Under the pieces are notes generated by a model. The model saw nothing but the letters and a program-made list of their open reading frames with translations. It was not told the DNA's origin and searched no databases. This document shows, piece by piece, positions 1 to 64,000 of a stretch of 64,000 nt of DNA. This stretch comes from an uncultured Verrucomicrobiota bacterium. GTDB lineage: Bacteria; Verrucomicrobiota; Verrucomicrobiia; Limisphaerales; UBA9464. A program made the translations under genes and the position numbers. The stretch is taken from positions 1 to 64,000 of the forward strand of contig CAJAHH010000065.1 of the NCBI GenBank assembly GCA_903939515.1. Direction: 5' to 3'. Every line of letters starts with the position of its first letter. Positions within the stretch are counted from its first letter, which is position 1.

Positions 1-16
1 ACACCCTTCCGATCCC

Positions 17-143
17 ATCGGAATACTGTCCGACATCAGCCCGGACGACTGTCCGACTTCAATCGGAACACTGTCCGCTTTGAATCGGAACGCTGTCCGA
101 CTTCAAATCGGATTGGTGTCCGATTTGCGTCGGAATACGCAGG
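17..143. repeat. 22-bp dyad-containing tandem repeat array
   Basis: Five or six degenerate units of about 22 bp follow one another. Their common core is TCGGAAnnCTGTCCGACTTC, with clear units near 17-37, 38-61, 62-83, 84-106 and 107-128 and a partial unit at 129-143. Each unit carries a small dyad, CGGA-N6-TCCG. The array runs directly into the 5'-truncated PEP-CTERM gene. Multiple short internal binding sites of this kind are known at the ends of some transposons, such as IS21-type elements, so a transposon end is one reading. It could also be an intergenic repeat family. No transposase is visible beside it. Confidence 0.7.
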
Positions 144-159
144 AACTGGAACGTTATCG

Positions 160-726
160 TTGATCGGAGGCGCTACCGCCACATTTGCCGGGGGATTTGA
201 TGATGAAAATGTGGGTTTGCGAACTGCCAACTACCCCAGTCAAAGTCAGAATAACCTGACAGCGGGTGTCCAAATGCAGCTTTCGACGGTAGGCACGACA
301 GGGATTACCTTCTCCTACGCAGTCAAGCACGGCCTCGAAGCGGCCAATACCCAATCCGTGCTCTGGTCCACCGACAACACCACCTATCAATCGGCCGGGT
401 CTTTCACCTTTGCACCGGCCGCTAGCGGCTCCGGCGACACTTGGTACAGCCGCTCGGTCAGTTTGCCGGCAGGAGCCAACAATCAGGGCAACCTGTACGT
501 GCGAGTTGTGTCCGATTTCACTCCCGGCCTGAGCTCTTACACCGCCTCGCAATTGGGCAGCAGCTACAACGGTGCCGGCCCTTGGCGCTTTGACGATGTC
601 ACCTTCTAGGCGGTGCCTGAGCCAGCCACCAGCGCCGCGGCATCGGCTGCGGCCTTAATTGGATTCGCACTCCTGCGTCGGCGTTGGAGCCGAGGTGCTC
701 AGGAGTCATCCGATAGCGCCGTTTAA
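160..726 (+). pseudogene. PEP-CTERM exported protein, 5'-truncated, in-frame TAG before the anchor
   Basis: The frame from 160 encodes a beta-rich, Ser/Thr/Gly-rich segment typical of Verrucomicrobia PEP-CTERM proteins, including GPWRFDDVTF. It then meets TAG at 607-609. Reading on in the same frame gives AVPEPATSAAA, a hydrophobic helix and LLRRRWS, which is a complete PEP-CTERM sorting signal, and ends at TAA 724-726. The frame also stays open upstream through the repeat array with no signal peptide, so the true 5' end is missing. TTG at 160 is only the first possible start. The product is probably not made. If it were, stopping at TAG would release it without its membrane anchor. Confidence 0.8.
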
Positions 727-804
727 CCCACACCCAGTGGCTCTGGCAAAGGCAGGGGCAAACTGATTCAGCGCGGACTGAGTCGGCGCAGGAGGGGGGA
801 GGAA

Positions 805-1080
805 TCACTCTTTCGAAGAACCGTGGCTGCGCACCTTAGCCAAGCGCTTGGTCGACTTTTTCAACATCGACTGGCCTTCGCGGGCGAGGGTTCGAGCACG
901 ATGCCAAGCCAGCTTGGCTGATCGAGCGGTCTTCTTGGCCACTTTGTAGGCCGCCTTGGCTTTTCGGTGTTCGGCATGGGTCGCTTCGGCCGTCTTGACC
1001 AGAACCACGACTCGTTGCTCGACCTTTTGGTGGGCAGAGATTTGGGCAGCGAGGTTTTTGGGGAGTTGGGTCGCTTTCAT
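805..1080 (-). CDS. small basic Lys/Ala-rich protein
   Basis: This 91-residue protein starts MKATQLPKN and has a helical, Ala/Lys/Arg-rich body (KAKAAYKVAKKTARSAK) ending KVRSHGSSKE. It has no signal peptide, no cysteines and no recognised domain. The low-complexity basic composition suggests a coiled coil or a nucleic-acid-binding protein, but this is inference. The frame is open further upstream, to 1185. The ATG at 1080 was chosen because the upstream residues look non-coding; no clear Shine-Dalgarno sequence supports either start. It lies downstream of, and in the same direction as, the glycosyltransferase. Confidence 0.5.
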   Translation of the reverse strand: MKATQLPKNLAAQISAHQKVEQRVVVLVKTAEATHAEHRKAKAAYKVAKKTARSAKLAWHRARTLAREGQSMLKKSTKRLAKVRSHGSSKE

Positions 1081-1188
1081 CGGAGGGTAACCGATGTTTT
1101 CAATCCGAAGACACAGTTGCGTGACGAAACGGAAACAACGGTGCTTAACATCTGCCCTCGCAACCCGATCGCGGCAAGTCGCCAAATG

Positions 1189-2547
1189 TTACGTTTGAAG
1201 CCCTCTGGAACGAACGGACTGAAGAGTGCTCAGATAGATAGCCTGCACTTCACGGACGATTTCAGTCCACGCCATCGTCTCTGCAACCTGACGGCCCTGT
1301 GCTCCGAGCTGCCGCAGGTGGAGCATGTCTGCGACTGCGCATTCAGCGGTGCGCTCAAACGCTGACCGGTCGCCATAGGGCACCGTCCACCCATGAACCC
1401 CGGAGACCACGCTCTGACCCGCTGCACCGTAATTAAAGGCCAGAACTGCAATACCACTGGCCATGGCCTCAAGTGTTACATTCCCAAAGGTCTCGGTGAG
1501 GCTGGGAAAGAGCAGCAAGTCGGCTGAAGCATAATGGGACGCCAAATCCTCGCCCATTCGTCGCCCAGCAAACACGGCGTCGGGCGCCTCGCGCTCCAAC
1601 CAAGCCCGAGCGGGACCATCGCCCACCACGACCAAGCGAGCATCTGGTTGGACCCTGCGGATCTTTCGATACGCCGAGACCAAGAGGTCGAGATTCTTCT
1701 CCGGAGCAATGCGGCCGACGGCCACCATCACCAGTGTGGAGGGGCCCGCTCCCCAGGAGGATCGCAATTCTTGAGAACGTCGGGAGGGATGAAAGCGGCT
1801 GGCATCCACACCACGGGCCACCACCTTCAAGCGCTCAAAGCCGGAAGCCTCTAATTCCGCAGCCAATCCCGCCGTCGGAACCATGGTGTAGGCGCACCGG
1901 TTATGAAAACGGCGCAAGTAACCCAGAACCCAGTGGCGGAGAGGCCCAATACCATAGTGGGCACTGTAGGCATGGAAGTTGGTCCGGAACTCCGAAACCA
2001 CGGGGAGACCCAATCGACGCGCCACGCGCAACGCCGACCATCCTAGCGGGCCTTCGGTGGCGATGTGCACGATGTCCGGCGGCTGCGCCTTCCAATCTCG
2101 TTCCAACCGGCCCGCCGCCGGAAGCCCCAGTTTCAGTTCCGGATAGCGTGGAATTGGAATCCCTGAGGTGAGCCGTTCGGAAAAGCGCGGAGGCTGGCCC
2201 CCGAGTGATCCACCGCCATCCACCATCACACCGGTTTGAGCACCCGGGCCATTCTTGGACACCCCATCGACTTTGGGCTGACGCGGCCGCGTCACCTCGA
2301 CGAAATGACCCTCTCGCAACAAGCCGGCCACCAACTGAGCCACCGTGCTCGCCACACCGTTGATCTCTGGAGGATAGGTCTCCGTCACCAAGGCGATCCG
2401 CAACGGTCGCGCTGGATGCGGGATGGTTTGATCCGACTTGGCGAGAGCCCCTTCGATCACTTCTTCATCCAGCACTGACTGAGAAACGAACCGATGGCGG
2501 ATTGTCGATATTTCTGTATCGAAACAGGACCGCCACCGGAGCTTCAC
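1189..2547 (-). CDS. GT4-family glycosyltransferase (alpha-mannosyltransferase-like)
   Basis: Cytoplasmic or membrane-associated glycosyltransferase of the GT-B fold that transfers a sugar from a nucleotide donor. The N-terminal domain opens with RIALVTETYPPEINGVAST, typical of GDP-mannose-dependent alpha-mannosyltransferases of the MgtA/PimB type. It is followed by PDIVHIATEGPLGWSA and FRTNFHAY. The C-terminal domain holds VAVGRIAPEKNLDLLV, the donor-phosphate-binding pattern. The EX7E motif is ETFGNVTLE at about residues 350-358. At 452 residues it is longer than the usual 380-400. The first 45 residues look non-conserved, so translation may start further in, but no better ATG is present. 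The donor sugar and acceptor cannot be read from sequence; glycolipid synthesis is the usual role. Confidence 0.85.
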   Translation of the reverse strand: MKLRWRSCFDTEISTIRHRFVSQSVLDEEVIEGALAKSDQTIPHPARPLRIALVTETYPPEINGVASTVAQLVAGLLREGHFVEVTRPRQPKVDGVSKNGPGAQTGVMVDGGGSLGGQPPRFSERLTSGIPIPRYPELKLGLPAAGRLERDWKAQPPDIVHIATEGPLGWSALRVARRLGLPVVSEFRTNFHAYSAHYGIGPLRHWVLGYLRRFHNRCAYTMVPTAGLAAELEASGFERLKVVARGVDASRFHPSRRSQELRSSWGAGPSTLVMVAVGRIAPEKNLDLLVSAYRKIRRVQPDARLVVVGDGPARAWLEREAPDAVFAGRRMGEDLASHYASADLLLFPSLTETFGNVTLEAMASGIAVLAFNYGAAGQSVVSGVHGWTVPYGDRSAFERTAECAVADMLHLRQLGAQGRQVAETMAWTEIVREVQAIYLSTLQSVRSRGLQT

Positions 2548-2605
2548 ACAACCTCATTGGAATCGAAACCAGACCGATCCAACGGTCTGAATCATTAACA
2601 CTTCC

Positions 2606-3241
2606 ATGAATCGCATCATGACCGCCCCGTTTTCCCACTACCTCGAAGCGTTGCGCACCCAGCGCTGGGACGATCACCGCTACTACCACCACAGCCGGAT
2701 CAACCAATCGCTGCACCTCATCAGCGCCCTGTCCTTCGTGGTCTCCTACGTCTTCCTCTTCATCGATCCGGCCGTCTCAGCACTCATCGCCTGGGGCATC
2801 TCGATGACGTCGCGCCAGTCCGGGCATTTCTTCTTTGAACCGCGCGGGTATGACCACGTGAATCGAGCCACCCACGAGCACAAGGAAGACATCAAGATTG
2901 GCTACAACTTGCGACGTAAGGTAGTGCTCATGGCGCTGTGGGCGGTGGCTCCGGCAGTCCTCTACTTCAGCCCCAATTTCTTGGGTTTGCTGAATGAGGA
3001 AGTGGTCCGTGGAGGTTACCTCAAGAGCCTCGGACTCATCTGGTTGTACATCGGCCTCGGCGGGTTGATCTTCCGCACCATCCACCTGTTCTTTTTGCGC
3101 GATGTGACCACCGGACTGGTCTGGGCGCTGAAAATCACGACCGATCCCTTCCACGATATCTTGCTGTACTGGCGCTCACCGCTGGCGCTGCTGCGGGGCG
3201 AACTCATCGACCCCATGGACCACGCTCAGTCGAACCACTAA
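2606..3241 (+). CDS. DUF962/Mpo1-like integral membrane protein
   Basis: The 211-residue protein has about four hydrophobic segments (roughly residues 35-55, 57-70, 107-122 and 143-160). Histidine-rich motifs near the membrane, YYHHSRINQSLH and SGHFFFEPRGYDH, resemble the DUF962/Mpo1 family. Yeast Mpo1 in that family is an Fe(II)-dependent dioxygenase acting on 2-hydroxy fatty acids. Whether the bacterial relatives share the chemistry is not established here. ATG at 2606 and at 2618 are both possible starts. It is divergent from the glycosyltransferase (59 bp apart) and convergent with the aminotransferase. The family match is from motif memory and is moderately secure. Confidence 0.6.
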   Translation: MNRIMTAPFSHYLEALRTQRWDDHRYYHHSRINQSLHLISALSFVVSYVFLFIDPAVSALIAWGISMTSRQSGHFFFEPRGYDHVNRATHEHKEDIKIGYNLRRKVVLMALWAVAPAVLYFSPNFLGLLNEEVVRGGYLKSLGLIWLYIGLGGLIFRTIHLFFLRDVTTGLVWALKITTDPFHDILLYWRSPLALLRGELIDPMDHAQSNH

Positions 3242-3298
3242 ACCGGATCGATTGAGTTGGATCAATCGAGCCGGCGACAGCGGAGTCTTTCGCTACGA

Positions 3299-4999
3299 CT
3301 AGGCGGTTTGTTTGGCAAGTCCCTGGGCGATGACTGGGCCGGAGGGTTTCTTTCGAATCCTCCCCAGCATCTCCCGGCGGATTTGCCGGCGGATGGATCG
3401 ATTATCCACGCCGGGAACCTGCGACCACCACTCATCTTGTTGCATCGACACGGCGGCCCGAAGGAATCGTTCGGACACCGACTGAAACTCCTCTTCAGAA
3501 TAGTTGAGACTGAAGATGAGCCGCCCGCTGCCCACCCAACTCAGCGCCAACCCTTCGGCACGGAGGTAGAACTGGAACATCCAATTATAACGGCTGGGGA
3601 CCCGGTACAAGATCGTCCAGACCGTCGACAGGTTGGCCACACGCACGGGCAAGTCCGCCGTAGCGAGGCGTTCGTTGAGACTGCGACAGCGTTGATTCCA
3701 TCGCTCGTCCAGACCGTCGTACCATCCGCGCACCTCGGGCGTTTCCAACCGCTCCAGGAAAACCTGCATCGCGGCCATGACGTAGGGGTGCGAGTTGAAT
3801 GTGCCTCGGGCAAAGCAAATGTCGGCGGGTCGGTCTTCGCGGTAGCGCACCATGAGGGAACGGCGTCCGCAAATGACACCAACCGGAAATCCACCGCCCA
3901 AGGTTTTGCCGTAAGTGACTATATCGGCATCAACCCCGAAGTATTCTTGTGCCCCGCCAGGAGCGAGTCGGAACCCCAAGAACACCTCATCGAAAATCAG
4001 TACGATGCCGCGTCGCGTGCACACCTCGCGCAAGGACCGGAGCCATTCGGTGTAGCGCTGGCGATCGAAGCCGGCACTGCGAGAGCTATCCACCAAGGTC
4101 GAGTCGCCCGGGGCGGGACGGTTCGGATGCAGCGCCTGGAGGGGGTTGACCAGCACGCACGCAATGTCCTTGCGCGTGGAAAGCACTCGAAGCGTGGCCT
4201 GATCCATTTCCTTCAGCGTGTACACGCAACCGGGCGGCATGGGGTTTCCCGGGCCCGGTTGGACATCATCCCACCATCCGTGATAGGAGCCACAGAAGCG
4301 GACCAGATACTTGCGTCCGGTATGGTAGCGCGCCAAGCGCACCGCCTGCATGACCGCCTCGGTGCCGGACATGTGGAACGACACCTCGTCCTTGCCCGAA
4401 ATGCGGCAAAGCCGTTCGGCGTTCCATGCCGTGCAGGGATGCAAGCTGCCCAACACCGGACCCAAAGCCTGGACCCGCTGCACCGCCTCCTCCATGCACG
4501 ACTTGTAGAAGTCGTAGCCCATGACATTGACCCCATAAGATCCGGTCAAATCGAGGTAGCGCCGTCCGTCCAAATCGGTGATATGCACCCCTTCCGACGA
4601 CTCGACAAATCCTCCCAGTTTCAAATGGGTTCGCACATACGGGCTGAACTGAAACGGCACTCGATAGGCTCGGGTGAACTGGAGGTCGGAGATGTGACGA
4701 GAGGCCTCCGTCGATTGGATGATGGATCGCGGATGATGCCCGGCAAACTGCCCCGCCAGACGGAAGAACCCCTGTCGACGGGTCGCTTCTACCGCGTCCG
4801 AAGCTCCATCGGTGCGGAACACCTCTTCATCCCCATAGGCATAACCGGGAATCCAGCGGGTGATCCGCTTGGCCCATCGAGAGTGGCCAGCCAGCGACGG
4901 ATGCTTGGCAAAGGAAAGTTGGAGACGCCGCCGACCCCATGCCATCGCACCGGCCACAGGGATCAAAGCAAACCAAGACGGATTTAAGAATTCAGACAT
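3299..4999 (-). CDS. class III PLP aminotransferase with N-terminal membrane segment
   Basis: A PLP-dependent class III aminotransferase related to glutamate-1-semialdehyde 2,1-aminomutases. The core begins at GVHITDLDGRRYLDLTGSYG. It contains FHMSGTEAVMQAVRLAR (cofactor phosphate binding), SYHGWWDD, LIFDEVFLGFR (Asp pairing with the PLP ring nitrogen) and the Schiff-base lysine in TYGKTLGGGFPVG near residue 362. At 566 residues it is over 100 longer than usual. The extra N-terminus starts MSEFLNPSWFALIPVAGAM and includes a possible membrane helix. The start at 4999 is preceded by AAAGG on the minus strand, and its codon overlaps that of the divergent psd gene. The substrate is unknown; a role next to phospholipid synthesis is inference from the neighbour. 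Confidence 0.8.
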   Translation of the reverse strand: MSEFLNPSWFALIPVAGAMAWGRRRLQLSFAKHPSLAGHSRWAKRITRWIPGYAYGDEEVFRTDGASDAVEATRRQGFFRLAGQFAGHHPRSIIQSTEASRHISDLQFTRAYRVPFQFSPYVRTHLKLGGFVESSEGVHITDLDGRRYLDLTGSYGVNVMGYDFYKSCMEEAVQRVQALGPVLGSLHPCTAWNAERLCRISGKDEVSFHMSGTEAVMQAVRLARYHTGRKYLVRFCGSYHGWWDDVQPGPGNPMPPGCVYTLKEMDQATLRVLSTRKDIACVLVNPLQALHPNRPAPGDSTLVDSSRSAGFDRQRYTEWLRSLREVCTRRGIVLIFDEVFLGFRLAPGGAQEYFGVDADIVTYGKTLGGGFPVGVICGRRSLMVRYREDRPADICFARGTFNSHPYVMAAMQVFLERLETPEVRGWYDGLDERWNQRCRSLNERLATADLPVRVANLSTVWTILYRVPSRYNWMFQFYLRAEGLALSWVGSGRLIFSLNYSEEEFQSVSERFLRAAVSMQQDEWWSQVPGVDNRSIRRQIRREMLGRIRKKPSGPVIAQGLAKQTA

Positions 5000-5951
5000 G
5001 AAGATACCTTTTGTTAACACGTCAACTCGCAACGGTGGCGGCACTGCCACCCGACTGCGCGCCTTCCGCGACCGCCTGCTGTTGCAGGAGGATTTGAACT
5101 TTTTGCTCACCAATCGTCTGCCACGGTCCCTGCTGACCCACGCCATGGGCCGCTTCAGCAGTATTCGAAATCCGCTGCTCACGCGGGCTTCTATCGCAGT
5201 GTGGCAACTCTTCACCGACCTCGACCTCAGCGAATCCAAGCACCAGCGATTTCACAGCCTTCAGGAATGCTTCACCCGCGAATTGAAACCCGGAATGCGA
5301 CCGGTGAATCCGGATTCCAAAATCTTGGTGAGTCCCTGTGATGGCATCATCGGAGCCTGGGGTGCGGTGCGTGGGATGCAGGCTTTCCAAGCGAAGGGAT
5401 TCCCCTACTCGATCGAAGATCTCTTTGGCAGCGCCGGAGCCGCCGCAGATTTTCAGGACGGTAGCTTCATCACCCTTCGATTGACCTCGGACATGTACCA
5501 CCGCTTCCACAGTCCGGAATCGGGCACCGTTGAAAAGGTGACCTCCATTTCGGGAGACACCTGGAACGTCAATCCTATCGCCCTCCGACGGGTCGAAAAC
5601 CTCTTCTGCAAAAACGAGCGAGCCGTGGTGCGACTGCGCCTGGCCGATGGGCGTCCGGTGGCGATGGTCGCCGTGGCCGCCATTCTGGTGGCCTCGATCC
5701 GACTGCACTTCCTGAACCTCCTGTTGAGCCAAGGTTGGAAAGGACCTCGCGAAATCTCCTGCAGCACACCCGTGGTGCGAGGCGATGAGCTGGGATGGTT
5801 CGAACACGGCTCCACCATCATTCTGTTCGCGCCGGCTGGCTTCAAGGTCTGCGCGCATCTTCAGAGCGGACACCGCATTCGCATGGGAGAGGCTCTCATC
5901 GAAATACCCCCATTTTCTGCAACTTGTCACACGCCGCTCACCCAGCCGTGA
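4998..5951 (+). CDS. psd: phosphatidylserine decarboxylase proenzyme
   Basis: Converts phosphatidylserine to phosphatidylethanolamine at the inner membrane. The 317-residue protein has the family landmarks. An N-terminal NRLPRSLLTHAMGRF segment is followed by ECFTRELKPGMRPV and by VSPCDGIIGAWG, with the Asp of the autocleavage triad. YHRFHSPESG carries the His region. The GST autoprocessing site lies in FEHGSTIILFAPAGF near residue 269, where the serine becomes the pyruvoyl group. The usual LGST reads HGST here. The ATG at 4998 overlaps the ATG of the divergent aminotransferase; the next in-frame Met would remove part of the conserved start. Confidence 0.92.
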   Translation: MKIPFVNTSTRNGGGTATRLRAFRDRLLLQEDLNFLLTNRLPRSLLTHAMGRFSSIRNPLLTRASIAVWQLFTDLDLSESKHQRFHSLQECFTRELKPGMRPVNPDSKILVSPCDGIIGAWGAVRGMQAFQAKGFPYSIEDLFGSAGAAADFQDGSFITLRLTSDMYHRFHSPESGTVEKVTSISGDTWNVNPIALRRVENLFCKNERAVVRLRLADGRPVAMVAVAAILVASIRLHFLNLLLSQGWKGPREISCSTPVVRGDELGWFEHGSTIILFAPAGFKVCAHLQSGHRIRMGEALIEIPPFSATCHTPLTQP

Positions 5952-6010
5952 CGTCGATTTTAGGTGAGACCTGAAACCCGAACTCGGGTCCCGCAGGCAT
6001 ACCTAGATGC

Positions 6011-6050
6011 TTGTCACCGTGTTGTCACCGGAGCGTCACTGTTCAGTCGG
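6011..6050 (+). promoter_or_regulatory. PhoB-box-like 11-bp direct repeats
   Basis: Four heptamers are spaced exactly 11 bp apart: TTGTCAC (6011), TTGTCAC (6022), GCGTCAC (6033) and CAGTCGG (6044). The E. coli Pho box is a direct repeat of CTGTCAT at 11-bp spacing, so the layout and core match a PhoB-type site. It lies about 75-115 bp upstream of the ATG at 6125 and in the same orientation as that gene. A related two-repeat site is at 22169-22186. Binding by a Pho regulator is inference. Confidence 0.5.
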
Positions 6051-6124
6051 AAACAACTCATCATGATATTAGAAAATCAGGTTTCGCTCCCGGGTTGATT
6101 TCACCGACTCCAACTGTTCCTCCA

Positions 6125-8050
6125 ATGACTGCTCAATTAATCATCCGATCTATTTTAGCCTCGGTGGGACTTCTGCTGATGGGCATGGAAGTGCGCGCGC
6201 AATTGGCCGTCACTGAGGTTCACTCCAACCAGTCCACCAACGGGACACCCACACTGCACGCCGACTGGTTCGAGCTCACTCATTACGGAACGACGCCGAT
6301 CGATTTGCGGGGTTGGCGGTTCAACGATTCCAACGGCGGCCTGACCAACGGTGCCGTAACCTTGGGCGCACTCACCCTTTCTCCCGGCGAATCCGTTGTC
6401 TTTGTGCAGGACATTGATGCGGCTGCGTTCCGCTCCTGGTGGGGCGCTGCGCTTTCACCGTCGCTTCAAATCATTAGCTACACGGCGGCAAGCATCGGAC
6501 TCAGTTCGACTGGTGACGGTATCCGCCTCTGGGATGCTTCAGCCGCATCGGGAGCATCGCCCGCAGTGTCGGTGGATTTCGCGGCCACTGGGACCAATTT
6601 CTCCAGCTTCACGAGTGACACCAAGACCGGGCTCCTGACAGCCCGAACCACGTCTGAAGTCCCGGGGGCCTTCTTGGCGGCGGACAATAGTGATTGGGGT
6701 TCCCCGGGCATCGCCGGCTCCAGCATTCCGCTGACCATCACCACCCCACCGGCCAACAAAACGGTCAATCCGGGTGATGCCGCCACTTTCACTGTGGAGG
6801 TCGCCGGCTTGCCGCGTCCCCGCTATCAGTGGCGTTTCAATGGCACACCCATCCCGGGCGAAACTGGCGCCAGTCTCACTGTCTTGAATGCTCAAACTCA
6901 AGTCAGTGGCCTGTACTCGGTTCAACTCGATAACGGCTTAGCCACACTGACGAGCGCCGATGCCAGGCTCCAAATCGCTGCGGCTCCCTCAGCCCCCCGC
7001 TGGGTACAGACACCGACAGATCTGACGGTTCTCACCGGCGGCGCGGCCACGTTCTCTGCAGCAGCCTCTGGAGTACCGGAACCCACCTACCAGTGGGCTT
7101 TCAATGGAACACCCCTCTCCGGAGCCACCTCAGCCACCTTCACCGTCAACCCGGTGACCGCGGTGCAAGCGGGCCAGTACTCCGTCACCGCCGCGAACGC
7201 CAGCGGCACGATCACCCACTTGGTGTCATTGACCGTGCTCAGCCGGCCAGACATCCGCATCACCGAAGTGAGCAGTGCTCGCACGACGTTGGATCCCGCC
7301 TTCATCGACCGGGTGGGTTTCGCGCCTGAAGATTGGTGGGAAATCACCTCCTTCTCACCCGTGCCGATTTCCTTGTCCGGTTGGCGCTTTGATGACAACA
7401 GCGCGAGCCTCGGCAGCGCACTGCTCATTGCGGACACCAATCTCACAATTCTGCCCGGCGAATCCATCGTGTTTGTGGAACGACTCACCCCGGATCAGTT
7501 TCGGACCTGGTGGGGCACCAATAATCTCCCGACCGGCCTGAAGATTGTGACCTATACCGGGAGCGGCATCGGACTGAGCTCGGGCGGCGACGCCTTGCGC
7601 CTCTGGAACGCCACGGCCACGGCCAATGCAGACACCATCGACGGAGTGGATTTCCCCGCCGGCGATCCGGGCATTAGTTTCAATTTCAATCCGGACACAC
7701 GCGAGTTCGGCAAACTCAGCGTGCTGGACTTGAACGGCGTGTTCCAAGCTCCCGCCACTCTGGAGGGCGTCAAGGAGTGGGGCTCTCCGGGCCGGATCAA
7801 GGCCGGAACGATCGTCACCCCTGCACTGCCCCCATTACTCACCATCACGCGAACCGAGGCGGCCTTGAAGGTCGTCATCTCCGCCGAGTCGGGTCACACC
7901 TACCGGCTGCAACGCCGCAATGAGGCCAGTGGCTCTTGGATTAACGAGGGTGAACCTCAGGCAGCCACCGTCGCCGGACCCGTCACCTTCTCCCTCGTCT
8001 TGGACCCCAACAGCGCCTCCGTCGGACTCTTTCGGGTGGAGGTTCAATGA
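6125..8050 (+). CDS. exported Lamin-tail (LTD) / Ig-like domain protein
   Basis: The 641-residue protein begins with a signal peptide ([20 protein letters not shown], cleavage after VRAQ). A Lamin-tail-like domain covers about residues 28-200 ([38 protein letters not shown]). Two Ig-like domains follow, about 205-395 ([14 protein letters not shown] and [14 protein letters not shown]). A second LTD-like domain spans about 397-555 ([29 protein letters not shown]). A C-terminal domain, [13 protein letters not shown] to LFRVEVQ, recurs in other exported proteins here. It is probably a surface or extracellular adhesion protein. The start at 6125 was chosen for the signal peptide. Its stop overlaps the start of the pseudopilin gene by 4 bp (ATGA). 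Confidence 0.8.
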
Positions 8051-8835
8051 AGGGCGTCCACTGCCGTCCACCGCTCGGTTCTCGCTCCGGCGGGTTCACC
8101 CTCATCGAGCTGCTGGTGGTCATTGCCATCATCGCTATCTTGGCCGGGATGCTTTTGCCGGCGCTGGCACGTGCCAAAGGCAGCGCTGTGCGTATCGCTT
8201 GCCTCAACCAGCAGAAACAATGGGGCCTCGGATTAATGCTCTATACGGAGGATAATCTCGATTACCTCCCCCGCGAGAAACCCTTCAGTCAGGATCAGTT
8301 GACCTGGCTTCAGGCTCAGAGCACCAACAATGCAGAGCTGTGGTGCAACGCGATCCCTCCGCGCATCGGACTGCGCCCTGTCCGCGACTACGCAACCAAT
8401 GGACAAGCGTTTTACGAGAAGGCTTCGCTCTTCACCTGCCCCGCGGCAAAATTGCCGTTGGCCACGGTCCGCAAAGCATCCCCGTTTTTCTCGCTGGCGA
8501 TGAATTCCAAACTCATCCGCAATGGAGAACCCTCTAAACTCTCCGCGGTCCAAATGGCGTCTCAAACGGTGGTCTTCACCGAGGCAGGAATGCCCGATGA
8601 GCTCAAATTTCACCCCAATCAATCGGCTTACAACGGGCAGCCGCATGCCTTCGCTAACCGGTTCTCGGCCCGTCACTCGGGCAGCGGGAACCTGGTTTTC
8701 GCCGACGGCCATGCCGAAAACCTCCGCGGCAATCAAGTCATCGACACTGCAACCGGCAGCCCGAATCTCGGGAAGGCCTTCCTGCCACAGACCCGCGTCG
8801 TCTGGACGCTGGACCCGCTCGATAACCCCAACTGA
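8047..8835 (+). CDS. pseudopilin-like protein with prepilin N-terminus
   Basis: The 262-residue protein has a prepilin peptidase site, [20 protein letters not shown] at about residues 15-34, with Glu at mature position 5. Next come [20 protein letters not shown] and a globular domain with [15 protein letters not shown] near the end. This is the DUF1559-like, H-X9-DG type of pseudopilin that is very abundant in Verrucomicrobia and Planctomycetes. It is presumably cleaved and methylated at the inner membrane. Translational coupling to the LTD gene (ATGA overlap) suggests the two act together. A second member is at 36302-37159. Its stop codon directly abuts the stop of the convergent cytochrome gene. 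Confidence 0.9.
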
Positions 8836-10752
8836 TTATTCCTGGATGGTGATGGAGCGCTGGTCGCGTTTGCCCAGTAATGACTCCAACTCCGCGTTGT
8901 TCCACGTCCCGTCGGGTCCGATCAAAACGGCGGGCCCCGTCCGTTGTTTGGGTCGACCACTCTCCAACCACTTCTGAAGCACTTGCTGGGTGCTGTCCCG
9001 CAATCGTTCGGTCGGGGCCATGAAATCATAAGCCGCCGCATCGAAGTCCGGACTTTTAGAAAGCGAACCCGACACCACGCGACGGATGACTGCGTAATCA
9101 TCCGAGAGCAACTGCGCCTGGATGGGTGTCATCCAATTGGTCCCGGAGGTTTGCAACGCGGGTTTCCAACCGCTATGCCACGCAGCGATCACCCTCTGGG
9201 CCGCGTTGCCTTGCAGCATCCAGAGGGCACCCGCCGAGATACGTTCCTGCTCGGCCGTCAGTGGGTATCGCTTCTGCCCGTACTGAACAAACAGGTTGTC
9301 GCGCGTCCAAGCCAAGGTCTTATCCAAATGACACAGGTTGCACGCATTGGGTGTGCCATAACGGGATAACCGTTCATTGCTTGGAGATTCGATCTGGTGG
9401 GAACGGATGGCCTTGAACAACGCGTAAGTCGTGTGAGGCATGTGGCAGTTGAGACAGTTGGAACCCTCGGATTCCTTGAGGTGATGGGTATGTTCAGAAA
9501 TCCGCTCCGTAAACCGAGGTTCGGTGTGGCAGGTGATGCAGGACTGCGGGGTAGCCCCAGTGGGCTTCAATTGGTCGTCGGGATCCGTTCCGTGCATGGT
9601 GTGACACGTGGTGCAGCCCAGAGTGCCCCGCGTAAAACATTTAGATGCGGCCAATCCATTAAACTCACGACCTCCGGCCAGAATGGTTCCATCATTCCAC
9701 CATTGCTCGCGAAAGAACTCGGGATTGCGCCGGTAGTCTGCAACGCGTTCGGGCCTCGGATCGACCCGCGGATGCTTGACCTCATAGCGCGTTTGGAAAA
9801 GACGATCGCCGGGACGATAGGCCGAGCCATTGGTGGCGAAACGCATGGACTGCTCCGGGCGCAGGATGTACGCGCCGTGGCATTGACCGCACACCTCGCT
9901 GGACCTCCGATGATCGAGCTTCGAGGGATTGATCAGGTCGTAGGCGTGCGGGCCATTCTGAGCAGGGTCCGCTTGCAGAGTTCGCCGCTCATTCACATGC
10001 CTCTCACCGGGCCCGTGGCAGGCCTCGCAGGAGATCCCTAACTCCCCAACTTTTGTTTTGAGGAGACCACTGGATTCATCCAGACCCGGATTTCCCGCAG
10101 TGCTGTGACAACGGATGCACTGATGATTCCACTGGATGATGAGCCGTTGCCGGTCCTCGGGCCCTCGCAAGAAAGCCTCGTCGCGAGGCATCCAGCGTTG
10201 GTCGGAGATGAGATAAACCAACGGCAAGGTCTGGAGCAGACCCGGCACCCGCTGGCTGGCCACCCAATAGGTCTGGTAGTGGTGGGAGCCCGTGGTCATG
10301 ACGACAGGTCGACGCACCCTGGGGATCTTCCGCCGGTCCACGGGCCTCTTCGAGGACTCGGCTTGCATCATGAGGTCAGGATCTGGCATCTCAGCCCAGT
10401 AGCCACCCTCCTCACGGAACACTCGGTAGGCAAGGCCTCCGACTTCAATGGTCTGCCCCTCGAAGCGCCCGAGCACCGTCTCGGCCATGGCGGGCTGGGT
10501 CATGGTCCGGTGATAGGACCGATGCCAAGCGGAATGTTCTTCGGCATGACAGGAACTGCACTGGGCCGATCCCACATAACCGAGGGTCCGTTCGGCCTGA
10601 GGGAGGTTGGTCGCCAGCAACGAGGAGGGGGGCTGAACCAAGGGCCAAATCCAATCGACCAACCGGTCACCGGCCAACAGTCCCGAAGTGGCAAGGGCTC
10701 CATGAATCCACAACCAAATTACAATCCTCGGAAATTGCGACTGAGCATTCAT
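8836..10752 (-). CDS. multiheme (eight CXXCH) cytochrome c
   Basis: The 638-residue exported electron-transfer protein has eight CXXCH haem-binding motifs, in order CSSCH (about 65), CIRCH, CEACH, CGQCH, CTTCH, CITCH, CLNCH and CNLCH. An N-terminal hydrophobic segment (IVIWLWIHGALATSGLL) is a signal or anchor. The spacing and motifs such as GYVGSAQCSSCHAEEH resemble cytochrome c554-like doubled-CXXCH proteins. The last 150 residues are haem-free and probably HEAT-like. The partner and the acceptor are unknown. It is convergent with the pseudopilin, with no base between the two stop codons. The downstream PA14-like gene lies behind a terminator, so it is likely transcribed alone. Confidence 0.88.
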   Translation of the reverse strand: MNAQSQFPRIVIWLWIHGALATSGLLAGDRLVDWIWPLVQPPSSLLATNLPQAERTLGYVGSAQCSSCHAEEHSAWHRSYHRTMTQPAMAETVLGRFEGQTIEVGGLAYRVFREEGGYWAEMPDPDLMMQAESSKRPVDRRKIPRVRRPVVMTTGSHHYQTYWVASQRVPGLLQTLPLVYLISDQRWMPRDEAFLRGPEDRQRLIIQWNHQCIRCHSTAGNPGLDESSGLLKTKVGELGISCEACHGPGERHVNERRTLQADPAQNGPHAYDLINPSKLDHRRSSEVCGQCHGAYILRPEQSMRFATNGSAYRPGDRLFQTRYEVKHPRVDPRPERVADYRRNPEFFREQWWNDGTILAGGREFNGLAASKCFTRGTLGCTTCHTMHGTDPDDQLKPTGATPQSCITCHTEPRFTERISEHTHHLKESEGSNCLNCHMPHTTYALFKAIRSHQIESPSNERLSRYGTPNACNLCHLDKTLAWTRDNLFVQYGQKRYPLTAEQERISAGALWMLQGNAAQRVIAAWHSGWKPALQTSGTNWMTPIQAQLLSDDYAVIRRVVSGSLSKSPDFDAAAYDFMAPTERLRDSTQQVLQKWLESGRPKQRTGPAVLIGPDGTWNNAELESLLGKRDQRSITIQE

Positions 10753-10787
10753 GGTCAGGAGTTCTTCGGGTGGCGTCTGAGGTTTCT

Positions 10788-10832
10788 AACAAGAACAAAG
10801 GAGGGGCCCATGGAGAACCCATGAACCCCTCC
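10788..10832 (-). terminator. Rho-independent terminator of the PA14-like gene
   Basis: On the minus strand, just after the stop at 10855, GGAGGGG pairs with CCCCTCC. The stem continues through TTCATGG/CCATGGG, giving about 14 pairs (two GU) around a 5-nt loop at 10800-10832. A T-rich tail follows (complement of 10788-10799). This is a strong intrinsic terminator separating the gene at 10855-13095 from the cytochrome gene. Confidence 0.8.
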
Positions 10833-10854
10833 GTGATCGTTCACACCGGGCCGT

Positions 10855-13095
10855 TTAGCGGCGCACGCGGGCAAACTGCGACGCCTGATCCGGAGTCAGC
10901 GTCAAGGGGCTGGTAGCCCCAGCAACATCGGTCCAAGGACCTTTGATCGAGGCACTGGACTGGAGGGTGCCACCACCGGTCCAGGTCAGCGTGATCGAGC
11001 CATTGGCGTTGCGCACGATGCTGGAGAAAGCCAGCGGGGTCGTGGAACCACCACCGGGCTCGGCGACAGTGCGACGGCGGAAGGTGCGGAGGGCACCGGC
11101 TTGTGTGCCGTTGACCAGCGCACGGGTACCGTCGGCGTTGACCGTGAACCACTCCACGTTCGCACCGCCACCACCTTCCATCCACAGCAGGCGGAACAGG
11201 TAAACTCCCGCCTTCGTCGCCTCGAAGTAGAACTGCGTGTCCGAGCTGCCCCGGCCACCGTTGAACTCGCCCAACACTTGGGACTTCACGTTGTTCGTGG
11301 TGCCCACAGACACCTGGAACCCGTCGTCACTGTTCACAACCATCGCGTACACCCCAGCTGCCGGGATTTCCACAAAGGTCAATACTTCGCCAGCGATGTT
11401 GTCGAGGCCGCCATTGATGCCCGGGATGCCCGGGATGCCTTCGTCGTTCACCGCCAACTCGCCCAGACCGCTGGCCTTGAAGTTACCAGCCTCGGCAGAC
11501 GCCTGGTCGAAGTTCACGTAGTCGATCTTGAAGATTCCGCCCACTTCACCCGAAGCATCATGCTCCGAAGCGCCCAAGGCACCGGCCAACTGCGACTCCG
11601 CAGCCGACAGCACCGTGCCGGCCGGACGGGCCGCAGCCAACTGATGCGTGCGCCAGTTCATGCCCGCCTCGGTACCAGTGCCTACCGCCGTCGCCAACTC
11701 GGCCGACAGGGTCGCATAGGTCGCCGCCGTGAAGCCCACCGTCTCGGTCAGCTCTTGGCCGGTCGCCGTGGTGTAGGTCGCTTTCAGCGTGTGGCGCGAT
11801 CCCGACGGGATCAACGAGGGGCTCACGTAGCGAACCACCACCGTGTTGTCCACGCGGGTCACCGATGTGGCCGTGATGGAAGCGCCATTCAGCTCCAGCT
11901 TCACGCCGGCCGAATCCTTCACTGTCATCCACGCCGCATCCGTCAGCACCGCGGTGATGACTTTCGGAGTCGTGCTCACGCTCAGGTAACCCGGAGCAAT
12001 GAACGACCCGTTCTCTTCCACCACGCGGCCCGTGTTATCGGTGAAGCGCACCGTCACAGTCACCTTCGAGCGAGGCGCGAACACCTGCGTGCCCGTGTGG
12101 CTCACGAACACCCGCTCGCTCTCCGGGTAGTTGTCATTGACCAGCTCCCGAGTCACTTCGACCGGCGTCGTAACCTTGCCATTCAGGCTCACCGTCATGC
12201 CCGCGGCCGTGTTCACCGTCTTGCCCAAGGCTTCGACGATTCGATTGGTCACCGCCACACCATTGCCCGTCACGCTCGAGAGCAACGGCGGCACGCCCAC
12301 AGCGATGTTGTCCACCGCCCACCACCAGTCGTTGGCAGCCGTCAGCATCCCGAAGCGCAAGTTCATCGTCGTGGCACCCGCCGGATTGTTCAGCGGAACC
12401 ACCACAGACTCGTTGATGAAGTCGATGTCCTTATGGAAGTTCGGGCTCTGCGAGTCCGAATCGAAGTCTACCACACGCTTGTTGGCACCACCGTCGAAGG
12501 ACGCGTCCACCACGCCGTTCTGGTGGTTGATCGGGCCTCCGGTCTCGTTCACCGGCCAGTTGGCTCCACCGTCGTCGAAGGCCTCAGGCCGCCAGGTCGA
12601 ATCGAAAGCCACCACCAGCGAGTTGGCCGCGGCACCCTTCACGTTGATCGCCGGCAGCGTGATGTAGGAGTTGAAGAGACCCTTCGCGTGGCCCGCGTCG
12701 TCCCATTCATCCGGATCGGCGATCATCACCGTGTTGTCGCCGAAGGCCCACTCAGCGCGGCGTTGATTGCCGGCCGCGCGCACCCACCAGTCCTTGTTCG
12801 CGAAGGTCCAGCCGGCCCATTCCACAATACCGTCCAAAGCAGTGCCGAAGCCCGGCATTGCCGAGTTATCCAGGACCCATCCACTCGGGGGTGTTCCAGT
12901 CCACACTTCCAAACCAGCAAGCGCTTCCTCCCGGTTCGGGCCCAGGGGCAATGAATCGAAGTTCTCAGCAAACAGACGGTTGGAAACCGCCTGAGCCTGA
13001 AGTGAACCCTGCATCGCCGTGGCGATCAGGGACGCAGCGATGGCCGACAGCAATTGCCGTCGAACGCCAGGTTCTTTGATAGAGGTTGATTTCAT
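10855..13095 (-). CDS. large exported protein with PA14-like domain
   Basis: The 746-residue protein begins MKSTSIKEPGVRRQLLSA with a signal peptide ending near SLQAQA. The first 250 residues are a lectin-like beta domain (SNRLFAENFDSLPLGPN, DWWWAVDNIAVG). Three Ig-like segments follow. A PA14-like segment at about 530-650 carries YAMVVNSDDGFQVSVG and YLFRLLWMEGGGGANVEW. The C-terminal about 60 residues (TLQSSASIKGPWTDV to FARVRR) match a domain shared with two other exported proteins here. No catalytic motif was recognised; polysaccharide binding is a guess. ATG at 13095 was preferred over 13122 because it places the signal peptide normally. A promoter-like element lies at 13133-13160. Confidence 0.75.
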   Translation of the reverse strand: MKSTSIKEPGVRRQLLSAIAASLIATAMQGSLQAQAVSNRLFAENFDSLPLGPNREEALAGLEVWTGTPPSGWVLDNSAMPGFGTALDGIVEWAGWTFANKDWWVRAAGNQRRAEWAFGDNTVMIADPDEWDDAGHAKGLFNSYITLPAINVKGAAANSLVVAFDSTWRPEAFDDGGANWPVNETGGPINHQNGVVDASFDGGANKRVVDFDSDSQSPNFHKDIDFINESVVVPLNNPAGATTMNLRFGMLTAANDWWWAVDNIAVGVPPLLSSVTGNGVAVTNRIVEALGKTVNTAAGMTVSLNGKVTTPVEVTRELVNDNYPESERVFVSHTGTQVFAPRSKVTVTVRFTDNTGRVVEENGSFIAPGYLSVSTTPKVITAVLTDAAWMTVKDSAGVKLELNGASITATSVTRVDNTVVVRYVSPSLIPSGSRHTLKATYTTATGQELTETVGFTAATYATLSAELATAVGTGTEAGMNWRTHQLAAARPAGTVLSAAESQLAGALGASEHDASGEVGGIFKIDYVNFDQASAEAGNFKASGLGELAVNDEGIPGIPGINGGLDNIAGEVLTFVEIPAAGVYAMVVNSDDGFQVSVGTTNNVKSQVLGEFNGGRGSSDTQFYFEATKAGVYLFRLLWMEGGGGANVEWFTVNADGTRALVNGTQAGALRTFRRRTVAEPGGGSTTPLAFSSIVRNANGSITLTWTGGGTLQSSASIKGPWTDVAGATSPLTLTPDQASQFARVRR

Positions 13096-13132
13096 GATCA
13101 TCGATGGGAAAAACCGATTCAAGGCGTAGCCC

Positions 13133-13160
13133 TAACCGGTCTCCGGTTTTAGCACTTGAA
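13133..13160 (-). promoter_or_regulatory. element shared with the 22090 promoter
   Basis: On the minus strand this reads TTCAAGTGCT, then AACCGG-AGA-CCGGTTA, a perfect inverted repeat. It sits about 40-65 bp upstream of the ATG at 13095. A near copy (TTGAAGTGCT, AACCGG, GGTTA) sits at a similar distance upstream of the 2026-residue gene. It could be a shared promoter or operator; which protein reads it is unknown. Confidence 0.4.
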
Positions 13161-13271
13161 ACGCGGGATTCAACCTTACCAAAGCCCGTCACGGACGTTT
13201 AACGGAACTGACCAAAACACACCTTATCCATCGCTCATTTGTAACAACCACCACCTTTCTTCGATCGAATT

Positions 13272-13302
13272 AGACTCGAGATTGGCACGAGTCTTTATTA
13301 TT
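13272..13302 (+). other. hairpin immediately upstream of the dehydrogenase start
   Basis: AGACTCG (13272-13278) and CGAGTCT (13288-13294) form a perfect 7-bp stem with a 9-nt loop. A T-rich stretch follows, and the ATG is at 13312. It may act as an attenuator, a weak terminator or an operator for the HpnZ-like gene. It is also possible that it has no role. Confidence 0.35.
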
Positions 13303-13311
13303 TCTACGACC

Positions 13312-14376
13312 ATGGACTCCAGTGTGTTGGCCGCCATTTTCTCCGATGTTGATTCCCCATTTAGCTATCAACGATTCTGTCGCCCCTCGCTCGGATCCGG
13401 GGAGGCATTGGTATCCATTTCATTGACCACCCTCTGTGGTTCCGACCTCCACACCGTTCACGGGCGTCGCCGCGGACCGACCCCAATAGTGCTGGGTCAC
13501 GAGGCGGTCGGACGTGTGGTTGCGGTGGGACCTGGTCTAGACCCCTCGTGGGTGGACCAGCGCATCACCTGGACCCTGACCGACTCCTGCGGCGTGTGTG
13601 ATCCTTGTACCCGTTGGAATCTACCGCAGAAATGCGAACGCCTTTTCAAATACGGGCACAGAAGCGTGTCGGACGGATCTGGATTGAACGGCTGCTACGC
13701 CACTCACATGGTTTTGCGAACCGGCACACACCTCGTGCGAGTACCCAACTCTCTGAGCGATGCCATGGTGGCTCCGGCCAATTGCGCTCTGGCGACCATG
13801 ATCGCCGTCATCGAATCCCTTCCAACACCTGGAGAACGGGTGGTGATTCAAGGGGCTGGATTGCTCGGGCTTTATGGCTGTGCTTTGTTGAAATCATCCG
13901 GTTGGAAGGAAGTCATCGTTGTGGATCGACAACCCTCTCGCCTGCTCGCGGTTCCCCGGTTTGGCGGTGTCCCCATCTTGTCGACCGCCCATAATGCGAT
14001 TCATGCCAACTCGGCCGATGTCGTCATTGAGGTCACCGGCAGTGCCTCGGTCATCGCTGATGGAATTAGCTGGCTGAGACCGGGCGGGCATTACGCCATC
14101 GCCGGGCTAGTGCATCCGGATTCGGCCCTGCAACTGACGGGTGAAACCCTGATCCGCAAATGCCTGACCCTGCGAGGCATTCACAACTACGCCCCCCGTC
14201 ATCTCGATGCCGCGATCGCCTTCCTGTCGAAGTATCGAGACTGCTACCCTTGGGAGTCCTTGGTTTCACCTCCAATCCCTTTGAGCCAATTGGAGGAAGC
14301 CTTCCGACTGGCAGCCTCCGGAAAATGGCAGCGCGTCTCAGTCATTCCCGATGGGTTTGAAGCCGGTGTTTCGTGA
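13312..14376 (+). CDS. zinc-binding alcohol dehydrogenase, phosphonate-associated (HpnZ-like)
   Basis: A medium-chain, NAD(P)-dependent, zinc-binding dehydrogenase of 354 residues. Catalytic zinc ligands lie in TLCGSDLHTVHGRR and LGHEAVG. The structural zinc cluster is SCGVCDPCTRWNLPQKC. The Rossmann motif is VVIQGAGLLGLYGCAL with VVDRQ after it. The segments CGSDLHTVHGRRRGPTPIVL, APANCALATM and RGIHNYAPRHLDAAIAFL match the family named for its association with phosphonate catabolism (TIGR03366, HpnZ), from memory. The substrate in that family is not established. ATG at 13312 gives the normal length. It is followed 88 bp later by a DUF5690 transporter gene in the same direction. Confidence 0.85.
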   Translation: MDSSVLAAIFSDVDSPFSYQRFCRPSLGSGEALVSISLTTLCGSDLHTVHGRRRGPTPIVLGHEAVGRVVAVGPGLDPSWVDQRITWTLTDSCGVCDPCTRWNLPQKCERLFKYGHRSVSDGSGLNGCYATHMVLRTGTHLVRVPNSLSDAMVAPANCALATMIAVIESLPTPGERVVIQGAGLLGLYGCALLKSSGWKEVIVVDRQPSRLLAVPRFGGVPILSTAHNAIHANSADVVIEVTGSASVIADGISWLRPGGHYAIAGLVHPDSALQLTGETLIRKCLTLRGIHNYAPRHLDAAIAFLSKYRDCYPWESLVSPPIPLSQLEEAFRLAASGKWQRVSVIPDGFEAGVS

Positions 14377-14464
14377 TCGTCACTGGGTCTGCTAGAGCGA
14401 TCGTGAACTATCCCATAGTGAGCTACGTCCACCATTGGGCCGGAAAACCCGTCGATTCTTCGCC

Positions 14465-15727
14465 ATGAAAGCCATGATCCACCGCTGGCAAAAAGACCCG
14501 ATAGCGCTGGCGGCCTGGTGCACCGTATCCGCGTTTGGAACCTACGCCTGCATGTACGGTTTTCGGAAACCCTTCACCGCAGGCGTTTATGTCAGTGATC
14601 CGTTCAGCCCGGGTTTCAAGGCACTGTTGGTGAGTGCTCAAGTCCTGGGCTACACCGCCTCCAAGGCCATGGGCATCCGGGTTATTGCCGAGATGGCACC
14701 CCGACGCCGAATCGCCACGCTCTTTGCTTTGATCGCCGTGGCCGAGGCCGCCTGGATCCTCTTTGGTCTACTGCCACCGTCTTTTGCGGCGATTTGCCTC
14801 TTCTTAAATGGACTACCGCTGGGAATGGTTTTTGGCCTCGTTCTGGGGTTTCTTGAGGGTCGACGACTTTCTGAAGCCTTTATCACCGGTCTTTGCTGCA
14901 GCTTCATTCTCGCCGACGGCTTGTCGAAGACCGTGGGTCTGCAATTGCTTGAGGCCGGTGTGCCGGAACGCTGGATGCCGGCGGCCGCCGGAGCGGTCTT
15001 CGCACTCCCATTGTGGGGATTCGCTTCGATGCTCGGACAAATCCCGCCGCCCACCGATTCTGATGTCGTCGCCCGCGCGGAACGACAACCGCTGAATCGG
15101 TCTGAGCGATGGGGATTTCTTAAGCGCCATGGAATAGCGGTGCTACTCATCATCACAGCCTACACACTGGTCACACTGCTGCGCTCCGTGAGGGCTGATT
15201 TTTCAAGGGAACTCTGGCAGGCGTTGGGTGCTCCCGGTGCCGCGATGGTTTTCACTCGGTCAGAGATGTGGGTCACGCTGGCAGTCCTTATTCCTATGGG
15301 GTTAATGGCCCGTATCAGGGACAATCGACGGGCGTTTTATACCGGATTGGCTGTCTCGTGCCTGGGGTTGGCGATGGTTGCGACCGCGTGCTTGGCTTGG
15401 CGGCGGGGAGGCATTGATGCCTTCGGGTTCATGGTGGCGGTGGGTATTGGGTTGTACCTCCCTTACATTGCCGTTCACGCCACCCTCTTTGAACGATTCA
15501 TCGCTCTGACCCGAGATCGCGCCAATTTGGGGTTTCTCATGTATCTGGCCGACACGGCGGGCTACCTCGCAGTGTGTGTGGTCCTAGTGACTCGAGGACG
15601 TTTGATGACCGTGGAGGGAGTACTGCCCTTGTTCTTGGATGCCGGACTGACCATTGCGGTCTTGGGGATTGGAGCACTGGTCCTGGCTGGTGGTTGGATG
15701 CATCGCAGCCATAAGCAAATGGGGTAA
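14465..15727 (+). CDS. DUF5690 family MFS-like transporter
   Basis: A polytopic inner-membrane protein of 420 residues with about 11-12 hydrophobic helices. It starts MKAMIHRWQKDPIALAAWC. The segments FGTYACMYGFRKPFTAGVY, VLGYTASKAMGIRVIAEM and LFLNGLPLGMVFGLVLGFLEGR match DUF5690, a major-facilitator relative that I recall near 2-aminoethylphosphonate catabolism genes in Bacteroidetes. That context and the HpnZ-like gene upstream suggest uptake of a phosphonate or related compound, by inference. The ATG at 14465 was chosen over 14435 because the longer start adds a short non-conserved basic stretch. There is no obvious terminator in the 200 bp after the stop. Confidence 0.75.
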   Translation: MKAMIHRWQKDPIALAAWCTVSAFGTYACMYGFRKPFTAGVYVSDPFSPGFKALLVSAQVLGYTASKAMGIRVIAEMAPRRRIATLFALIAVAEAAWILFGLLPPSFAAICLFLNGLPLGMVFGLVLGFLEGRRLSEAFITGLCCSFILADGLSKTVGLQLLEAGVPERWMPAAAGAVFALPLWGFASMLGQIPPPTDSDVVARAERQPLNRSERWGFLKRHGIAVLLIITAYTLVTLLRSVRADFSRELWQALGAPGAAMVFTRSEMWVTLAVLIPMGLMARIRDNRRAFYTGLAVSCLGLAMVATACLAWRRGGIDAFGFMVAVGIGLYLPYIAVHATLFERFIALTRDRANLGFLMYLADTAGYLAVCVVLVTRGRLMTVEGVLPLFLDAGLTIAVLGIGALVLAGGWMHRSHKQMG

Positions 15728-15932
15728 TTCGCGATCGAAACTGGCGAGACTTCAGCCAGAACCATCCCGCTCAATCGGGCGTGCTGGCTGCGCTTTCTTC
15801 CGCAAGCGCGTCGGTATTCGTTCGTTACGGGCGGCAAGCAGGAGCCTCATCAAGCCCGCGCTGGGCGCTCGCCTCGTTGTGCGAAAGAATCCGCCACACC
15901 ATCGCTTTCCTCCCGACTGAAGTGCTCTGGCT

Positions 15933-15974
15933 CAAGAAAAATGGGACGGACCCGTTTTGCGGATCCGCCCCATT
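15933..15974 (-). terminator. Rho-independent terminator of the 2026-residue gene
   Basis: Bases 15940-15950 (AATGGGACGGA) pair with 15964-15974 (TCCGCCCCATT), an 11-bp stem with one GU-type mismatch. In the minus direction it is followed by TTTTTCTT (complement of 15934-15941). It sits 36 bp after the stop of the long minus-strand gene. Confidence 0.75.
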
Positions 15975-16009
15975 GCGAAGCTATTTATGTGAAGGCTGTT
16001 TGGCTCAGA

Positions 16010-19000
16010 TCACTCCACCGAAATCCGGACGAATCCGGTGGCCACCCCGAAGGGCACCTCGACGGTTAGATCGGAACCAGTGCCAACAACCGGTGATTGC
16101 ACCGGGGTCCAAGCGGTCTGATCCAAGGCCGTGCGGCTTTGGAGGATGTAGGTACGGCCCGGTTCAGACATGAAGGTGATCTTCAGTCCTGTCGCGGTGG
16201 CAGCGACACCCAGGATCGGAGCCTTGGGTTGCGGCAGCGCCATCGGCCCGACCGGCTTAATGCTGGTGGCCTTGAAGAAGCCGTCGGCATCGAGTGCGGT
16301 CCAGTCTTGGGCCCAGTTCTCGGAACCGAAGGCTCCAGTGAAGTTCACCTTCACGAATCCAGGGGTCTCGGTCTGCGGCACACCATAAGCCGGGCTGCCG
16401 GCGCGCAACGTCGGATCCAACTGGCCATCGGCCTTGCGGCTAATGCCTCCGAGCAGCGGATCCACCGTCGGGTTCAAGGCGGCCGGCACGTACTCCTTGC
16501 CGTAGTCTTCGTTCGATCCCGTCTTGTAACCCCAGAACACGTTGTTCTTCAGCTCCGGCGTCGAAACACCGTCGTCGTCGATACGCACTCGCACGCCACC
16601 GAAGTCGGTGAACACCGAGTTGAACCAACGCGCCTTGTTCTCCTGACGGAAGCGCAACGCGTCGTTGCCGCTCGAATTGGTGCCCGCTCCGATCATCGTC
16701 GCGTTGCGCACCACATAATTAGCCAAGGGCAATGCTCCCGGAACGCGCACGTCCGGCGACTGAGGCTGGCCGTTTTGCTCCGCGCCGCTGTCCTTGGCCG
16801 TCGGCTCTTGGATCCCGAACCAGAACTGGTTCTGACCGTTGTAGCCCATGTCGGTGTCGAATCCGTCGTCGTCGCAGAACGCAGCCACCAAGTGCTTGGT
16901 GTTCACCGAACCACCGAAGAACTCGAACCCGTCGTCGGCAATGCAGTAGGCTTCCAGATAGTCAGCCACAGTGCCACGGCCTACGCCGCACAACGACCAC
17001 CCGTTGATCTCCTTGTCGGTGGTCAGCTTCTTACCACCATGCCGCACCGACACATAGCGGAACACGCCTGAGCTATCGTCGTCATCGGTGCCGCCATAGC
17101 GGTGCAAGTAGTCGATCTGGCCCGTGAAGTCGTTGGTCACGGCAAGGTCCGGAAGACCTTCGTAGATATCATAGGACACGTTGTTGGTCGTCCATCCCGG
17201 GTTGTTCAACCGGGCGTTACCGAAGAGAACGATGCCACCCCAGAGACCCCGTGTCGGGAAGGGCAAGTCGCCCGCGTCGCTCACGTCATCCACTTCGGCC
17301 GTGAAGATGATCGGGTTGCCCGCAGTCCCGGCGGCATTGATCTTACCTCCGCGGCAGACAAAGAGGCAGCCGAAGTCGTTGGCCGCACTGGAAGAAGAGC
17401 CTGTCCCTGACACACCCTTAATCACCGTGCCGGGCTCGATGTTCAGGACGGAGTTGCTCATCACGTAAGTGAAGCCCGTCAGAATGTAGGTGTTGGTCGC
17501 CACCCAATCGTAGGTGCCGTAGAGGTAGTTTGAATCGACGTAAACGACATTGTCGCGGGCCGGGAAGAAACCCTCGGCGCTGAGCCCCGTCCAGCCGTAG
17601 GCCCAGTTGTCATTGGCGTCGAATGCGCCCTTGTAATTAGCGGGGGTCCAGAAGCCGTCGGCCGGCGTGCTCATCGCGCCCGTGAAGGCTGGGCTGCCCG
17701 TCGACAACCTCGGATCCAACTTGCCGTCCGGCTTGCGACTAATCGACAGCAACTTCGGATCAGCCACCGGGTTCAGATCGGCCGGCACATACTCCTTGCC
17801 GTAGTCTTCGTTGGATCCAGCGAGGAATCCCCAGAACAAGTTATTCTTCACGTCGGGCGTCGAAACTCCGTCGTCGTCAATGCGAACGCGAACACCACCA
17901 AAGCCCGTCACGATGGAGTTGTACCACCGCGCTTTGTTCTCCTGGCGGAAGCGCAACGCATCGTTGGCTGTCGTGTTCGTTCCAGCTCCAATTAAGGTCG
18001 CATTGCGGATCGTGTAGTTCGACAGCGGCAGCGCTCCGGCCACACGCACGTCCGGGGACTGCGGCTGCCCGTTTTGCTCCGAACCGCTGTCCTTGGCTGT
18101 CGGCTCTTGGATCCCGAACCAGAACTGGTTCTGACCATTGTAGCCCATGTCAGTGTCGAACCCGTCGTCGTCATTGAAGGCCGACACCAAGTGCTTGGTG
18201 TTGACCGAGCCACCGAAGAACTCAAACCCGTCGTCAGCGATGCAGTAGGCTTCCAGATAGTCAGCCACCGTGCCTCGGCCCACACCACACAAGGACCATC
18301 CATTGATCTCCTTGTCGGTCGTCAGCTTCTTGCCGCCGTGCCGCACCGAGACGTAGCGCATCGAACCGGAACTATCGTCGTCATTGCTGCCACCATAGCG
18401 ATGCAAGTAATCGATCTGACCGCTCACCGCATTGGTCACCGCGAGGTCGGGCAGTCCTTCGTAGATGTCGTAGGAGACGTTGTTGGTCGTCCATCCCGGA
18501 TTGTTCAACCGGGCATTACCAAAGAGGACGATGCCACCCCACAAACCGCGGGTCGGGAAGGGCAAGTCGCCCGCATCGCTCACATCGTCGGCCACTGCCG
18601 TGAAGATGATGGGCCGATTCGGCGTGCCATTGGCGTTGAGCTTGCCACCGGAGCAAACAAACAAGCAGCCGAAGTCATTCGCCGCACTGGTCGAGGTTCC
18701 CGTGCCGGAGGCTCCCTTCACTACCGTGCCCGCCTCGATGTTCAAGACGGCGTTGCTCATCACGTACGTAAAACCCGTCAAAATGTACGTGTTGGTCGCG
18801 ACCCAGTTATGGGTTCCATACAAGTAACCTGCAGCCACGTTGATCACATTGCCCTCGACGGTACCAATGGTGATACGAACGGTGACCACCGCGGACTCTA
18901 GGGCTCCGTCGCTCACCTTGAAAGTGAACGTGTCATTCCCCTGGGCATTGAGCTTCGGAGTGTAGGTCAGGTTCGGGGCTGTACCGGAGAGAACACCGAG

Positions 19001-22000
19001 GGTCGGTTGTGAAACCACCGTATAAGTGATGGCGTCTCCGTCCGCATCGACGGCCTGCAAGTTGATGACCGTCGCAGTGCTCTCGCGCACCGACACATCC
19101 TGATTTGAAGCGATGGGCGCATCAGCCACCGGAGTGACGGTGACCGCAACCGTCGCGAGCTCAGAATCAAAGGACCCATCATTGACCTTAAAGGTAAATG
19201 AATCAGTGCCGTTGGCATTGGCGCGGGGGGTGTACACCAAATTAGGGGCCGTGCCACTGAGCGATCCGAGAGCAGGCGCCGTGACGATGGTGTAAGTCAG
19301 CGTATCCGACTGGGGATCAGTACCCGTGAGTGTGACTGCAACGGTGGCATCTTCGGCGGTCGAAACAGCCTGAGACTTGGCAACCGGAACCAGATCCAAG
19401 AGCGAAGGACCCACGGGCTTGATGCTGGTGGCCTTGAAGAAGCCAGCGGCATCCATGGCCGTCCAGTCTTGGGCCCAGTTCTCGGAACCGAAGGCGCCGG
19501 TGAAATTGACCGTCGTCAGGCCCGGGGTGTCCGTCTGCGGCACGCCATATGCGGGACTACCGGCTCGCAGCGTCGGATCCAACTGTCCGTCGGGCTTGCG
19601 GCTGATGCCCCCCAGCAACGGATCAACCACTTGGTTGCTGCTGGTCGGCGCGTACTCCTTGCCGTAGTCTTCGTTGGATCCGCTCTTAAATCCCCAGAAC
19701 ACGTTGTTCTTCACGTCCGGAGTCGACACCCCGTCGTCGTCGATCCGCACCCGGACTCCACCGAAATCGGTGATCACCGAGTTGTACCAACGCGCCTTGT
19801 TCTCCTGACGGAACCGCAACGCATCGTTGCCGCTCGAGTTGGTGCCCGCTCCGATCATCGTCGCGTTGCGCACCAAGTAATTGGCCAAGGGCAATGCTCC
19901 CGGAACACGCACGTCCGGCGACTGAGGCTGGCCGTTTTGCTCTGATCCGCTATCCTTGGCTCCTGGCTCCTGGATTCCGAACCAGAATTGGTTCAGACCG
20001 TTGTAGCCCTGATCGGTGTCGAACCCGTCGTCGTCGCAGAAGGCGGCCACCAAGTGCTTGGTGTTCACCGAACCACCGAAGAACTCGAACCCGTCGTCAG
20101 CGATGCAGTAGGCTTCCAAATAGTCAGCCACCGTGTTTCGACCCACGCCGCACAGCGACCATCCGTTGATCTCCTTGTCGGTCGTCAACTTCTTGCCGCC
20201 GTGGCGCACCGAGACATATCGGAAAATACCTGAACTGTCGTTGTCGTCAGTGCCACCATAGCGGTGCAAATAATCGATCTGACCAGTCAACGCGTTCGTG
20301 ACCGCCAAATCAGGCAAACCTTCGTAAATGTCGTAGGAGACATTGTTGGTCGTCCATCCCGGGTTGTTCAACCGGGCGTTACCGAAGAGAACGATGCCAC
20401 CCCAGAGACCCCGTGTCGGGAAGGGCAAGTCGCCCGCATCGCTCACGTCGTCGTTTTCGGCGGTGAAGATGATGGGGTTGTTCGGGGTGCCGTTGGCGTT
20501 GACTTTGCCGCCGCGGCAGACAAAGAGGCAGCCGAAGTCGTTGGCAGCACTAGTGGAAGAGCCGCTTCCCGAAAGACCCTTAACGACCGTTCCCGGCTCG
20601 ATGTTCAGAACCGCATTGCTCATGACGTAGGTGAAACCCGTCAGGATATAGACATTGGTCGCAGACCAATTGTAGGTGCCGTACAAGTGTGGGGTGCTGA
20701 CGTAAAACACGTTGTCGCGCGCCGGGAAGAAACCGTCGGCGCTGAGCCCCGTCCAGCCATAGGCCCAGTTGTCTTCTCCGTCGAAGGCACCCTTGTAATC
20801 CACAGGGGTCCAGAAGCCGTCGGTGGGCGTGCTCATAGCGCCTTCAAACACCGGGCTACCCGGGGTCGGCCTCGGATCCAGCTTACCGTCGGCAGCACGG
20901 CTGATCGAACGAAGCTTCGGATCGGCCACCGGGTTCAGAGCAGCCGGGACATACTCCTTGCCGTAGTCTTCGTTGGATCCGCTCTTGAATCCCCAGAACA
21001 CGTTGTTCTTCACGTCCGGCGTCGAAACTCCGTCGTCGTCGATCCGCACCCGGACTCCACCGAAATCGGTGATCACTGAGTTGTACCAGCGCGCCTTGTT
21101 CTCCTGGCGGAAGCGCAAAGCATCGTTGGCTGTCGTGTTCGTTCCAGCTCCAATTAAGGTCGCATTGCGGATCGTGTAGTTCGACAGCGGCAACGCTCCG
21201 GCCACACGCACGTCCGGAGACTGAGGCTGGCCATTCTGCTCCGAGCCACTGTCCTTGGCTGTCGGCTCTTGGATGCCGAACCAGAACTGATTCTGACCGT
21301 TGTAACCCATGTCGGTGTCAAACCCGTCGTCGTCGCAGAAAGCGGCCACCAAGTGCTTGGTGTTCACTGAACCACCGAAGAACTCGAACCCGTCGTCGGC
21401 AATGCAGTAGGCTTCCAGATAGTCAGCCACAGTGCCACGGCCTACGCCGCACAACGACCACCCGTTGATCTCCTTGTCGGTCGTCAGCTTCTTGCCGCCG
21501 TGCCGCACCGAGACGTAGCGCATCGAACCAGAACTATCGTTGTCATTGCTGCCACCATAGCGGTGCAAGTAGTCGATCTGGCCGCTCACAGCATTGGTCA
21601 CCGCGAGGTCGGGCAGTCCTTCATAGATGTCGTACGACACGTTGTTGGTGGTCCAGCCTGGGTTGTTCAGGCGGGCATTGCCGAAGAGAACGATGCCACC
21701 CCACAAACCACGCGTCGGGAAAGGCAGATCACCGGAATCGCTCACATCGTCGGCCACCGCCGTAAAGATGATGGGCCGATTCGGCGTGCCGTTGGCGTTG
21801 AGCTTGCCACCGGAGCAGACAAACAAGCAGCCGAAGTCATTCGCCGCACTGGTCGAGGTTCCCGTGCCGGAGGCTCCCTTAACCACCGTGCCCGCCTCGA
21901 TGTTCAAGACGGCGTTGCTCATCACGTACGTGAAGCCGGTCAATATGTACGTGTTGGTTGCCACCCAGTTGTGGCTGCCATACAGGTATCCTGTGATGCG

Positions 22001-22090
22001 GTTGGTTTCGCCTCGGACCTGAGTGCCGATCAGCGCGGAAGTCAGGGTGATCCAAAGGATCAGCCATGCTGGGATTCGACGAGTTTTCAT
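16010..22090 (-). CDS. 2026-residue exported protein, A-B-Ig-Ig-A'-B' repeats
   Basis: The protein has a signal peptide (MKTRRIPAWLILWITLTSAL to QVRG). Four modules of about 430 residues follow, each opening YLYGxxxWxATNxYILTGF. They contain VLNIEAGTVVKG, IIFTAxxDDVSD, GLWGGIVLFGNARLNNPGW, RYGGxxDxDSSG and EAYCIADDGFEFFGGSVNTK, typical of parallel beta-helix surface proteins. Two cadherin/Ig-like domains (about 880-1085) separate modules 2 and 3. The acidic DDDGFDTD and RIDDDGVSTP loops suggest calcium binding. The last 70 residues carry the shared C-terminal domain (YILQSRTALDQTAWTPV to FVRISVE). It is probably a cell-surface or secreted adhesin-like protein; no catalytic site is recognised. 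Upstream lie a PhoB-like site and a shared promoter-like element. Confidence 0.85.
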   Translation of the reverse strand: MKTRRIPAWLILWITLTSALIGTQVRGETNRITGYLYGSHNWVATNTYILTGFTYVMSNAVLNIEAGTVVKGASGTGTSTSAANDFGCLFVCSGGKLNANGTPNRPIIFTAVADDVSDSGDLPFPTRGLWGGIVLFGNARLNNPGWTTNNVSYDIYEGLPDLAVTNAVSGQIDYLHRYGGSNDNDSSGSMRYVSVRHGGKKLTTDKEINGWSLCGVGRGTVADYLEAYCIADDGFEFFGGSVNTKHLVAAFCDDDGFDTDMGYNGQNQFWFGIQEPTAKDSGSEQNGQPQSPDVRVAGALPLSNYTIRNATLIGAGTNTTANDALRFRQENKARWYNSVITDFGGVRVRIDDDGVSTPDVKNNVFWGFKSGSNEDYGKEYVPAALNPVADPKLRSISRAADGKLDPRPTPGSPVFEGAMSTPTDGFWTPVDYKGAFDGEDNWAYGWTGLSADGFFPARDNVFYVSTPHLYGTYNWSATNVYILTGFTYVMSNAVLNIEPGTVVKGLSGSGSSTSAANDFGCLFVCRGGKVNANGTPNNPIIFTAENDDVSDAGDLPFPTRGLWGGIVLFGNARLNNPGWTTNNVSYDIYEGLPDLAVTNALTGQIDYLHRYGGTDDNDSSGIFRYVSVRHGGKKLTTDKEINGWSLCGVGRNTVADYLEAYCIADDGFEFFGGSVNTKHLVAAFCDDDGFDTDQGYNGLNQFWFGIQEPGAKDSGSEQNGQPQSPDVRVPGALPLANYLVRNATMIGAGTNSSGNDALRFRQENKARWYNSVITDFGGVRVRIDDDGVSTPDVKNNVFWGFKSGSNEDYGKEYAPTSSNQVVDPLLGGISRKPDGQLDPTLRAGSPAYGVPQTDTPGLTTVNFTGAFGSENWAQDWTAMDAAGFFKATSIKPVGPSLLDLVPVAKSQAVSTAEDATVAVTLTGTDPQSDTLTYTIVTAPALGSLSGTAPNLVYTPRANANGTDSFTFKVNDGSFDSELATVAVTVTPVADAPIASNQDVSVRESTATVINLQAVDADGDAITYTVVSQPTLGVLSGTAPNLTYTPKLNAQGNDTFTFKVSDGALESAVVTVRITIGTVEGNVINVAAGYLYGTHNWVATNTYILTGFTYVMSNAVLNIEAGTVVKGASGTGTSTSAANDFGCLFVCSGGKLNANGTPNRPIIFTAVADDVSDAGDLPFPTRGLWGGIVLFGNARLNNPGWTTNNVSYDIYEGLPDLAVTNAVSGQIDYLHRYGGSNDDDSSGSMRYVSVRHGGKKLTTDKEINGWSLCGVGRGTVADYLEAYCIADDGFEFFGGSVNTKHLVSAFNDDDGFDTDMGYNGQNQFWFGIQEPTAKDSGSEQNGQPQSPDVRVAGALPLSNYTIRNATLIGAGTNTTANDALRFRQENKARWYNSIVTGFGGVRVRIDDDGVSTPDVKNNLFWGFLAGSNEDYGKEYVPADLNPVADPKLLSISRKPDGKLDPRLSTGSPAFTGAMSTPADGFWTPANYKGAFDANDNWAYGWTGLSAEGFFPARDNVVYVDSNYLYGTYDWVATNTYILTGFTYVMSNSVLNIEPGTVIKGVSGTGSSSSAANDFGCLFVCRGGKINAAGTAGNPIIFTAEVDDVSDAGDLPFPTRGLWGGIVLFGNARLNNPGWTTNNVSYDIYEGLPDLAVTNDFTGQIDYLHRYGGTDDDDSSGVFRYVSVRHGGKKLTTDKEINGWSLCGVGRGTVADYLEAYCIADDGFEFFGGSVNTKHLVAAFCDDDGFDTDMGYNGQNQFWFGIQEPTAKDSGAEQNGQPQSPDVRVPGALPLANYVVRNATMIGAGTNSSGNDALRFRQENKARWFNSVFTDFGGVRVRIDDDGVSTPELKNNVFWGYKTGSNEDYGKEYVPAALNPTVDPLLGGISRKADGQLDPTLRAGSPAYGVPQTETPGFVKVNFTGAFGSENWAQDWTALDADGFFKATSIKPVGPMALPQPKAPILGVAATATGLKITFMSEPGRTYILQSRTALDQTAWTPVQSPVVGTGSDLTVEVPFGVATGFVRISVE
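16245..21995 (-). repeat. four long coding repeats, order A B (Ig Ig) A' B'
   Basis: Approximate minus-strand extents are A 21995-20695, B 20695-19390, Ig-like spacer 19390-18840, A' 18840-17530 and B' 17530-16245. Modules 1 and 3 share NGTPNRPIIFTAVADDVSD. Modules 2 and 4 share the ending DxAGFFKATSIKPVGP. A therefore resembles A' and B resembles B' more than A resembles B, implying that an A-B pair was duplicated as a block. DNA identity is very high in places, so recombination or assembly collapse is possible. Confidence 0.8.
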
Positions 22091-22110
22091 GATTTATAAC
22101 CTGCCGCGCT

Positions 22111-22145
22111 CGGTTGTAACCAAAACCGGTTCTGAGCACTTCAAG
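22111..22145 (-). promoter_or_regulatory. element shared with the 13095 promoter
   Basis: On the minus strand this reads TTGAAGTGCT, then AACCGGTT and GGTTA. It lies 20-55 bp upstream of the ATG at 22090 and resembles the element at 13133-13160 upstream of the PA14-like gene. The first block could act as a -35 region. Confidence 0.4.
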
Positions 22146-22168
22146 TCCCACCATTTTCCGGAGCTCAT

Positions 22169-22186
22169 GTGACAACTGTATGACGC
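22169..22186 (-). promoter_or_regulatory. PhoB-box-like direct repeat
   Basis: On the minus strand, GCGTCAT and TTGTCAC begin exactly 11 bp apart, as in one PhoB-dimer site. It is 79-96 bp upstream of the ATG at 22090, close to the distance of the similar array upstream of 6125. It lies in the shared divergent region with the PlcP-like gene, so it could serve either side. Confidence 0.45.
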
Positions 22187-22421
22187 TTGGATGTTTTTCC
22201 CGTAAAGACGACCAACGTCCTGTTCTCTTTACCGCCAACTTCCCATTCTTATAGACGTGACCACCGAGAAGGCACTTCCGTCACACCCTCCGCCGATGGC
22301 ATCGAACAGGATTCACAACGGAAAATTTCAGGTGACGACCTGTTTCCAGCTTGGACTTGGCAGGCGGGACCTTTAGCAAGATGACAGACATGCCTTCGTC
22401 CCAACGAAGCCGCCCGACCTC

Positions 22422-23375
22422 ATGAAGTACAACGCCATCTGGATTTCGGACCTTCACCTCGGGAGCAAGCATAGCCAGGCGGATCTTCTACTGTCGTTCC
22501 TGCACAACCACGAATGCCGCCACCTGTATCTGGTGGGTGACATCATCGATGGCTGGGAGCTCCGACGGCGATGGCTTTGGAGCAGCGATGCCAATACGGT
22601 CATCCAGAAAATCCTGCGGATGAACCGCAAACAGACCCAAGTCACCTACGTTTTTGGGAACCATGATGAATTCATGGAGCAATTTCTGGGTTTAAACTTG
22701 GGTGGAGTGCGCCTGGTGGAACGTGCCATTCACGAAGGTTTGGACGGGCGTCGTTATCTCGTGCTTCACGGCCACCAACTCGATGGACTAGTCCTCTTTA
22801 ACCGACTACTCGAGCGCGTGGGAGCCCGTCTTTACGACTGGATTCTCGAATTTAATCTGCACTTCAACCGACTCCGACGTCGGATGGGCTTCGGATATTG
22901 GTCGGTGGCCGCTTACTTGAAATTCCAAGCCAAGGGCGCCGTCCGCTACGTCACCCAATATGAAGAGGCCATGGTGCGATTAGCGCGTCAGGCGGGTGTC
23001 GAGGGCGTCATTTGCGGCCACATCCACCGGGCCGAAATCCGGACGGTCCAGGGCTTCGAATACCTCAACTGCGGCGACTGGGTGGAGAGTTGCACCGCTC
23101 TGGCCGAGGATTTTGAAGGCAACATCCATTTGCTGAGGCTCGACGACTCAAAAAACACCCCCCTAAACAACCCTGCGGTGGGCGAAGATGCTAACGCTGA
23201 CCGGACACGGATGCGGAGGTCCGAACTCTCAGCCCGCCGATCGGCCCCCATAGACCCGGTACGAGAGACCGGCTCACTCTCGGAGGATTTGCCCCTGTTC
23301 CGGAACACTGGACCTGGTACTCGTGAACGGATGACCCCGGCCGCGGAACTGCGAAGCGTCCGACGCCGGACCTGA
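22422..23375 (+). CDS. plcP: PlcP/LpxH-type metallophosphoesterase
   Basis: A calcineurin-like metallophosphoesterase of 317 residues. Metal ligands appear in ISDLHLGSKHS, YLVGDIIDGWELRRRW, FGNHDEF, VLHGHQLD and CGHIHRAEI. The segments LVGDIIDGWELRRRW, LGGVRLVERAIHE, NRLRRRMGFGYWSVAAYLK and YLNCGDWVESCTA match PlcP-type enzymes more closely than LpxH. In rhizobia and marine bacteria PlcP releases diacylglycerol from phospholipids under phosphate limitation. The BtaA-like gene nearby would use that diacylglycerol. The last 60 residues (from about 255) are low-complexity and overlap the end of the convergent methyltransferase gene by 102 bp. LpxH-like activity cannot be excluded from sequence alone. 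Confidence 0.8.
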   Translation: MKYNAIWISDLHLGSKHSQADLLLSFLHNHECRHLYLVGDIIDGWELRRRWLWSSDANTVIQKILRMNRKQTQVTYVFGNHDEFMEQFLGLNLGGVRLVERAIHEGLDGRRYLVLHGHQLDGLVLFNRLLERVGARLYDWILEFNLHFNRLRRRMGFGYWSVAAYLKFQAKGAVRYVTQYEEAMVRLARQAGVEGVICGHIHRAEIRTVQGFEYLNCGDWVESCTALAEDFEGNIHLLRLDDSKNTPLNNPAVGEDANADRTRMRRSELSARRSAPIDPVRETGSLSEDLPLFRNTGPGTRERMTPAAELRSVRRRT

Positions 23376-24059
23376 TTCGAACACAAGTGCTTGGGAGTCA
23401 GGCCAGGCGGCGCATTGCCGGAATCCATGATCCAGAAAGGCTGAGCGCCCCCGGGGATTAATGTAGACGACATGGACCGGGCTACGGGTCGCATGGTCCG
23501 CGAGGCGTTGAACCACGCGCTCCAAGGTCAAACCTACGAAAGGGTTGTACAGAAACACCACCAACGGACCTTCTGGAGGCTGAAAGCGGACGGCATCCAT
23601 CGTCTGGATCTCGAGACAAATTTCCGGATGCCTCAATCGAAGCGTTTGAAGGTTTCGTTCGGCCAGAGTCGCTAGATCGCGGGATACTTCGACTCCGATA
23701 AGTTGGCGAAATCCGGCTAGAATACCCACGGCCAGTCCCCGGCCTTTCCCACAACCGTAGTCCACAAACGTCGCGCTCAAACGCAATTCCATCGGCAGCC
23801 CGTTCAAGATTTCCAGCGCCAGTCTAGGATCAACCCCCTGATACTGCACGGCATCGGAAATCCGAAACTCAGGCTCGCTGGCTTCATGCCGGACTTCCTG
23901 CGGAAAGAATGCCGACAGACCGTGTTGATGATCAAAAGACCATTGGGAGACTAATTGGCTAACTCCATTGCAGACACCCTCTCGCCGTAGAGCAGCAAGG
24001 GCGAGCACCGCGTATTTTCTGATCACCCAGAGAGAAGTTCTGGGGGAAGCAATCTCCAT
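23274..24059 (-). CDS. class I SAM-dependent methyltransferase
   Basis: The 261-residue protein has a Rossmann-type SAM site: FVDYGCGKGRGLAVGILAG (motif I), IGVEVSRDLATLAERNL (acidic residue at the end of beta 2), IQTMDAVRF and VVFLYNPFVG (motif IV region). The substrate is unknown. Being divergent from btaA, it is a candidate for headgroup N-methylation, but it shows no clear BtaB signature. ATG 24059 is preferred because AGGG/GAGG precede it. An in-frame ATG at 24122 would add 21 residues but overlaps a 13-bp palindrome. The 3' end overlaps the PlcP-like gene tail to tail. Confidence 0.75.
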   Translation of the reverse strand: MEIASPRTSLWVIRKYAVLALAALRREGVCNGVSQLVSQWSFDHQHGLSAFFPQEVRHEASEPEFRISDAVQYQGVDPRLALEILNGLPMELRLSATFVDYGCGKGRGLAVGILAGFRQLIGVEVSRDLATLAERNLQTLRLRHPEICLEIQTMDAVRFQPPEGPLVVFLYNPFVGLTLERVVQRLADHATRSPVHVVYINPRGRSAFLDHGFRQCAAWPDSQALVFESGPASDASQFRGRGHPFTSTRSSVPEQGQILRE

Positions 24060-24115
24060 ATCCTCAACCCTGTTCTTCCCATGCGTCCAAGAGGCTTCAT
24101 TGGGGTGACATTTTC

Positions 24116-24128
24116 GAGTCATTGACTC
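24116..24128. promoter_or_regulatory. perfect 13-bp palindrome GAGTCATTGACTC
   Basis: GAGTCA-T-TGACTC lies between the divergent methyltransferase (start 24059) and the BtaA-like gene (start 24183). It is well placed to be an operator for both. No regulator is encoded beside it. Confidence 0.4.
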
Positions 24129-24182
24129 GGAGGCGTTGCCGGACCGATCACCGATCAGATAGATTACTCGCTGAGCAATCGC

Positions 24183-25379
24183 ATGAGAACCTTGGCCACC
24201 TGGACGACGGAAACCCTCTTCAACTATGTCCACGGGAACTATCTGGTCTACAACACCTGTTGGGAGGATCCGCGGCTCGATCGGGAAGTCCTTGGTCTGG
24301 GTGGGGAGGATGAATTGGTCCTCATCACGTCGGCGGGCTGCAATGCTCTGGACTACGCGCTCGACGGACCCCGGCGGATTCATGCCGTAGACATGAACTT
24401 CCGGCAAAATGCCCTGTTGGAGCTCAAGCTGGCCGGTATCCGAAATCTCGAACACGACGAGTTTTTTGCGATCTTCGGTGACGGCGGAACCCCCGCCTTT
24501 CGGGCCTGGTACCAGCAACGTTTACGGCGGGACCTTCCTTTGTCCGCTCGAGAGTACTGGGATGATCGAACCCACTTTTTTGCGCGACGCAAACCTTCAG
24601 ACTCATTCTATCATCGGGGCACCACCGGGGTTTTTGCCAAGTCCATGATGCGCTACTTCCGGATGGCCGGAGTCTTGGATGACTTGCGAAGCCTATTTTC
24701 GGCCGGATCTCTGGAGGAACAACGCGCCATTTATTTCGGGCGCGTCCGTGAGAAGTTCTGGCGACCGTCCATACGCCGCGCCCTGCGCTCCGATTTCGCG
24801 CTGAGTCTTTTGGGAGTTCCTGCGGCTCAGAGGGATCACTTGGAGCGGACCTGCGGGCAAGACATCGCAGCCTTCATGGAGGACTGTGTGGAGACGGTCT
24901 GCACACGACTACCAGTGGCCGACAACTACTTCTGGCGCCTCTACCTTTTTGGGCGCTACACCCGGGACTGCTGCCCGGAGTACTTGCGCGAGCCGAACTT
25001 CCAACGACTGAAGGACGGCCTGGCCGACCGGATCGAGACCCACACCAACAGCCTGACTGGCTTTCTGCGCCAACATACCCGCCCCCTGTCTCGATTCGTG
25101 CTCCTCGATCACATGGACTGGCTGAGCCACCGGCATCCCGAGGCGCTGGCCGAGGAATGGCAGGCTATTGTGGATCGGGCCAGTGCGGGTGCACGGATTT
25201 TGTGGCGATCCGGGGGTGTTTCCGTTGATTTCGTGGATCCGGTGCGTGTCCGCTACCAAGGAAGCCCGACCCGCGTGGGTGAATTGATCCGGTACGATCG
25301 GGCACTGGCCACCGATTGCCACCGCCGGGATCGCGTCCACACCTATGGCAGCTTCCACATTGCACACCTCACCGCCTGA
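24183..25379 (+). CDS. btaA: BtaA-like (DUF3419) 3-amino-3-carboxypropyl transferase
   Basis: The 398-residue protein opens FNYVHGNYLVYNTCWEDPRL, then LVLITSAGCNALDYALDGP, RIHAVDMNFRQNALLELKLA and EFFAIFGDG. These are the hallmarks of DUF3419. The founding member, BtaA of Rhodobacter, transfers the 3-amino-3-carboxypropyl group of SAM to diacylglycerol, the first step of the phosphorus-free betaine lipid DGTS. Later segments VADNYFWRLYLFGRYT and LLDHMDWL fit the family. It overlaps the next gene by 35 bp, so the two are probably co-transcribed. The exact lipid product in this organism is inference. Confidence 0.8.
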   Translation: MRTLATWTTETLFNYVHGNYLVYNTCWEDPRLDREVLGLGGEDELVLITSAGCNALDYALDGPRRIHAVDMNFRQNALLELKLAGIRNLEHDEFFAIFGDGGTPAFRAWYQQRLRRDLPLSAREYWDDRTHFFARRKPSDSFYHRGTTGVFAKSMMRYFRMAGVLDDLRSLFSAGSLEEQRAIYFGRVREKFWRPSIRRALRSDFALSLLGVPAAQRDHLERTCGQDIAAFMEDCVETVCTRLPVADNYFWRLYLFGRYTRDCCPEYLREPNFQRLKDGLADRIETHTNSLTGFLRQHTRPLSRFVLLDHMDWLSHRHPEALAEEWQAIVDRASAGARILWRSGGVSVDFVDPVRVRYQGSPTRVGELIRYDRALATDCHRRDRVHTYGSFHIAHLTA

Positions 25380-26517
25380 GCCCTCGGCGCAGGTTCTTTG
25401 GTCTACCGAAGCCGTCCGAGCCATCGGAGGCGGTGACTTCGGGGCACCCGCCTACTGGCGGCGAGTTGTGGGTGAAACATTCCGCCCGGCGATGAACCTA
25501 AATGGTCGCGCGGGTTGGGTGTCCCATGGCGCGTTCGGTTGCCCCATCACGGTGCACGATCGCCGACGCACCGACTCTTATCCGGTGTCGCTGATGACCC
25601 AATATCTCGACTATCCGCGGGCCGAATTAAACCACTTTTCCAGCGGTCCCCTGCGACTGGCTGTACGACTCGGTCTGGTGGCCTTCGAGGCAATCCTGCG
25701 CGGTGCCATCGCCGATCGTACCGTTCAATGGAACAGTTGGATGTTCTCGACCAACCCCGTTCCTGAGGGGCTTTTGGGATCGGTAGGGGCCATCACCCGC
25801 TCGTTGGTGCGGGAGTTTCCTGAGCATGCGGTGGTTCTAAGGAATGTCGACGAGGTCGGCGCCCCGGGACTGGCCGATCAGCTTGTCCAACAGGGTTACC
25901 GCCTGCTAACCAGTCGGATCGTCCATTGTTTTGACGCCCGTCAAAGGCCCTTAAGAGGCACGTCGACGCTGCGCCGGGACGGAAAAGAATTCGCCGGCGA
26001 CACCCGCTACCGATGGGTCCACCCCTCGGAGATCTTAGACTCCGATGCAGCCCGTATTGCTGAGCTCTACCGAATGCTCTACCTGGACAAGCATTCCCGA
26101 CTGAATCCGCACTATGACGAGGGCTTTGTCCGTGCGGCCATCCGCGGTCGCTGGCTGGAGTTTCACGGCCTTCGTGATCGCTTGGGTCGATTGGTGGGTA
26201 TTTGGGGATACTTCACCATCGACACCACTATCACGACAGTTCCCTTCATCGGCTACGACACCACGTTGCCACCAGAATTGGGCCTCTATCGACAGCTCTT
26301 TCTCGGCATCCACCGCGAGGTGAATGATCGGAAGCAACTGCTCAACTACAGCTCCGGGGCGGGCGAATTTAAACGCCGCCGAGGTGCTGTGCCCGCAGTG
26401 GAATACAACGCCGTCTTCGATCGCCATCTGCCCGAACGGCGACGCATGGCCTTCCGCATCGCTGGCCTGCTCTTGAATCGCCTGGCCCGGCCGTGGCTTG
26501 AGGCCAGCGGTCTGTAG
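25345..26517 (+). CDS. GNAT/FemAB-like acyltransferase, uncharacterised
   Basis: The 390-residue protein overlaps btaA by 35 bp. The C-terminal half looks like a GNAT or BioF2-type fold: YRMLYLDKHSRLNPHYDEGF, WGYFTIDTTITTVPFIGYD, LNYSSGAGEFKRRRGAVP and VEYNAVFDRHLPERRRM. The N-terminal half (FGAPAYWRRVVGETFRPAMN) resembles proteins encoded beside DUF3419 genes, but no function is known to me. There is no signal peptide. The tight overlap suggests it modifies the same lipid or its precursor, by inference only. Confidence 0.6.
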   Translation: MAASTLHTSPPEPSAQVLWSTEAVRAIGGGDFGAPAYWRRVVGETFRPAMNLNGRAGWVSHGAFGCPITVHDRRRTDSYPVSLMTQYLDYPRAELNHFSSGPLRLAVRLGLVAFEAILRGAIADRTVQWNSWMFSTNPVPEGLLGSVGAITRSLVREFPEHAVVLRNVDEVGAPGLADQLVQQGYRLLTSRIVHCFDARQRPLRGTSTLRRDGKEFAGDTRYRWVHPSEILDSDAARIAELYRMLYLDKHSRLNPHYDEGFVRAAIRGRWLEFHGLRDRLGRLVGIWGYFTIDTTITTVPFIGYDTTLPPELGLYRQLFLGIHREVNDRKQLLNYSSGAGEFKRRRGAVPAVEYNAVFDRHLPERRRMAFRIAGLLLNRLARPWLEASGL

Positions 26518-26570
26518 GCGCAGGGCAAACCCTCTTAAATGGCATTCGCGAAACACCGCCACCCGACGGC

Positions 26571-27275
26571 ATGAACGTGGCCAAGGACAAGATCGACAAG
26601 CGCCGCGGCGCCTCGATCGACAAGCAGGCCCACGCCATGGACACCGAGCGCTGGATCCTAGACACCTTGGAGTTTGACCGTGCCGTCGCGACCGCCCGGG
26701 CATTTTTGGCCACCGACCCCGACACGTTGATCGTCGTTTGCGCCGACCATGAATGCGCCGGCGTCAACATCATTGGCGCCTCCCGCGTCACCAACGCCAA
26801 GCTGACCGAACTGTCCCAAGGCATTGGCAACACCAACAACGCGATTCGCGAGGCTGTTGTGGGGGTGTATGAGAACGCCGGTTTCCCGGTCTACACGATG
26901 GCGGATGACGGCTATCCGACCACCACCGATCCGGACAACAAGATGCTCATCGGCTACGCCGGCAACGCCGACCGCTACGAAAACTGGCTGACCAATCCGC
27001 TGCCGCTGCAAGACAGCCAGCAGCCCTTCGGCAAGGTCGCCCCCTTGAACACCTACCCGGCGGGCCCTATTAACCGGGACACCAACGGAATGTTTCTCGT
27101 CACCGGTCAGGTGCCCAGCGCTGGAGCCGGTAGCTCAGCGGTTCACACCGCCTCGGATATTCCGGTCTATGCCGAAGGACGTGGCGCGAGCCTGTTCCGT
27201 GGAACGATCGACAACACCGATGTGTTTTTCAGTGTCATGCAGGCCGTCTTGGGCGGCGTGCCGGTGACCAAGTGA
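26571..27275 (+). pseudogene. alkaline phosphatase (PhoA-type), C-terminal remnant
   Basis: The 234-residue open frame matches only the C-terminal half of PhoA-like enzymes. ASIDKQAHAMDTERWILDTL supplies two metal ligands, LIVVCADHECAGVN supplies the Asp-His pair, and SAVHTASDIPVYAEG supplies the last metal His. The nucleophilic serine and the first metal Asp should lie some 200 residues upstream. Those sequences are absent; the region before 26608 (KDKIDKRRG) does not match the family. The frame itself is intact and its ATG may be fortuitous. It is probably a deletion remnant rather than an active enzyme. A PEP-CTERM gene follows after 31 bp. Confidence 0.8.
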
Positions 27276-27306
27276 ATCGGGCGCTTCTCCCGAACCACCT
27301 TTCACT

Positions 27307-27966
27307 ATGATCAACCCTTCATTTTCGGCCGCTCTGATGGCAGGCCTGCTCCTCGCGACCGCGTCCCAAGCGCAGTCCATCTCGATCACCTTCGACACCC
27401 TGAACTCCGGGACACCGGCCAACCTGGCCGCGCCGACCGGTGTTAGCTTCGGCGAAGCCACTTGGTCTGCGGACCTTAATACTGACGGCGACGAAATCGC
27501 AGGCACCGAACGCTGGCGCCTCTTCGACGGCTCCAGCCCTATCCTGGTGCGCAACCCGGCGTTCTACGACCGCGGCAGCGCCCCGTCGGGGTTGGTGGCG
27601 CTCGACGGAGTGTTCCAACCGACCCTCGTGCGGTTTAGTTCACCGCAAATGCTGGCCCAGTTCTCGGTGACGCTGGACAAGGACACCTATGGAGACCCCG
27701 GTGCAACGATTCAGTTCTACCGAGTCAGTTCCACCGGCAACACCTTGCTCGCGTCCATTCCGGCCAATCAGACGAGCCCAGGATTCACTGCCGCCTTGGC
27801 GGCACCGATCAGCGGCGTCGACATGGTACTGCTGCCTTCGGGTGCCTTGTACGACAACATCCAGTACTCATCCATCCCTGAGCCCAGTTCTGTAGCTCTC
27901 AGCCTCGTAGGATTGGCTGGGTTCGGAGCCCTCCTCTTCCGGCGCCGCGCTCCGGTTCAACGCTAA
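27307..27966 (+). CDS. PEP-CTERM exported protein
   Basis: The 219-residue protein has an N-terminal signal peptide (MINPSFSAALMAGLLLATAS to AQS). A beta-rich body of about 160 residues (SITFDTLNSGTPANLAAPTG) follows. The sorting signal is SIPEPSSVALSLVGLAGFGA then LLFRRR. The family is processed by exosortase at the inner membrane; no exosortase gene lies in this window. The role is unknown. A strong terminator follows. Confidence 0.85.
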   Translation: MINPSFSAALMAGLLLATASQAQSISITFDTLNSGTPANLAAPTGVSFGEATWSADLNTDGDEIAGTERWRLFDGSSPILVRNPAFYDRGSAPSGLVALDGVFQPTLVRFSSPQMLAQFSVTLDKDTYGDPGATIQFYRVSSTGNTLLASIPANQTSPGFTAALAAPISGVDMVLLPSGALYDNIQYSSIPEPSSVALSLVGLAGFGALLFRRRAPVQR

Positions 27967-28003
27967 AGCCCTCAGCGGATTTTTAAGACCGTTTTTTAAA
28001 TCA

Positions 28004-28042
28004 CCCCTCGTCGCACCCCTGCGGCGAGGGGCTTTTGCTTTT
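28004..28042 (+). terminator. Rho-independent terminator after the PEP-CTERM gene
   Basis: CCCCTCGTCGC (28004-28014) pairs with GCGGCGAGGGG (28021-28031) with one GU pair and a 6-nt loop. CTTTTGCTTTT follows. It lies 38 bp after the stop. Confidence 0.85.
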
Positions 28043-28152
28043 GAGGAATATCCGGCACCAGACCGCGCTCGATCTCGGCGCAAAATGTCACCGTTCTGTT
28101 TCCTGCGCGTCATGCTCGTGTGACGCGTCGGCCCAAAGATCGGCCCATTACG

Positions 28153-28995
28153 ATGGGTCTAGATTCCTCTCTCTTGCTCAACGAAGGGCGCCTCAACCGA
28201 GGCGAGGAATGGGACTTTCCGGGTTCAGGCTGGACCTTCCTGTGGCTCATATCCGGAGACGCGTACCTGATGGGCGATACACCGAGCCAGGCGCTGTCGA
28301 CCGGGATGGTCGCGATCCATGGCGGAAACTGTTTGCTGAGGCTGCGGGCCAGCCAACTGGGCAGCCTCGCGTTTCGTTGGTTTCGCCTAGATCCGACCAC
28401 ACTCTTCGGGGTCTTCACTCTGTTGGAGCGTCGCCGGATCGACCATCCGGATCAAATCAACCCCTCCCTGCCCTGGGTTCTCAACCGAGACAATCCTGCC
28501 GCCGAGCGCTTCAGCAAAACCCACATCTCCCACGACACCGGGTCGCTGGAGCAGCGGGCGCGGTTGTTGGAGTTGGTGTCCACGGTCCTGTCTCCTCCTG
28601 CCTACAAGTCCTCCATACCGGTGGGTTCACCACGGGATGCCGGGGATCGACTGGAGGAACTGCTTCACCAACTCACCGACGCGCAATTAATGTCCATGCC
28701 CGTCGAAGAATTAGCCCGCCGTTGCCACTGCGAGACCCGGCGTCTGCTGTTAATTTACCGAGAGCGCTTCGGCGGTAGCCTGCCGGGACAACAACGAGAA
28801 TGGCTCAAAGTGAAGGCCTGTTCGATGCTGGCCCAAGCCGACTCAGACATCGCCTCGGTGGCCAAGGCCTGCGGCTACGACGGTGCAGACGCCTTTCGGG
28901 CGTGGTTCCGGAGGCAGTTCGGAATGGCACCCACTCAGTGGCAACAGCAGCAGGCATCTCAACGTTCCAGCACCGGTTCCACGACGATCGGGTAA
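28153..28995 (+). CDS. AraC-family transcriptional regulator
   Basis: The 280-residue protein has an N-terminal cupin-like sensor region (EEWDFPGSGWTFLWLISGDA, MVAIHGGNCLLRLRAS). A C-terminal double helix-turn-helix follows: MPVEELARRCHCETRRLLLI, then DSDIASVAKACGYDGADAFRAWFRRQFGMAPTQW, the typical second-helix signature of AraC proteins. ATG 28153 is preferred; a GTG at 28120 would add 11 residues. It lies just upstream of, and co-directional with, the lipoprotein-ExbBD-receptor operon, so it is a candidate regulator of that operon. The effector is unknown. Confidence 0.85.
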   Translation: MGLDSSLLLNEGRLNRGEEWDFPGSGWTFLWLISGDAYLMGDTPSQALSTGMVAIHGGNCLLRLRASQLGSLAFRWFRLDPTTLFGVFTLLERRRIDHPDQINPSLPWVLNRDNPAAERFSKTHISHDTGSLEQRARLLELVSTVLSPPAYKSSIPVGSPRDAGDRLEELLHQLTDAQLMSMPVEELARRCHCETRRLLLIYRERFGGSLPGQQREWLKVKACSMLAQADSDIASVAKACGYDGADAFRAWFRRQFGMAPTQWQQQQASQRSSTGSTTIG

Positions 28996-29021
28996 CGGAT
29001 TCGATTGCCGTTCGTCGCACA

Positions 29022-29041
29022 TTTGTCACAAACACGACAAA
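29022..29041. promoter_or_regulatory. inverted repeat TTTGTC-N8-GACAAA
   Basis: A perfect 6-bp inverted repeat with an 8-bp spacer sits 35-54 bp upstream of the lipoprotein ATG at 29076 and after the AraC stop. The position fits an operator of the ExbBD operon. Binding by the AraC protein is a guess. Confidence 0.35.
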
Positions 29042-29075
29042 CTGCCGCCATCTGCACCAGCAAAGGTTGCCGGGT

Positions 29076-29411
29076 ATGAACGCTTCGATCCGCCGGATCA
29101 CCGTACTCGCCGCCACCTGCGCCGCCGCCGCATGGATGGTCGGCTGCGCCTCTTCCTCGGCCAAGCTCAACCATCTCTCCCTCGGTATGTCTCGCGACGA
29201 GGTCGTGAAGACTCTGGGCCGCCCGCACGGCGTTTCAGCCCAGGGCGACGTGGAGTTCCTCACCTACAACCTCCTCAACAAGGGTGTCGGTGACATGAAG
29301 GAATTCGTGGTGCGCATTCAAAAGGGTTCCGTCGAGTCCTTCGGCGAACGGTCCAACTTCGGATCTAGCCTCTTCGGAACGAACGCGCCCGCTGGGGCCA
29401 CCGCGAAGTAA
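29076..29411 (+). CDS. BamE/SmpA-like lipoprotein
   Basis: The 111-residue protein has a lipoprotein signal peptide (MNASIRRITVLAATCAAAAW, lipobox MVGC). The mature part holds LSLGMSRDEVVKTLGRPHGV and GDVEFLTYNLL, the pattern of the SmpA/OmlA/BamE fold, in which a small alpha-beta domain helps outer-membrane protein assembly. It is first in an operon with exbB, exbD and a barrel receptor, consistent with a periplasm-facing outer-membrane role. It is not necessarily the housekeeping BamE. Confidence 0.75.
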   Translation: MNASIRRITVLAATCAAAAWMVGCASSSAKLNHLSLGMSRDEVVKTLGRPHGVSAQGDVEFLTYNLLNKGVGDMKEFVVRIQKGSVESFGERSNFGSSLFGTNAPAGATAK

Positions 29412-29455
29412 TCGGCCGAGCACCCTAAACTTTTTCAACGAGAGACCGATCGATC

Positions 29456-30244
29456 ATGGACCCGTTCCAACCCATCCTCGCCAACGCCCTCACCTTCGCT
29501 TTCGAGAAGGCCACGATCGAGGGTAAGATGACCATCTCGGCCCTGATCCTGGTATCGATGGTCTCCTGGTCGGTGATCATCACCAAAGGCCGTCAAATCT
29601 TGAAGGCCCGCGCCATGAGCAGGAAGTTCCTGGCCGCCTATCGGGAGTCCAAGGATCCGATGGCTCTCTTCCGCGACAAGCGAGAGTTTTCGGGAGCCCC
29701 GGCCTTCGAGGTCTACGCCTCCGGTTGCGGTGAAGTGGAGTACCACTTGGAGAACAATCCGGTGACCGTGAAAGGCAAGAAGCGCATTAGTGTCGAGTCT
29801 TTCCAGTCGGTTCAAGTGGCCTTAGAGCGGTCGGTCAGCGCCGAGGCGTTGTCGCTAGAAAAGGGCATGATCATCCTGACCACGGCCGTTTCGGGCGGCC
29901 CTTTCATTGGTCTTCTAGGCACGGTCTGGGGTGTCATGGAAACTTTCTCCGGCATCGCCATGGCGGCCAGCGCGAGCCTCACAGCGATGGCCCCAGGTGT
30001 CGCCGGTGCACTCATCGCCACGGTCGTTGGTCTCTTCGTGGCTATCCCTGCGATGTTCGCCTACAACCTGATGATCACCGCCATCCGCGGCATCACGCAG
30101 GAGCTCGATAACTTCAACTCCGAGGTGATGACCGACCTGGAGCACCAGTACGTCGACAACCGCGCTCTGGCGGACGAAATCGCCGACGCGCTGCGGAACA
30201 TTAACTTCGGTCAGCCGGCTCAAAACCCGACCCATCGCCCATGA
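29456..30244 (+). CDS. exbB: ExbB/TolQ-type proton channel subunit
   Basis: The 262-residue inner-membrane protein forms the ExbB scaffold that, with ExbD, converts proton motive force into movement of a TonB anchor. Three hydrophobic helices are visible: about 25-44 (TISALILVSMVSWSVIITKG), 150-170 and 180-205. The conserved block runs GGPFIGLLGTVWGVMETFSG and then APGVAGALIATVVGLFVAIP. It overlaps exbD by 4 bp (ATGA). Placement with exbD and a TonB-anchored receptor favours a dedicated ExbBD pair over TolQR. Confidence 0.93.
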   Translation: MDPFQPILANALTFAFEKATIEGKMTISALILVSMVSWSVIITKGRQILKARAMSRKFLAAYRESKDPMALFRDKREFSGAPAFEVYASGCGEVEYHLENNPVTVKGKKRISVESFQSVQVALERSVSAEALSLEKGMIILTTAVSGGPFIGLLGTVWGVMETFSGIAMAASASLTAMAPGVAGALIATVVGLFVAIPAMFAYNLMITAIRGITQELDNFNSEVMTDLEHQYVDNRALADEIADALRNINFGQPAQNPTHRP

Positions 30245-30693
30245 GCGCAGCCGCCACCGGGCGTCGTGGACGCAAAAAATATTCCGCATCGCATCACCAT
30301 GCGATGGGTGAACTTAACATCACCCCGTTGCTGGATTTGGCCTTCGTGCTCCTGGTGATCTTCATCATCACCACAGCCCCCTCAACCAACGACATCGACA
30401 TCAACCTGCCCTCGGCCGCACAGCAGCCGCCGCAGAACCAAACCAAACAGGACATTAACAATGTCACGGTTGATGCCGCAGGGAACATCTACTTTAACGC
30501 CGAGCCCATCACCCTCAAGAAGCTTGAGGATGAGATCATCCGCTTCCGCAAGAGCAACCCAGACTTGAGCGTCGTGGTGCGTGGCGACGAGAACGTGAAC
30601 TACCAGAAGGTGGTTCAAGTTCTCGACATCCTAACACGGGCCAATGTGACCAAGATCGGCCTCGCGACGGACACCGCGGGCGCAGCGAAATAA
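30241..30693 (+). CDS. exbD: ExbD/TolR-type proton channel subunit
   Basis: The 150-residue protein has a single N-terminal helix, ITPLLDLAFVLLVIFIITTA. The essential membrane Asp lies in LLDLAFVLLVIF. A periplasmic domain follows (IDINLPSA, VTVDAAGNIYFN, VVVRGDENVNYQKVVQVLDIL), the standard ExbD/TolR fold. It overlaps exbB by 4 bp and is followed after 9 bp by the TonB-receptor fusion gene, so all three are surely co-transcribed. Confidence 0.93.
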   Translation: MSAAATGRRGRKKYSASHHHAMGELNITPLLDLAFVLLVIFIITTAPSTNDIDINLPSAAQQPPQNQTKQDINNVTVDAAGNIYFNAEPITLKKLEDEIIRFRKSNPDLSVVVRGDENVNYQKVVQVLDILTRANVTKIGLATDTAGAAK

Positions 30694-30702
30694 AGAACCG
30701 TC

Positions 30703-33700
30703 ATGGCCCGCAACGCCAAAAAGAAGACGGACCGCTCGAGTCTGATCATCTCGATGATCGTCCACGCCCTAGCCCTGGGTGGTCTGGCCTATTTGGCCCA
30801 CCGAGCTGGGTTCGTGCCGCAGGCGATTTATCAAATCACCGGCATCCGTCCGCCGGAGAAACCCAAGCCGAAGCCCAAGCCTCCGGAACCCTCACCGGAG
30901 ATCCCCAAACCCAAAGCGAGCGACATCGTCGAGGAGACGGCCACCCCACCGACGGCGACCGCTCCGGCCACGGCCGCACCGCCGACCGCGACGGCCGCCC
31001 GTTCCGATGCGCCCCCCGCCCAAGGCGGCGGCGCGGGCAATTTCTTCAAGGCCGAAGTCCGCAAACCCGACGCGGCACCGGTCCGCCCCATCCAGGGCAA
31101 ACCCGGCACGGGTGCCGGCACTCTGGGCGCTTCTAAGTCCACCGCTTCGGCCACCGCGGCCAAGTCGGCCTTTGATGAGGCGACCACCAAGCCCAGTACC
31201 GTGGCGGCCGTGTTGGAAGAGCGAAAGAACGCAGCCACGTCACAAGAAGCCATCAGCGCCGAGCAAATCGCGCGGACCGGTGGCGGCGATGCCTCACAAA
31301 TCACCACGAAAATTACGGGCGTGGTGGCGACAGACAACCGCCAGATCGTCATCCGCGGTCTGAATGACCGGTACAACATCGCCACCCTCAATGGTGCAGA
31401 GCTTCCGAGTGCGGACCCCCGACGCCGGGCCCCGCAACTCGACCTAATCCCCGCAGCCATGATCGACCGGGTGGTGGTCAGCAAGACCTTCACTCCCGAT
31501 CTTCAGGGCGGATTTGCCGGCGGCGCAGTGAACATCGTCACCAAATCCTTTCCAGCCAAGGGCTTCACCACGGTCTCCGCCGGAACCGGGCTCAACAGCT
31601 CAGCCACGATGAACGAGGGCTTCTCGAAGATTCCGGGTGGCGCCAATGATTTCTGGGCGATGGATGATGGTTCCAGAGCGCTGCCCTCAAAGGCCCTTAT
31701 CGATCCGTCGATCATCACCGATGCTCAGCGTCCGTGGCGCAACACCACCCAGCAAGCAGCGGGTGCCGAGCGACTGGCCTTGGCCCAGAAGTACGACGCG
31801 GCCTTGCGTTCTTTCAACAACACCACCTTCGCCCCGTCGATGGGCCAACCGGGGCCGAACTCCAATTTCGCGGTCTCGAGCGGCGACACCACGTGGCTCT
31901 TCGGCCGACGCTTTGGCTGGTTCGGAACCTTCAATCACGATCGCCAGTTCCAGTTTTACGAGAACGCCTTCCGTGGTCGCTACGCCTACGGCACTGATCC
32001 GATCAACGGCGGACCTCTGACCCGCACGGCCGAGTTTCGACGCAATCAGTCCATCATGAATGTGGGTTGGGGTGCCGTGGCCAGCACCGCCATGGAGTTG
32101 ATGCCCGGACATGAAGTGTCCTTCAGCTTCCTCAACAACCAGAGCGCTCAGCACTACATCACCGAAGAAACGGGACAGACGATCAATCAGTTCCAACCGG
32201 GAAGCGATGAGCGGACCCGTATCGAGCAGTTGACCTACCGCGAGCGCTACTTGCGCAACTTCCAGTTCAAGGGTCGCCATGAATTCCGCGAAGTGGGATC
32301 CACCCAGCTGGACTGGAGCTTCTCGAGTTCGGGTACCGGCGAGAACTCCCCCGACGAGCGCATCTTCCCAATGATCCTGTTCCCGGCGGGCAACGGGCTC
32401 ACCAACGTGATCGCCCAATCGGCCGAGCTACCGAACATCAACCAGCCTTCGCGCTTCTTCCGCGACTCGCAGGACAAGAGCTGGAACTTCCGCAGCGACC
32501 TCACGATCCCCTTTACGCCCGGAAATGGCCTCGAGAGTTCTATCAAAGTCGGCGGCAACATCCTCGAATCCGAACGCCGATTGCGTGAACAACGCTTCGA
32601 GTACGAAATCAGCCAGACCACCGGTGCCAATCAGTCCGATGTGGTCGGCTACGCCAACTCGGTCCTCAACTTCCAGGGCCAGCAATTCACCACCAACGCC
32701 ACCGGATCGGGAGCCAATGCCCGAACCGCCTATTACTTTCCCAACGCGACCTTCCTGCGCTCCGGATTGCCCTTCGACGGCTACGGCTACGATGGAACGC
32801 AGTCCATTCCCGCCGTGTACGCCATGGCTGATTTATTTGTGCTACCGAAGTTCCGCCTCGTGGGCGGTGCCCGGTTCGAACAAACCGACCTCAAGGCCGA
32901 AGTGCTTCCTCGAAGCCGGATTCTAGGATCTTCCTCCAGCGGCAACATCGCCACAACGGATGTGCTTCCCTCCATCGGTGGGGTATTCCCGATCACCTCC
33001 AACTTCAATTTGCGGCTCAACTGGTCGCAGACGATCGCTCGCCCCACCTATCGCGAGTTCGCCCCCTTCGAGTACTTTGACACCTTCGACGGCTTGGCCT
33101 ACCGCGGTAATGCCGACCTCAAGCGTTCAGAAATTGAGAACTACGATGCGCGGGTAGAGTGGTTTCCCCGCCCCGGCGAACTCCTCTCGGCGGCCTACTT
33201 CCGGAAAAACATTCTCAACCCGGTTGAGCCGTACATCGCCGACAACGCCGCAGGCATCGTAAGTTTCACCAACAATGCCAGCGCCATCGTTTCGGGTTTC
33301 GAGTTTGAAGCGCGCAAGAACTTGGCCGCCCTCGACCCTCTTTTGGCGGGCATTACTCTCGGCGGCAACGCGGCCTTAATCAGTTCCGAGGTCGATGTAT
33401 TTTATCCAGTGGGCAATGGCGTTGGCCTCTACAATCGCCCGTTGTTCGACCAACCCAAGTACATCCTCAACTCCGACCTCGCCTGGGAAATCGCCCGGAG
33501 CCGCACCACCTTCTCGGTGTCCTTCACCCGCAGCGGCCAACGACTGGCGGTCGATGGCGGCCAAGGCAGCCCGAACATTTACGAGCAACCCATCAACACG
33601 CTCGATTTCTTCGTCAACCAGCGTCTCGGACGGCGTTGGAAAATGCGCTTTGGCGCGCGCAACCTGCTGGATCCGGAGATCCGCCAGACCCTCATCAACG

Positions 33701-33798
33701 ACCTCGGTACCCGCGAAGAGCGCTACGGCGACCAGTACGTCTTCCGCAGCTACAAGCGCGGCATCACGGTCAGCCTGACCTTGTCGGCCGATTTTTAA
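30703..33798 (+). CDS. TonB-anchor / TonB-dependent receptor fusion
   Basis: The 1031-residue single frame starts like TonB. A basic cytoplasmic tip (MARNAKKKTDRSS) is followed by a helix at residues 14-33 containing S17 and H21, the SxxxH motif by which TonB engages ExbB/ExbD. A Pro/Lys-rich run (EKPKPKPKPPEPSPEIPKPK, 52-71) and a Pro/Ala/Thr linker continue to about 175. It then becomes a TonB-dependent receptor. The plug spans about 179-285 (IVIRGLNDRYNIATLNGAEL, DLIPAAMIDRVVVSKTFTPD, GGAVNIVTKSFP). A beta-barrel follows to the end, SLTLSADF, with the terminal Phe expected of BAM substrates. No TonB C-terminal domain or TonB box was recognised. It appears to cross both membranes unless processed. 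The ligand is unknown. Confidence 0.85.
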   Translation: MARNAKKKTDRSSLIISMIVHALALGGLAYLAHRAGFVPQAIYQITGIRPPEKPKPKPKPPEPSPEIPKPKASDIVEETATPPTATAPATAAPPTATAARSDAPPAQGGGAGNFFKAEVRKPDAAPVRPIQGKPGTGAGTLGASKSTASATAAKSAFDEATTKPSTVAAVLEERKNAATSQEAISAEQIARTGGGDASQITTKITGVVATDNRQIVIRGLNDRYNIATLNGAELPSADPRRRAPQLDLIPAAMIDRVVVSKTFTPDLQGGFAGGAVNIVTKSFPAKGFTTVSAGTGLNSSATMNEGFSKIPGGANDFWAMDDGSRALPSKALIDPSIITDAQRPWRNTTQQAAGAERLALAQKYDAALRSFNNTTFAPSMGQPGPNSNFAVSSGDTTWLFGRRFGWFGTFNHDRQFQFYENAFRGRYAYGTDPINGGPLTRTAEFRRNQSIMNVGWGAVASTAMELMPGHEVSFSFLNNQSAQHYITEETGQTINQFQPGSDERTRIEQLTYRERYLRNFQFKGRHEFREVGSTQLDWSFSSSGTGENSPDERIFPMILFPAGNGLTNVIAQSAELPNINQPSRFFRDSQDKSWNFRSDLTIPFTPGNGLESSIKVGGNILESERRLREQRFEYEISQTTGANQSDVVGYANSVLNFQGQQFTTNATGSGANARTAYYFPNATFLRSGLPFDGYGYDGTQSIPAVYAMADLFVLPKFRLVGGARFEQTDLKAEVLPRSRILGSSSSGNIATTDVLPSIGGVFPITSNFNLRLNWSQTIARPTYREFAPFEYFDTFDGLAYRGNADLKRSEIENYDARVEWFPRPGELLSAAYFRKNILNPVEPYIADNAAGIVSFTNNASAIVSGFEFEARKNLAALDPLLAGITLGGNAALISSEVDVFYPVGNGVGLYNRPLFDQPKYILNSDLAWEIARSRTTFSVSFTRSGQRLAVDGGQGSPNIYEQPINTLDFFVNQRLGRRWKMRFGARNLLDPEIRQTLINDLGTREERYGDQYVFRSYKRGITVSLTLSADF

Positions 33799-33840
33799 AT
33801 CACACCGACTGGAGACTCCGGCCTAGGCTCGGTTTCCAAT

Positions 33841-33864
33841 GTGGGTCCCTCCCCAGGGACCCAC
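33841..33864. other. perfect 10-bp hairpin between convergent genes
   Basis: GTGGGTCCCT and AGGGACCCAC flank a CCCC loop between the receptor fusion (ends 33798) and the minus-strand metallohydrolase (ends 33924). No T-run follows on either strand, so it is a weak candidate for a terminator or an mRNA 3'-end stabiliser. Confidence 0.5.
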
Positions 33865-33923
33865 GGCCGTGCAGCGTCAGCGGCTTCTCACACCTCACTA
33901 CACAACACACCCGTCCAGTCGGG

Positions 33924-36185
<2,262 letters not shown>

Positions 36186-36301
36186 GGTCAGGATAAAAAT
36201 CAGGGACCTTCTGGGGGATTGAGACAAACTCTGCCTCAAGAACTTGCTGCGACGCAAGTCAGCCCAAAACTCTTAGCCCCCACCGTAGACGACCCACTCC
36301 C

Positions 36302-37159
36302 TCACGGGATAGGCACCTGAGCCGGCACTGCCGCCTGGATACGCTGGAGATCGACATCAGCAGGACCGGATCCAGGCTGAAGTACCAACCACCCGGGTTT
36401 CTGGGCCGCGGCCAAGGTCGCTGGATCCCGCCAGCGCCAAGACTCCGTATGCCCATCAGGAAACGACACTGTCGCCGCGCCTGCATGCCGCAATCCGGGG
36501 AAACTAATCCAGGTCGACAACGGCGTTCCGAAGAGGGTCAACCGATTCGGCGCATTAATACCGAAGGCACCCTGCTGAATGCTTTTTTCGTGCTCATCGA
36601 TAAAATACAGAGCCCGTGACGGGCCTGGATCGGTGATCTGACTCATCTTATGCCAGCACCGTGAGAAGTTTTCATCCAAGGGCTGCGTCACCAAATTCAT
36701 GTACACGCTCATGGACACACTGCGATTGCGGCGGATCAACCCCTGATCGCGGACCGTCGAACGATCGGAAGGGCACAGGTAAATGCCTGGGGTCTGATTG
36801 TATTTCCAGAAGACGCCGACCGCGAGGTTCGACGCGGAGGTGTCTGTGTACGCATTGCCTTGAAGCCAAGAAGTAGAGCGGATGTTCCAAGCTTCCCGCC
36901 CACCGCCACCGCCGGACAAGAACGCCTCGTTCGGTGCGAGGGTGTCTAAATTGTCATCGGCGTATAATTGCGCACAAATCTGAAGCTGCCGGAAATTGCT
37001 AGAACAGGCACTGCCCTGGGCACGCCCCTTGGCCTTAGCCAACGACGGCAACAGCAACGAGGCCAAAATGGCGATGATGGCGATGACCACCAACAGTTCG
37101 ATGAGAGTGAAACCCAAATTCTGCCGATAGCTGCGAATCACGTCCGTGTGAGCGAGCAT
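36302..37159 (-). CDS. pseudopilin-like protein with prepilin N-terminus
   Basis: The 285-residue protein has a prepilin site, [20 protein letters not shown] at about residues 15-34, with mature Glu5. LLPSLAKAKGRAQGSACSSN and a globular domain follow, with VYMNLVTQPLDENFSRCW and VSFPDGHTESWRW. It is the same family as the protein at 8047-8835. ATG 37159 was preferred over 37177. It is a separate unit from the metallohydrolase downstream, 117 bp away in the same direction. The function of this abundant PVC pseudopilin family is not established. Confidence 0.88.
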   Translation of the reverse strand: MLAHTDVIRSYRQNLGFTLIELLVVIAIIAILASLLLPSLAKAKGRAQGSACSSNFRQLQICAQLYADDNLDTLAPNEAFLSGGGGGREAWNIRSTSWLQGNAYTDTSASNLAVGVFWKYNQTPGIYLCPSDRSTVRDQGLIRRNRSVSMSVYMNLVTQPLDENFSRCWHKMSQITDPGPSRALYFIDEHEKSIQQGAFGINAPNRLTLFGTPLSTWISFPGLRHAGAATVSFPDGHTESWRWRDPATLAAAQKPGWLVLQPGSGPADVDLQRIQAAVPAQVPIP

Positions 37160-37298
37160 TATAGGATGTTGTTGCAACCCGGTTTCACCTTCAAGCCCGA
37201 TTCCATTTCCGCAGCAGCCAGCCTATCACATTACGGCGTCCCCCCCTTCGACTGCTCACTGTTCACGCAGCGAGAGGTCCGCTAGACTGTTCACCGAA

Positions 37299-37982
37299 AT
37301 GACGAAGACGTTCGCGGAACTGGGCTTCGAGGGTCGGCTCATCGCCGTCGAGGGGCTCGATGGCTCGGGCAAATCCACCCAGATTTACCTCCTCAAGCGC
37401 TGGTTGGAGATGCGCGGATTCAAAGTCTTCTTCAGCGAGTGGAATTCGTCGGCACTGGTCAAAAGCGCCACCAGCAAGGGCAAGAAGCAGAACTTGCTGA
37501 CGCCGACCACGTTTTCCCTCATCCACGCCACCGATTTTGCCGACCGCTACGAGCGCCAACTCTTGCCGCTGCTCAAGGCGGGGTATTTGGTGCTCTGCGA
37601 CCGGTACATCTTCACGGCCTTCGCTCGGGATGTCGTTCGCGGATGCCCCCAGGCCTGGGTACGCGGCCTCTACAGCTTTGCTGCTCTGCCCGACATCACC
37701 TTCTTCTTCCGCTCGCATCTCGAAGTCTCGCTCAACCGCATCTTGGATAATCGACCGACCCTCAAGCACCACGAGGCGGGCATGGACCTGGGCCTTTCCA
37801 GCGATCCGTACGAAAGCTTCCGCATCTTTCAGGGCCGCATCTTCGAGCAATACTTGGCCATGAGCACTGAGTTCAACTTCGTGGTCATGGATGCCAACCA
37901 GCGTATTGAGGAGCAGCAGGGACTCGTCCGCCGCCTGGTTGAGACCCGGATCGATCTACCCACCTTCACCGCCACCAAATAA
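37299..37982 (+). CDS. thymidylate-kinase-like P-loop kinase, copy 1
   Basis: The 227-residue protein has an intact Walker A in LIAVEGLDGSGKSTQIYLLK, then FSLIHATDFADRYERQLLPL and LVLCDRYIFTAFARDVVRG (the DR motif of thymidylate kinases). ITFFFRSHLEVSLNRIL carries the LID region. Copy 2 starts 8 bp after it and is its paralogue. A housekeeping dTMP kinase seldom comes in tandem, so these may act on another phosphate acceptor. No RNA or DNA partner genes are nearby. Confidence 0.8.
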   Translation: MTKTFAELGFEGRLIAVEGLDGSGKSTQIYLLKRWLEMRGFKVFFSEWNSSALVKSATSKGKKQNLLTPTTFSLIHATDFADRYERQLLPLLKAGYLVLCDRYIFTAFARDVVRGCPQAWVRGLYSFAALPDITFFFRSHLEVSLNRILDNRPTLKHHEAGMDLGLSSDPYESFRIFQGRIFEQYLAMSTEFNFVVMDANQRIEEQQGLVRRLVETRIDLPTFTATK

Positions 37983-37990
37983 TTCGAGAT

Positions 37991-38740
37991 ATGGCCAGGA
38001 AACCCAAATTCTCCCCAACGGACGACGCTGAAGTGCTGGTTCCGAAGGTCACGCCCAAGCGCTTTTTTGGTCTGGGTTTGCCCGGGGTGGAGATCGAAAA
38101 ACTTTCCGGCAAACTCATCGTGGTCGAGGGCGCCGACGGCTCAGGCCGTTCCACCCAAATCGCCCGATTGATCCAGTGGCTGGAGGCCTCGGGCCACCAC
38201 ACGATTCAAGTAGGTCTCAAACGCTCCTCCTTGGTCAGCGAAGAACTCGAAGCCGCCCAGCAAGGCAACATTCTCTCGCGCACCACGCTCTCGCTGTTTT
38301 ACGCGACCGACTTCGCCGACCAACTCGAGAACACCATCCTGCCGGCCCTGCGCGCAGGCTCGATGGTGCTGGCCGATCGTTACATTTACACCTTGATGGC
38401 CCGGGATCTCGTCCGCGGCGTGGATGAGCAGTGGCTGCGCAACTTGTACGGGATCGCGCTCGTTCCCGACGCCGTGTTCTACCTGGAGGTGCGGCCCGAG
38501 AAACTGGTCCAGCGGGTCTTCGCCAAGCAACAGGCACTCGACTACTGGGAAAGCGGCATGGACCTAGGCCTGTCGCGCGATATGTTCGATAGCTTCCTGC
38601 AATACCAGAGCCGCATGCGCGACACCTTCCGGCGTATGCAACGCCACTACGGCTTCGACCTCATCGACGCCGAACGGCCGGTGGAACGCATCAGCGCCGA
38701 TTTGCAGAACAAGATCGAGACAGTGCTCGCGGGAGGTTAA
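37991..38740 (+). CDS. thymidylate-kinase-like P-loop protein, copy 2, Walker A Lys to Arg
   Basis: The 249-residue paralogue of the preceding protein has an extra 35-residue N-terminus (MARKPKFSPTDDAEVLVPKV). Walker A reads VVEGADGSGRSTQIARLI, with Arg in place of the catalytic Lys. Later motifs are kept: LFYATDFADQLENTILPAL and VLADRYIYTLMARDLVRG. ESGMDLGLSRDMFDSFLQYQ matches HEAGMDLGLSSDPYESFRIF of copy 1. The substitution suggests weak or altered catalysis, or a regulatory subunit paired with copy 1. The 8-bp gap implies co-translation. Confidence 0.8.
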   Translation: MARKPKFSPTDDAEVLVPKVTPKRFFGLGLPGVEIEKLSGKLIVVEGADGSGRSTQIARLIQWLEASGHHTIQVGLKRSSLVSEELEAAQQGNILSRTTLSLFYATDFADQLENTILPALRAGSMVLADRYIYTLMARDLVRGVDEQWLRNLYGIALVPDAVFYLEVRPEKLVQRVFAKQQALDYWESGMDLGLSRDMFDSFLQYQSRMRDTFRRMQRHYGFDLIDAERPVERISADLQNKIETVLAGG

Positions 38741-38898
38741 AGAGCGTTGGCGTGTGACGAACGGAAGGGCGGGCTCGGAGGCTTCGACCCTGTAGATTCG
38801 ACCGTAGCGTTCCGGCGGTAGAATTTCAGCCTTGGAATTGCGGTTCCAGGTTTTCTCTGCGAACTCAAGCCTCAAGGCACCCCGCCCACCGGCATGGT

Positions 38899-40374
38899 TC
38901 AGGGCTTGGGCGATGGAGTCAGAGCGGTCGGAACGGCCGCCTTGGGAACGCCTCCCTGCGGCACGGTGTTGCCCCAGTGGAACAACCCGAAGAATAGGCC
39001 GTTGCGCACGCCTTCGGGGCCCGACTCCTGACGCCACAAGTTCCACAGCAACGAGCGGCTCTGCCGACCGGTCTTGGCATCCCGTTCATGACGATAGAGC
39101 GACCACAAGGGGGACCACCCACGGGCGATGCCTTCGTTGGACGGGAAGGCCCCTTCGGCCAAGGCCAGCACTTGCAGACGCTCACGCCCCTGCCGATCCC
39201 GCGCATGATGGAACAGCGGCCAGAGCGAGCGACGGCGGTACTCTGCGCCATTGCGACGGTCGCGCTCCGCCAGGTCGACCCACAGGTAGAACACGCTGCG
39301 GGTTTGTTCGCGATCGAGGTCCTCGGCCAGCAGCCGCTTGTGGGTGTAGAAGGGCCACAGCACGAATTGGCTCTGCTGCTCGGCATTGGTGGCCCGGCCC
39401 CAGAGCGGCCAGACCCGGCGAGCGTGTTTTCCGGGACCATCGGCCCACCCGATGAAGGGCCACGGCGCGCCCCATTCCTCAAACTGGCGCTCCCGATCGA
39501 CCGTATGGGTGAAGAAGGGCCACAGGAGTGTGGTGTTGTCGCGAGTCTTGGAGCGCTGTGTGGAGAACAACGGCAACGACACGGTGTTGGTGACCGGATT
39601 CTCGGAGCCAATGCCCTGGCGATCGGTGATCCAAAAGGGCCAGACGACAAAACACTTCTCGTGGCCGGGCACAACTTCGGGCAGGTCGCTCAAGGCATTG
39701 GTCCGCACCAGCGGCGCACGATGCTCTTGGCCATAGACTGGCCACACCTGCCACCCATGGGCGGCTCCAGTGCGCACGTGGACGAACGGCGCGAAATAAT
39801 TGTCGGTGACCACGTCGCGCTTACGGGTCTGGACCCAGAGCGGCAACGCAGCGAAACGCACCTCGTCGCGAAACAAACGGCCTTTGAGGTGCCCGTAAAA
39901 GGGCACCAACGCCCGGTACGACTCGGCCGGGTCGTCAGAGCGCTGGCTGAACCAGAACGGGAACAGAGTGAAGCGCCGCTTGTCCGGGCCCACAGTGCTC
40001 TGCCCTCCACTCCAGCTCACGAACTGCACGATGTGGAAGCGGTACTGCGAGCCGTACTGATCGAAGGACACCAGCGGGTAGAGGAACTCGGCCTGCGTGC
40101 GTTCGACGCCGGGTTCGTGCTGGTAGGACACCCAGGGTGAAAATCCCCAACCCCACGCCTCCGGCGTCTCCTGCCAATGGAAGAGCGGCCCCAGCGCTTC
40201 CCCACGATGCCCGGCGCGCAGGGTCAGCGGGAACTCCTCGGCCAGCGGCCCGAACCGCACCTCGGAGTTTGGCCCGGCCGAGGCGGACAACCCAGGCAAC
40301 CCAGATAACCCGCCCCCGCCTGCCAGGAGCAGGGCAGAAAGCAGGGGTCGGAGGGCGCGGGACAATTTCGTCAT
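38899..40374 (-). CDS. exported protein with about 14 W-P-[FL]-aromatic repeats
   Basis: The 491-residue protein has a signal peptide (MTKLSRALRPLLSALLLAGG). It contains a recurring motif about every 25-35 residues: LYPLVSF, LFPFWFS, LVPFYGH, ALPLWVQ, FAPFVHV, VWPVYGQ, VWPFWIT, SLPLFST, LWPFFTH, PWPFIGW, VWPLWGR, LWPFYTH, LWPLFHH and WSPLWSLYRH. Regular aromatic strands alternating with charged loops (RSKTRDN, DREQTRS) suggest an outer-membrane beta-barrel or a solenoid. No named family is recognised. ATG 40374 fits the signal peptide; the longer frame to 40506 adds non-coding-like residues. It is convergent with the kinase pair. Confidence 0.75.
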   Translation of the reverse strand: MTKLSRALRPLLSALLLAGGGGLSGLPGLSASAGPNSEVRFGPLAEEFPLTLRAGHRGEALGPLFHWQETPEAWGWGFSPWVSYQHEPGVERTQAEFLYPLVSFDQYGSQYRFHIVQFVSWSGGQSTVGPDKRRFTLFPFWFSQRSDDPAESYRALVPFYGHLKGRLFRDEVRFAALPLWVQTRKRDVVTDNYFAPFVHVRTGAAHGWQVWPVYGQEHRAPLVRTNALSDLPEVVPGHEKCFVVWPFWITDRQGIGSENPVTNTVSLPLFSTQRSKTRDNTTLLWPFFTHTVDRERQFEEWGAPWPFIGWADGPGKHARRVWPLWGRATNAEQQSQFVLWPFYTHKRLLAEDLDREQTRSVFYLWVDLAERDRRNGAEYRRRSLWPLFHHARDRQGRERLQVLALAEGAFPSNEGIARGWSPLWSLYRHERDAKTGRQSRSLLWNLWRQESGPEGVRNGLFFGLFHWGNTVPQGGVPKAAVPTALTPSPKP

Positions 40375-40569
40375 GAACAGGCCGCCAAGGTCTCGCGGCC
40401 ACGGGTGCGGGTCAAGTTGCGGGGGCGAGGGTGGGTTCAAGGATGGCTGGAGCCGCCGATGGGAACCTTCACGAATTGATCTAACCGCCTCGGCATAAAC
40501 CTCCAACTAGTCCGGAAGCGGAGAAGCACTCTCAAAGGTGTCCAGGACATCCCCATCCTGTTTGCTTCG

Positions 40570-40764
40570 ATGCACCCATCTAAATACGATGAGCGCAGAC
40601 AGAATGGATTCGGCGGACACGCCGTCGTGCTGGTGGGCAGCAAAGTCACCAATGCCCCGGCCGTGGATTGGGACGAATACTTGAAACAACAGGAACAGCG
40701 GCGCGACGCGGTTCTATCCAAGCGCGCTCCACGAACCACCGTCCCACCGTCAGCCGCACATTGA
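40570..40764 (+). CDS. possible small hypothetical protein
   Basis: The 64-residue frame MHPSKYDERRQNGFGGHAVV has a charged middle (DEYLKQQEQRRDAVLSKR). It has no known domain and no clear ribosome binding site. It lies alone in a gene-poor stretch upstream of hipBA. It is as likely to be chance as real. Confidence 0.2.
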   Translation: MHPSKYDERRQNGFGGHAVVLVGSKVTNAPAVDWDEYLKQQEQRRDAVLSKRAPRTTVPPSAAH

Positions 40765-40942
40765 AGGCCCTCTGTCGGCGGGCTGAAGAAGTGGTCCAAA
40801 AACGGCAAAATCGGACGTCCACCGAACCGGGTGGCGGTGACCTGGCCTCGTTCGGTGTCTCCGCCGTGGACGTGAGAGGCATCGGGTGGCTGCACCGGCA
40901 TCGGTTTTCCTCGGCACGGCGCTGCGTTGTTTTTTAATACCT

Positions 40943-40964
40943 TAAACTGAATACCTTTAGTTTA
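40943..40964. promoter_or_regulatory. putative HipB operator in AT-rich promoter
   Basis: TAAACT (40943-40948) and AGTTTA (40959-40964) form a perfect inverted repeat with a 10-bp spacer. It is about 45 bp upstream of hipB, in a strongly AT-rich block unlike the surrounding DNA. AATACCTT also recurs as a direct repeat here. HipB-type antitoxins repress their own operon through such sites, so autoregulation is the likely role. Confidence 0.5.
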
Positions 40965-41006
40965 TTTTGTTTACGATATTTCACGGTTTTATTTACTTTA
41001 ACGAAT

Positions 41007-41252
41007 ATGACTGATTTCGTTGCGCGGACTCCCGAGCAGTTGGGGGCGATTCTTCGAGGGTACCGTCATGAACAGCAACTGACCCAAAAGGGGGTCGGCT
41101 CCCATTGCGGCCTGTCCCAAGCAGCACTCTCACAAATCGAGTCGGACCCCACGACCACCAGCCTATCCCGAATTTACCGGATCCTCTCGACCTTGGATCT
41201 CGAACTGGTGGTCCGTCCCAAAGGTCCCGACGGCCAGAAAACCGAGTGGTGA
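41007..41252 (+). CDS. hipB: HipB-like XRE antitoxin/repressor
   Basis: The 81-residue Cro/C1-type helix-turn-helix protein contains LGAILRGYRHEQQLTQKGVG and SHCGLSQAALSQIESDPTTT, then SLSRIYRILSTLDLELVV, the usual HipB body. HipB binds its own promoter and neutralises HipA. It is followed after 3 bp by hipA. An inverted repeat at 40943-40964 is a candidate operator. Confidence 0.88.
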   Translation: MTDFVARTPEQLGAILRGYRHEQQLTQKGVGSHCGLSQAALSQIESDPTTTSLSRIYRILSTLDLELVVRPKGPDGQKTEW

Positions 41253-41255
41253 CCC

Positions 41256-42590
41256 ATGCCCCGTCCTCGTCATTCCAGAGCCCTGTCCGTTTGGATGAAC
41301 GGCGAGCGGGTCGGCCTTTGGCGGACCCCCACGCGGGGAACCCATACATTCGCCTATGACGACCGTTGGCTGGGTTCTCCCCATGCCCGGCCCATTTCGC
41401 TGTCGCTGCCGTTGCGACCGTCCGGCGAACCCTTCCGAGACGGAGTCGAGGCGTTTTTCGACAATCTCCTTCCCGACAACCGAGGGATCCGCGAACGCAT
41501 CCAGCGCCGGTTCCAGATTCCCAGCATCGACCCCTTTGACTTGCTCCAAGCGGTCGGACGCGACTGCGTCGGGGCGCTACAACTGCTCCCGGAGGATGCC
41601 TTGCCCGGAGAGCTGTCGCGGATCACGGGTGATCGACTCGGCTCTGCCCAGGTCGCCCGGCTGCTAGCCGCAACCCTGGCGGACCCGCGGGACGGAGACC
41701 CTCCATCCGAGGATCACTTCCGCATCAGCCTCGCCGGGGCCCAGGAAAAGACGGCCCTGCTCTGGCACGAGGGAGCCTGGCATCGACCCACCGGAGCCAC
41801 GCCCACGACGCACATCCTCAAATTGCCGATCGGGGCCGGACCGCAGGGCATCGATTTGTCCTCCTCGGTCGAGAATGAATGGCTTTGCGGTCGGATCCTG
41901 AAGGCCTACGGGATCCCGACGGCGAATTCGAAAATTCGGCGGTTCGGCGACTATCAGGTGCTCGTGGTCGAACGCTTCGACCGCCGGTTGTCATCCGACA
42001 AAACCCGGTGGCTACGTCTTCCCCAAGAGGACTTGTGCCAGGCCACGGCGACGCCTCCCCATCTCAAATACGAGGTCGATGGTGGCCCGGGAATCCTGAA
42101 GATCATGGATCTCCTGCAGGGGTCCCTCCGGGCCGACGAAGACCGCACGAGCTTCCTGCGTACCCAGGTGATCTTCTGGCTGCTGGCGGCCATCGATGGG
42201 CATGCGAAGAACTTCAGCCTCTTTCTGCTGCCGCAGGGCGACTACGAACTCACCCCGCGCTATGACGTGCTGTCAGCCCATCCGGTCATCGGACACGGTC
42301 GCGGGAAGCTGTCCGCGCAAAAGGCAACCTTGGCCATGGCAGTCCTGGGCAAGAATCGCCATTACCGGATGGCTGAGATCGGATGCCGTCACTGGCTTGA
42401 GACAGCCAAACGGTGCGGCATGCCTGGAATGCGCTCCATTATCGCCGACATCCTCGACCAGACACCCCGGGTCTTGGATGAAGTGCGCGCCGAGATCCCC
42501 AAACTCTTCCCGGAACCGGTCGCCGAGGCGATTCTGAACGGGTTGAACGTTCAGGCAGAGCATTTGGGTCGGGGCTTGTCGACCGGATGA
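41256..42590 (+). CDS. hipA: HipA-like serine/threonine kinase toxin
   Basis: The 444-residue protein is close to the 440 of E. coli HipA. An N-terminal HipA_N-like domain (ALSVWMNGERVGLWRTPTRG, AFFDNLLPDNRGIRERI) precedes the kinase core. The core holds FRISLAGAQEKTALLWHEG (ATP-binding loop region), HILKLPIG, LVVERFDRR, WLLAAIDGHAKNFSLFLLP (catalytic Asp and Asn) and LTPRYDVLSAHP (metal-binding Asp). HipA kinases phosphorylate targets such as glutamyl-tRNA synthetase and cause dormancy; the target here is unknown. The catalytic residues look intact. Confidence 0.9.
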   Translation: MPRPRHSRALSVWMNGERVGLWRTPTRGTHTFAYDDRWLGSPHARPISLSLPLRPSGEPFRDGVEAFFDNLLPDNRGIRERIQRRFQIPSIDPFDLLQAVGRDCVGALQLLPEDALPGELSRITGDRLGSAQVARLLAATLADPRDGDPPSEDHFRISLAGAQEKTALLWHEGAWHRPTGATPTTHILKLPIGAGPQGIDLSSSVENEWLCGRILKAYGIPTANSKIRRFGDYQVLVVERFDRRLSSDKTRWLRLPQEDLCQATATPPHLKYEVDGGPGILKIMDLLQGSLRADEDRTSFLRTQVIFWLLAAIDGHAKNFSLFLLPQGDYELTPRYDVLSAHPVIGHGRGKLSAQKATLAMAVLGKNRHYRMAEIGCRHWLETAKRCGMPGMRSIIADILDQTPRVLDEVRAEIPKLFPEPVAEAILNGLNVQAEHLGRGLSTG

Positions 42591-42707
42591 ATCAACGAAG
42601 GGCACACGGCGGGCCCCCTGTTTCAATGAGTTTAATCCCGTGTTATCACCGGCCTGTGGCCCAGGAGGTCGATGGAGACCTCTGAAGGCCAAAAAGCTCT
42701 GGGCAGC

Positions 42708-42735
42708 AAAAAACCGGCTTTGAGGCCGGTTTTTC
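42708..42735. terminator. bidirectional terminator between hipA and tRNA-Asp
   Basis: AAAACCGGC and GCCGGTTTTT form a stem around TTTGAG, with an A-run before and a T-run after. It can therefore end transcripts from both directions: hipBA on plus, and tRNA-Asp on minus, whose 3' end is 15 bp away. Confidence 0.8.
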
Positions 42736-42749
42736 AACGCTGGGGAAAA

Positions 42750-42826
42750 TGGCGGGAGTGGCGGGACTCGAACCCGTAACCTCTGCCGTGACAGGGCAGC
42801 GCTCTAACCAATTGAGCTACACCCCC
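42750..42826 (-). tRNA. tRNA-Asp (GTC)
   Basis: A full cloverleaf fits on the minus strand. The acceptor is GGGGGTG/CACTCCC (one GU), D-stem GCTC/GAGC and anticodon stem CTGCC/GGCAG around loop CTGTCAC with anticodon GTC. The T-arm is CGGG-TTCGAGT-CCCG, with a mismatch at its outermost pair. Discriminator G is followed by an encoded CCA. Total length is 77 nt. Confidence 0.95.
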
Positions 42827-42975
42827 GCGTTGGGGAGCGGAAGGTGCTTTCTATTGGACCTCTTCGTCAACGATTTTGTCTCAGATTTTCTAAAAACCTC
42901 TCGGACAAGAGTCGCCGATATTCCGAAGAACGGCCCATGGACAGACTCCGAATCCGCGGAAAGACTGGCTAGAAC

Positions 42976-43893
42976 ATGCCCTTCCTGCCCTGCGCACCGT
43001 GGCTTTGCTGCGCTTTTTTACTCATCGCACCGACCGCCCTGAAGGCCGCTGATCCGAAGGAGACAACTTCGTCCCCCTCGACCCCAACGATTCATTCTGT
43101 GGCCACCGCTGCGAAGGGCGATTCGGCCGTTTCGCCCTGGCCGGGCGGCCGCGTGGACCAATGGCACGGATTCGTGCGGCATCGGTTCGCCGTGGATGGC
43201 GCCACCGCTTGGGTCGTCGAACCGCGCCAGGCGGCAACCGGAAAACCGTGGAGCTGGTGTTTGGAATTCCCCGACGCGTTCACGGACCGGACCGGCGTCT
43301 TGCAACTGCTGGAACACGGGTTCCACCACGTTTACCTCGAGGTCGGTAACACCTTTGGTTCACCGCGCGCGCTGGAACAGTTCGATGCGTTCTATCAAGT
43401 GCTCCAGCGTGGCGGTCTCGGACCCAAGGCGGCCCTGGTGGGCATCAGCCGCGGCGGTCTCTACGCCTACCGCTTTGCGGCCAAGAACCCCGAACGTGTG
43501 GCGTGCATTTATGGCGACGCGCCCGTGTGCGATTTCAAGAGTTGGCCCGGCGGCAAGGGGACCGGCAAGGGCAGCGCGGGTGACTGGTCTCAACTGCAGC
43601 GCCACTACGGCTTCGCAAACGAAGCGGAGGCACTGGCCTTCAACGGCAACCCAGTGGACCGGCTCGCCCCGCTGGCCAAGGCCCAGGTCCGGCTCATCCA
43701 TGTGGTTGGGGACACCGACGATGTGGTGCCGGTGGCCGAGAATACGAGCCTGATCGAATCCCGATACAGGGCCCTGGGCGGGCAAATCCAAGTGATCCAC
43801 AAGCCGGGTATAGGCCACCACCCCCACGGGCTCGACGATCCGGCCCCGGTGGTGACCTTCATTCGCGAGAGCTTCCGAGACAGGAAACCCTGA
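42976..43893 (+). CDS. exported alpha/beta-hydrolase
   Basis: The 305-residue protein has a signal peptide (MPFLPCAPWLCCAFLLIAPT). It carries the hydrolase nucleophile elbow ALVGISRGGLYAYRFA with Ser in GISRGG. A later Asp in VVGDTDDVVPVAENT and His in KPGIGHHPHGLDDP complete a plausible catalytic triad. This set resembles small exported esterases or sialate O-acetylesterase-like hydrolases of Verrucomicrobia. The substrate is unknown. It stands alone next to tRNA-Asp. Confidence 0.8.
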   Translation: MPFLPCAPWLCCAFLLIAPTALKAADPKETTSSPSTPTIHSVATAAKGDSAVSPWPGGRVDQWHGFVRHRFAVDGATAWVVEPRQAATGKPWSWCLEFPDAFTDRTGVLQLLEHGFHHVYLEVGNTFGSPRALEQFDAFYQVLQRGGLGPKAALVGISRGGLYAYRFAAKNPERVACIYGDAPVCDFKSWPGGKGTGKGSAGDWSQLQRHYGFANEAEALAFNGNPVDRLAPLAKAQVRLIHVVGDTDDVVPVAENTSLIESRYRALGGQIQVIHKPGIGHHPHGLDDPAPVVTFIRESFRDRKP

Positions 43894-44231
43894 AGCGCGA
43901 GATCCCAGGCCTTCGGGCGCCTTGCGGTGCACGACCATGCAACAATTCGGGAGGAAACCCCGAGAGCTGAACCCCTGAGCCAGACGGGTTCAGTACAGGT
44001 CGGTGACACGGCCGTCCGCCTCCGGCCACCTCGCAGAGAAACACCCAACCGGATTCATGCGGACCAATCCCCGCATTCAGGCCACAGCAGGCAGAAACCC
44101 CCATGCCGGGCGGATCGATGCGTTCCGGATCATGCAGTCGATCCACCGTCAGTGGATGCGCGATCTCGAGCCCTCAATGCGGCCGACCTCGGCGGAGGGC
44201 CTTGGCGGATAAACACTGTTCCGGCAGCAGC
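43894..44231. other. 338-bp stretch with no recognised gene
   Basis: The interval between the hydrolase and the convergent methyltransferase shows no supported coding frame, hairpin terminator or repeat that I can see. Confidence 0.5.
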
Positions 44232-44867
44232 TCACGCTGGACGCTGAAACAAGAAGGTCGCCAAGCGAGGGACGGACCTTGCTGGGTCCTCCGGGTGCCA
44301 CCACTCATTGAATTTCACCAGAGCCAGTCCGACTTCTTCGGCGGCACGGAAGAAATCAGAAACGTGGTGCGTGTACGCTTGAACCTTGATCTCTTGACCG
44401 AGTGCGTCCGTGAACCTCGCCTGACTGTTTTGGTACTGCTTGAACGGATGAAGCTCGCTGATCAAGACCGTTCCGCCGGGCACCAGGCATCGTGCGGCGA
44501 TCTTGAGCACGGGAGTCAGCGACTCCATGTGCTCAAGGACGAGGTTGAACGAAACGAGATGGGCGCAGGCTTCACGGCATGGCCAGTCCGAGGACAAGTC
44601 CACTGGATGAAAGCGAACCTTGGGAGAGCGCACCCGTTGGCGGGCGACTTTCAGCATGCCTTCTGAAAAATCGAGGGCGTGCACTTCATCCGCGACATCG
44701 CAGAAGAAACCCGTGTTCTTTCCGGTTCCGCAGCCAGCCTCGATCACGACCGGAAATGAGGTCCCAGTCAGGAGGCGCCTCGTCACCTCAGCATCGAGGT
44801 CACGGGTCCAATTGCGGTCTGAGTCGTAGCTGACGGACCAAGCCGAATAGGCGTTCGCGATGGACAT
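44232..44867 (-). CDS. class I SAM-dependent methyltransferase
   Basis: The 211-residue protein has SAM-binding motif I VIEAGCGTGKNTGFFCDVA, motif II VHALDFSEGMLKVARQRV, then FHPVDLSSDWP and FNLVLEHMESLTPVLKIAAR and LVPGGTVLISELHP. It resembles the methyltransferase type 11 group. The opening MSIANAYSAWSVSYD, with a Trp and a Tyr, resembles BioC/UbiE-like small-molecule methyltransferases. The substrate is unknown. A GNAT gene lies 35 bp upstream in the same direction. Confidence 0.85.
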   Translation of the reverse strand: MSIANAYSAWSVSYDSDRNWTRDLDAEVTRRLLTGTSFPVVIEAGCGTGKNTGFFCDVADEVHALDFSEGMLKVARQRVRSPKVRFHPVDLSSDWPCREACAHLVSFNLVLEHMESLTPVLKIAARCLVPGGTVLISELHPFKQYQNSQARFTDALGQEIKVQAYTHHVSDFFRAAEEVGLALVKFNEWWHPEDPARSVPRLATFLFQRPA

Positions 44868-44902
44868 GGGGCGGTGAGTTTTCTGTGGCCCAACGCTTCA
44901 GC

Positions 44903-45439
44903 TCACCGATGGCCGCGATTCGGTGGATCGCCAGGTTCGGTCAGCGGTTCCAAGTCTTTCACCATGTTGAGATATCCGCCATGACCTGTGGCAAACTGAT
45001 AGAAACCGAATCGTCTATAGAGACGGATGGCGGCGTGGTTTTCAGGATGAACGCCGAGTGACACCCGGGGAAAGCGGGTGGCAGCAGCGGCCAGATACCT
45101 TGTGAACAAAACCGTCCCAAGGCCCTGCCTCTGAAAAGTTGGGAACACAGCGATGCCCAACTGAGGAGTGTTGACGTCATAGAAAGCACCTCCCTGCAGC
45201 GGAGGAAGCAGCAGCCGGCTCAGAATGCCTCCGGCAACTGAACCGTCATGGGATAGGGCGAGAAAACCAAGATCTGTCCCGTTCGAGCCCCAGTCTTGGA
45301 CGTAAGCTGCAATATGCGGGTTGGACAAAACAGACTTCGACCGCCTTGGGCTGGTGGGCGGATCCCAAAGCGCCTCGTAAAGCAAATCCCAGAGGATCGG
45401 TTGATCTGCAGCTTCGACCTCGCGAATCGAATGGAGCAT
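44903..45439 (-). CDS. GNAT-family N-acetyltransferase
   Basis: The 178-residue protein has the acetyl-CoA binding motif A, LGIAVFPTFQRQGLGTVLFT, and the usual C-terminal VSLGVHPENHAAIRLYRRFG then FYQFATGHGGYLNMV. The family acetylates amines on small molecules or proteins; the substrate is not evident. It is probably co-transcribed with the methyltransferase downstream. Confidence 0.85.
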   Translation of the reverse strand: MLHSIREVEAADQPILWDLLYEALWDPPTSPRRSKSVLSNPHIAAYVQDWGSNGTDLGFLALSHDGSVAGGILSRLLLPPLQGGAFYDVNTPQLGIAVFPTFQRQGLGTVLFTRYLAAAATRFPRVSLGVHPENHAAIRLYRRFGFYQFATGHGGYLNMVKDLEPLTEPGDPPNRGHR

Positions 45440-45472
45440 GACGTTTATTGTTAGGCTACGGCATTGCCGGGC

Positions 45473-45691
45473 TCAATGTTCCTGTCTCGGCACCGCAGCA
45501 CGACAGGCCTCACAGACCAGCAAGTCATCCAACTGCATCATCGCAAACACTTCCTCGAACCGATACTTCGGAACGGTGTTTAGTGACTCTGGCTTGCGAC
45601 CATACTGACCACAAGCTGAACACTGAACGATCCACTTCCGACAGCGGGGGTCGGCCAGAAACCAGTCACGTGTGCGTGTCTCAGTTCGCAT
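45473..45691 (-). CDS. small zinc-ribbon-like protein
   Basis: The 72-residue protein carries two CxxC pairs, VQCSACGQYG and LLVCEACRAAV, about 35 residues apart, suggesting one zinc ribbon. No family is recognised. It lies 33 bp upstream of the GNAT gene in the same direction, so the three genes 45691-44232 may form one unit. Confidence 0.5.
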   Translation of the reverse strand: MRTETRTRDWFLADPRCRKWIVQCSACGQYGRKPESLNTVPKYRFEEVFAMMQLDDLLVCEACRAAVPRQEH

Positions 45692-45926
45692 GTCTTTTGA
45701 AGTGGCCTCACGCTGTTTAGGCCACCTCCACGCAACCTCATTCCCTCAGCTTCCAGAACGTCTCAATGTGCCGGTTGGGGCGGCAATGCGAATCTCTCAG
45801 GCGGTTCCTTCTGTTCGGACGCAGGCCATCGGCATGGCACGCGGGCCAAACCGGGTCAGAACCAACAAGGCCCAGAACTAACAGTTGCCCTGCCGTGGGG
45901 GGATTCTTAAGGTGAGCATCTCGGTT

Positions 45927-46003
45927 GCGCGGGTAGCTCAATTGGATAGAGCGTCGGTCTCCGAAGCCGAAGGTTGTGGGTTCGACCCCCGCCCCGCGCA
46001 CCA
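45927..46003 (+). tRNA. tRNA-Arg (CCG)
   Basis: The cloverleaf has acceptor GCGCGGG/CCCGCGC, D-stem GCTC/GAGC, anticodon stem TCGGT/GCCGA with loop CTCCGAA (anticodon CCG) and T-arm GTGGG-TTCGACC-CCCGC. Discriminator A is followed by an encoded CCA, 77 nt in all. Its 3' end is only 3 bp from the stop of the convergent kinase gene. Confidence 0.95.
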
Positions 46004-46006
46004 GCT

Positions 46007-46951
46007 TCAACTTCGGTTTCCCGAAGAATCTCCCTCGGTTCTTCTAGTTCCCACAAATTGAGCGGCAAAATCCGCAGGCATGGGCGGTGTGGCTCCCGGC
46101 TGAGTGCAGACAAAATCTGCGACTCGATGGGCGATGCGGAGAATGTCCTCAGGCGTCGTGCCCGACAGTAATCCCAGTGCGAGGGCCGCCGTGTAACTGT
46201 CACCCGCACCCACGGTGTCGGCCACCTTCAGGTCCGAACCGGGCCAGTCCCAACTGCGGCCCGCCGTCCACAAGAGACTGCCCCGAGCCCCTCGCGTCAG
46301 GGCCACAGCCCGTAAATCGAATCGCTGGGCCAACCGCGCCAGCAGTCCCTGGTCGTCGTCACCCGGCCAACCGAGCAAGTCCGCGAGTATAGGCAACTCC
46401 TCGTCGTTCAACTTCAGCACAGTGGCCAATGCCAAAGACTCGACGATCACCTCGCGCGACCAAAACCGTTGGCGAAGGTTGATGTCGAAGATACGCAAGG
46501 CATCGGGCCGAGTCGCCTGCAGCACGCGCCGGATGGACTCGCGGGCCACCGGGTGGCGCTGGGCCAATGTCCCGAAGCAGACCACATCCGCTGCAGCCGC
46601 GACTCGCAAAACCTCTAGCCCGGCCTCCAGGAGGTCCCAGGCGACCTCGGTGTGGATGGTGTAAGCGGGCTGCCCCGACGGATCGAGGGTCACGCTGACG
46701 GACCCGGTGGGCGCGACTGGATCGACGGAGATCCCGGAGGTCGCCAGACCCAGAGCATTCAGGCGCTCAAGGAGATCCCGACCCAGATCGTCACGGCCCA
46801 CGCGAGAGACCACGAGAGACTCAGCGCCGAGCGCATGCGCATGGTAGGCGAAGTTGGCGGGCGCTCCGCCCAATTGACGCCCACCCGGCAAGAGGTCCCA
46901 AAGAACTTCCCCGAGGCCGATGCAAAAGTAGCGGCGGGATCCGGAGTTCAT
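46007..46951 (-). CDS. PfkB-family carbohydrate kinase (fructokinase-like)
   Basis: The 314-residue sugar kinase begins with GLGEVLWDLLPGGRQLGGAP and NFAYHAHALG (PfkB signature 1). It ends with VADTVGAGDSYTAALALGLL (signature 2; Asp of GAGD is the catalytic base). The LGGAPANFAYH form is typical of fructokinases. Next to a GH32 fructosidase it would phosphorylate released fructose in the cytoplasm. Its start overlaps the GH32 stop by 4 bp, making it the last gene of the operon. The C-terminus (GTRRTEGDSSGNRS) runs to within 3 bp of tRNA-Arg. Confidence 0.9.
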   Translation of the reverse strand: MNSGSRRYFCIGLGEVLWDLLPGGRQLGGAPANFAYHAHALGAESLVVSRVGRDDLGRDLLERLNALGLATSGISVDPVAPTGSVSVTLDPSGQPAYTIHTEVAWDLLEAGLEVLRVAAAADVVCFGTLAQRHPVARESIRRVLQATRPDALRIFDINLRQRFWSREVIVESLALATVLKLNDEELPILADLLGWPGDDDQGLLARLAQRFDLRAVALTRGARGSLLWTAGRSWDWPGSDLKVADTVGAGDSYTAALALGLLSGTTPEDILRIAHRVADFVCTQPGATPPMPADFAAQFVGTRRTEGDSSGNRS

Positions 46952-49182
46952 GGCCGCGTCGGGCTGGCCGGGAACGCCGGACGTGCCGGAGAAACTGAAC
47001 CCGGCGGCGTCACGACTTTCCGCGCAGTCCAGGCAGATTGCAGTTCATGAGCCTCGAGGTTCTTGAAGGCGACGGTGCCTCCCTGGACCTCCAGCGAAAG
47101 CGAACGGTCTTCGGGCTTCGGCTGGACGGGCATGGGAACGTAGCAAAGCCCGCGGCTGGCGAAGACCTCCAAGCCGGTGCGGTCGCAGTAAATGATCAGG
47201 TCCAAGGTGCCGTCGTGCAGCGGCGCCGGCGCGCGATGTTGAGCCACCACCAGTTCTTGCTGCTTCACGTCGTAAACCACAGGCACCCCGCGAATGCTGA
47301 ACGCGACGTGGGTCGCTTGTCCGGGCTTCAGAACGGCGCGGACCTCCAGCAATTCCCCCTGCACCTTCGCCAGCGGATTCTTGGCATCGGGAGCCAATGA
47401 CAACGAACCCAGGCGTTGGGATTGGGCCCGCAGCGCCTCCAGTTCGCGCACCGGCGTGAAGGTCAGTCGAGGCCCGTCCGCCGTGGTCAGCAACCGGAGT
47501 TCCAGCGGCACGGTCATGGACTGGTTGAAGGTCATGCCCTTGGTGGCAGTCTGAAACCAACCCATTTGAATGCGACGCCCATCGGCACCCGGAATATCGC
47601 TGAATGTCTGGGGTGCATAGAAACCCTTGCCTCGCTGACCGGCCAGGTTGCTCTGCTCGGGCACGAAGCGGGCGCGATCGAAAGTGCCCACGGCATAAGC
47701 GCTGTTGGCGGCGAGCAGCACCCACTTCCGGCGGGTCGGATCTCCGTCCACGGGCAACTCGAAGAAGTCGGGGCATTCGAAGAGATAGGGTTTGCCGGGG
47801 GCATCGCCCTCGACGATTTGGGTCAGGCTCCACTCGCGCAAATTGGGCGAGTTGAAGAAGTGGATGGTGTGCTTTTTCTGCCACTCCACGTAGAGCACCA
47901 TCACCCACTTCCGGGAAGCTTCATGCCACATCACCTTGGGGTCGCGATTACCTCCGGTGATTTCCTTCAGAACCGGGTTGCCGGCATACTTGGTGAACTT
48001 GCGGCCGTCGGTGCTGTAGGCGATGCACTGCACCGTGGGATTCCCGGCGGCGGTGTAAATGAGCACGAGCGGCGGTTTGCCGTCCTTGCCGAAGCCACTG
48101 GTGTTCTTCCAGTCCACCACGGCGCTGCCGCTGAACATCGGTCCCATGTCGTCGGGCAGGAGCTTGTCTCCGAGCTCGTCCCAGTGGACGAGATCGCGAC
48201 TGACAGCATGACCCCAGTGCATGTTGCCCCAATCCCAACCGTACGGATTGTGCTGGAAGAACAAGTGGTACTCGCCGTTGTAGAAGACCATCCCGTTCGG
48301 ATCGTTGTTCCAACCGCGCTTTGGCGAAAAATGGAACTGCCCGCGCAACGGCTCGCGGTACAGCGATCCCTCGTCCTTAAATCCGTCGCCCTGTTCGATC
48401 GCCGACAACGCCGTGGAATCGGCGGGCAATGCGTCCACACGGAGGGTGATGGATTTACCCCGCCAGGCCGACACGTCCATGGGCGCCCACCAATCGGCGG
48501 AACCATCGGCCAACTCGATGTCGTTCCGAACGACGGGCTTCCCGTCTACCAACAAGGTCACCACGCGCTTGGGAGCCCCGTTGCGAATGGGCAGGTGCAG
48601 ATAACGGGCCGTCACCGGAATGGACCGCTCGACGTTCTTCTGCAGGCCTTTCGGTCGGGTGTCGGTTTGCCGGAGGTGATCCACATTGAGGTGCCCCCAA
48701 CCGCCCTTGGCCTCGTCGACGATGCGAATGGAGGCCGTCTGACCGGCCAAATCAGAGACGTCCCACGAGTCGGGAGCCAACGCTTCGCTGCCGCCGCTGC
48801 GGTCATTCGGTCCTGTTGCCGAACGGACCACCCGGCCATCCACCAGCAATTGCAGGGCGAGCTTCTGCTCGTTGTGACCCCCGCCGATGAGGAAGGCGAG
48901 GAAGCGCCGCTCGATCTTGAAGGGCGGTGAACTCAAGGCACCGGTCGCGTCATCGCCACCGCGGAATGTGTTGACCAACCCCTTCCCCAGGAAACCCTCG
49001 ACCTGCATCTGCCCGGCTAATGCGCCGCGCGCCGGGCCGCTGCCAAACGCCTCGCCAGTGGCCTTCCACGCGCCGTAGTCGGGGCCTTCGAAATCGGCGA
49101 TCAGCACGTCGTCGGCCGCGTGCGCGACCAAGGCAGTCGCCACAGCGAACGCCACGATAAGGAGTGTCTTCAGTTTTTTCAT
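46948..49182 (-). CDS. exported GH32 fructan hydrolase (levanase/inulinase-like)
   Basis: The 744-residue glycoside hydrolase family 32 enzyme releases fructose from fructans or sucrose by a retaining mechanism. It has a signal peptide (MKKLKTLLIVAFAVATALVA). An N-terminal beta-rich region of about 170 residues (VLIADFEGPDYGAWKATG) resembles extra carbohydrate-binding domains of planctomycete and verrucomicrobial GH32s. The catalytic five-blade propeller holds WNNDPNGM (nucleophile Asp near 293), GNRDPKVMWHE (Asp near 413) and FECPDFFEL (acid/base Glu near 466). A C-terminal beta-sandwich ends the enzyme. ATG 49182 was chosen for the signal peptide. Confidence 0.93.
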   Translation of the reverse strand: MKKLKTLLIVAFAVATALVAHAADDVLIADFEGPDYGAWKATGEAFGSGPARGALAGQMQVEGFLGKGLVNTFRGGDDATGALSSPPFKIERRFLAFLIGGGHNEQKLALQLLVDGRVVRSATGPNDRSGGSEALAPDSWDVSDLAGQTASIRIVDEAKGGWGHLNVDHLRQTDTRPKGLQKNVERSIPVTARYLHLPIRNGAPKRVVTLLVDGKPVVRNDIELADGSADWWAPMDVSAWRGKSITLRVDALPADSTALSAIEQGDGFKDEGSLYREPLRGQFHFSPKRGWNNDPNGMVFYNGEYHLFFQHNPYGWDWGNMHWGHAVSRDLVHWDELGDKLLPDDMGPMFSGSAVVDWKNTSGFGKDGKPPLVLIYTAAGNPTVQCIAYSTDGRKFTKYAGNPVLKEITGGNRDPKVMWHEASRKWVMVLYVEWQKKHTIHFFNSPNLREWSLTQIVEGDAPGKPYLFECPDFFELPVDGDPTRRKWVLLAANSAYAVGTFDRARFVPEQSNLAGQRGKGFYAPQTFSDIPGADGRRIQMGWFQTATKGMTFNQSMTVPLELRLLTTADGPRLTFTPVRELEALRAQSQRLGSLSLAPDAKNPLAKVQGELLEVRAVLKPGQATHVAFSIRGVPVVYDVKQQELVVAQHRAPAPLHDGTLDLIIYCDRTGLEVFASRGLCYVPMPVQPKPEDRSLSLEVQGGTVAFKNLEAHELQSAWTARKVVTPPGSVSPARPAFPASPTRP

Positions 49183-49232
49183 GGGACGGAAAGGCAGGTC
49201 GGTTTGGAAAAGATTCAACGGGTTCAACCGGT

Positions 49233-50558
49233 TCAACGGGCCCAGCGGCCCTGACGCAATTTGTCGAGGAGCACGGCCCCCAAGATGACCAACCCGAGCA
49301 CCACCTTCTGGGTGTAACTCTCCACGTTGGTCAGGTTCATGCCATTCTGGATGACGGCGATGGTGAAGGCTCCAGTCAACGTCCCCAGCATCCGGCCCTC
49401 ACCCCCGCTCAAGCTCGTACCGCCCACGACGACGGCGGCGATCACGTACAACTCATACATGTTGCCATAGGTCGGTGATCCGCTCTTGAGCTGCGACGCC
49501 ATGATCACGCCCCCCAACCCCGCCAGTAACCCACTGGCCACATAGGCGAAGAGGAGCACGCGACGGACGGGCACGCCCGAAAGCCGCGCCGCCTCCGCAT
49601 TGCCACCCACGGCGTACAAATATCGCCCCAGCTTCATGCGCGACATGAGCACCTGGGCCAAGGCGTACAGCACCAGCAGGAGCACCACGGCATTGGGAAG
49701 TCCGAAGAGGTCCGCACCGCGCCCGAGCCAGACGAAGGAGTCGGGAATTTGATAAATCGATTGCCCCTGAGCCAGGATGTAGGCCAAGCCACTGCCAACC
49801 AGCATCATGGCCAGCGTCACGATGAAGGGCGGGATGGCGAATCGGGTGATCATCAGGCCGGAAAAACCTCCGACCGCCCCGCACACCAGAATCGCCAGAA
49901 GGCACCCGAGCACCATGCCGCCCGTCGAGGCGCTCACGCCCCCGGCCCGGTCGCGGATGAAACCCGCCGCCAACACGGCCGACAGCGCGATGAGGCTCCC
50001 CACGGACAAATCAATGCCGCCAGTGATGATGACCAAGGTCATGCCAATGGCCACGATGGCGATCACGGCAATTTGATTGGCGATGTTCAACAGGTTCTCG
50101 GACTTCAGGAAATGGGGCCACCGGTAGCTGGCGGGTGTGATCATCCGAGGCGATCCCAGCGACGGAAAATCGGAAGCGAGGTCGGTGAAGACCCGCCAAC
50201 CTCCGGCCACGCGGGTGGCGGCGACGGCATTCAGGGATCCACCGGCCGCCTGGATTTTCTGGAGGGCCTCGCGGGCGTTCCGGGGTTCACCGGTCACGGA
50301 CGCGAGGACTTGTGCTCCGGCAGCCTTCAAGTCGCGTTCGACCCGAGCCGCGAAGACCGCATCTCCGGGCTGGTCGCTGGCTACCACCAAGACGCGGGCT
50401 CCATTGGGGACCGCCTTCAACACGGCCTCGACCACCTGGCCTGCGGCGGCCTCGCCTGTGGGCGATTGCTCGCTGTATGTCACCGCGCTGAAAAACGCGC
50501 ACAGCAGCACCAAGACCAAAATCATGCCGTAGTCGGCCAGCCATCGTGCAGGTTTCAT
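49233..50558 (-). CDS. sugar ABC permease (RbsC/FrcC-type) with periplasmic insert
   Basis: The 441-residue inner-membrane permease of the ribose/fructose (CUT2) class has the usual core: AIGMTLVIITGGIDLSVGSL, IPPFIVTLAMMLVGSGLAYI, YAVGGNAEAARLSGVPV and VVVGGTSLSGGEGRMLGTL. Typical members have about 320-340 residues. The excess is a segment of about 120 residues after the first helix (YSEQSPTGEAAAGQVVEAVL to VFTDLASDF). It lacks membrane helices and looks like an alpha/beta periplasmic fold. Starts at 50570 and 50558 are both possible; the former overlaps the ATPase stop. Confidence 0.88.
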   Translation of the reverse strand: MKPARWLADYGMILVLVLLCAFFSAVTYSEQSPTGEAAAGQVVEAVLKAVPNGARVLVVASDQPGDAVFAARVERDLKAAGAQVLASVTGEPRNAREALQKIQAAGGSLNAVAATRVAGGWRVFTDLASDFPSLGSPRMITPASYRWPHFLKSENLLNIANQIAVIAIVAIGMTLVIITGGIDLSVGSLIALSAVLAAGFIRDRAGGVSASTGGMVLGCLLAILVCGAVGGFSGLMITRFAIPPFIVTLAMMLVGSGLAYILAQGQSIYQIPDSFVWLGRGADLFGLPNAVVLLLVLYALAQVLMSRMKLGRYLYAVGGNAEAARLSGVPVRRVLLFAYVASGLLAGLGGVIMASQLKSGSPTYGNMYELYVIAAVVVGGTSLSGGEGRMLGTLTGAFTIAVIQNGMNLTNVESYTQKVVLGLVILGAVLLDKLRQGRWAR

Positions 50559-50562
50559 GGGT

Positions 50563-52083
50563 TCAGGCATGGGCCAATTGGAGGATTTGTTCCTGGGTGG
50601 CGTGGGCCACATCGGTGATTTCGCCGGTGATCCGGCCTTCGTGCAGGACCAGGATCCGGTCGGCCATCCCCAGCACCTCCGGCAATTCAGAGCTGATCAT
50701 GAGAATGGATTTTCCGGCGGCCACCAGTTCGTTCATGAGCAGGTAAATCTCGTACTTCGCGCCGACATCAATTCCCCGAGTCGGCTCGTCGAAGATCAGC
50801 ACCTCGCAGTCGCGGGCCAACCACTTGGCCAACACCACCTTCTGCTGATTGCCGCCTGAGAGGTTGCCAACACGCTCCTCCGGGTTGGACAAGCGAATGC
50901 GGAGGGCCGCGATGTAGCGGTCCAATTCGGCGCGCTCCCGCCGGTGCTGGACGAAGCCGCGCCGGCACCACCGACGCAAATTCGGCAAACCAAAGTTCTC
51001 CCGAATCGGATGCCTCAGCACCAGACCTTGCAGTTTGCGGTCCTCGGTCAAGAGTCCAATGCCGGCTTCGATGGCGTCGCGGGGCGACCGGATGTCGAGA
51101 ACCTGGCCATCCAGTCGGATCTCGCCGGCGTCTCTGGCATCGGCCCCGAACAACAACCGAACCGTCTCGGTGCGACCGGCCCCAACCAGTCCAGTCAGCG
51201 CCAGAATCTCACCTTGGTGCACCTGAAAGGAAACGCCTTGGACCGCTTTTCCCCGGCGCAAGCCCGACGCCTCCAAGCGTGGACCGCCCCGTTTCACATG
51301 GCGGGAGGGGAACTCCTGGTCCAGCGGTCGTCCCACCATGCGTTCGATCATTTGATCGCGGGTGATGGCATGGATGGGGCAGTCGGAGACATTGCCCCCA
51401 TCGCGCAAAATGGTCACCCGATCGGCGATGGTGAACACCTCTTCCAGCCGGTGGCTGATGTAGAGGATCCCCATTCCTTGACGCCGCAATTCCCGCATGA
51501 GGATGAAGAGCTTCTCCACCTCGTGGGAGGTCAGCGCGGCCGTGGGTTCGTCCATGACGAGGATCCGAGCCTTGTGGATCAAGGCTTTGGCAATTTCGAC
51601 CAACTGCTGCTGAGCGGTGCTGAGCCGGCGGCAGGGCGCATCCAAGTCCACTTCGACGCCCATCCGTTGGAACAGGGCTGACACTTGTTCCCGTTCTTGG
51701 CTGCGGGCCAGGAAGCCACCGGTGGTCTCCTCCTGGCCTAGGAAGATGTTTTCCACCGCCGTGAGGGCCGGGACCAAGTTGAACTCCTGGTAAATCACCG
51801 CCACGCCGGCCGCGCGGGCTTCCTGCGGGGATTGAAAACGTTGCTGCTGTCCGTCGATAGCCAAGGTGCCCGCATCGGCGGCATGGGCGCCTCCGATGAT
51901 TTTCATCAAGGTGCTCTTGCCCGCGCCGTTTTCACCGAGCACGGCCAAGACCTCTCCGGCGTTGAGTTGCAGGTCCACCCCCCGCAAGGCCCGGACTCCA
52001 GGAAAGGACTTCACAATCCCGGTCAGGGCCAACAGCGGCGGATTCGTCGAACTCAGCGGTACAGACGGACTCGGCAGGCTCAT
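50563..52083 (-). CDS. sugar ABC transporter ATP-binding protein (RbsA/FrcA-type)
   Basis: The 506-residue protein has two fused ATPase domains as in CUT2 sugar importers. Domain 1 has Walker A VLGENGAGKSTLMKIIGG, signature LSTAQQQLVEIAKAL and Walker B ILVMDEPTAALT. Domain 2 has a degenerate Walker A (LTGLVGAGRTETVRLLFG), signature NLSGGNQQKVVLAKWLA and Walker B VLIFDEPTRGID. The degenerate second P-loop is usual for RbsA. It works with the permease and binding protein of this operon. Its ATGA start overlaps the AroE-like stop. Confidence 0.94.
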   Translation of the reverse strand: MSLPSPSVPLSSTNPPLLALTGIVKSFPGVRALRGVDLQLNAGEVLAVLGENGAGKSTLMKIIGGAHAADAGTLAIDGQQQRFQSPQEARAAGVAVIYQEFNLVPALTAVENIFLGQEETTGGFLARSQEREQVSALFQRMGVEVDLDAPCRRLSTAQQQLVEIAKALIHKARILVMDEPTAALTSHEVEKLFILMRELRRQGMGILYISHRLEEVFTIADRVTILRDGGNVSDCPIHAITRDQMIERMVGRPLDQEFPSRHVKRGGPRLEASGLRRGKAVQGVSFQVHQGEILALTGLVGAGRTETVRLLFGADARDAGEIRLDGQVLDIRSPRDAIEAGIGLLTEDRKLQGLVLRHPIRENFGLPNLRRWCRRGFVQHRRERAELDRYIAALRIRLSNPEERVGNLSGGNQQKVVLAKWLARDCEVLIFDEPTRGIDVGAKYEIYLLMNELVAAGKSILMISSELPEVLGMADRILVLHEGRITGEITDVAHATQEQILQLAHA

Positions 52084-52934
52084 ACGCCCATGGCGGACTC
52101 CAAGGCCTGACGCATCACCACGGCGTGGGGATCAATGCCCGTCCAATATTGAATGCCCACGATGCCTTGGTTGACCAGCATGCCCAACCCGTCGAGCGGG
52201 CGGCAGCCCCGGGAGGCGGCCTCGATCAGGAAGCGCGTCCGAACCGGGTTGAAAACCACATCCGCAACCACCATGCCAGGGCGAAGGGTGTCGAGATCGA
52301 TCTCCAGCCGCGCCTCGGGATCATACAACCCGATGGACGTGCCATTGATCACCACGTCGGTACCCTCCGGAATGGCGTAATTTCCGCCCCAGACGACGAG
52401 TCGGGCATCGAGTTGGAGTTGCTCGCACAACAAGTCCACCAATTCAGCCCCACGTTCCTCAGAGCGGTTGACGATCGTGATGTGACGCACGCCCGCCAGA
52501 CCCAGTTCCACAGCAATGGCCCGTGCGGCGCCACCGGCGCCGAACAACACCACCGATTTGCCCTGGGGATCGATCACCGACTGCAGGGACTTGAGGAAAC
52601 CTTTCCCGTCGGTGTTCTCACCAATGAGCCGGCCCTCCCGCCGCACCACACAGTTCACCGCCCCCATCACCGCGGCGGACTGCCCCAGACCGTCGAGGTG
52701 GGCAATGACGCTGACCTTGTGCGGGAGGCTGCAATTGAAGCCCCGGAAACCCATGGCCCTGGCCCCCTTCACGGCGGCACCGAGGTCCGCGGGCGAGACC
52801 TCCATGTTGATGTAGCGCCAGTGCAGCCCGTGGTGCCGGAAGGCCGCCTCCACCATCGCCACCGTGGGATTGCCGTCGGCCCCCTGGGACATGGATCCGA
52901 CGAGTTCGTGGAGGAAATGATGGGATTGGCTCAT
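52080..52934 (-). CDS. shikimate dehydrogenase-like (AroE family) protein
   Basis: The 284-residue NADP(H)-dependent oxidoreductase has the AroE layout: substrate domain GFNCSLPHKVSVIAHLD (catalytic Lys), ENTDGKGFLKSLQS (catalytic Asp) and Rossmann VVLFGAGGAARAIAVELG with TIVNRSEERG. The N-terminal shikimate-binding Ser-x-Ser of true AroE is replaced by Asn-Pro-Thr (GADGNPTVAMVEAAF). That change, and its place between ABC transporter genes, suggest a catabolic paralogue acting on another polyol or acid rather than aromatic biosynthesis. The substrate is unknown. It overlaps the ATPase gene by 4 bp. Confidence 0.8.
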   Translation of the reverse strand: MSQSHHFLHELVGSMSQGADGNPTVAMVEAAFRHHGLHWRYINMEVSPADLGAAVKGARAMGFRGFNCSLPHKVSVIAHLDGLGQSAAVMGAVNCVVRREGRLIGENTDGKGFLKSLQSVIDPQGKSVVLFGAGGAARAIAVELGLAGVRHITIVNRSEERGAELVDLLCEQLQLDARLVVWGGNYAIPEGTDVVINGTSIGLYDPEARLEIDLDTLRPGMVVADVVFNPVRTRFLIEAASRGCRPLDGLGMLVNQGIVGIQYWTGIDPHAVVMRQALESAMGV

Positions 52935-52955
52935 GGGTCGATGAAGGGATCGGGA

Positions 52956-53930
52956 TCAGTGGAGGGTGGGATCTTTTTGGGCGTCGGACTTCCGATAGAG
53001 GCGAGTGGGAATGAGCATTTGCGCCGGCAGCGTCTCACCCTTGGAATGGCGCAAAATCGCATCCACCATGCGGACTCCCATCTGGTCGGGAAACTGGATC
53101 GGATCGGCGTAGATCTTGCCGTCCTTGATGGCCTGCTTGCCCTCGGGTTGGCCATCGAAGCCAATGATGAGCACTTGGGTTTTGCTGGCCTTTTCCAACG
53201 CAGCGCGCGCACCAAGTGCGGCCGGGTCGTTGATGGCAAAGATGCCACGGAGATCCGGGTGGGCCTGCAAGGCATCCTCGGCCGCCTTGTATCCCAAATC
53301 CTTGGCCGCACCGCTCTCGAGCTCGGTGACCACATCGATCTTCGATTTGCCACCCGCGTTGTGCGCACGAATCACCTCCATGAAACCCTTCACGCGCAAC
53401 TGGCAGGATTCGGCCTGCTTGAAATGCAGCACCGCAATCTTGCCGCCGGCCTCGCCGAGGGCCTCAATCATGGCCTGACCGGCTTCCCGTCCGCCGCCTT
53501 CGTTGTCGGTGGCGATTTGGGTGACGATCTTCACGCCGGGTTCATTGCAGGGGATGTCCACGGTGAACACCGGGATCCCGGCCGCGTTGGCCTCCTGGAT
53601 GACCGGGATAATCGACTTGGAATCACAGGGGCTCAGCACGATGGCGCTGACCTTCTTGACGATGAAGTCCTTGATTTGATTCCCCTGCTTGGCGACGTCC
53701 TTGTCACCGCTGACCACCACCGTCTCGTAGCCGTGTTTCTTGCCCTCGGCCGTGATGCTGTCACCGATGACCTTGAAGAAGGGGTTGTCGAGGGTGAGCA
53801 GCGAGACACCGATGGTTCCCTGCACCTTCGAAGCCGATGCGGCCGGTTGGCTCGAATCGACCGCCTTGTCTCCGCATCCGCCCAGGAGAGCGAGGAGGCA
53901 AGCCATGAGAGCGCGTTGGAAGTATTTCAT
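52956..53930 (-). CDS. sugar ABC transporter substrate-binding lipoprotein
   Basis: The 324-residue periplasmic binding protein (Peripla_BP_4, RbsB/FrcB-like) has a lipoprotein signal peptide (MKYFQRALMACLLALLGGCG, lipobox LGGC). The body holds TIGVSLLTLDNPFFKVIGDS, VVSGDKDVAKQGNQI, VSAIVLSPCDSKSIIPVIQE and IFAINDPAALGARAAL. It captures a monosaccharide, by context fructose, for the permease and ATPase encoded downstream. ATG 53930 was chosen for the lipobox. There are 21 bp to the AroE-like gene. Confidence 0.92.
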   Translation of the reverse strand: MKYFQRALMACLLALLGGCGDKAVDSSQPAASASKVQGTIGVSLLTLDNPFFKVIGDSITAEGKKHGYETVVVSGDKDVAKQGNQIKDFIVKKVSAIVLSPCDSKSIIPVIQEANAAGIPVFTVDIPCNEPGVKIVTQIATDNEGGGREAGQAMIEALGEAGGKIAVLHFKQAESCQLRVKGFMEVIRAHNAGGKSKIDVVTELESGAAKDLGYKAAEDALQAHPDLRGIFAINDPAALGARAALEKASKTQVLIIGFDGQPEGKQAIKDGKIYADPIQFPDQMGVRMVDAILRHSKGETLPAQMLIPTRLYRKSDAQKDPTLH

Positions 53931-53962
53931 GCGATGGGACGGTGCGGGATGGATGAATGAGG

Positions 53963-55189
53963 TCAAAGCGTTCCGGTTCTCACGAATTCATGGTGCACCG
54001 GAATGGTGACACGCTGGCCGGAGGTGGACAGGAACGTCACAGCACCGGGCGCAAATTCAAGCTTCTGAACAACGTCGAAACCCGGCGGAATCCTCGCCAC
54101 CCCCTGGATGTAATTCACTCGGGTGGGCTGGGTCGGACTCAACGCTATGGCGGTCGGGACACCTAGCCGGGTGAGCGGGTTGTCCCGGGTCGATGCGGCG
54201 AGGCCATCGGCGAAGCAGGCCGTCACGTCCTCCAAGCCCAGACAGTTGTTGCGACCGTTCCACGGATGCCCGTGACGCCCATGGTTTTCCATCCAAAAGA
54301 CGGTGCTGTTGAGCACCGCCGGATCCTTGAGGGAAAACCACAGATACCCCTGATCGGTGAAGGTCGCAGTCGTCCAGGCGGGGCCTCCGGTCTTCTCCCA
54401 CGGTTCGTTGACCAGTTGGACGAGATCGGCATGACCATATCGGGCGGGCAATCGGGTCAGGTCGGCGTCGGGCGTTCCCTTCCAGGCGACAGGAACCCGT
54501 GTCAAATCGGCCCATTGCGCACCCGGAAGCAGTGCTTGGTATTCCCGCTGCTTCGGATCGCTGAAGAGGGACGGACAGGTCATGCCCCAGCGGAAGGCAC
54601 TGGCCGCTATGCGCACGGAGCCTTCCTTTTCAGGCATGGCCAAGGTGGCGTGGTGACCCAGCGGCATCCGCCCGGAGAACTCTTGAAGGGTGTGCCGGGT
54701 GTAAACAACGTTTTCACCGTCCACCAACGACAACTCCTTCGTGACATGCCCAGGTCGGACACGGGTCTCGAAGTCGAGGGTCAAGGTCGTGACCTTTCCG
54801 GCGCGCCGGGTTCCAACAACCTTCCAAGGTTCGCCCACAATTTCACCGTGGGGCGGGTGTTTCTCGCCGGCGACCGGCTCCGAATTGCCTCCGAAGGGCA
54901 GGCAAAAGAAATCACCGCGCAACATGATGAGAACCGGCGCAGGCATCGCCGAAGGCTTTTCAAGCTGCCACGGTGTGATGTGGTAAGGTCGCACCGGCCG
55001 GTCGCTGTCGCGGAAGAACGTGACCGGAGCCATATGGCCCCCACGGCGGGTGATCGCCACCTCGACCTGCGGCGTGGCGACAATCCAACTGGGTTGGGAA
55101 TGGATCGTGCGTTTCGGGGTGGCAACCTCGGCGGCCATCGGAATGGTCAGGAAGAGCAGGCTCAACCCGGTCAGGGCTTTGCGTTTCAT
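53963..55189 (-). CDS. exported protein, possibly mutarotase-like; first gene of fructan operon
   Basis: The 408-residue protein has a signal peptide (MKRKALTGLSLLFLTIPMAA). The beta-rich body includes ITRRGGHMAPVTFFRDSDRP, VVYTRHTLQEFSGRMPLGHH and WFSLKDPAVLNSTVFWMENH. The opening (pattern hxhxxxGGHhxPVxF) recalls galactose-mutarotase-like sandwiches, but no family assignment is safe. As the promoter-proximal gene of a fructan operon it could act on released sugars in the periplasm. A 32-bp gap separates it from the binding-protein gene. The NarL-like palindrome is 181-198 bp upstream. Confidence 0.6.
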   Translation of the reverse strand: MKRKALTGLSLLFLTIPMAAEVATPKRTIHSQPSWIVATPQVEVAITRRGGHMAPVTFFRDSDRPVRPYHITPWQLEKPSAMPAPVLIMLRGDFFCLPFGGNSEPVAGEKHPPHGEIVGEPWKVVGTRRAGKVTTLTLDFETRVRPGHVTKELSLVDGENVVYTRHTLQEFSGRMPLGHHATLAMPEKEGSVRIAASAFRWGMTCPSLFSDPKQREYQALLPGAQWADLTRVPVAWKGTPDADLTRLPARYGHADLVQLVNEPWEKTGGPAWTTATFTDQGYLWFSLKDPAVLNSTVFWMENHGRHGHPWNGRNNCLGLEDVTACFADGLAASTRDNPLTRLGVPTAIALSPTQPTRVNYIQGVARIPPGFDVVQKLEFAPGAVTFLSTSGQRVTIPVHHEFVRTGTL

Positions 55190-55369
55190 GGGTCTGCTGA
55201 CGAGTCAGGAGTTTCGGCGAATTTTCAAACAGCAAACACGGGGCCGAAGGTTTTTAACCCGTGATCCCTAGTGCCATGACGGTTCGTCACCGCCGGCCTG
55301 AAGACCTGGTGGATGCGCGTCACCCGTAGCTCGTAGTCCATTTTTATCGTGGAGGCCCGAAACAAACCA

Positions 55370-55387
55370 TACCCATGAATATGGGTA
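55370..55387. promoter_or_regulatory. NarL-type palindrome TACCCAT-N4-ATGGGTA (fructan operon)
   Basis: Two perfect inverted heptamers flank GAAT in the 312-bp interval between the response regulator stop and the fructan operon. The heptamer equals the E. coli NarL consensus TACYYMT, though NarL sites use a 2-bp spacer. An identical pair of half-sites with a different 4-bp spacer lies at 63017-63034. Regulation by the NarL/FixJ-type protein at 55502-56185 is the natural inference. Confidence 0.6.
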
Positions 55388-55501
55388 GCCGAAGCGCCAC
55401 CAGGAAAGCCGGGGCGGGTGCCATGGCTTTGAACGACCGGCACCCTGCCGCAAAACCGGGACACAGGCCTACGGTACCGATGTTGTGGTCACTCCGTGCG
55501 G

Positions 55502-56185
55502 CTATCTCCGAAAATACTTGGCAACGGCCTCCCCCCGGGAGTGGACGTGGAGTTTCGTATAGATGCTCTTCACGTTCATGCGAATGGTCTCGATGCTGAG
55601 TTGGAGCATCTCGGCGATCTCCTTATAGGCGGCACCCTGGGCAAGCCGCTCAAGCACCTCCCTCTCGCGACGAGAAAGGCGGTCCACTTCGCAGGAGTGC
55701 TCACCGATTCGGTTGAAGTGCTGGACCACCTTCCGGGCGATGTGGCCGCTCATCGGGGCGCCGCCTGCATAGATCTGCCGGATGGCCTCGATCAACTCGT
55801 CGCGAGGGGTTCGTTTGAGCAGGTAGCCTCCAGCCCCGGCCAACAACGCGTCGAAGATCCTCTGGCTATCCTCGTAGACGGTCACCATGAGGATTTGGAC
55901 CGAAGGCGCGATGACCTTCAGTCGCCTCACCCCCTCGATCCCGGTGATTTCCGGGAGACCGATATCCATCAACACCACGTGCGGGTGGGATTCCGGGAGA
56001 ACGATCAACGCTTCCGCGACGGAGCTGCAGGTTTTCACCACCTGCAACCCCGTTGCTGAAGCGATGTCCTCGGAAAGCCTTTCACGGACGAACCGGTCAT
56101 CTTCCACCAAGGCCACGCGAATGCACGGATCGCAGTTCTCCATTTCGGGTTTTGCGGGCTCTTTGAATGGGGGTTTCAAGTTCAT
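55502..56185 (-). CDS. NarL/FixJ-type response regulator
   Basis: The 227-residue protein has a receiver domain, RVALVEDDRFVRERLSED, with phospho-acceptor Asp in PHVVLMDIGLPEITGIEG. ILMVTVYEDSQRIFDALLAG and the conserved Lys in YLLKRTPRDELIEAI follow. The LuxR-type helix-turn-helix is LSRREREVLERLAQG then AYKEIAEMLQLSIETIRMNV. Its kinase is encoded 15 bp upstream. The palindromes at 55370 and 63017 match NarL-class sites, so it may control both its own operon and the fructan operon. Confidence 0.92.
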   Translation of the reverse strand: MNLKPPFKEPAKPEMENCDPCIRVALVEDDRFVRERLSEDIASATGLQVVKTCSSVAEALIVLPESHPHVVLMDIGLPEITGIEGVRRLKVIAPSVQILMVTVYEDSQRIFDALLAGAGGYLLKRTPRDELIEAIRQIYAGGAPMSGHIARKVVQHFNRIGEHSCEVDRLSRREREVLERLAQGAAYKEIAEMLQLSIETIRMNVKSIYTKLHVHSRGEAVAKYFRR

Positions 56186-56200
56186 CGTTCCGGATTCACC

Positions 56201-58306
56201 TCACGCACCGGGACCGGGACGGCCTCGTTGGGATCGACTCCAGGCCCATGCCCCTCGTCGGAGCGGAATTCTCAGGGTCAAAACAGTCCCCCGGCCCGAC
56301 GCACTGGACACCTCCAAGACGCCGCCAGTCAGGACGAGGCGTTGTCGCATGTTGGACAGCCCATCGCACCCAGGCCTGACAGAATCTGGATCGAAGCCCA
56401 CCCCATCATCCTCGATCCCCAGGATCAGGGTCCCGGGCTCGATCATGAGGCGGATCTGGACATTGCGGGCACCCGAGTGTCTGGCGACGTTGTTGAGTGC
56501 TTCTTTCACTGCCAGGAACACATGGTGGCGGACCTCCGTGCTCAGGCGAACCTCAGGAAGCTCCGCGGGGATCTCGAGGCGGCAGCAGATCGTCGACTGG
56601 CAGAAGAATTCCTGGGCGAAGTGGAGGAGATAGTCGGCCAAGTGCTCGAGCGTGTCGTTGCCAGGGTTCACCGCCCAGACGATCTCATCCATGGTACGCA
56701 CCATCTCACGGGTCATGTCGGAGATCTGGGAAGCATGCGACCGGATCGGGTGCCGCTCATCCGCCTCGCGTTCGACGGCTTGGGTCAGCAGCCCGATCCG
56801 TGTCAACCGGGCTCCCATTTCATCGTGCAGGTCCCTCGCAATCCGGGTCCTGAGGCGCTCGAGCTCCAGGGTGCGAACAAGTCGGTGCCTGTAGGACAGG
56901 AACGCCGCACCCAGACTCACGATGAACACCGAGACGAGGGATCCCCAGACCAGATGGTCCAGGCTCTTCCGAGTTTCCTGCTCAATCTGGGCCCCGATCC
57001 TGTCGACCGCGTCCACGATCTCGATGCGCCGACCCAGGCCGGCGAGCCATTGTTCCATGGGGACCAGCCGGTTTTGGCTGCTGCAGTTGTCCACAAGGGC
57101 AGTGGCTGACCAGTATCCAGATTCCACCGAATCGAGTGCCTCCACATGGGCACCGATAGCGACATTGGTGCCGGCGGAGATCACCTGGAGCTCGGCGAGC
57201 GCGAAGGCGTAGTGGTCGGTGCGAAGCCATAGCTTGGTGGCAGTGACTCGGACAAACCGACCGGTGATGCCTTCGCACGGAATGGTGACCAGGTTTTCTC
57301 CAGGGTTCCGGAAATCCACTTCGTCTTCGGGACGAATGACGATGGGTTCTCGGAATTCGGCATCCGCGCTGACCTCGACACGGAATCGGAGCGGAAACCC
57401 AAAGCCTGACACCAGAACCCAGTCACGAGGGCGGGAAGGGACCAACCGGACCTGGTCGAGGGGAAGGCTGCGGCCGAGGTCGACCTGGACCCATTTGACG
57501 GCATCCTGACGTATTTCCCGCTCCAAGCTATGGTAGCCGTTGGATTCGCTCGGGACGAGATTGATCGGCAAACCCAACTGGCTCTGGCCGTCCACCAGAT
57601 GGGAGGCGGCCCATTGCGGAAGGCTCTCCTGGGAGTCCGACATACCCACGGGACGTCCGGCCGCGAGATTGCGTTCACCGGCCATGACTAGGAGCTCCCC
57701 CAGGGCGAACAGTGCAGATTCACCCTGCTGCCAGAGCCGGGTCGCCGTGACTCTCACATATCGGGCCTTTTGTCCGTTCACCGCGAACAGGACCGGGTTC
57801 CCGAGGGGATTCCGGAAATCCTCCCGGGTGTGATCCGCGACAATCCTGGACTCACGGAAGCTTTCATCCTCCGAGACTTCGACCCGGAACCTGGGTGGGA
57901 ACCCGTAGCCTTGACCCCGGTATTCGCCCACGGCGACCTGCGCAGGGACGAGCACGATGGTGTCGATCCGGCACTCCGAGCCCAGATCCACCTGGAACCA
58001 CTTGCGAATTTCCGGCGACGCCGCGGGTTTGGAATGGACTCCGATGGCCTCGCTGGTGGCCTGACCGCTGGGTTTGGGAAGCATCGGAAGTTGCCTCTCC
58101 AGCCGATCTCGTTCATCCAGCAAACTCCGCAGGCGCGGGTTGACCGCCGCGGCAAGTTGTTCAGTGGATGCCCCCGAGGACGCCCTGGCGCCATGGATCA
58201 GCATCAGGACACCCCAGATGAGGATGGCCCAACCGATCCATGGCATACTTCGAGGCAACGTGAAGCAATGCTGGAGGCGGGACTGGTGACGAACAAGCCT
58301 GTCCAT
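56201..58306 (-). CDS. sensor histidine kinase with two discoidin-like domains
   Basis: The 701-residue membrane kinase has a first hydrophobic segment near residues 21-40 (MPWIGWAILIWGVLMLIHGA). Two F5/8 type C-like domains follow, at about 85-215 (KWFQVDLGSECRIDTIVLVP, RYVRVTATRLW) and about 255-385 (KWVQVDLGRSLPLDQVRLVP, RFVRVTATKLW). A second membrane helix near 447 (SLVSVFIVSLGAAFLSY) precedes a HisKA_3 dimer domain with RIARDLHDEMGARLTRIG and an HATPase (EALNNVARHSGA, DDGVGFD, GLSNMRQR). The sensor region thus looks periplasmic and sugar-binding. The start at 58306 lies 19 bp after the DUF1501 stop; 58246 is an alternative. Confidence 0.85.
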   Translation of the reverse strand: MDRLVRHQSRLQHCFTLPRSMPWIGWAILIWGVLMLIHGARASSGASTEQLAAAVNPRLRSLLDERDRLERQLPMLPKPSGQATSEAIGVHSKPAASPEIRKWFQVDLGSECRIDTIVLVPAQVAVGEYRGQGYGFPPRFRVEVSEDESFRESRIVADHTREDFRNPLGNPVLFAVNGQKARYVRVTATRLWQQGESALFALGELLVMAGERNLAAGRPVGMSDSQESLPQWAASHLVDGQSQLGLPINLVPSESNGYHSLEREIRQDAVKWVQVDLGRSLPLDQVRLVPSRPRDWVLVSGFGFPLRFRVEVSADAEFREPIVIRPEDEVDFRNPGENLVTIPCEGITGRFVRVTATKLWLRTDHYAFALAELQVISAGTNVAIGAHVEALDSVESGYWSATALVDNCSSQNRLVPMEQWLAGLGRRIEIVDAVDRIGAQIEQETRKSLDHLVWGSLVSVFIVSLGAAFLSYRHRLVRTLELERLRTRIARDLHDEMGARLTRIGLLTQAVEREADERHPIRSHASQISDMTREMVRTMDEIVWAVNPGNDTLEHLADYLLHFAQEFFCQSTICCRLEIPAELPEVRLSTEVRHHVFLAVKEALNNVARHSGARNVQIRLMIEPGTLILGIEDDGVGFDPDSVRPGCDGLSNMRQRLVLTGGVLEVSSASGRGTVLTLRIPLRRGAWAWSRSQRGRPGPGA

Positions 58307-58325
58307 CCCGGGCCTCGGAAAATCC

Positions 58326-59843
58326 TCAAGCCAGCACGCCGCGGATGAGTTCACCGTGGACATCGGTGAGGCGTCGATCCACCCCGTTGCTGCGGAAGGT
58401 GAGTCGCGTGTGATCGATTCCCAGCAGGTGAAGGATGGTCGCATGGACATCGTGGACGGTCGTCGGGCTTTGTCGGTCGAGCGGCTTGTAGCCCCAGGGA
58501 TCGCTTTCCCCGACCGTGACGCCCCCACGGATGCCGCCGCCGCACAGCCAATTCGTGAAGCAATACGGATTGTGGTCGCGTCCCTTGCCGCCCTGTGACG
58601 AAGGCATGCGCCCAAACTCCGTCGTCCAGAGAATGATCGTGTCGTCGAGGAGTCCGCGTTGCTTCAAATCCTGGATCAACGCCGACGCGCCGCGCGCAAA
58701 ACCCATCGAAAGAGGACCATGGTCCCGGCGGATGTCCTCGTGGGAATCCCAGTTGCGCCGGGGAAAACCATTGTCATTGCCGCTCCAGATCTGCACGAAG
58801 CGCACGCCCCGTTCGAGCAGTCGGCGCGCGACGAGGCATTTGCGGCCGAAGTAATCCATCTCCTCCTCGGCGTTGATGTCCTTGGGCCAGGTCGGCGGAT
58901 TCCTTTTGATGCCGTAAAGGTCCAGCAAATAGTCCGGCTCCTTGGAGAGATCCATCGCCTCGGGCGCGGCGAGTTGCATGCGCGCGGCCAGTTCGTAGTT
59001 GCGAATGCGGGCGTCGAGCCGCGCATCGCCTTCCCGCACGGCGGCGTGCTCGCGGTTAAGCCGGGCCAAGACCTCCTGCGCGGCCGCTTCGCTCTTGGAC
59101 GACACGTAGCCACCGGACTTGCCGGGGAACAGGTCGGTGATGGGATTCTCCTGTCCGGGATAAATGGTCGTTCCAGCATGCTGGCCGGGCAAGAACGCCG
59201 AGTCCCAGTTCTTCGGCCCGTTCGAGGCGAAGCCGCGATGATCCGGGAGCACCACGAAGGTCGGCAGATTCTCATTCATACTGCCGAGCCCATAGCTGAC
59301 CCACGAACCCATGCCCGGAAAACCAGGCAGTTGAAATCCCGTCGCCTGCAAGTAGGTGGCCTGACTGTGCACGCCCGTCTTTCCCACCAGGTTGTGAACA
59401 AACGCCATGTCGTCCACGACCTTGCCGAGTTCGGACACCGTCTCTCCCAGCATCTTGCCGGATTGGCCATACGGCTTAAACTCCCAGACCGGTTTCATCC
59501 ACGGCCCCAGCCCATCCTGAAACGCCTCTACGTGCTCGCCGAAGTCGCTTTTCTGTCCATCGCGCTTGATCAGCTCCGGCTTGTAGTCGAACAGGTCGAG
59601 GTGGCTGGCCGCACCGCCCATAAACATCTGTATAACACGTTTTGCCCTCGGCTTGAGGTGAGGCTGGTCGGGCCGAAATCCAGTCTCCGCAGCTCGCGCG
59701 ACAGCGCAAAGCAAGCCTTCGCCACCGAGTAGGCTCGCCAGCGCCATACCGCCTAGCCCGCCTCCGGAACGCCAGAGAAATTCCCGGCGACTTTGCGCCC
59801 TCGGCGACGGAGCAACACGATGAAATGGCGAATCGCTTTTCAT
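58326..59843 (-). CDS. DUF1501 family exported protein
   Basis: The 505-residue protein has a twin-arginine-like signal, SRREFLWRSGGGLGGMALAS. Core segments RVIQMFMGGAASHLDLFDYK, DDMAFVHNLVGKTGVHSQAT, LPTFVVLPDHRGFASNGPKN, RFVQIWSGNDNGFPRRNWDS and LLDDTIILWTTEFGRMPSSQ define DUF1501, a sulfatase-like/alkaline-phosphatase-fold family almost always paired with DUF1549/DUF1553 proteins in PVC bacteria. Its biochemical role is unproven. Start 59843 was chosen for the Tat signal; the partner gene's stop lies 2 bp upstream. Confidence 0.88.
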   Translation of the reverse strand: MKSDSPFHRVAPSPRAQSRREFLWRSGGGLGGMALASLLGGEGLLCAVARAAETGFRPDQPHLKPRAKRVIQMFMGGAASHLDLFDYKPELIKRDGQKSDFGEHVEAFQDGLGPWMKPVWEFKPYGQSGKMLGETVSELGKVVDDMAFVHNLVGKTGVHSQATYLQATGFQLPGFPGMGSWVSYGLGSMNENLPTFVVLPDHRGFASNGPKNWDSAFLPGQHAGTTIYPGQENPITDLFPGKSGGYVSSKSEAAAQEVLARLNREHAAVREGDARLDARIRNYELAARMQLAAPEAMDLSKEPDYLLDLYGIKRNPPTWPKDINAEEEMDYFGRKCLVARRLLERGVRFVQIWSGNDNGFPRRNWDSHEDIRRDHGPLSMGFARGASALIQDLKQRGLLDDTIILWTTEFGRMPSSQGGKGRDHNPYCFTNWLCGGGIRGGVTVGESDPWGYKPLDRQSPTTVHDVHATILHLLGIDHTRLTFRSNGVDRRLTDVHGELIRGVLA

Positions 59844-59845
59844 AC

Positions 59846-62800
59846 TCAGTCCACAAACGAGAATTCGTTCAAGTTGAACAACACGCGACACAGGTTAGGG
59901 AGCCCGTATTCCTTCGTGTATCGGGTCAGCACCTCCGCATCCTCCGCCAAGGGCGCGCGTCCGACGGCTTCGTAAAACGCGGTGCGAACTCTGACGGACA
60001 AATCGCCCTCCTGCTTCTCGATCTTTGCCGCGAAGTGCTTCGACATCGTCAGCATCAGCGAGTTGTTCATCATCGCCAAGGCTTGGAGGGGCGAGAGGCT
60101 TTCGTTGCGGCGACCGACCTGCATCGACGGGTCGGCGCAATCCAACGTCGTCATGAACGGTTGCGGCTGCGAGCGCACGACGAGGCGATAAATCGAGCGG
60201 CGGTGAGACTTTGGATCTTCTGGATCGTGACGATTGTAGTCATAGTGCGGTGAGTGCTCGGGCTTGTCAATCACGAAGTCATGGAAGCTTGGCCCGCCCA
60301 TCTGCGGGTCGAGTTTTCCGGACACGAAGAGCACCGCGTCACGCACAGCTTCCGCCTCCAGCTTGCGCCGGTTCGCGCGCCAGAGATAGCGGTTGTCGGA
60401 GTCCACTTTGTCGAAAGCCGCAACCGACGTGGACCGTTGGCGATACGTTGCGCTCATCACAATAAGCCGGTGCAGCTTCTTCAACGACTGCCCGCCATCG
60501 CGGAACTCCATCGCCAGCCAGTCGAGTAGTTCCGGGTGTGTCGGCAAACCGCCCATGCGGCCAAAGTCGTTCGGCGTATCCACGAGCCCGCGACCAAAAT
60601 GATACTGCCAGAGGCGATTCACGATGGAGCGCCACGTCAACGGATTATCCGTCCGCGTCAGCCACTGCGCGAGCGCAGCGCGGCGTTCGCCTTCGAGGTG
60701 ATTGGGCGGGAGTTCAAAGCGCGACGGCAGTCCCGGCAGGCAATGCAAGGTGCCGGGGCCGACCTCCTTTCCCGGCTTCTGAATGCTGCCACGGTTCAAC
60801 ACGTAGATGGGGCGAGGTTTGCTGCCATTGCCTCCCGTTCCCATAAACGCGCCAGACCCGCTGTAAACCGAGGCCACATAGGCGGTGTTCTGTGCGGGCA
60901 GCTTGCCCAACTTGGTCTTCACGGTGGCCAAATCACCATCCATTTCAACCAACGCCTTCTTGTCGTCGTCTGTAGTGGCTTGGGCGATCAGAGCTTCACG
61001 ATCCTTGCGTAGAGCGATCAAGTCACCGCTGTCCGCCACGCTCGCGCCCGGCTGCCGACCATCGGTCAGGTTCACCTTCTGCCAGCGCACCGGTGCCTCG
61101 ATGGAATCGAGCGCGGTGACGACGGCACCAAGCGCTACGTTCTTGCCGTCGGCAGTGAGCGCGTTCAACTCCGCCAGAGCGAAGATGTAGTCGTTCTGCC
61201 GCAGCCCAAGCTTGGTCGCCGTCACGCGGATGAATCGTGCGGTGCGACCACCCGCATCGAGACTCAGCGCCTTAAGCTTGGGATTCGGGAAATCTTCCTT
61301 CGTGTAATTCCCCACCATCGATACGCCGTCCTTGAACGCGAGGTCGTCTGACGCCTCGACTTTGAATCGCACCGGAAAACCGAACCCTTCGCCGATGCCG
61401 TTGAATTCGTCCTTGCATGGATGCAGCACGATGCTGCCCAGCGTGACGCTGCGTCCGAGATCCACTTGCACCCACTTCGAGGTATCCGGCTTCTTTTCAA
61501 TGTTGCTGTGGTAGCCCATCGCGTCGCTTTTCTTGGCGGCCTTCGTCAGCGCGGCAATTTTCTGGTCGAGATCCACGAGTGGCTGGCCGGCGCGGGTGAC
61601 AATCGCCGCGTCCAAATCTTTCCTCCGTTCCACGAGACTGGTCTGTCGCTCCGTCAGCTCCTTGCGCTTCCTCGCCACAGCAGGATCGGTGTCATACTTC
61701 TTGTCCGCACGATCAATCGCGGCAAACACCGCCTGCAAGCTGTAGTAATCCTCCTGCGCGATGGGATCGAACTTGTGATTGTGACACTGGGCGCATTGCA
61801 CGGTCAGGCTGTTGAAGGTCTGCATGGTGTTCGCCACCATGTCGTCACGGTCGAGATGCCGTGCGACCATGCCGTCCATCTTCGACTCCGGCACCTCAGC
61901 GTGCCCGATGAGATCCCACGGCCCGGCCGAGATAAACCCGAGCGCTTCGAAACCATCGCGGGTTCCGGGGAATAGCACATCACCGGCCAACTGCTCCTGC
62001 ACGAAACGGTTGTAGGGCTTGTCCTCGTTTAAACTGCGGATGACGTAGTCGCGATACGGCCAGGCGTTCGGACGCGGCTGGTCTTTGTCGTAACCATGCG
62101 TCTCACCGTAATGCACGACATCGAGCCAGTACCGCGCCCAGCGTTCGCCGTAGTATTGCGACGCCAGCAGTCGATCGACCAGTTTGTCGTAGGCGTTCGA
62201 CTCCTTGTCCGCCGCGAACGCCTCAATCTCTTCCGGTTTCGGCGGCAAGCCGACGAGATCGAAGTAGAGCCGGCGAATGAGCGTGCGCCGATCCGCTTCC
62301 GGCGAGGGACGCAGCCCCTTCTCGTCCAGCTTCGCCAGCACGAAGGCGTCGATCGGATTTGCGAATTCAGAGTTACGATCTCCGACGGCTGGCAACGTCG
62401 GTTTGGTGAGCGGCTTCAGCGACCACCAATCCGATTTGTCCACCGGGTTGCGAACGTCACCGGCGACATCGTCGCGGTCCCACTTCGCACCTTGATCAAT
62501 CCACGCGCGCAGCAGTGCAACCTGTTTCCCCGTGAACGCCTCCCCCTTGCCCTTGGGCGGCATCTCCATGTCTGGCACCAAACCAGCCACGAAATGCACG
62601 AGCGGACTCTTCGCGCTGTCGCCCGGGATGATGTCCGCACCTTGATCGCCGCCGGTTAGCGCGCGCGCGCGAGTGTCCAAACGAAACCCGTTCTTCGCCT
62701 TTTCCGGTCCATGGCACTTCACGCAGTTGGCATCGAAGAGCGGCTTAATGTCGCGCGCGAAATCAATGGACGCCGTCGTCGCATCGGGGAGCCTGCTTGG

Positions 62801-62953
62801 ATCCAAAGCCGACGCTGCGTTCACCAGCGACAGGGATCCCATGCTCGCGAGCAAAGTCACCCCCGACACGACGGCACCGAGAAACGTCCTTCCATCACGG
62901 ATGGGGGCTAGAATTAAATCGATGAATACGTGTTTCATTTCAGCGCGGGCCAT
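59846..62953 (-). CDS. PSD1-type cytochrome/DUF1549/DUF1553 protein with discoidin insert
   Basis: The 1035-residue exported protein has a signal peptide (residues about 20-47). A planctomycete cytochrome-type haem motif, FDANCVKCHGPEKAKNG, is followed by a DUF1549 domain (about 185-410; PIDAFVLAKLDEKGLRPSPE, LTVQCAQCHNHKFDPI with a second CXXCH). A coiled-coil stretch and a discoidin-like domain (about 470-625; KWVQVDLGRSVTLGSIVLHP, RFIRVTATKLGLRQNDYIFA) come next. DUF1553 (about 740-1020; WLTRTDNPLTWRSIVNRLWQ, LHRLIVMSATYRQRS) ends the protein. The family is suspected to act on polysaccharides but is unproven. It is first in the operon with DUF1501, kinase and regulator genes. A second start is at 62938. 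Confidence 0.88.
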   Translation of the reverse strand: MARAEMKHVFIDLILAPIRDGRTFLGAVVSGVTLLASMGSLSLVNAASALDPSRLPDATTASIDFARDIKPLFDANCVKCHGPEKAKNGFRLDTRARALTGGDQGADIIPGDSAKSPLVHFVAGLVPDMEMPPKGKGEAFTGKQVALLRAWIDQGAKWDRDDVAGDVRNPVDKSDWWSLKPLTKPTLPAVGDRNSEFANPIDAFVLAKLDEKGLRPSPEADRRTLIRRLYFDLVGLPPKPEEIEAFAADKESNAYDKLVDRLLASQYYGERWARYWLDVVHYGETHGYDKDQPRPNAWPYRDYVIRSLNEDKPYNRFVQEQLAGDVLFPGTRDGFEALGFISAGPWDLIGHAEVPESKMDGMVARHLDRDDMVANTMQTFNSLTVQCAQCHNHKFDPIAQEDYYSLQAVFAAIDRADKKYDTDPAVARKRKELTERQTSLVERRKDLDAAIVTRAGQPLVDLDQKIAALTKAAKKSDAMGYHSNIEKKPDTSKWVQVDLGRSVTLGSIVLHPCKDEFNGIGEGFGFPVRFKVEASDDLAFKDGVSMVGNYTKEDFPNPKLKALSLDAGGRTARFIRVTATKLGLRQNDYIFALAELNALTADGKNVALGAVVTALDSIEAPVRWQKVNLTDGRQPGASVADSGDLIALRKDREALIAQATTDDDKKALVEMDGDLATVKTKLGKLPAQNTAYVASVYSGSGAFMGTGGNGSKPRPIYVLNRGSIQKPGKEVGPGTLHCLPGLPSRFELPPNHLEGERRAALAQWLTRTDNPLTWRSIVNRLWQYHFGRGLVDTPNDFGRMGGLPTHPELLDWLAMEFRDGGQSLKKLHRLIVMSATYRQRSTSVAAFDKVDSDNRYLWRANRRKLEAEAVRDAVLFVSGKLDPQMGGPSFHDFVIDKPEHSPHYDYNRHDPEDPKSHRRSIYRLVVRSQPQPFMTTLDCADPSMQVGRRNESLSPLQALAMMNNSLMLTMSKHFAAKIEKQEGDLSVRVRTAFYEAVGRAPLAEDAEVLTRYTKEYGLPNLCRVLFNLNEFSFVD

Positions 62954-63016
62954 TGCTCAGGCTAGACTCTCAACGAACTACTTCTTCACTCTATGTTAAA
63001 GCGTTGTTCACGGGCA

Positions 63017-63034
63017 TACCCATGTTCATGGGTA
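63017..63034. promoter_or_regulatory. NarL-type palindrome TACCCAT-N4-ATGGGTA (PSD1 operon)
   Basis: A perfect inverted heptamer pair with spacer GTTC lies 64-81 bp upstream of the PSD1 start. It has the same half-sites as at 55370-55387. A second small palindrome, CCAAATTTGG, follows at 63045-63054. The position is right for an activator site of the operon that encodes the response regulator, suggesting autoregulation. Confidence 0.6.
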
Positions 63035-63054
63035 GGGAAAACTTCCAAATTTGG

Positions 63055-63413
63055 ACGCGCATGGGGACCATGAATCTATAGTCGCCGAGGGAACAGGCGC
63101 ATTCACCGTTCCGTTGACTATAAACCCCCGACGACCTTTTCGCGAGGAAGCCTGCGCCTCCTGCCGTCGGCAACTACGAGCGGATCATGGGAAGCGGGTC
63201 GTTTCATGGAGAGCAGTCACATTGGGTGGGCTCTGATCATGCAGTCGCGATCGGCGGACTCGGGGAATGTTTTCCGAGCCCAGTTTGGCTTCGCCGCCAT
63301 TCGACAAAATCTCCCCAGAAGACAACTCCTCTGAGCACCGGAAACCCTGGCAACCGGAACGACTCCCGCGCCGTGGAATAGGAAATCCCGGCGCGACCGT
63401 GAATTCCTTGGCG
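63055..63413. other. 359-bp stretch with no recognised gene
   Basis: Apart from the palindromes at its left edge, the interval between the PSD1 promoter and the transposase remnant contains only short frames without domain signs. I see no supported gene in it. Confidence 0.5.
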
Positions 63414-63920
63414 TTAACCCAAGTTCCGCAGTTGAGCAGGGTGATTCTCAGGTTTTGTTGGGATTTGAGCGGACCAGGGGGTGGTTTTCTCCACTACATT
63501 TTCGACGAGTTGCGAGCCCTTCGGCCTACGTAATCCGAGATGCGTCAGCAGCAGCTCCACGTCCGGATCCAGTTTCGCCACCGTCCGAAGGTTCAGTTTC
63601 ACCGTCCGATTCCCTCGCCTCACCGGCACGCTGAGGTCCATGGAACGGATCGTGCCGACGGCCTCAACCAGCTTGCGCGCACTGCTCCCAAGCCCCTTGC
63701 TGCTCATCCACCTCTCCAAGGTCCGCCACAGCGCGAGGCTCAGGAAGCAGACCCTCAGATAGGCCTCCATACGCTCGCTCTTCTGATGGTTGGTATCGAA
63801 GGAATCACTCATTAGTGCACCCCGTCCAGCGATAAAACATCTGCATCCCCAAATCTTCCTTGTTGGGCTCTTTTCTCTCGGGCCGAGGCCCTCTTGCAGT
63901 TGGTATTCTATGCTGCTCAA
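63414..63920 (-). pseudogene. transposase C-terminal remnant (IS4/IS1634-like)
   Basis: The 168-residue frame has a recognisable core at residues 43-140: NHQKSERMEAYLRVCFLSLA, LWRTLERWM, then VELLLTHLGLRRPKGSQLVE. This matches the C-terminal end of DDE transposases of the IS4/IS1634 group (the pattern xHQxxxRxEAHIxVxFLAxxL). The catalytic Asp residues and the N-terminal two thirds are absent. The first 40 residues do not match, so the ATG at 63920 is probably fortuitous. It is a decayed insertion sequence at the right edge of the window. Confidence 0.7.
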
Positions 63921-64000
63921 TCGGCGCTAAGGGGTCACTAACGGGTGAGCCTTTTTCTTTTGGGATGATCCGATGCAGAGCAACATCCGCCGTCCCAGCC

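Follow-up and report, generated by a model that had tools for sequence, protein, structure and literature searches.

The 64,000 nucleotides of an uncultured Verrucomicrobiota contig analysed here (the window) contain a multi-module, ElpS-like, predicted secreted protein of 2026 aa encoded by a single minus-strand ORF, and the locus raises the questions of how a protein with four copies of one large module came about and what it does for the cell. The order A-B-Ig-Ig-A'-B' given in a preliminary description is correct, on the minus strand, and the modules M1 to M4 repeat at spacings of 1299, 1863 and 1299 nt (Table 1). The linker matches Big_9 (Pfam PF17963) in two stretches (104.6 bits against a cut-off of 23.6), its Ig part scores 82.9 with the NCBIfam tandem-95 model NF012211, under the cut-off of 90, and when solved structures were searched by sequence the one hit, a weak one to a protocadherin (E 0.18), fell in this part. 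None of the Pfam or NCBIfam models attained its cut-off on the module. The cysteine motifs EAYCIADDGFEFFGG and LFVC noted previously are present in all four modules. The N-terminus resembles a signal peptide, and the orthologues in the genus have a similar stretch. One relative (G016) has a C-terminal tail that is similar by eye to that of the window protein.

Table 1. Features of the module gene, its upstream region and its neighbours in the window.
Feature	Coordinates	Strand	Residues	Remarks
Multi-module ElpS-like protein, predicted secreted, 2026 aa	16010..22090	-		ORF
Sec-type signal-peptide-like stretch MKTRRIPAWLILWITLTSALIGTQVRG, without lipobox cysteine	22010..22090	-		N-terminal; read from sequence by eye
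Module M1, A type	20690..21988	-	35-467	Predicted right-handed beta-helix
Module M2, B type	19406..20689	-	468-895	C-terminal cap signature NWAQDW
Linker, two Ig-like domains	18827..19405	-	about 905-1080 (Big_9 pair)	Big_9; tandem-95-like below cut-off; linker of equal length in G007
Module M3, A type	17528..18826	-	1089-1521	Partner of M1
Module M4, B type	16244..17527	-	1522-1949	Partner of M2
C-terminal tail, 77 aa	16010..16243	-		Weak similarity to own-genome ORF C72
7-4-7 direct repeat GCGTCAT-ACAG-TTGTCAC, Pho-box-like	22169..22186	-		Starts 96 nt before ATG
Divergent metallophosphoesterase (PF12850/PF00149), PlcP-like	22422..23375	+		Synteny
DUF3419 (PF11899), BtaA-like betaine-lipid gene	24183..25379	+		Synteny
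Alkaline phosphatase, C-terminal part (PF00245)	26571..27275	+		Best stretch profile positions 264-332
AraC-type regulator	28120..28995	+		
ExbB	29456..30244	+		
ExbD	30241..30693	+		
TonB-dependent receptor (TBDR)	30703..33798	+		Type adjoining module elsewhere

The divergence of the modules agrees with the proposed pairing of the first with the third and the second with the fourth, in which an A-B unit was duplicated around the two Ig domains. M1 and M3 are 93.1% identical in aa (87.6% nt) and M2 and M4 90.0% (84.9% nt), against 80-82% aa and 77-79% nt for the remaining four pairs, and the equal distances among all four modules that would speak against the pairing are not seen. The NG86 dS values (0.56 for M1/M3 and 0.66 for M2/M4, vs 0.87-1.05 for the other pairs) and the two-against-two sites, of which 109 back 13|24, 12 back 14|23 and 7 back 12|34, give the same answer. 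The DNA is not near-identical as had been thought, nucleotide identity being 77-88% and four-fold silent sites 50-67% identical between copies; nor is the event recent, with a dS of 0.56-0.66 between the duplicated units and an Ig-linked form common to a second species (G007). On a single G007 contig (L155), a module with a B-type end is followed by two Ig domains, in a linker as long as that between M2 and M3, and then by the beginning of a further module. In its B-type half (codons 240-360) the G007 module is mostly 91-98% identical to M2; because M2 and M4 are 85% identical overall, the block duplication looks to predate the split from the G007 species. The module tree agrees in part with this, as M4 clusters with the C-terminal modules of G005 and G018 (100/98), in a cluster that also holds one N-terminal module of G017. 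The two-module A-B form probably arose before the genus, with the whole A-B unit being duplicated around the Ig-Ig linker later, in the lineage of the window gene.

The four-copy order could be an assembly artefact, in a genome split into 160 contigs and with many relatives' contigs stopping inside modules. We give this scarcely any credence, however: the ORF is intact, the copies differ at 412 polymorphic sites, G007 likewise has a module-flanked two-Ig linker, and the longest exact stretch common to two modules is only 113 nt, so that short reads could resolve the copies.

Gene conversion, suggested at the outset, is evident both in silent-site tracts and in a clash between the trees of module bodies and tails. 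Silent sites are identical at 17/18 positions in an M1-M4 tract versus 75/157 elsewhere, and at 8/9 in an M1-M2 tract versus 79/159 elsewhere, a patchwork of conversion. A clade of A-type modules is rejected in the body tree (lnL difference 313, p-AU 2.7e-5) and not in the tail tree (p 0.43, AU test); the tail tree does reject one uniting M1 to M4 (p 2.6e-5, AU test). For the window protein, bodies cluster according to species and ends according to module position, the AU tests rejecting the opposite grouping; we placed the body/tail boundary at residue 350, and framed the WA.DW cap rule, after inspecting the alignments. The last module has WA.DW in 14 of the 16 verrucomicrobial multi-module ORFs read to the end (L073 and L081 are the exceptions, kept in the count), and in the internal modules of those 14 ORFs it occurs in 1/19, namely M2, which precedes the Ig linker. 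This count leaves out C-terminally cut ORFs, a hand list of duplicate or truncated loci, non-verrucomicrobial ORFs, and L015, whose frame is broken by a stop; it keeps the Klebsiella-titled L047, which clusters with Verrucomicrobiota in the tree. Recombination between modules has probably made the beta-helix bodies uniform and left the C-terminal ends distinct, with the A type internal and the B type as a cap. The modules of G016 are homogenised, and G007 has an A/B hybrid module, which an assembly join could also explain. We regard the window protein as a clear case of concerted evolution within a single bacterial gene, with bodies tracking species and ends tracking position; no paper emerged from a literature search combining gene conversion, tandem, beta-helix and Verrucomicrobia, nor from one on PTHR41339.

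Phase variation, also raised earlier, is not supported in its slippage form, a scan having found no homopolymer of at least 7, no SSR and one 7-nt repeat of 2.4 copies; of the length variation proposed with it, what stands is a possible change through recombination, as in the G007 hybrid. The protein might instead be an adhesin or antigen that alters the surface through variation in repeat number or sequence; its size, repeats, predicted secretion and Ig domains would suit this, and the hybrid in G007 and homogenisation in G016 fit such variation. With a dN/dS of about 0.08-0.15 between modules, no slippage tracts, and phosphate and TonB genes as neighbours, however, we find a role of this kind highly improbable.

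The preliminary description proposed no function for the protein. A PlcP-BtaA-like cassette is divergent from the module gene and is followed by ExbB, ExbD and the TBDR, and the genus synteny of the module gene comprises PlcP, BtaA, AraC, ExbB, ExbD and TBDR; the BtaA link is one that we take PF11899 to provide. The window genes resemble the type-1 plcP-btaA-btaB arrangement of a lipid remodelling cassette, as set out in the extracts of PMC4796936, but no btaB was identified in the window, and the cassette is a neighbour and not part of the protein. It lies between the module gene and the window TBDR, which is 8.6 kb away on the opposite strand; in G008, of the same genus, a TBDR is immediately upstream of the module gene. 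Searched with a TBDR that adjoins a module gene in a different family of the order, the genome yields one match, the window TBDR, despite six Plug matches. With the window TBDR or ExbB as queries, tblastn found none around the module genes of G067, G068 (two), G024, G027 and G047 (loci L144-L146, L148, L150 and L160).

Among 79 named module loci a TBDR is present in 39 (within 1 kb in 36), PhoB-type regulators in 23 and PHO4 transporters in 15. Where at least 3.5 kb is available on both sides (n=36), there is a TBDR in 23 loci and a Porin_O_P-like gene in 10 of the other 13, and the three loci with neither (L032, L033 and L044) are all from Verrucomicrobiota. A TBDR adjoins the module gene in Hymenobacter and Parabacteroides, the Sphingomonas order is module-TBDR-T2SS, and that in Alteromonas is PhoB-PhoR-PstS-like-oxygenase-module protein-TBDR-DUF3450-ExbB-ExbB-ExbD-TonB. 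A homologue on a Marinobacter plasmid has no neighbours of this kind. The neighbourhood points to a role in scavenging phosphorus together with a TonB-dependent receptor, and would tie a module above no Pfam or NCBIfam cut-off to this role and to TonB transport in several phyla, Verrucomicrobiota among them.

Two known systems are similarly arranged. The Sphingomonas order is that described for ElpS of Caulobacter crescentus (CC_0170), which has the TBDR CC_0171 and T2SS genes as neighbours and whose family is reported in Shewanella and Bacteroides (PMC2996285, in extract). Many Bacteroidota homologues have a neighbourhood resembling that of FII, one of three low-phosphate lipoproteins of Flavobacterium johnsoniae (FI, FII and FIII; Fjoh_3856, Fjoh_0546 and Fjoh_4889) reported to be 31-36% identical to ElpS; there FII appears as a member of the PhoBR operon together with OprP, PhoR, PhoB and a TBDT, and carries the entry IPR011050 (extracts of PMC8115612). 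The label 'ElpS-like' refers to gene order (Sphingomonas homologue vs ElpS) and neighbourhood, and FI-FIII are likewise compared by neighbourhood. ElpS is described as a lipoprotein with a lipobox (PMC2996285, in extract), whereas a lipobox is lacking in the window protein, with its four modules and two Ig domains, and FI-FIII are lipoproteins for which the extracts of PMC8115612 mention no multi-module or Ig-linked form. The window protein likely works like an ElpS lipoprotein, and is not filed as one because there is no cysteine in its N-terminal 60 residues. Our best reading is that the phosphate-starvation type represented by ElpS and FI-FIII is already known, and that the multi-module, Ig-linked, lipobox-free form is new.

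Structure prediction for one module, proposed earlier as a check, gives an AlphaFold2 model of M1 that is a right-handed beta-helix (pLDDT 92.5, pTM 0.93); a two-module model is poorer (pLDDT 77.7, 15 rows), and our claims rest on that of M1. The model has the pectin-lyase-type fold, which we take IPR011050 to denote. VIA-align gives Z values of about 21 to alginate epimerases and one pectate lyase, including AlgE4 (21.4 over 265 residues) and Pel9A (20.8 over 295 residues), but the sequence identity to these two is just 14-15%, with catalytic residues not matched, and that to the ten best chains 10-15%. Foldseek with the module model found no PDB match at E<=0.001 and two matches to viral models, a right-handed beta-helix protein and a tail fibre protein. 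Residues E123, E173, D198, D199, E202, D220, D224, D226 and E250 are invariant in 62 aligned modules. The modules could on this basis be lyase-, hydrolase- or epimerase-type enzymes that cleave phosphorylated or wall-bound glycans extracellularly, with the TonB system importing the products. A polygalacturonase-like role of FI/FII is proposed by the Flavobacterium authors (PMC8115612, in extract), and the invariant acidic residues, and AlgE epimerases, Pel9A and polygalacturonases as the nearest solved folds, are consistent with this. A shared beta-helix does not show activity, however, ElpS preparations reportedly had no phosphatase activity (PMC2996285, in extract), and neither the Foldseek result nor the low identities favour it. 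We consider an enzymatic role unlikely.

LipL48 of Leptospira, presumably a homologue of the module, suggests a further role, in which the protein and its TBDR take up a metal or cofactor such as iron or manganese and the phosphate neighbours are lineage-limited. In the extracts of PMC7567364 LipL48 is a lipoprotein of the PerR regulon whose operon includes a TonB-dependent receptor, growth of its mutant is reduced in the presence of paraquat, and metal uptake is suggested by the authors; the invariant acidic residues could also bind metal. On the other side, iron depletion reportedly elicits no response from elpS (PMC2996285, in extract). The LipL48 homology is a presumed one, and phosphate genes are found repeatedly in Bacteroidota, in Alteromonas and in the window lineage, all of which makes metal uptake distinctly improbable.

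Pho boxes consist of at least two 7-bp direct repeats with 11-bp spacing, near the consensus CTGTCAT. The 7-4-7 repeat ahead of the module gene has 3 mismatches vs the E. coli Pho-box form, and among 17 aligned upstream regions from the genus it recurs, exactly or nearly so, in 12. Identification of a Pho box by pattern density was rejected, the pattern being enriched neither genome-wide (9 matches vs 12 for a reversed control) nor in the 64-kb window (4 found vs 7.3 expected). Other such sites adjoin varied genes (a HEAT/GSDH protein, a CotH protein, methionine synthase and an integrase), and for both reasons we use only the genus footprint. The genome's own PstS-type gene is without pst neighbours, and the region ahead of its pst-type permease and PhoU genes has no Pho-box-like site.

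On architecture, conversion, fold and neighbourhood together, we judge it probable that the window gene encodes a secreted ElpS-like protein of several modules that partners a TonB transporter in scavenging phosphorus, is expressed at low phosphate and was built by A-B duplication and intragenic conversion. Against this stand the 8.6-kb distance to the window TBDR on the other strand, the module loci with no such receptor nearby, the lack of enrichment of the Pho-box-like pattern and the missing lipobox. We infer that the protein is most likely made under phosphate limitation, would work at the cell surface with the TBDR, ExbB and ExbD encoded nearby, and would capture or present phosphorus-containing material for uptake. 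More tentatively, and with some doubt, tandem ElpS-type beta-helices might be multivalent arrays feeding phosphorylated polymers to a dedicated TonB receptor, with conversion selected to keep the ligand face alike and the position-fixing end caps escaping homogenisation. Because the hosts of ElpS and FI-FIII have genetic tools, function is testable in laboratory strains.

Plasmid neighbourhoods were read for 5 of the 21 homologue records found in a plasmid search; a phage search found 3 more, and all are at <60% identity.

The gene encodes a protein with a Sec-like N-terminus that, as read from the sequence, lacks a lipobox, and contains four modules (M1 to M4) of 428–433 residues arranged as two A-B units, with two Ig-like domains between the units (Pfam Big_9, scoring 104.6 bits with the cut-off at 23.6). 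The module repeats are spaced at 1299, 1863 and 1299 nt. M1 and M3 (A type) share 93% aa identity and M2 and M4 (B type) 90%, with 80–82% for the remaining four pairs, and of the nucleotide sites dividing the modules two against two, 109 join M1/M3 and M2/M4, 12 join M1/M4 and M2/M3, and 7 join M1/M2 and M3/M4. Because the closest pairs and the two-against-two sites agree with the domain order, the A-B-Ig-Ig-A'-B' scheme of the preliminary description is right.

Coordinates of features in the window
Feature	Position	Strand	Remark
ORF, 2026 aa	22090 -> 16010	minus	ATG start; confirmed as real
Three 7-bp direct repeats	6011-6039		TTGTCAC, TTGTCAC, GCGTCAC; 11-bp spacing
LTD/Ig-domain protein, likely ATG	6127		repeats end 88 nt upstream
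390-aa protein	25345-26517		overlaps end of BtaA-like gene; no Pfam match
Alkaline phosphatase ORF	26571-27275		matches C-terminal part of PF00245 only
Weaker 7-4-7 repeat	28107	+	near AraC gene
Weaker 7-4-7 repeat	29012	+	before ExbB
Site of equal score	61831		probably chance

The same description took the modules to be near-identical as DNA, and this is not the case: nucleotide identity is 85–88% within the M1/M3 and M2/M4 pairs and 77–79% between them, NG86 dS is 0.56–0.66 and 0.87–1.05 respectively (dN 0.04–0.15), and 50–67% of four-fold silent sites are identical between copies over whole modules. The gene conversion it suggested is borne out by near-identical stretches shared by non-sister modules against this diverged background, with 17/18 silent sites identical between M1 and M4 at codons 169–206 (75/157 elsewhere) and 8/9 between M1 and M2 at codons 304–319 (79/159 elsewhere). 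Runs of at least this length arose in 0/5000 shuffles of polymorphic sites for these two pairs, and shuffle P values for the other four are 0.0006–0.03. Selection on the protein does not explain silent identity, and these stretches are therefore conversion or crossover tracts; block duplication and gene conversion are both well supported in this gene.

A recent origin, previously read from the supposed near-identity, fails on the within-pair dS and on the Ig-linked block, which is common to the window protein and the related genome G007. The B-type half of a G007 module is mostly 91–98% identical to M2 (codons 240–360; 75–77% in two end windows), against 85% overall for M2 and M4, so that the block duplication looks older than the species split from G007. 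The first G007 module starts closer to M1/M3 and ends M2-like, switching between about codons 180 and 240, which points either to a module lost in recombination or to a join made in assembly. C-terminal modules from G005 and G018 are grouped with M4 in the module tree (100/98), in a clade that also holds an N-terminal module of G017 and two modules from viral contigs; single-module trees are therefore unclean evidence here. Two contigs classed as viral in IMG/VR (L108, L109) encode single-module relatives of 718 aa, 76–78% identical to M1, and their two scanned neighbours have no Pfam match.

Module bodies were separated from C-terminal tails at the point of divergence between A and B, residue 350, which was chosen with the alignment already in view, and trees were built from 18 modules of eight proteins. 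In the body tree the window protein's modules cluster together (94/97), modules also cluster by protein for G008, G024, G027, G071 and G068y, and those of G067 and G068x cluster by position. An A-type clade is rejected for bodies (lnL difference 313, p-AU 2.7e-5) but not for tails (0.44, p 0.43), and grouping the window protein's four modules as one clade is rejected for tails (29.3, p 2.6e-5). In other proteins the tail test reaches significance for the G071 pair (p 0.014) but not for the G008 pair (p 0.07). The A and B positions are therefore old, and the bodies occupying them have since become homogenised. The WA.DW signature ends the last module in 14/16 verrucomicrobial multi-module ORFs complete at the C-terminus (exceptions L073 and L081), and among the 19 internal modules of those 14 ORFs it occurs in M2 solely, which marks M2 as capping a complete first unit. 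In G016 the modules are 97–100% identical to each other at codons 210–330 and 67–94% in other windows, a more recent homogenising event.

Structure prediction for M1 (62 aligned modules; pLDDT 92.5, pTM 0.93) gives a model that, from structural matches, is a right-handed beta-helix. In VIA-align its nearest matches, at Z about 21, are AlgE epimerases, pectate lyase Pel9A and proteins like them, and Foldseek against the PDB returned no match at E<=0.001. Nine acidic residues (E123, E173, D198, D199, E202, D220, D224, D226 and E250) are invariant in 62/62 module rows and might, as a guess, form a metal, ligand or catalytic site.

Module matches, many ending at contig ends, are present in 18/19 genomes of the genus and in 33/50 genomes of the family set (genus included). 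A scan with one genome per species gave at least 331 relatives, of which the best-scoring 80 yielded 79 loci, not a random sample, titled as Verrucomicrobiota, Bacteroidota, Balneolaceae, Gemmatimonadales, Zixibacteria, Calditrichaeota, Neomarinimicrobiota and others. Among these 79, most non-verrucomicrobial homologues have one module and many Verrucomicrobiota two to four; an Alteromonas plasmid protein has three. This 1356-aa hypothetical protein (L165, A. macleodii plasmid pBGP9) lies within a PhoB-PhoR-to-TonB cluster. At L080 a module lies beside a TonB-dependent receptor (TBDR) and regulator on a contig titled Lokiarchaeota, probably a binning error.

The window gene is divergent from genes for a PlcP-like metallophosphoesterase, a BtaA-like protein, a partial alkaline phosphatase, AraC, ExbB, ExbD and a TBDR; PlcP and btaA are described as a phosphate-limitation cassette (PMC4796936). 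The PlcP-BtaA-AraC-ExbB-ExbD-TBDR order is conserved in G010 and G016, and in G007 up to ExbD, where the stretch ends; in G008 the module gene is immediately preceded by AraC-ExbB-ExbD-TBDR. The surroundings of the module genes in G067, G068 (two), G024, G027 and G047 yielded no homologue of the window TBDR or ExbB, and at least one of PlcP, BtaA, ExbB, ExbD and TBDR occurs at 13/24 loci examined, some genomes being counted twice. A module-adjacent TBDR from another family in the order has one match in the window's own genome, the window TBDR (37%, 1.6e-143), although six Plug matches occur there. The alkaline phosphatase copy looks shortened, since G007 (L155) has about 2 kb more between this ORF and the preceding gene. 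The 390-aa protein is conserved beside the BtaA-like gene in genus members.

To name the neighbours across relatives, ORFs from crude gene calls were clustered and a single representative of each cluster was scanned against Pfam; the neighbours comprise TBDRs, OmpR/PhoB-type regulators, PHO4 phosphate transporters, PstS-type binding proteins, ExbB, ExbD and a weakly Porin_O_P-like gene (20.0 bits against a cut-off of 20.9); L161 has a TonB gene. Counted with profiles of the neighbour clusters, a TBDR is present at 39 of the 79 best loci (36 within 1 kb of the module gene), a regulator at 23, the porin-like gene at 17, PHO4 at 15 and the PstS type at 8. When the count is limited to the 36 loci flanked by 3.5 kb or more on each side, a TBDR occurs at 23, and the porin-like gene at 10 of the 13 without one; both are missing from L032, L033 and L044. 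A TBDR adjoins the module gene on four of five plasmids examined, the Marinobacter plasmid being the one without.

LipL48 presumably belongs with these module-type proteins. It is described as adjoining a TBDR (PMC7567364). Caulobacter crescentus ElpS (CC_0170) is described in PMC2996285 as a phosphate-starvation-induced surface lipoprotein adjoining TBDR and T2SS genes, which is itself no phosphatase and whose overproduction increases extracellular phosphatase activity; a Sphingomonas plasmid homologue has the same module-TBDR-T2SS order. The Flavobacterium johnsoniae low-phosphate lipoproteins FI–FIII are related to ElpS, FII lying within a PhoBR operon with OprP and a TonB-dependent transporter, according to PMC8115612. 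The window protein is ElpS-like in its neighbourhood and probably in the way it works, and since, unlike ElpS, it lacks a lipobox we do not call it an ElpS lipoprotein. It likely acts in phosphorus scavenging together with a TonB receptor. The underlying kind is already known, though uncharacterised; what is new is this multi-module, Ig-linked variant with its concerted evolution.

A block like TTTACGGGAAAAACATCCAAGCGTCAT-N4-TTGTCAC, starting 89–96 nt upstream of the ATG, is present in 12/17 aligned genus upstream regions, with both half-sites identical in ten and changed in two (L014, L039), and variable 4-nt spacer and flanks; L117 has a looser form. The repeat looks like a Pho box. We make no firm call because the pattern shows no enrichment, with 4 hits in the window where 7.3 are expected and 9 in the genome compared with 12 for a reversed control, and because no such site was found before the genome's own pst genes. 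The weaker repeats, one close to AraC and the other upstream of ExbB, score the same as the site at 61831 that is probably chance, and three direct repeats precede the LTD/Ig-domain protein.
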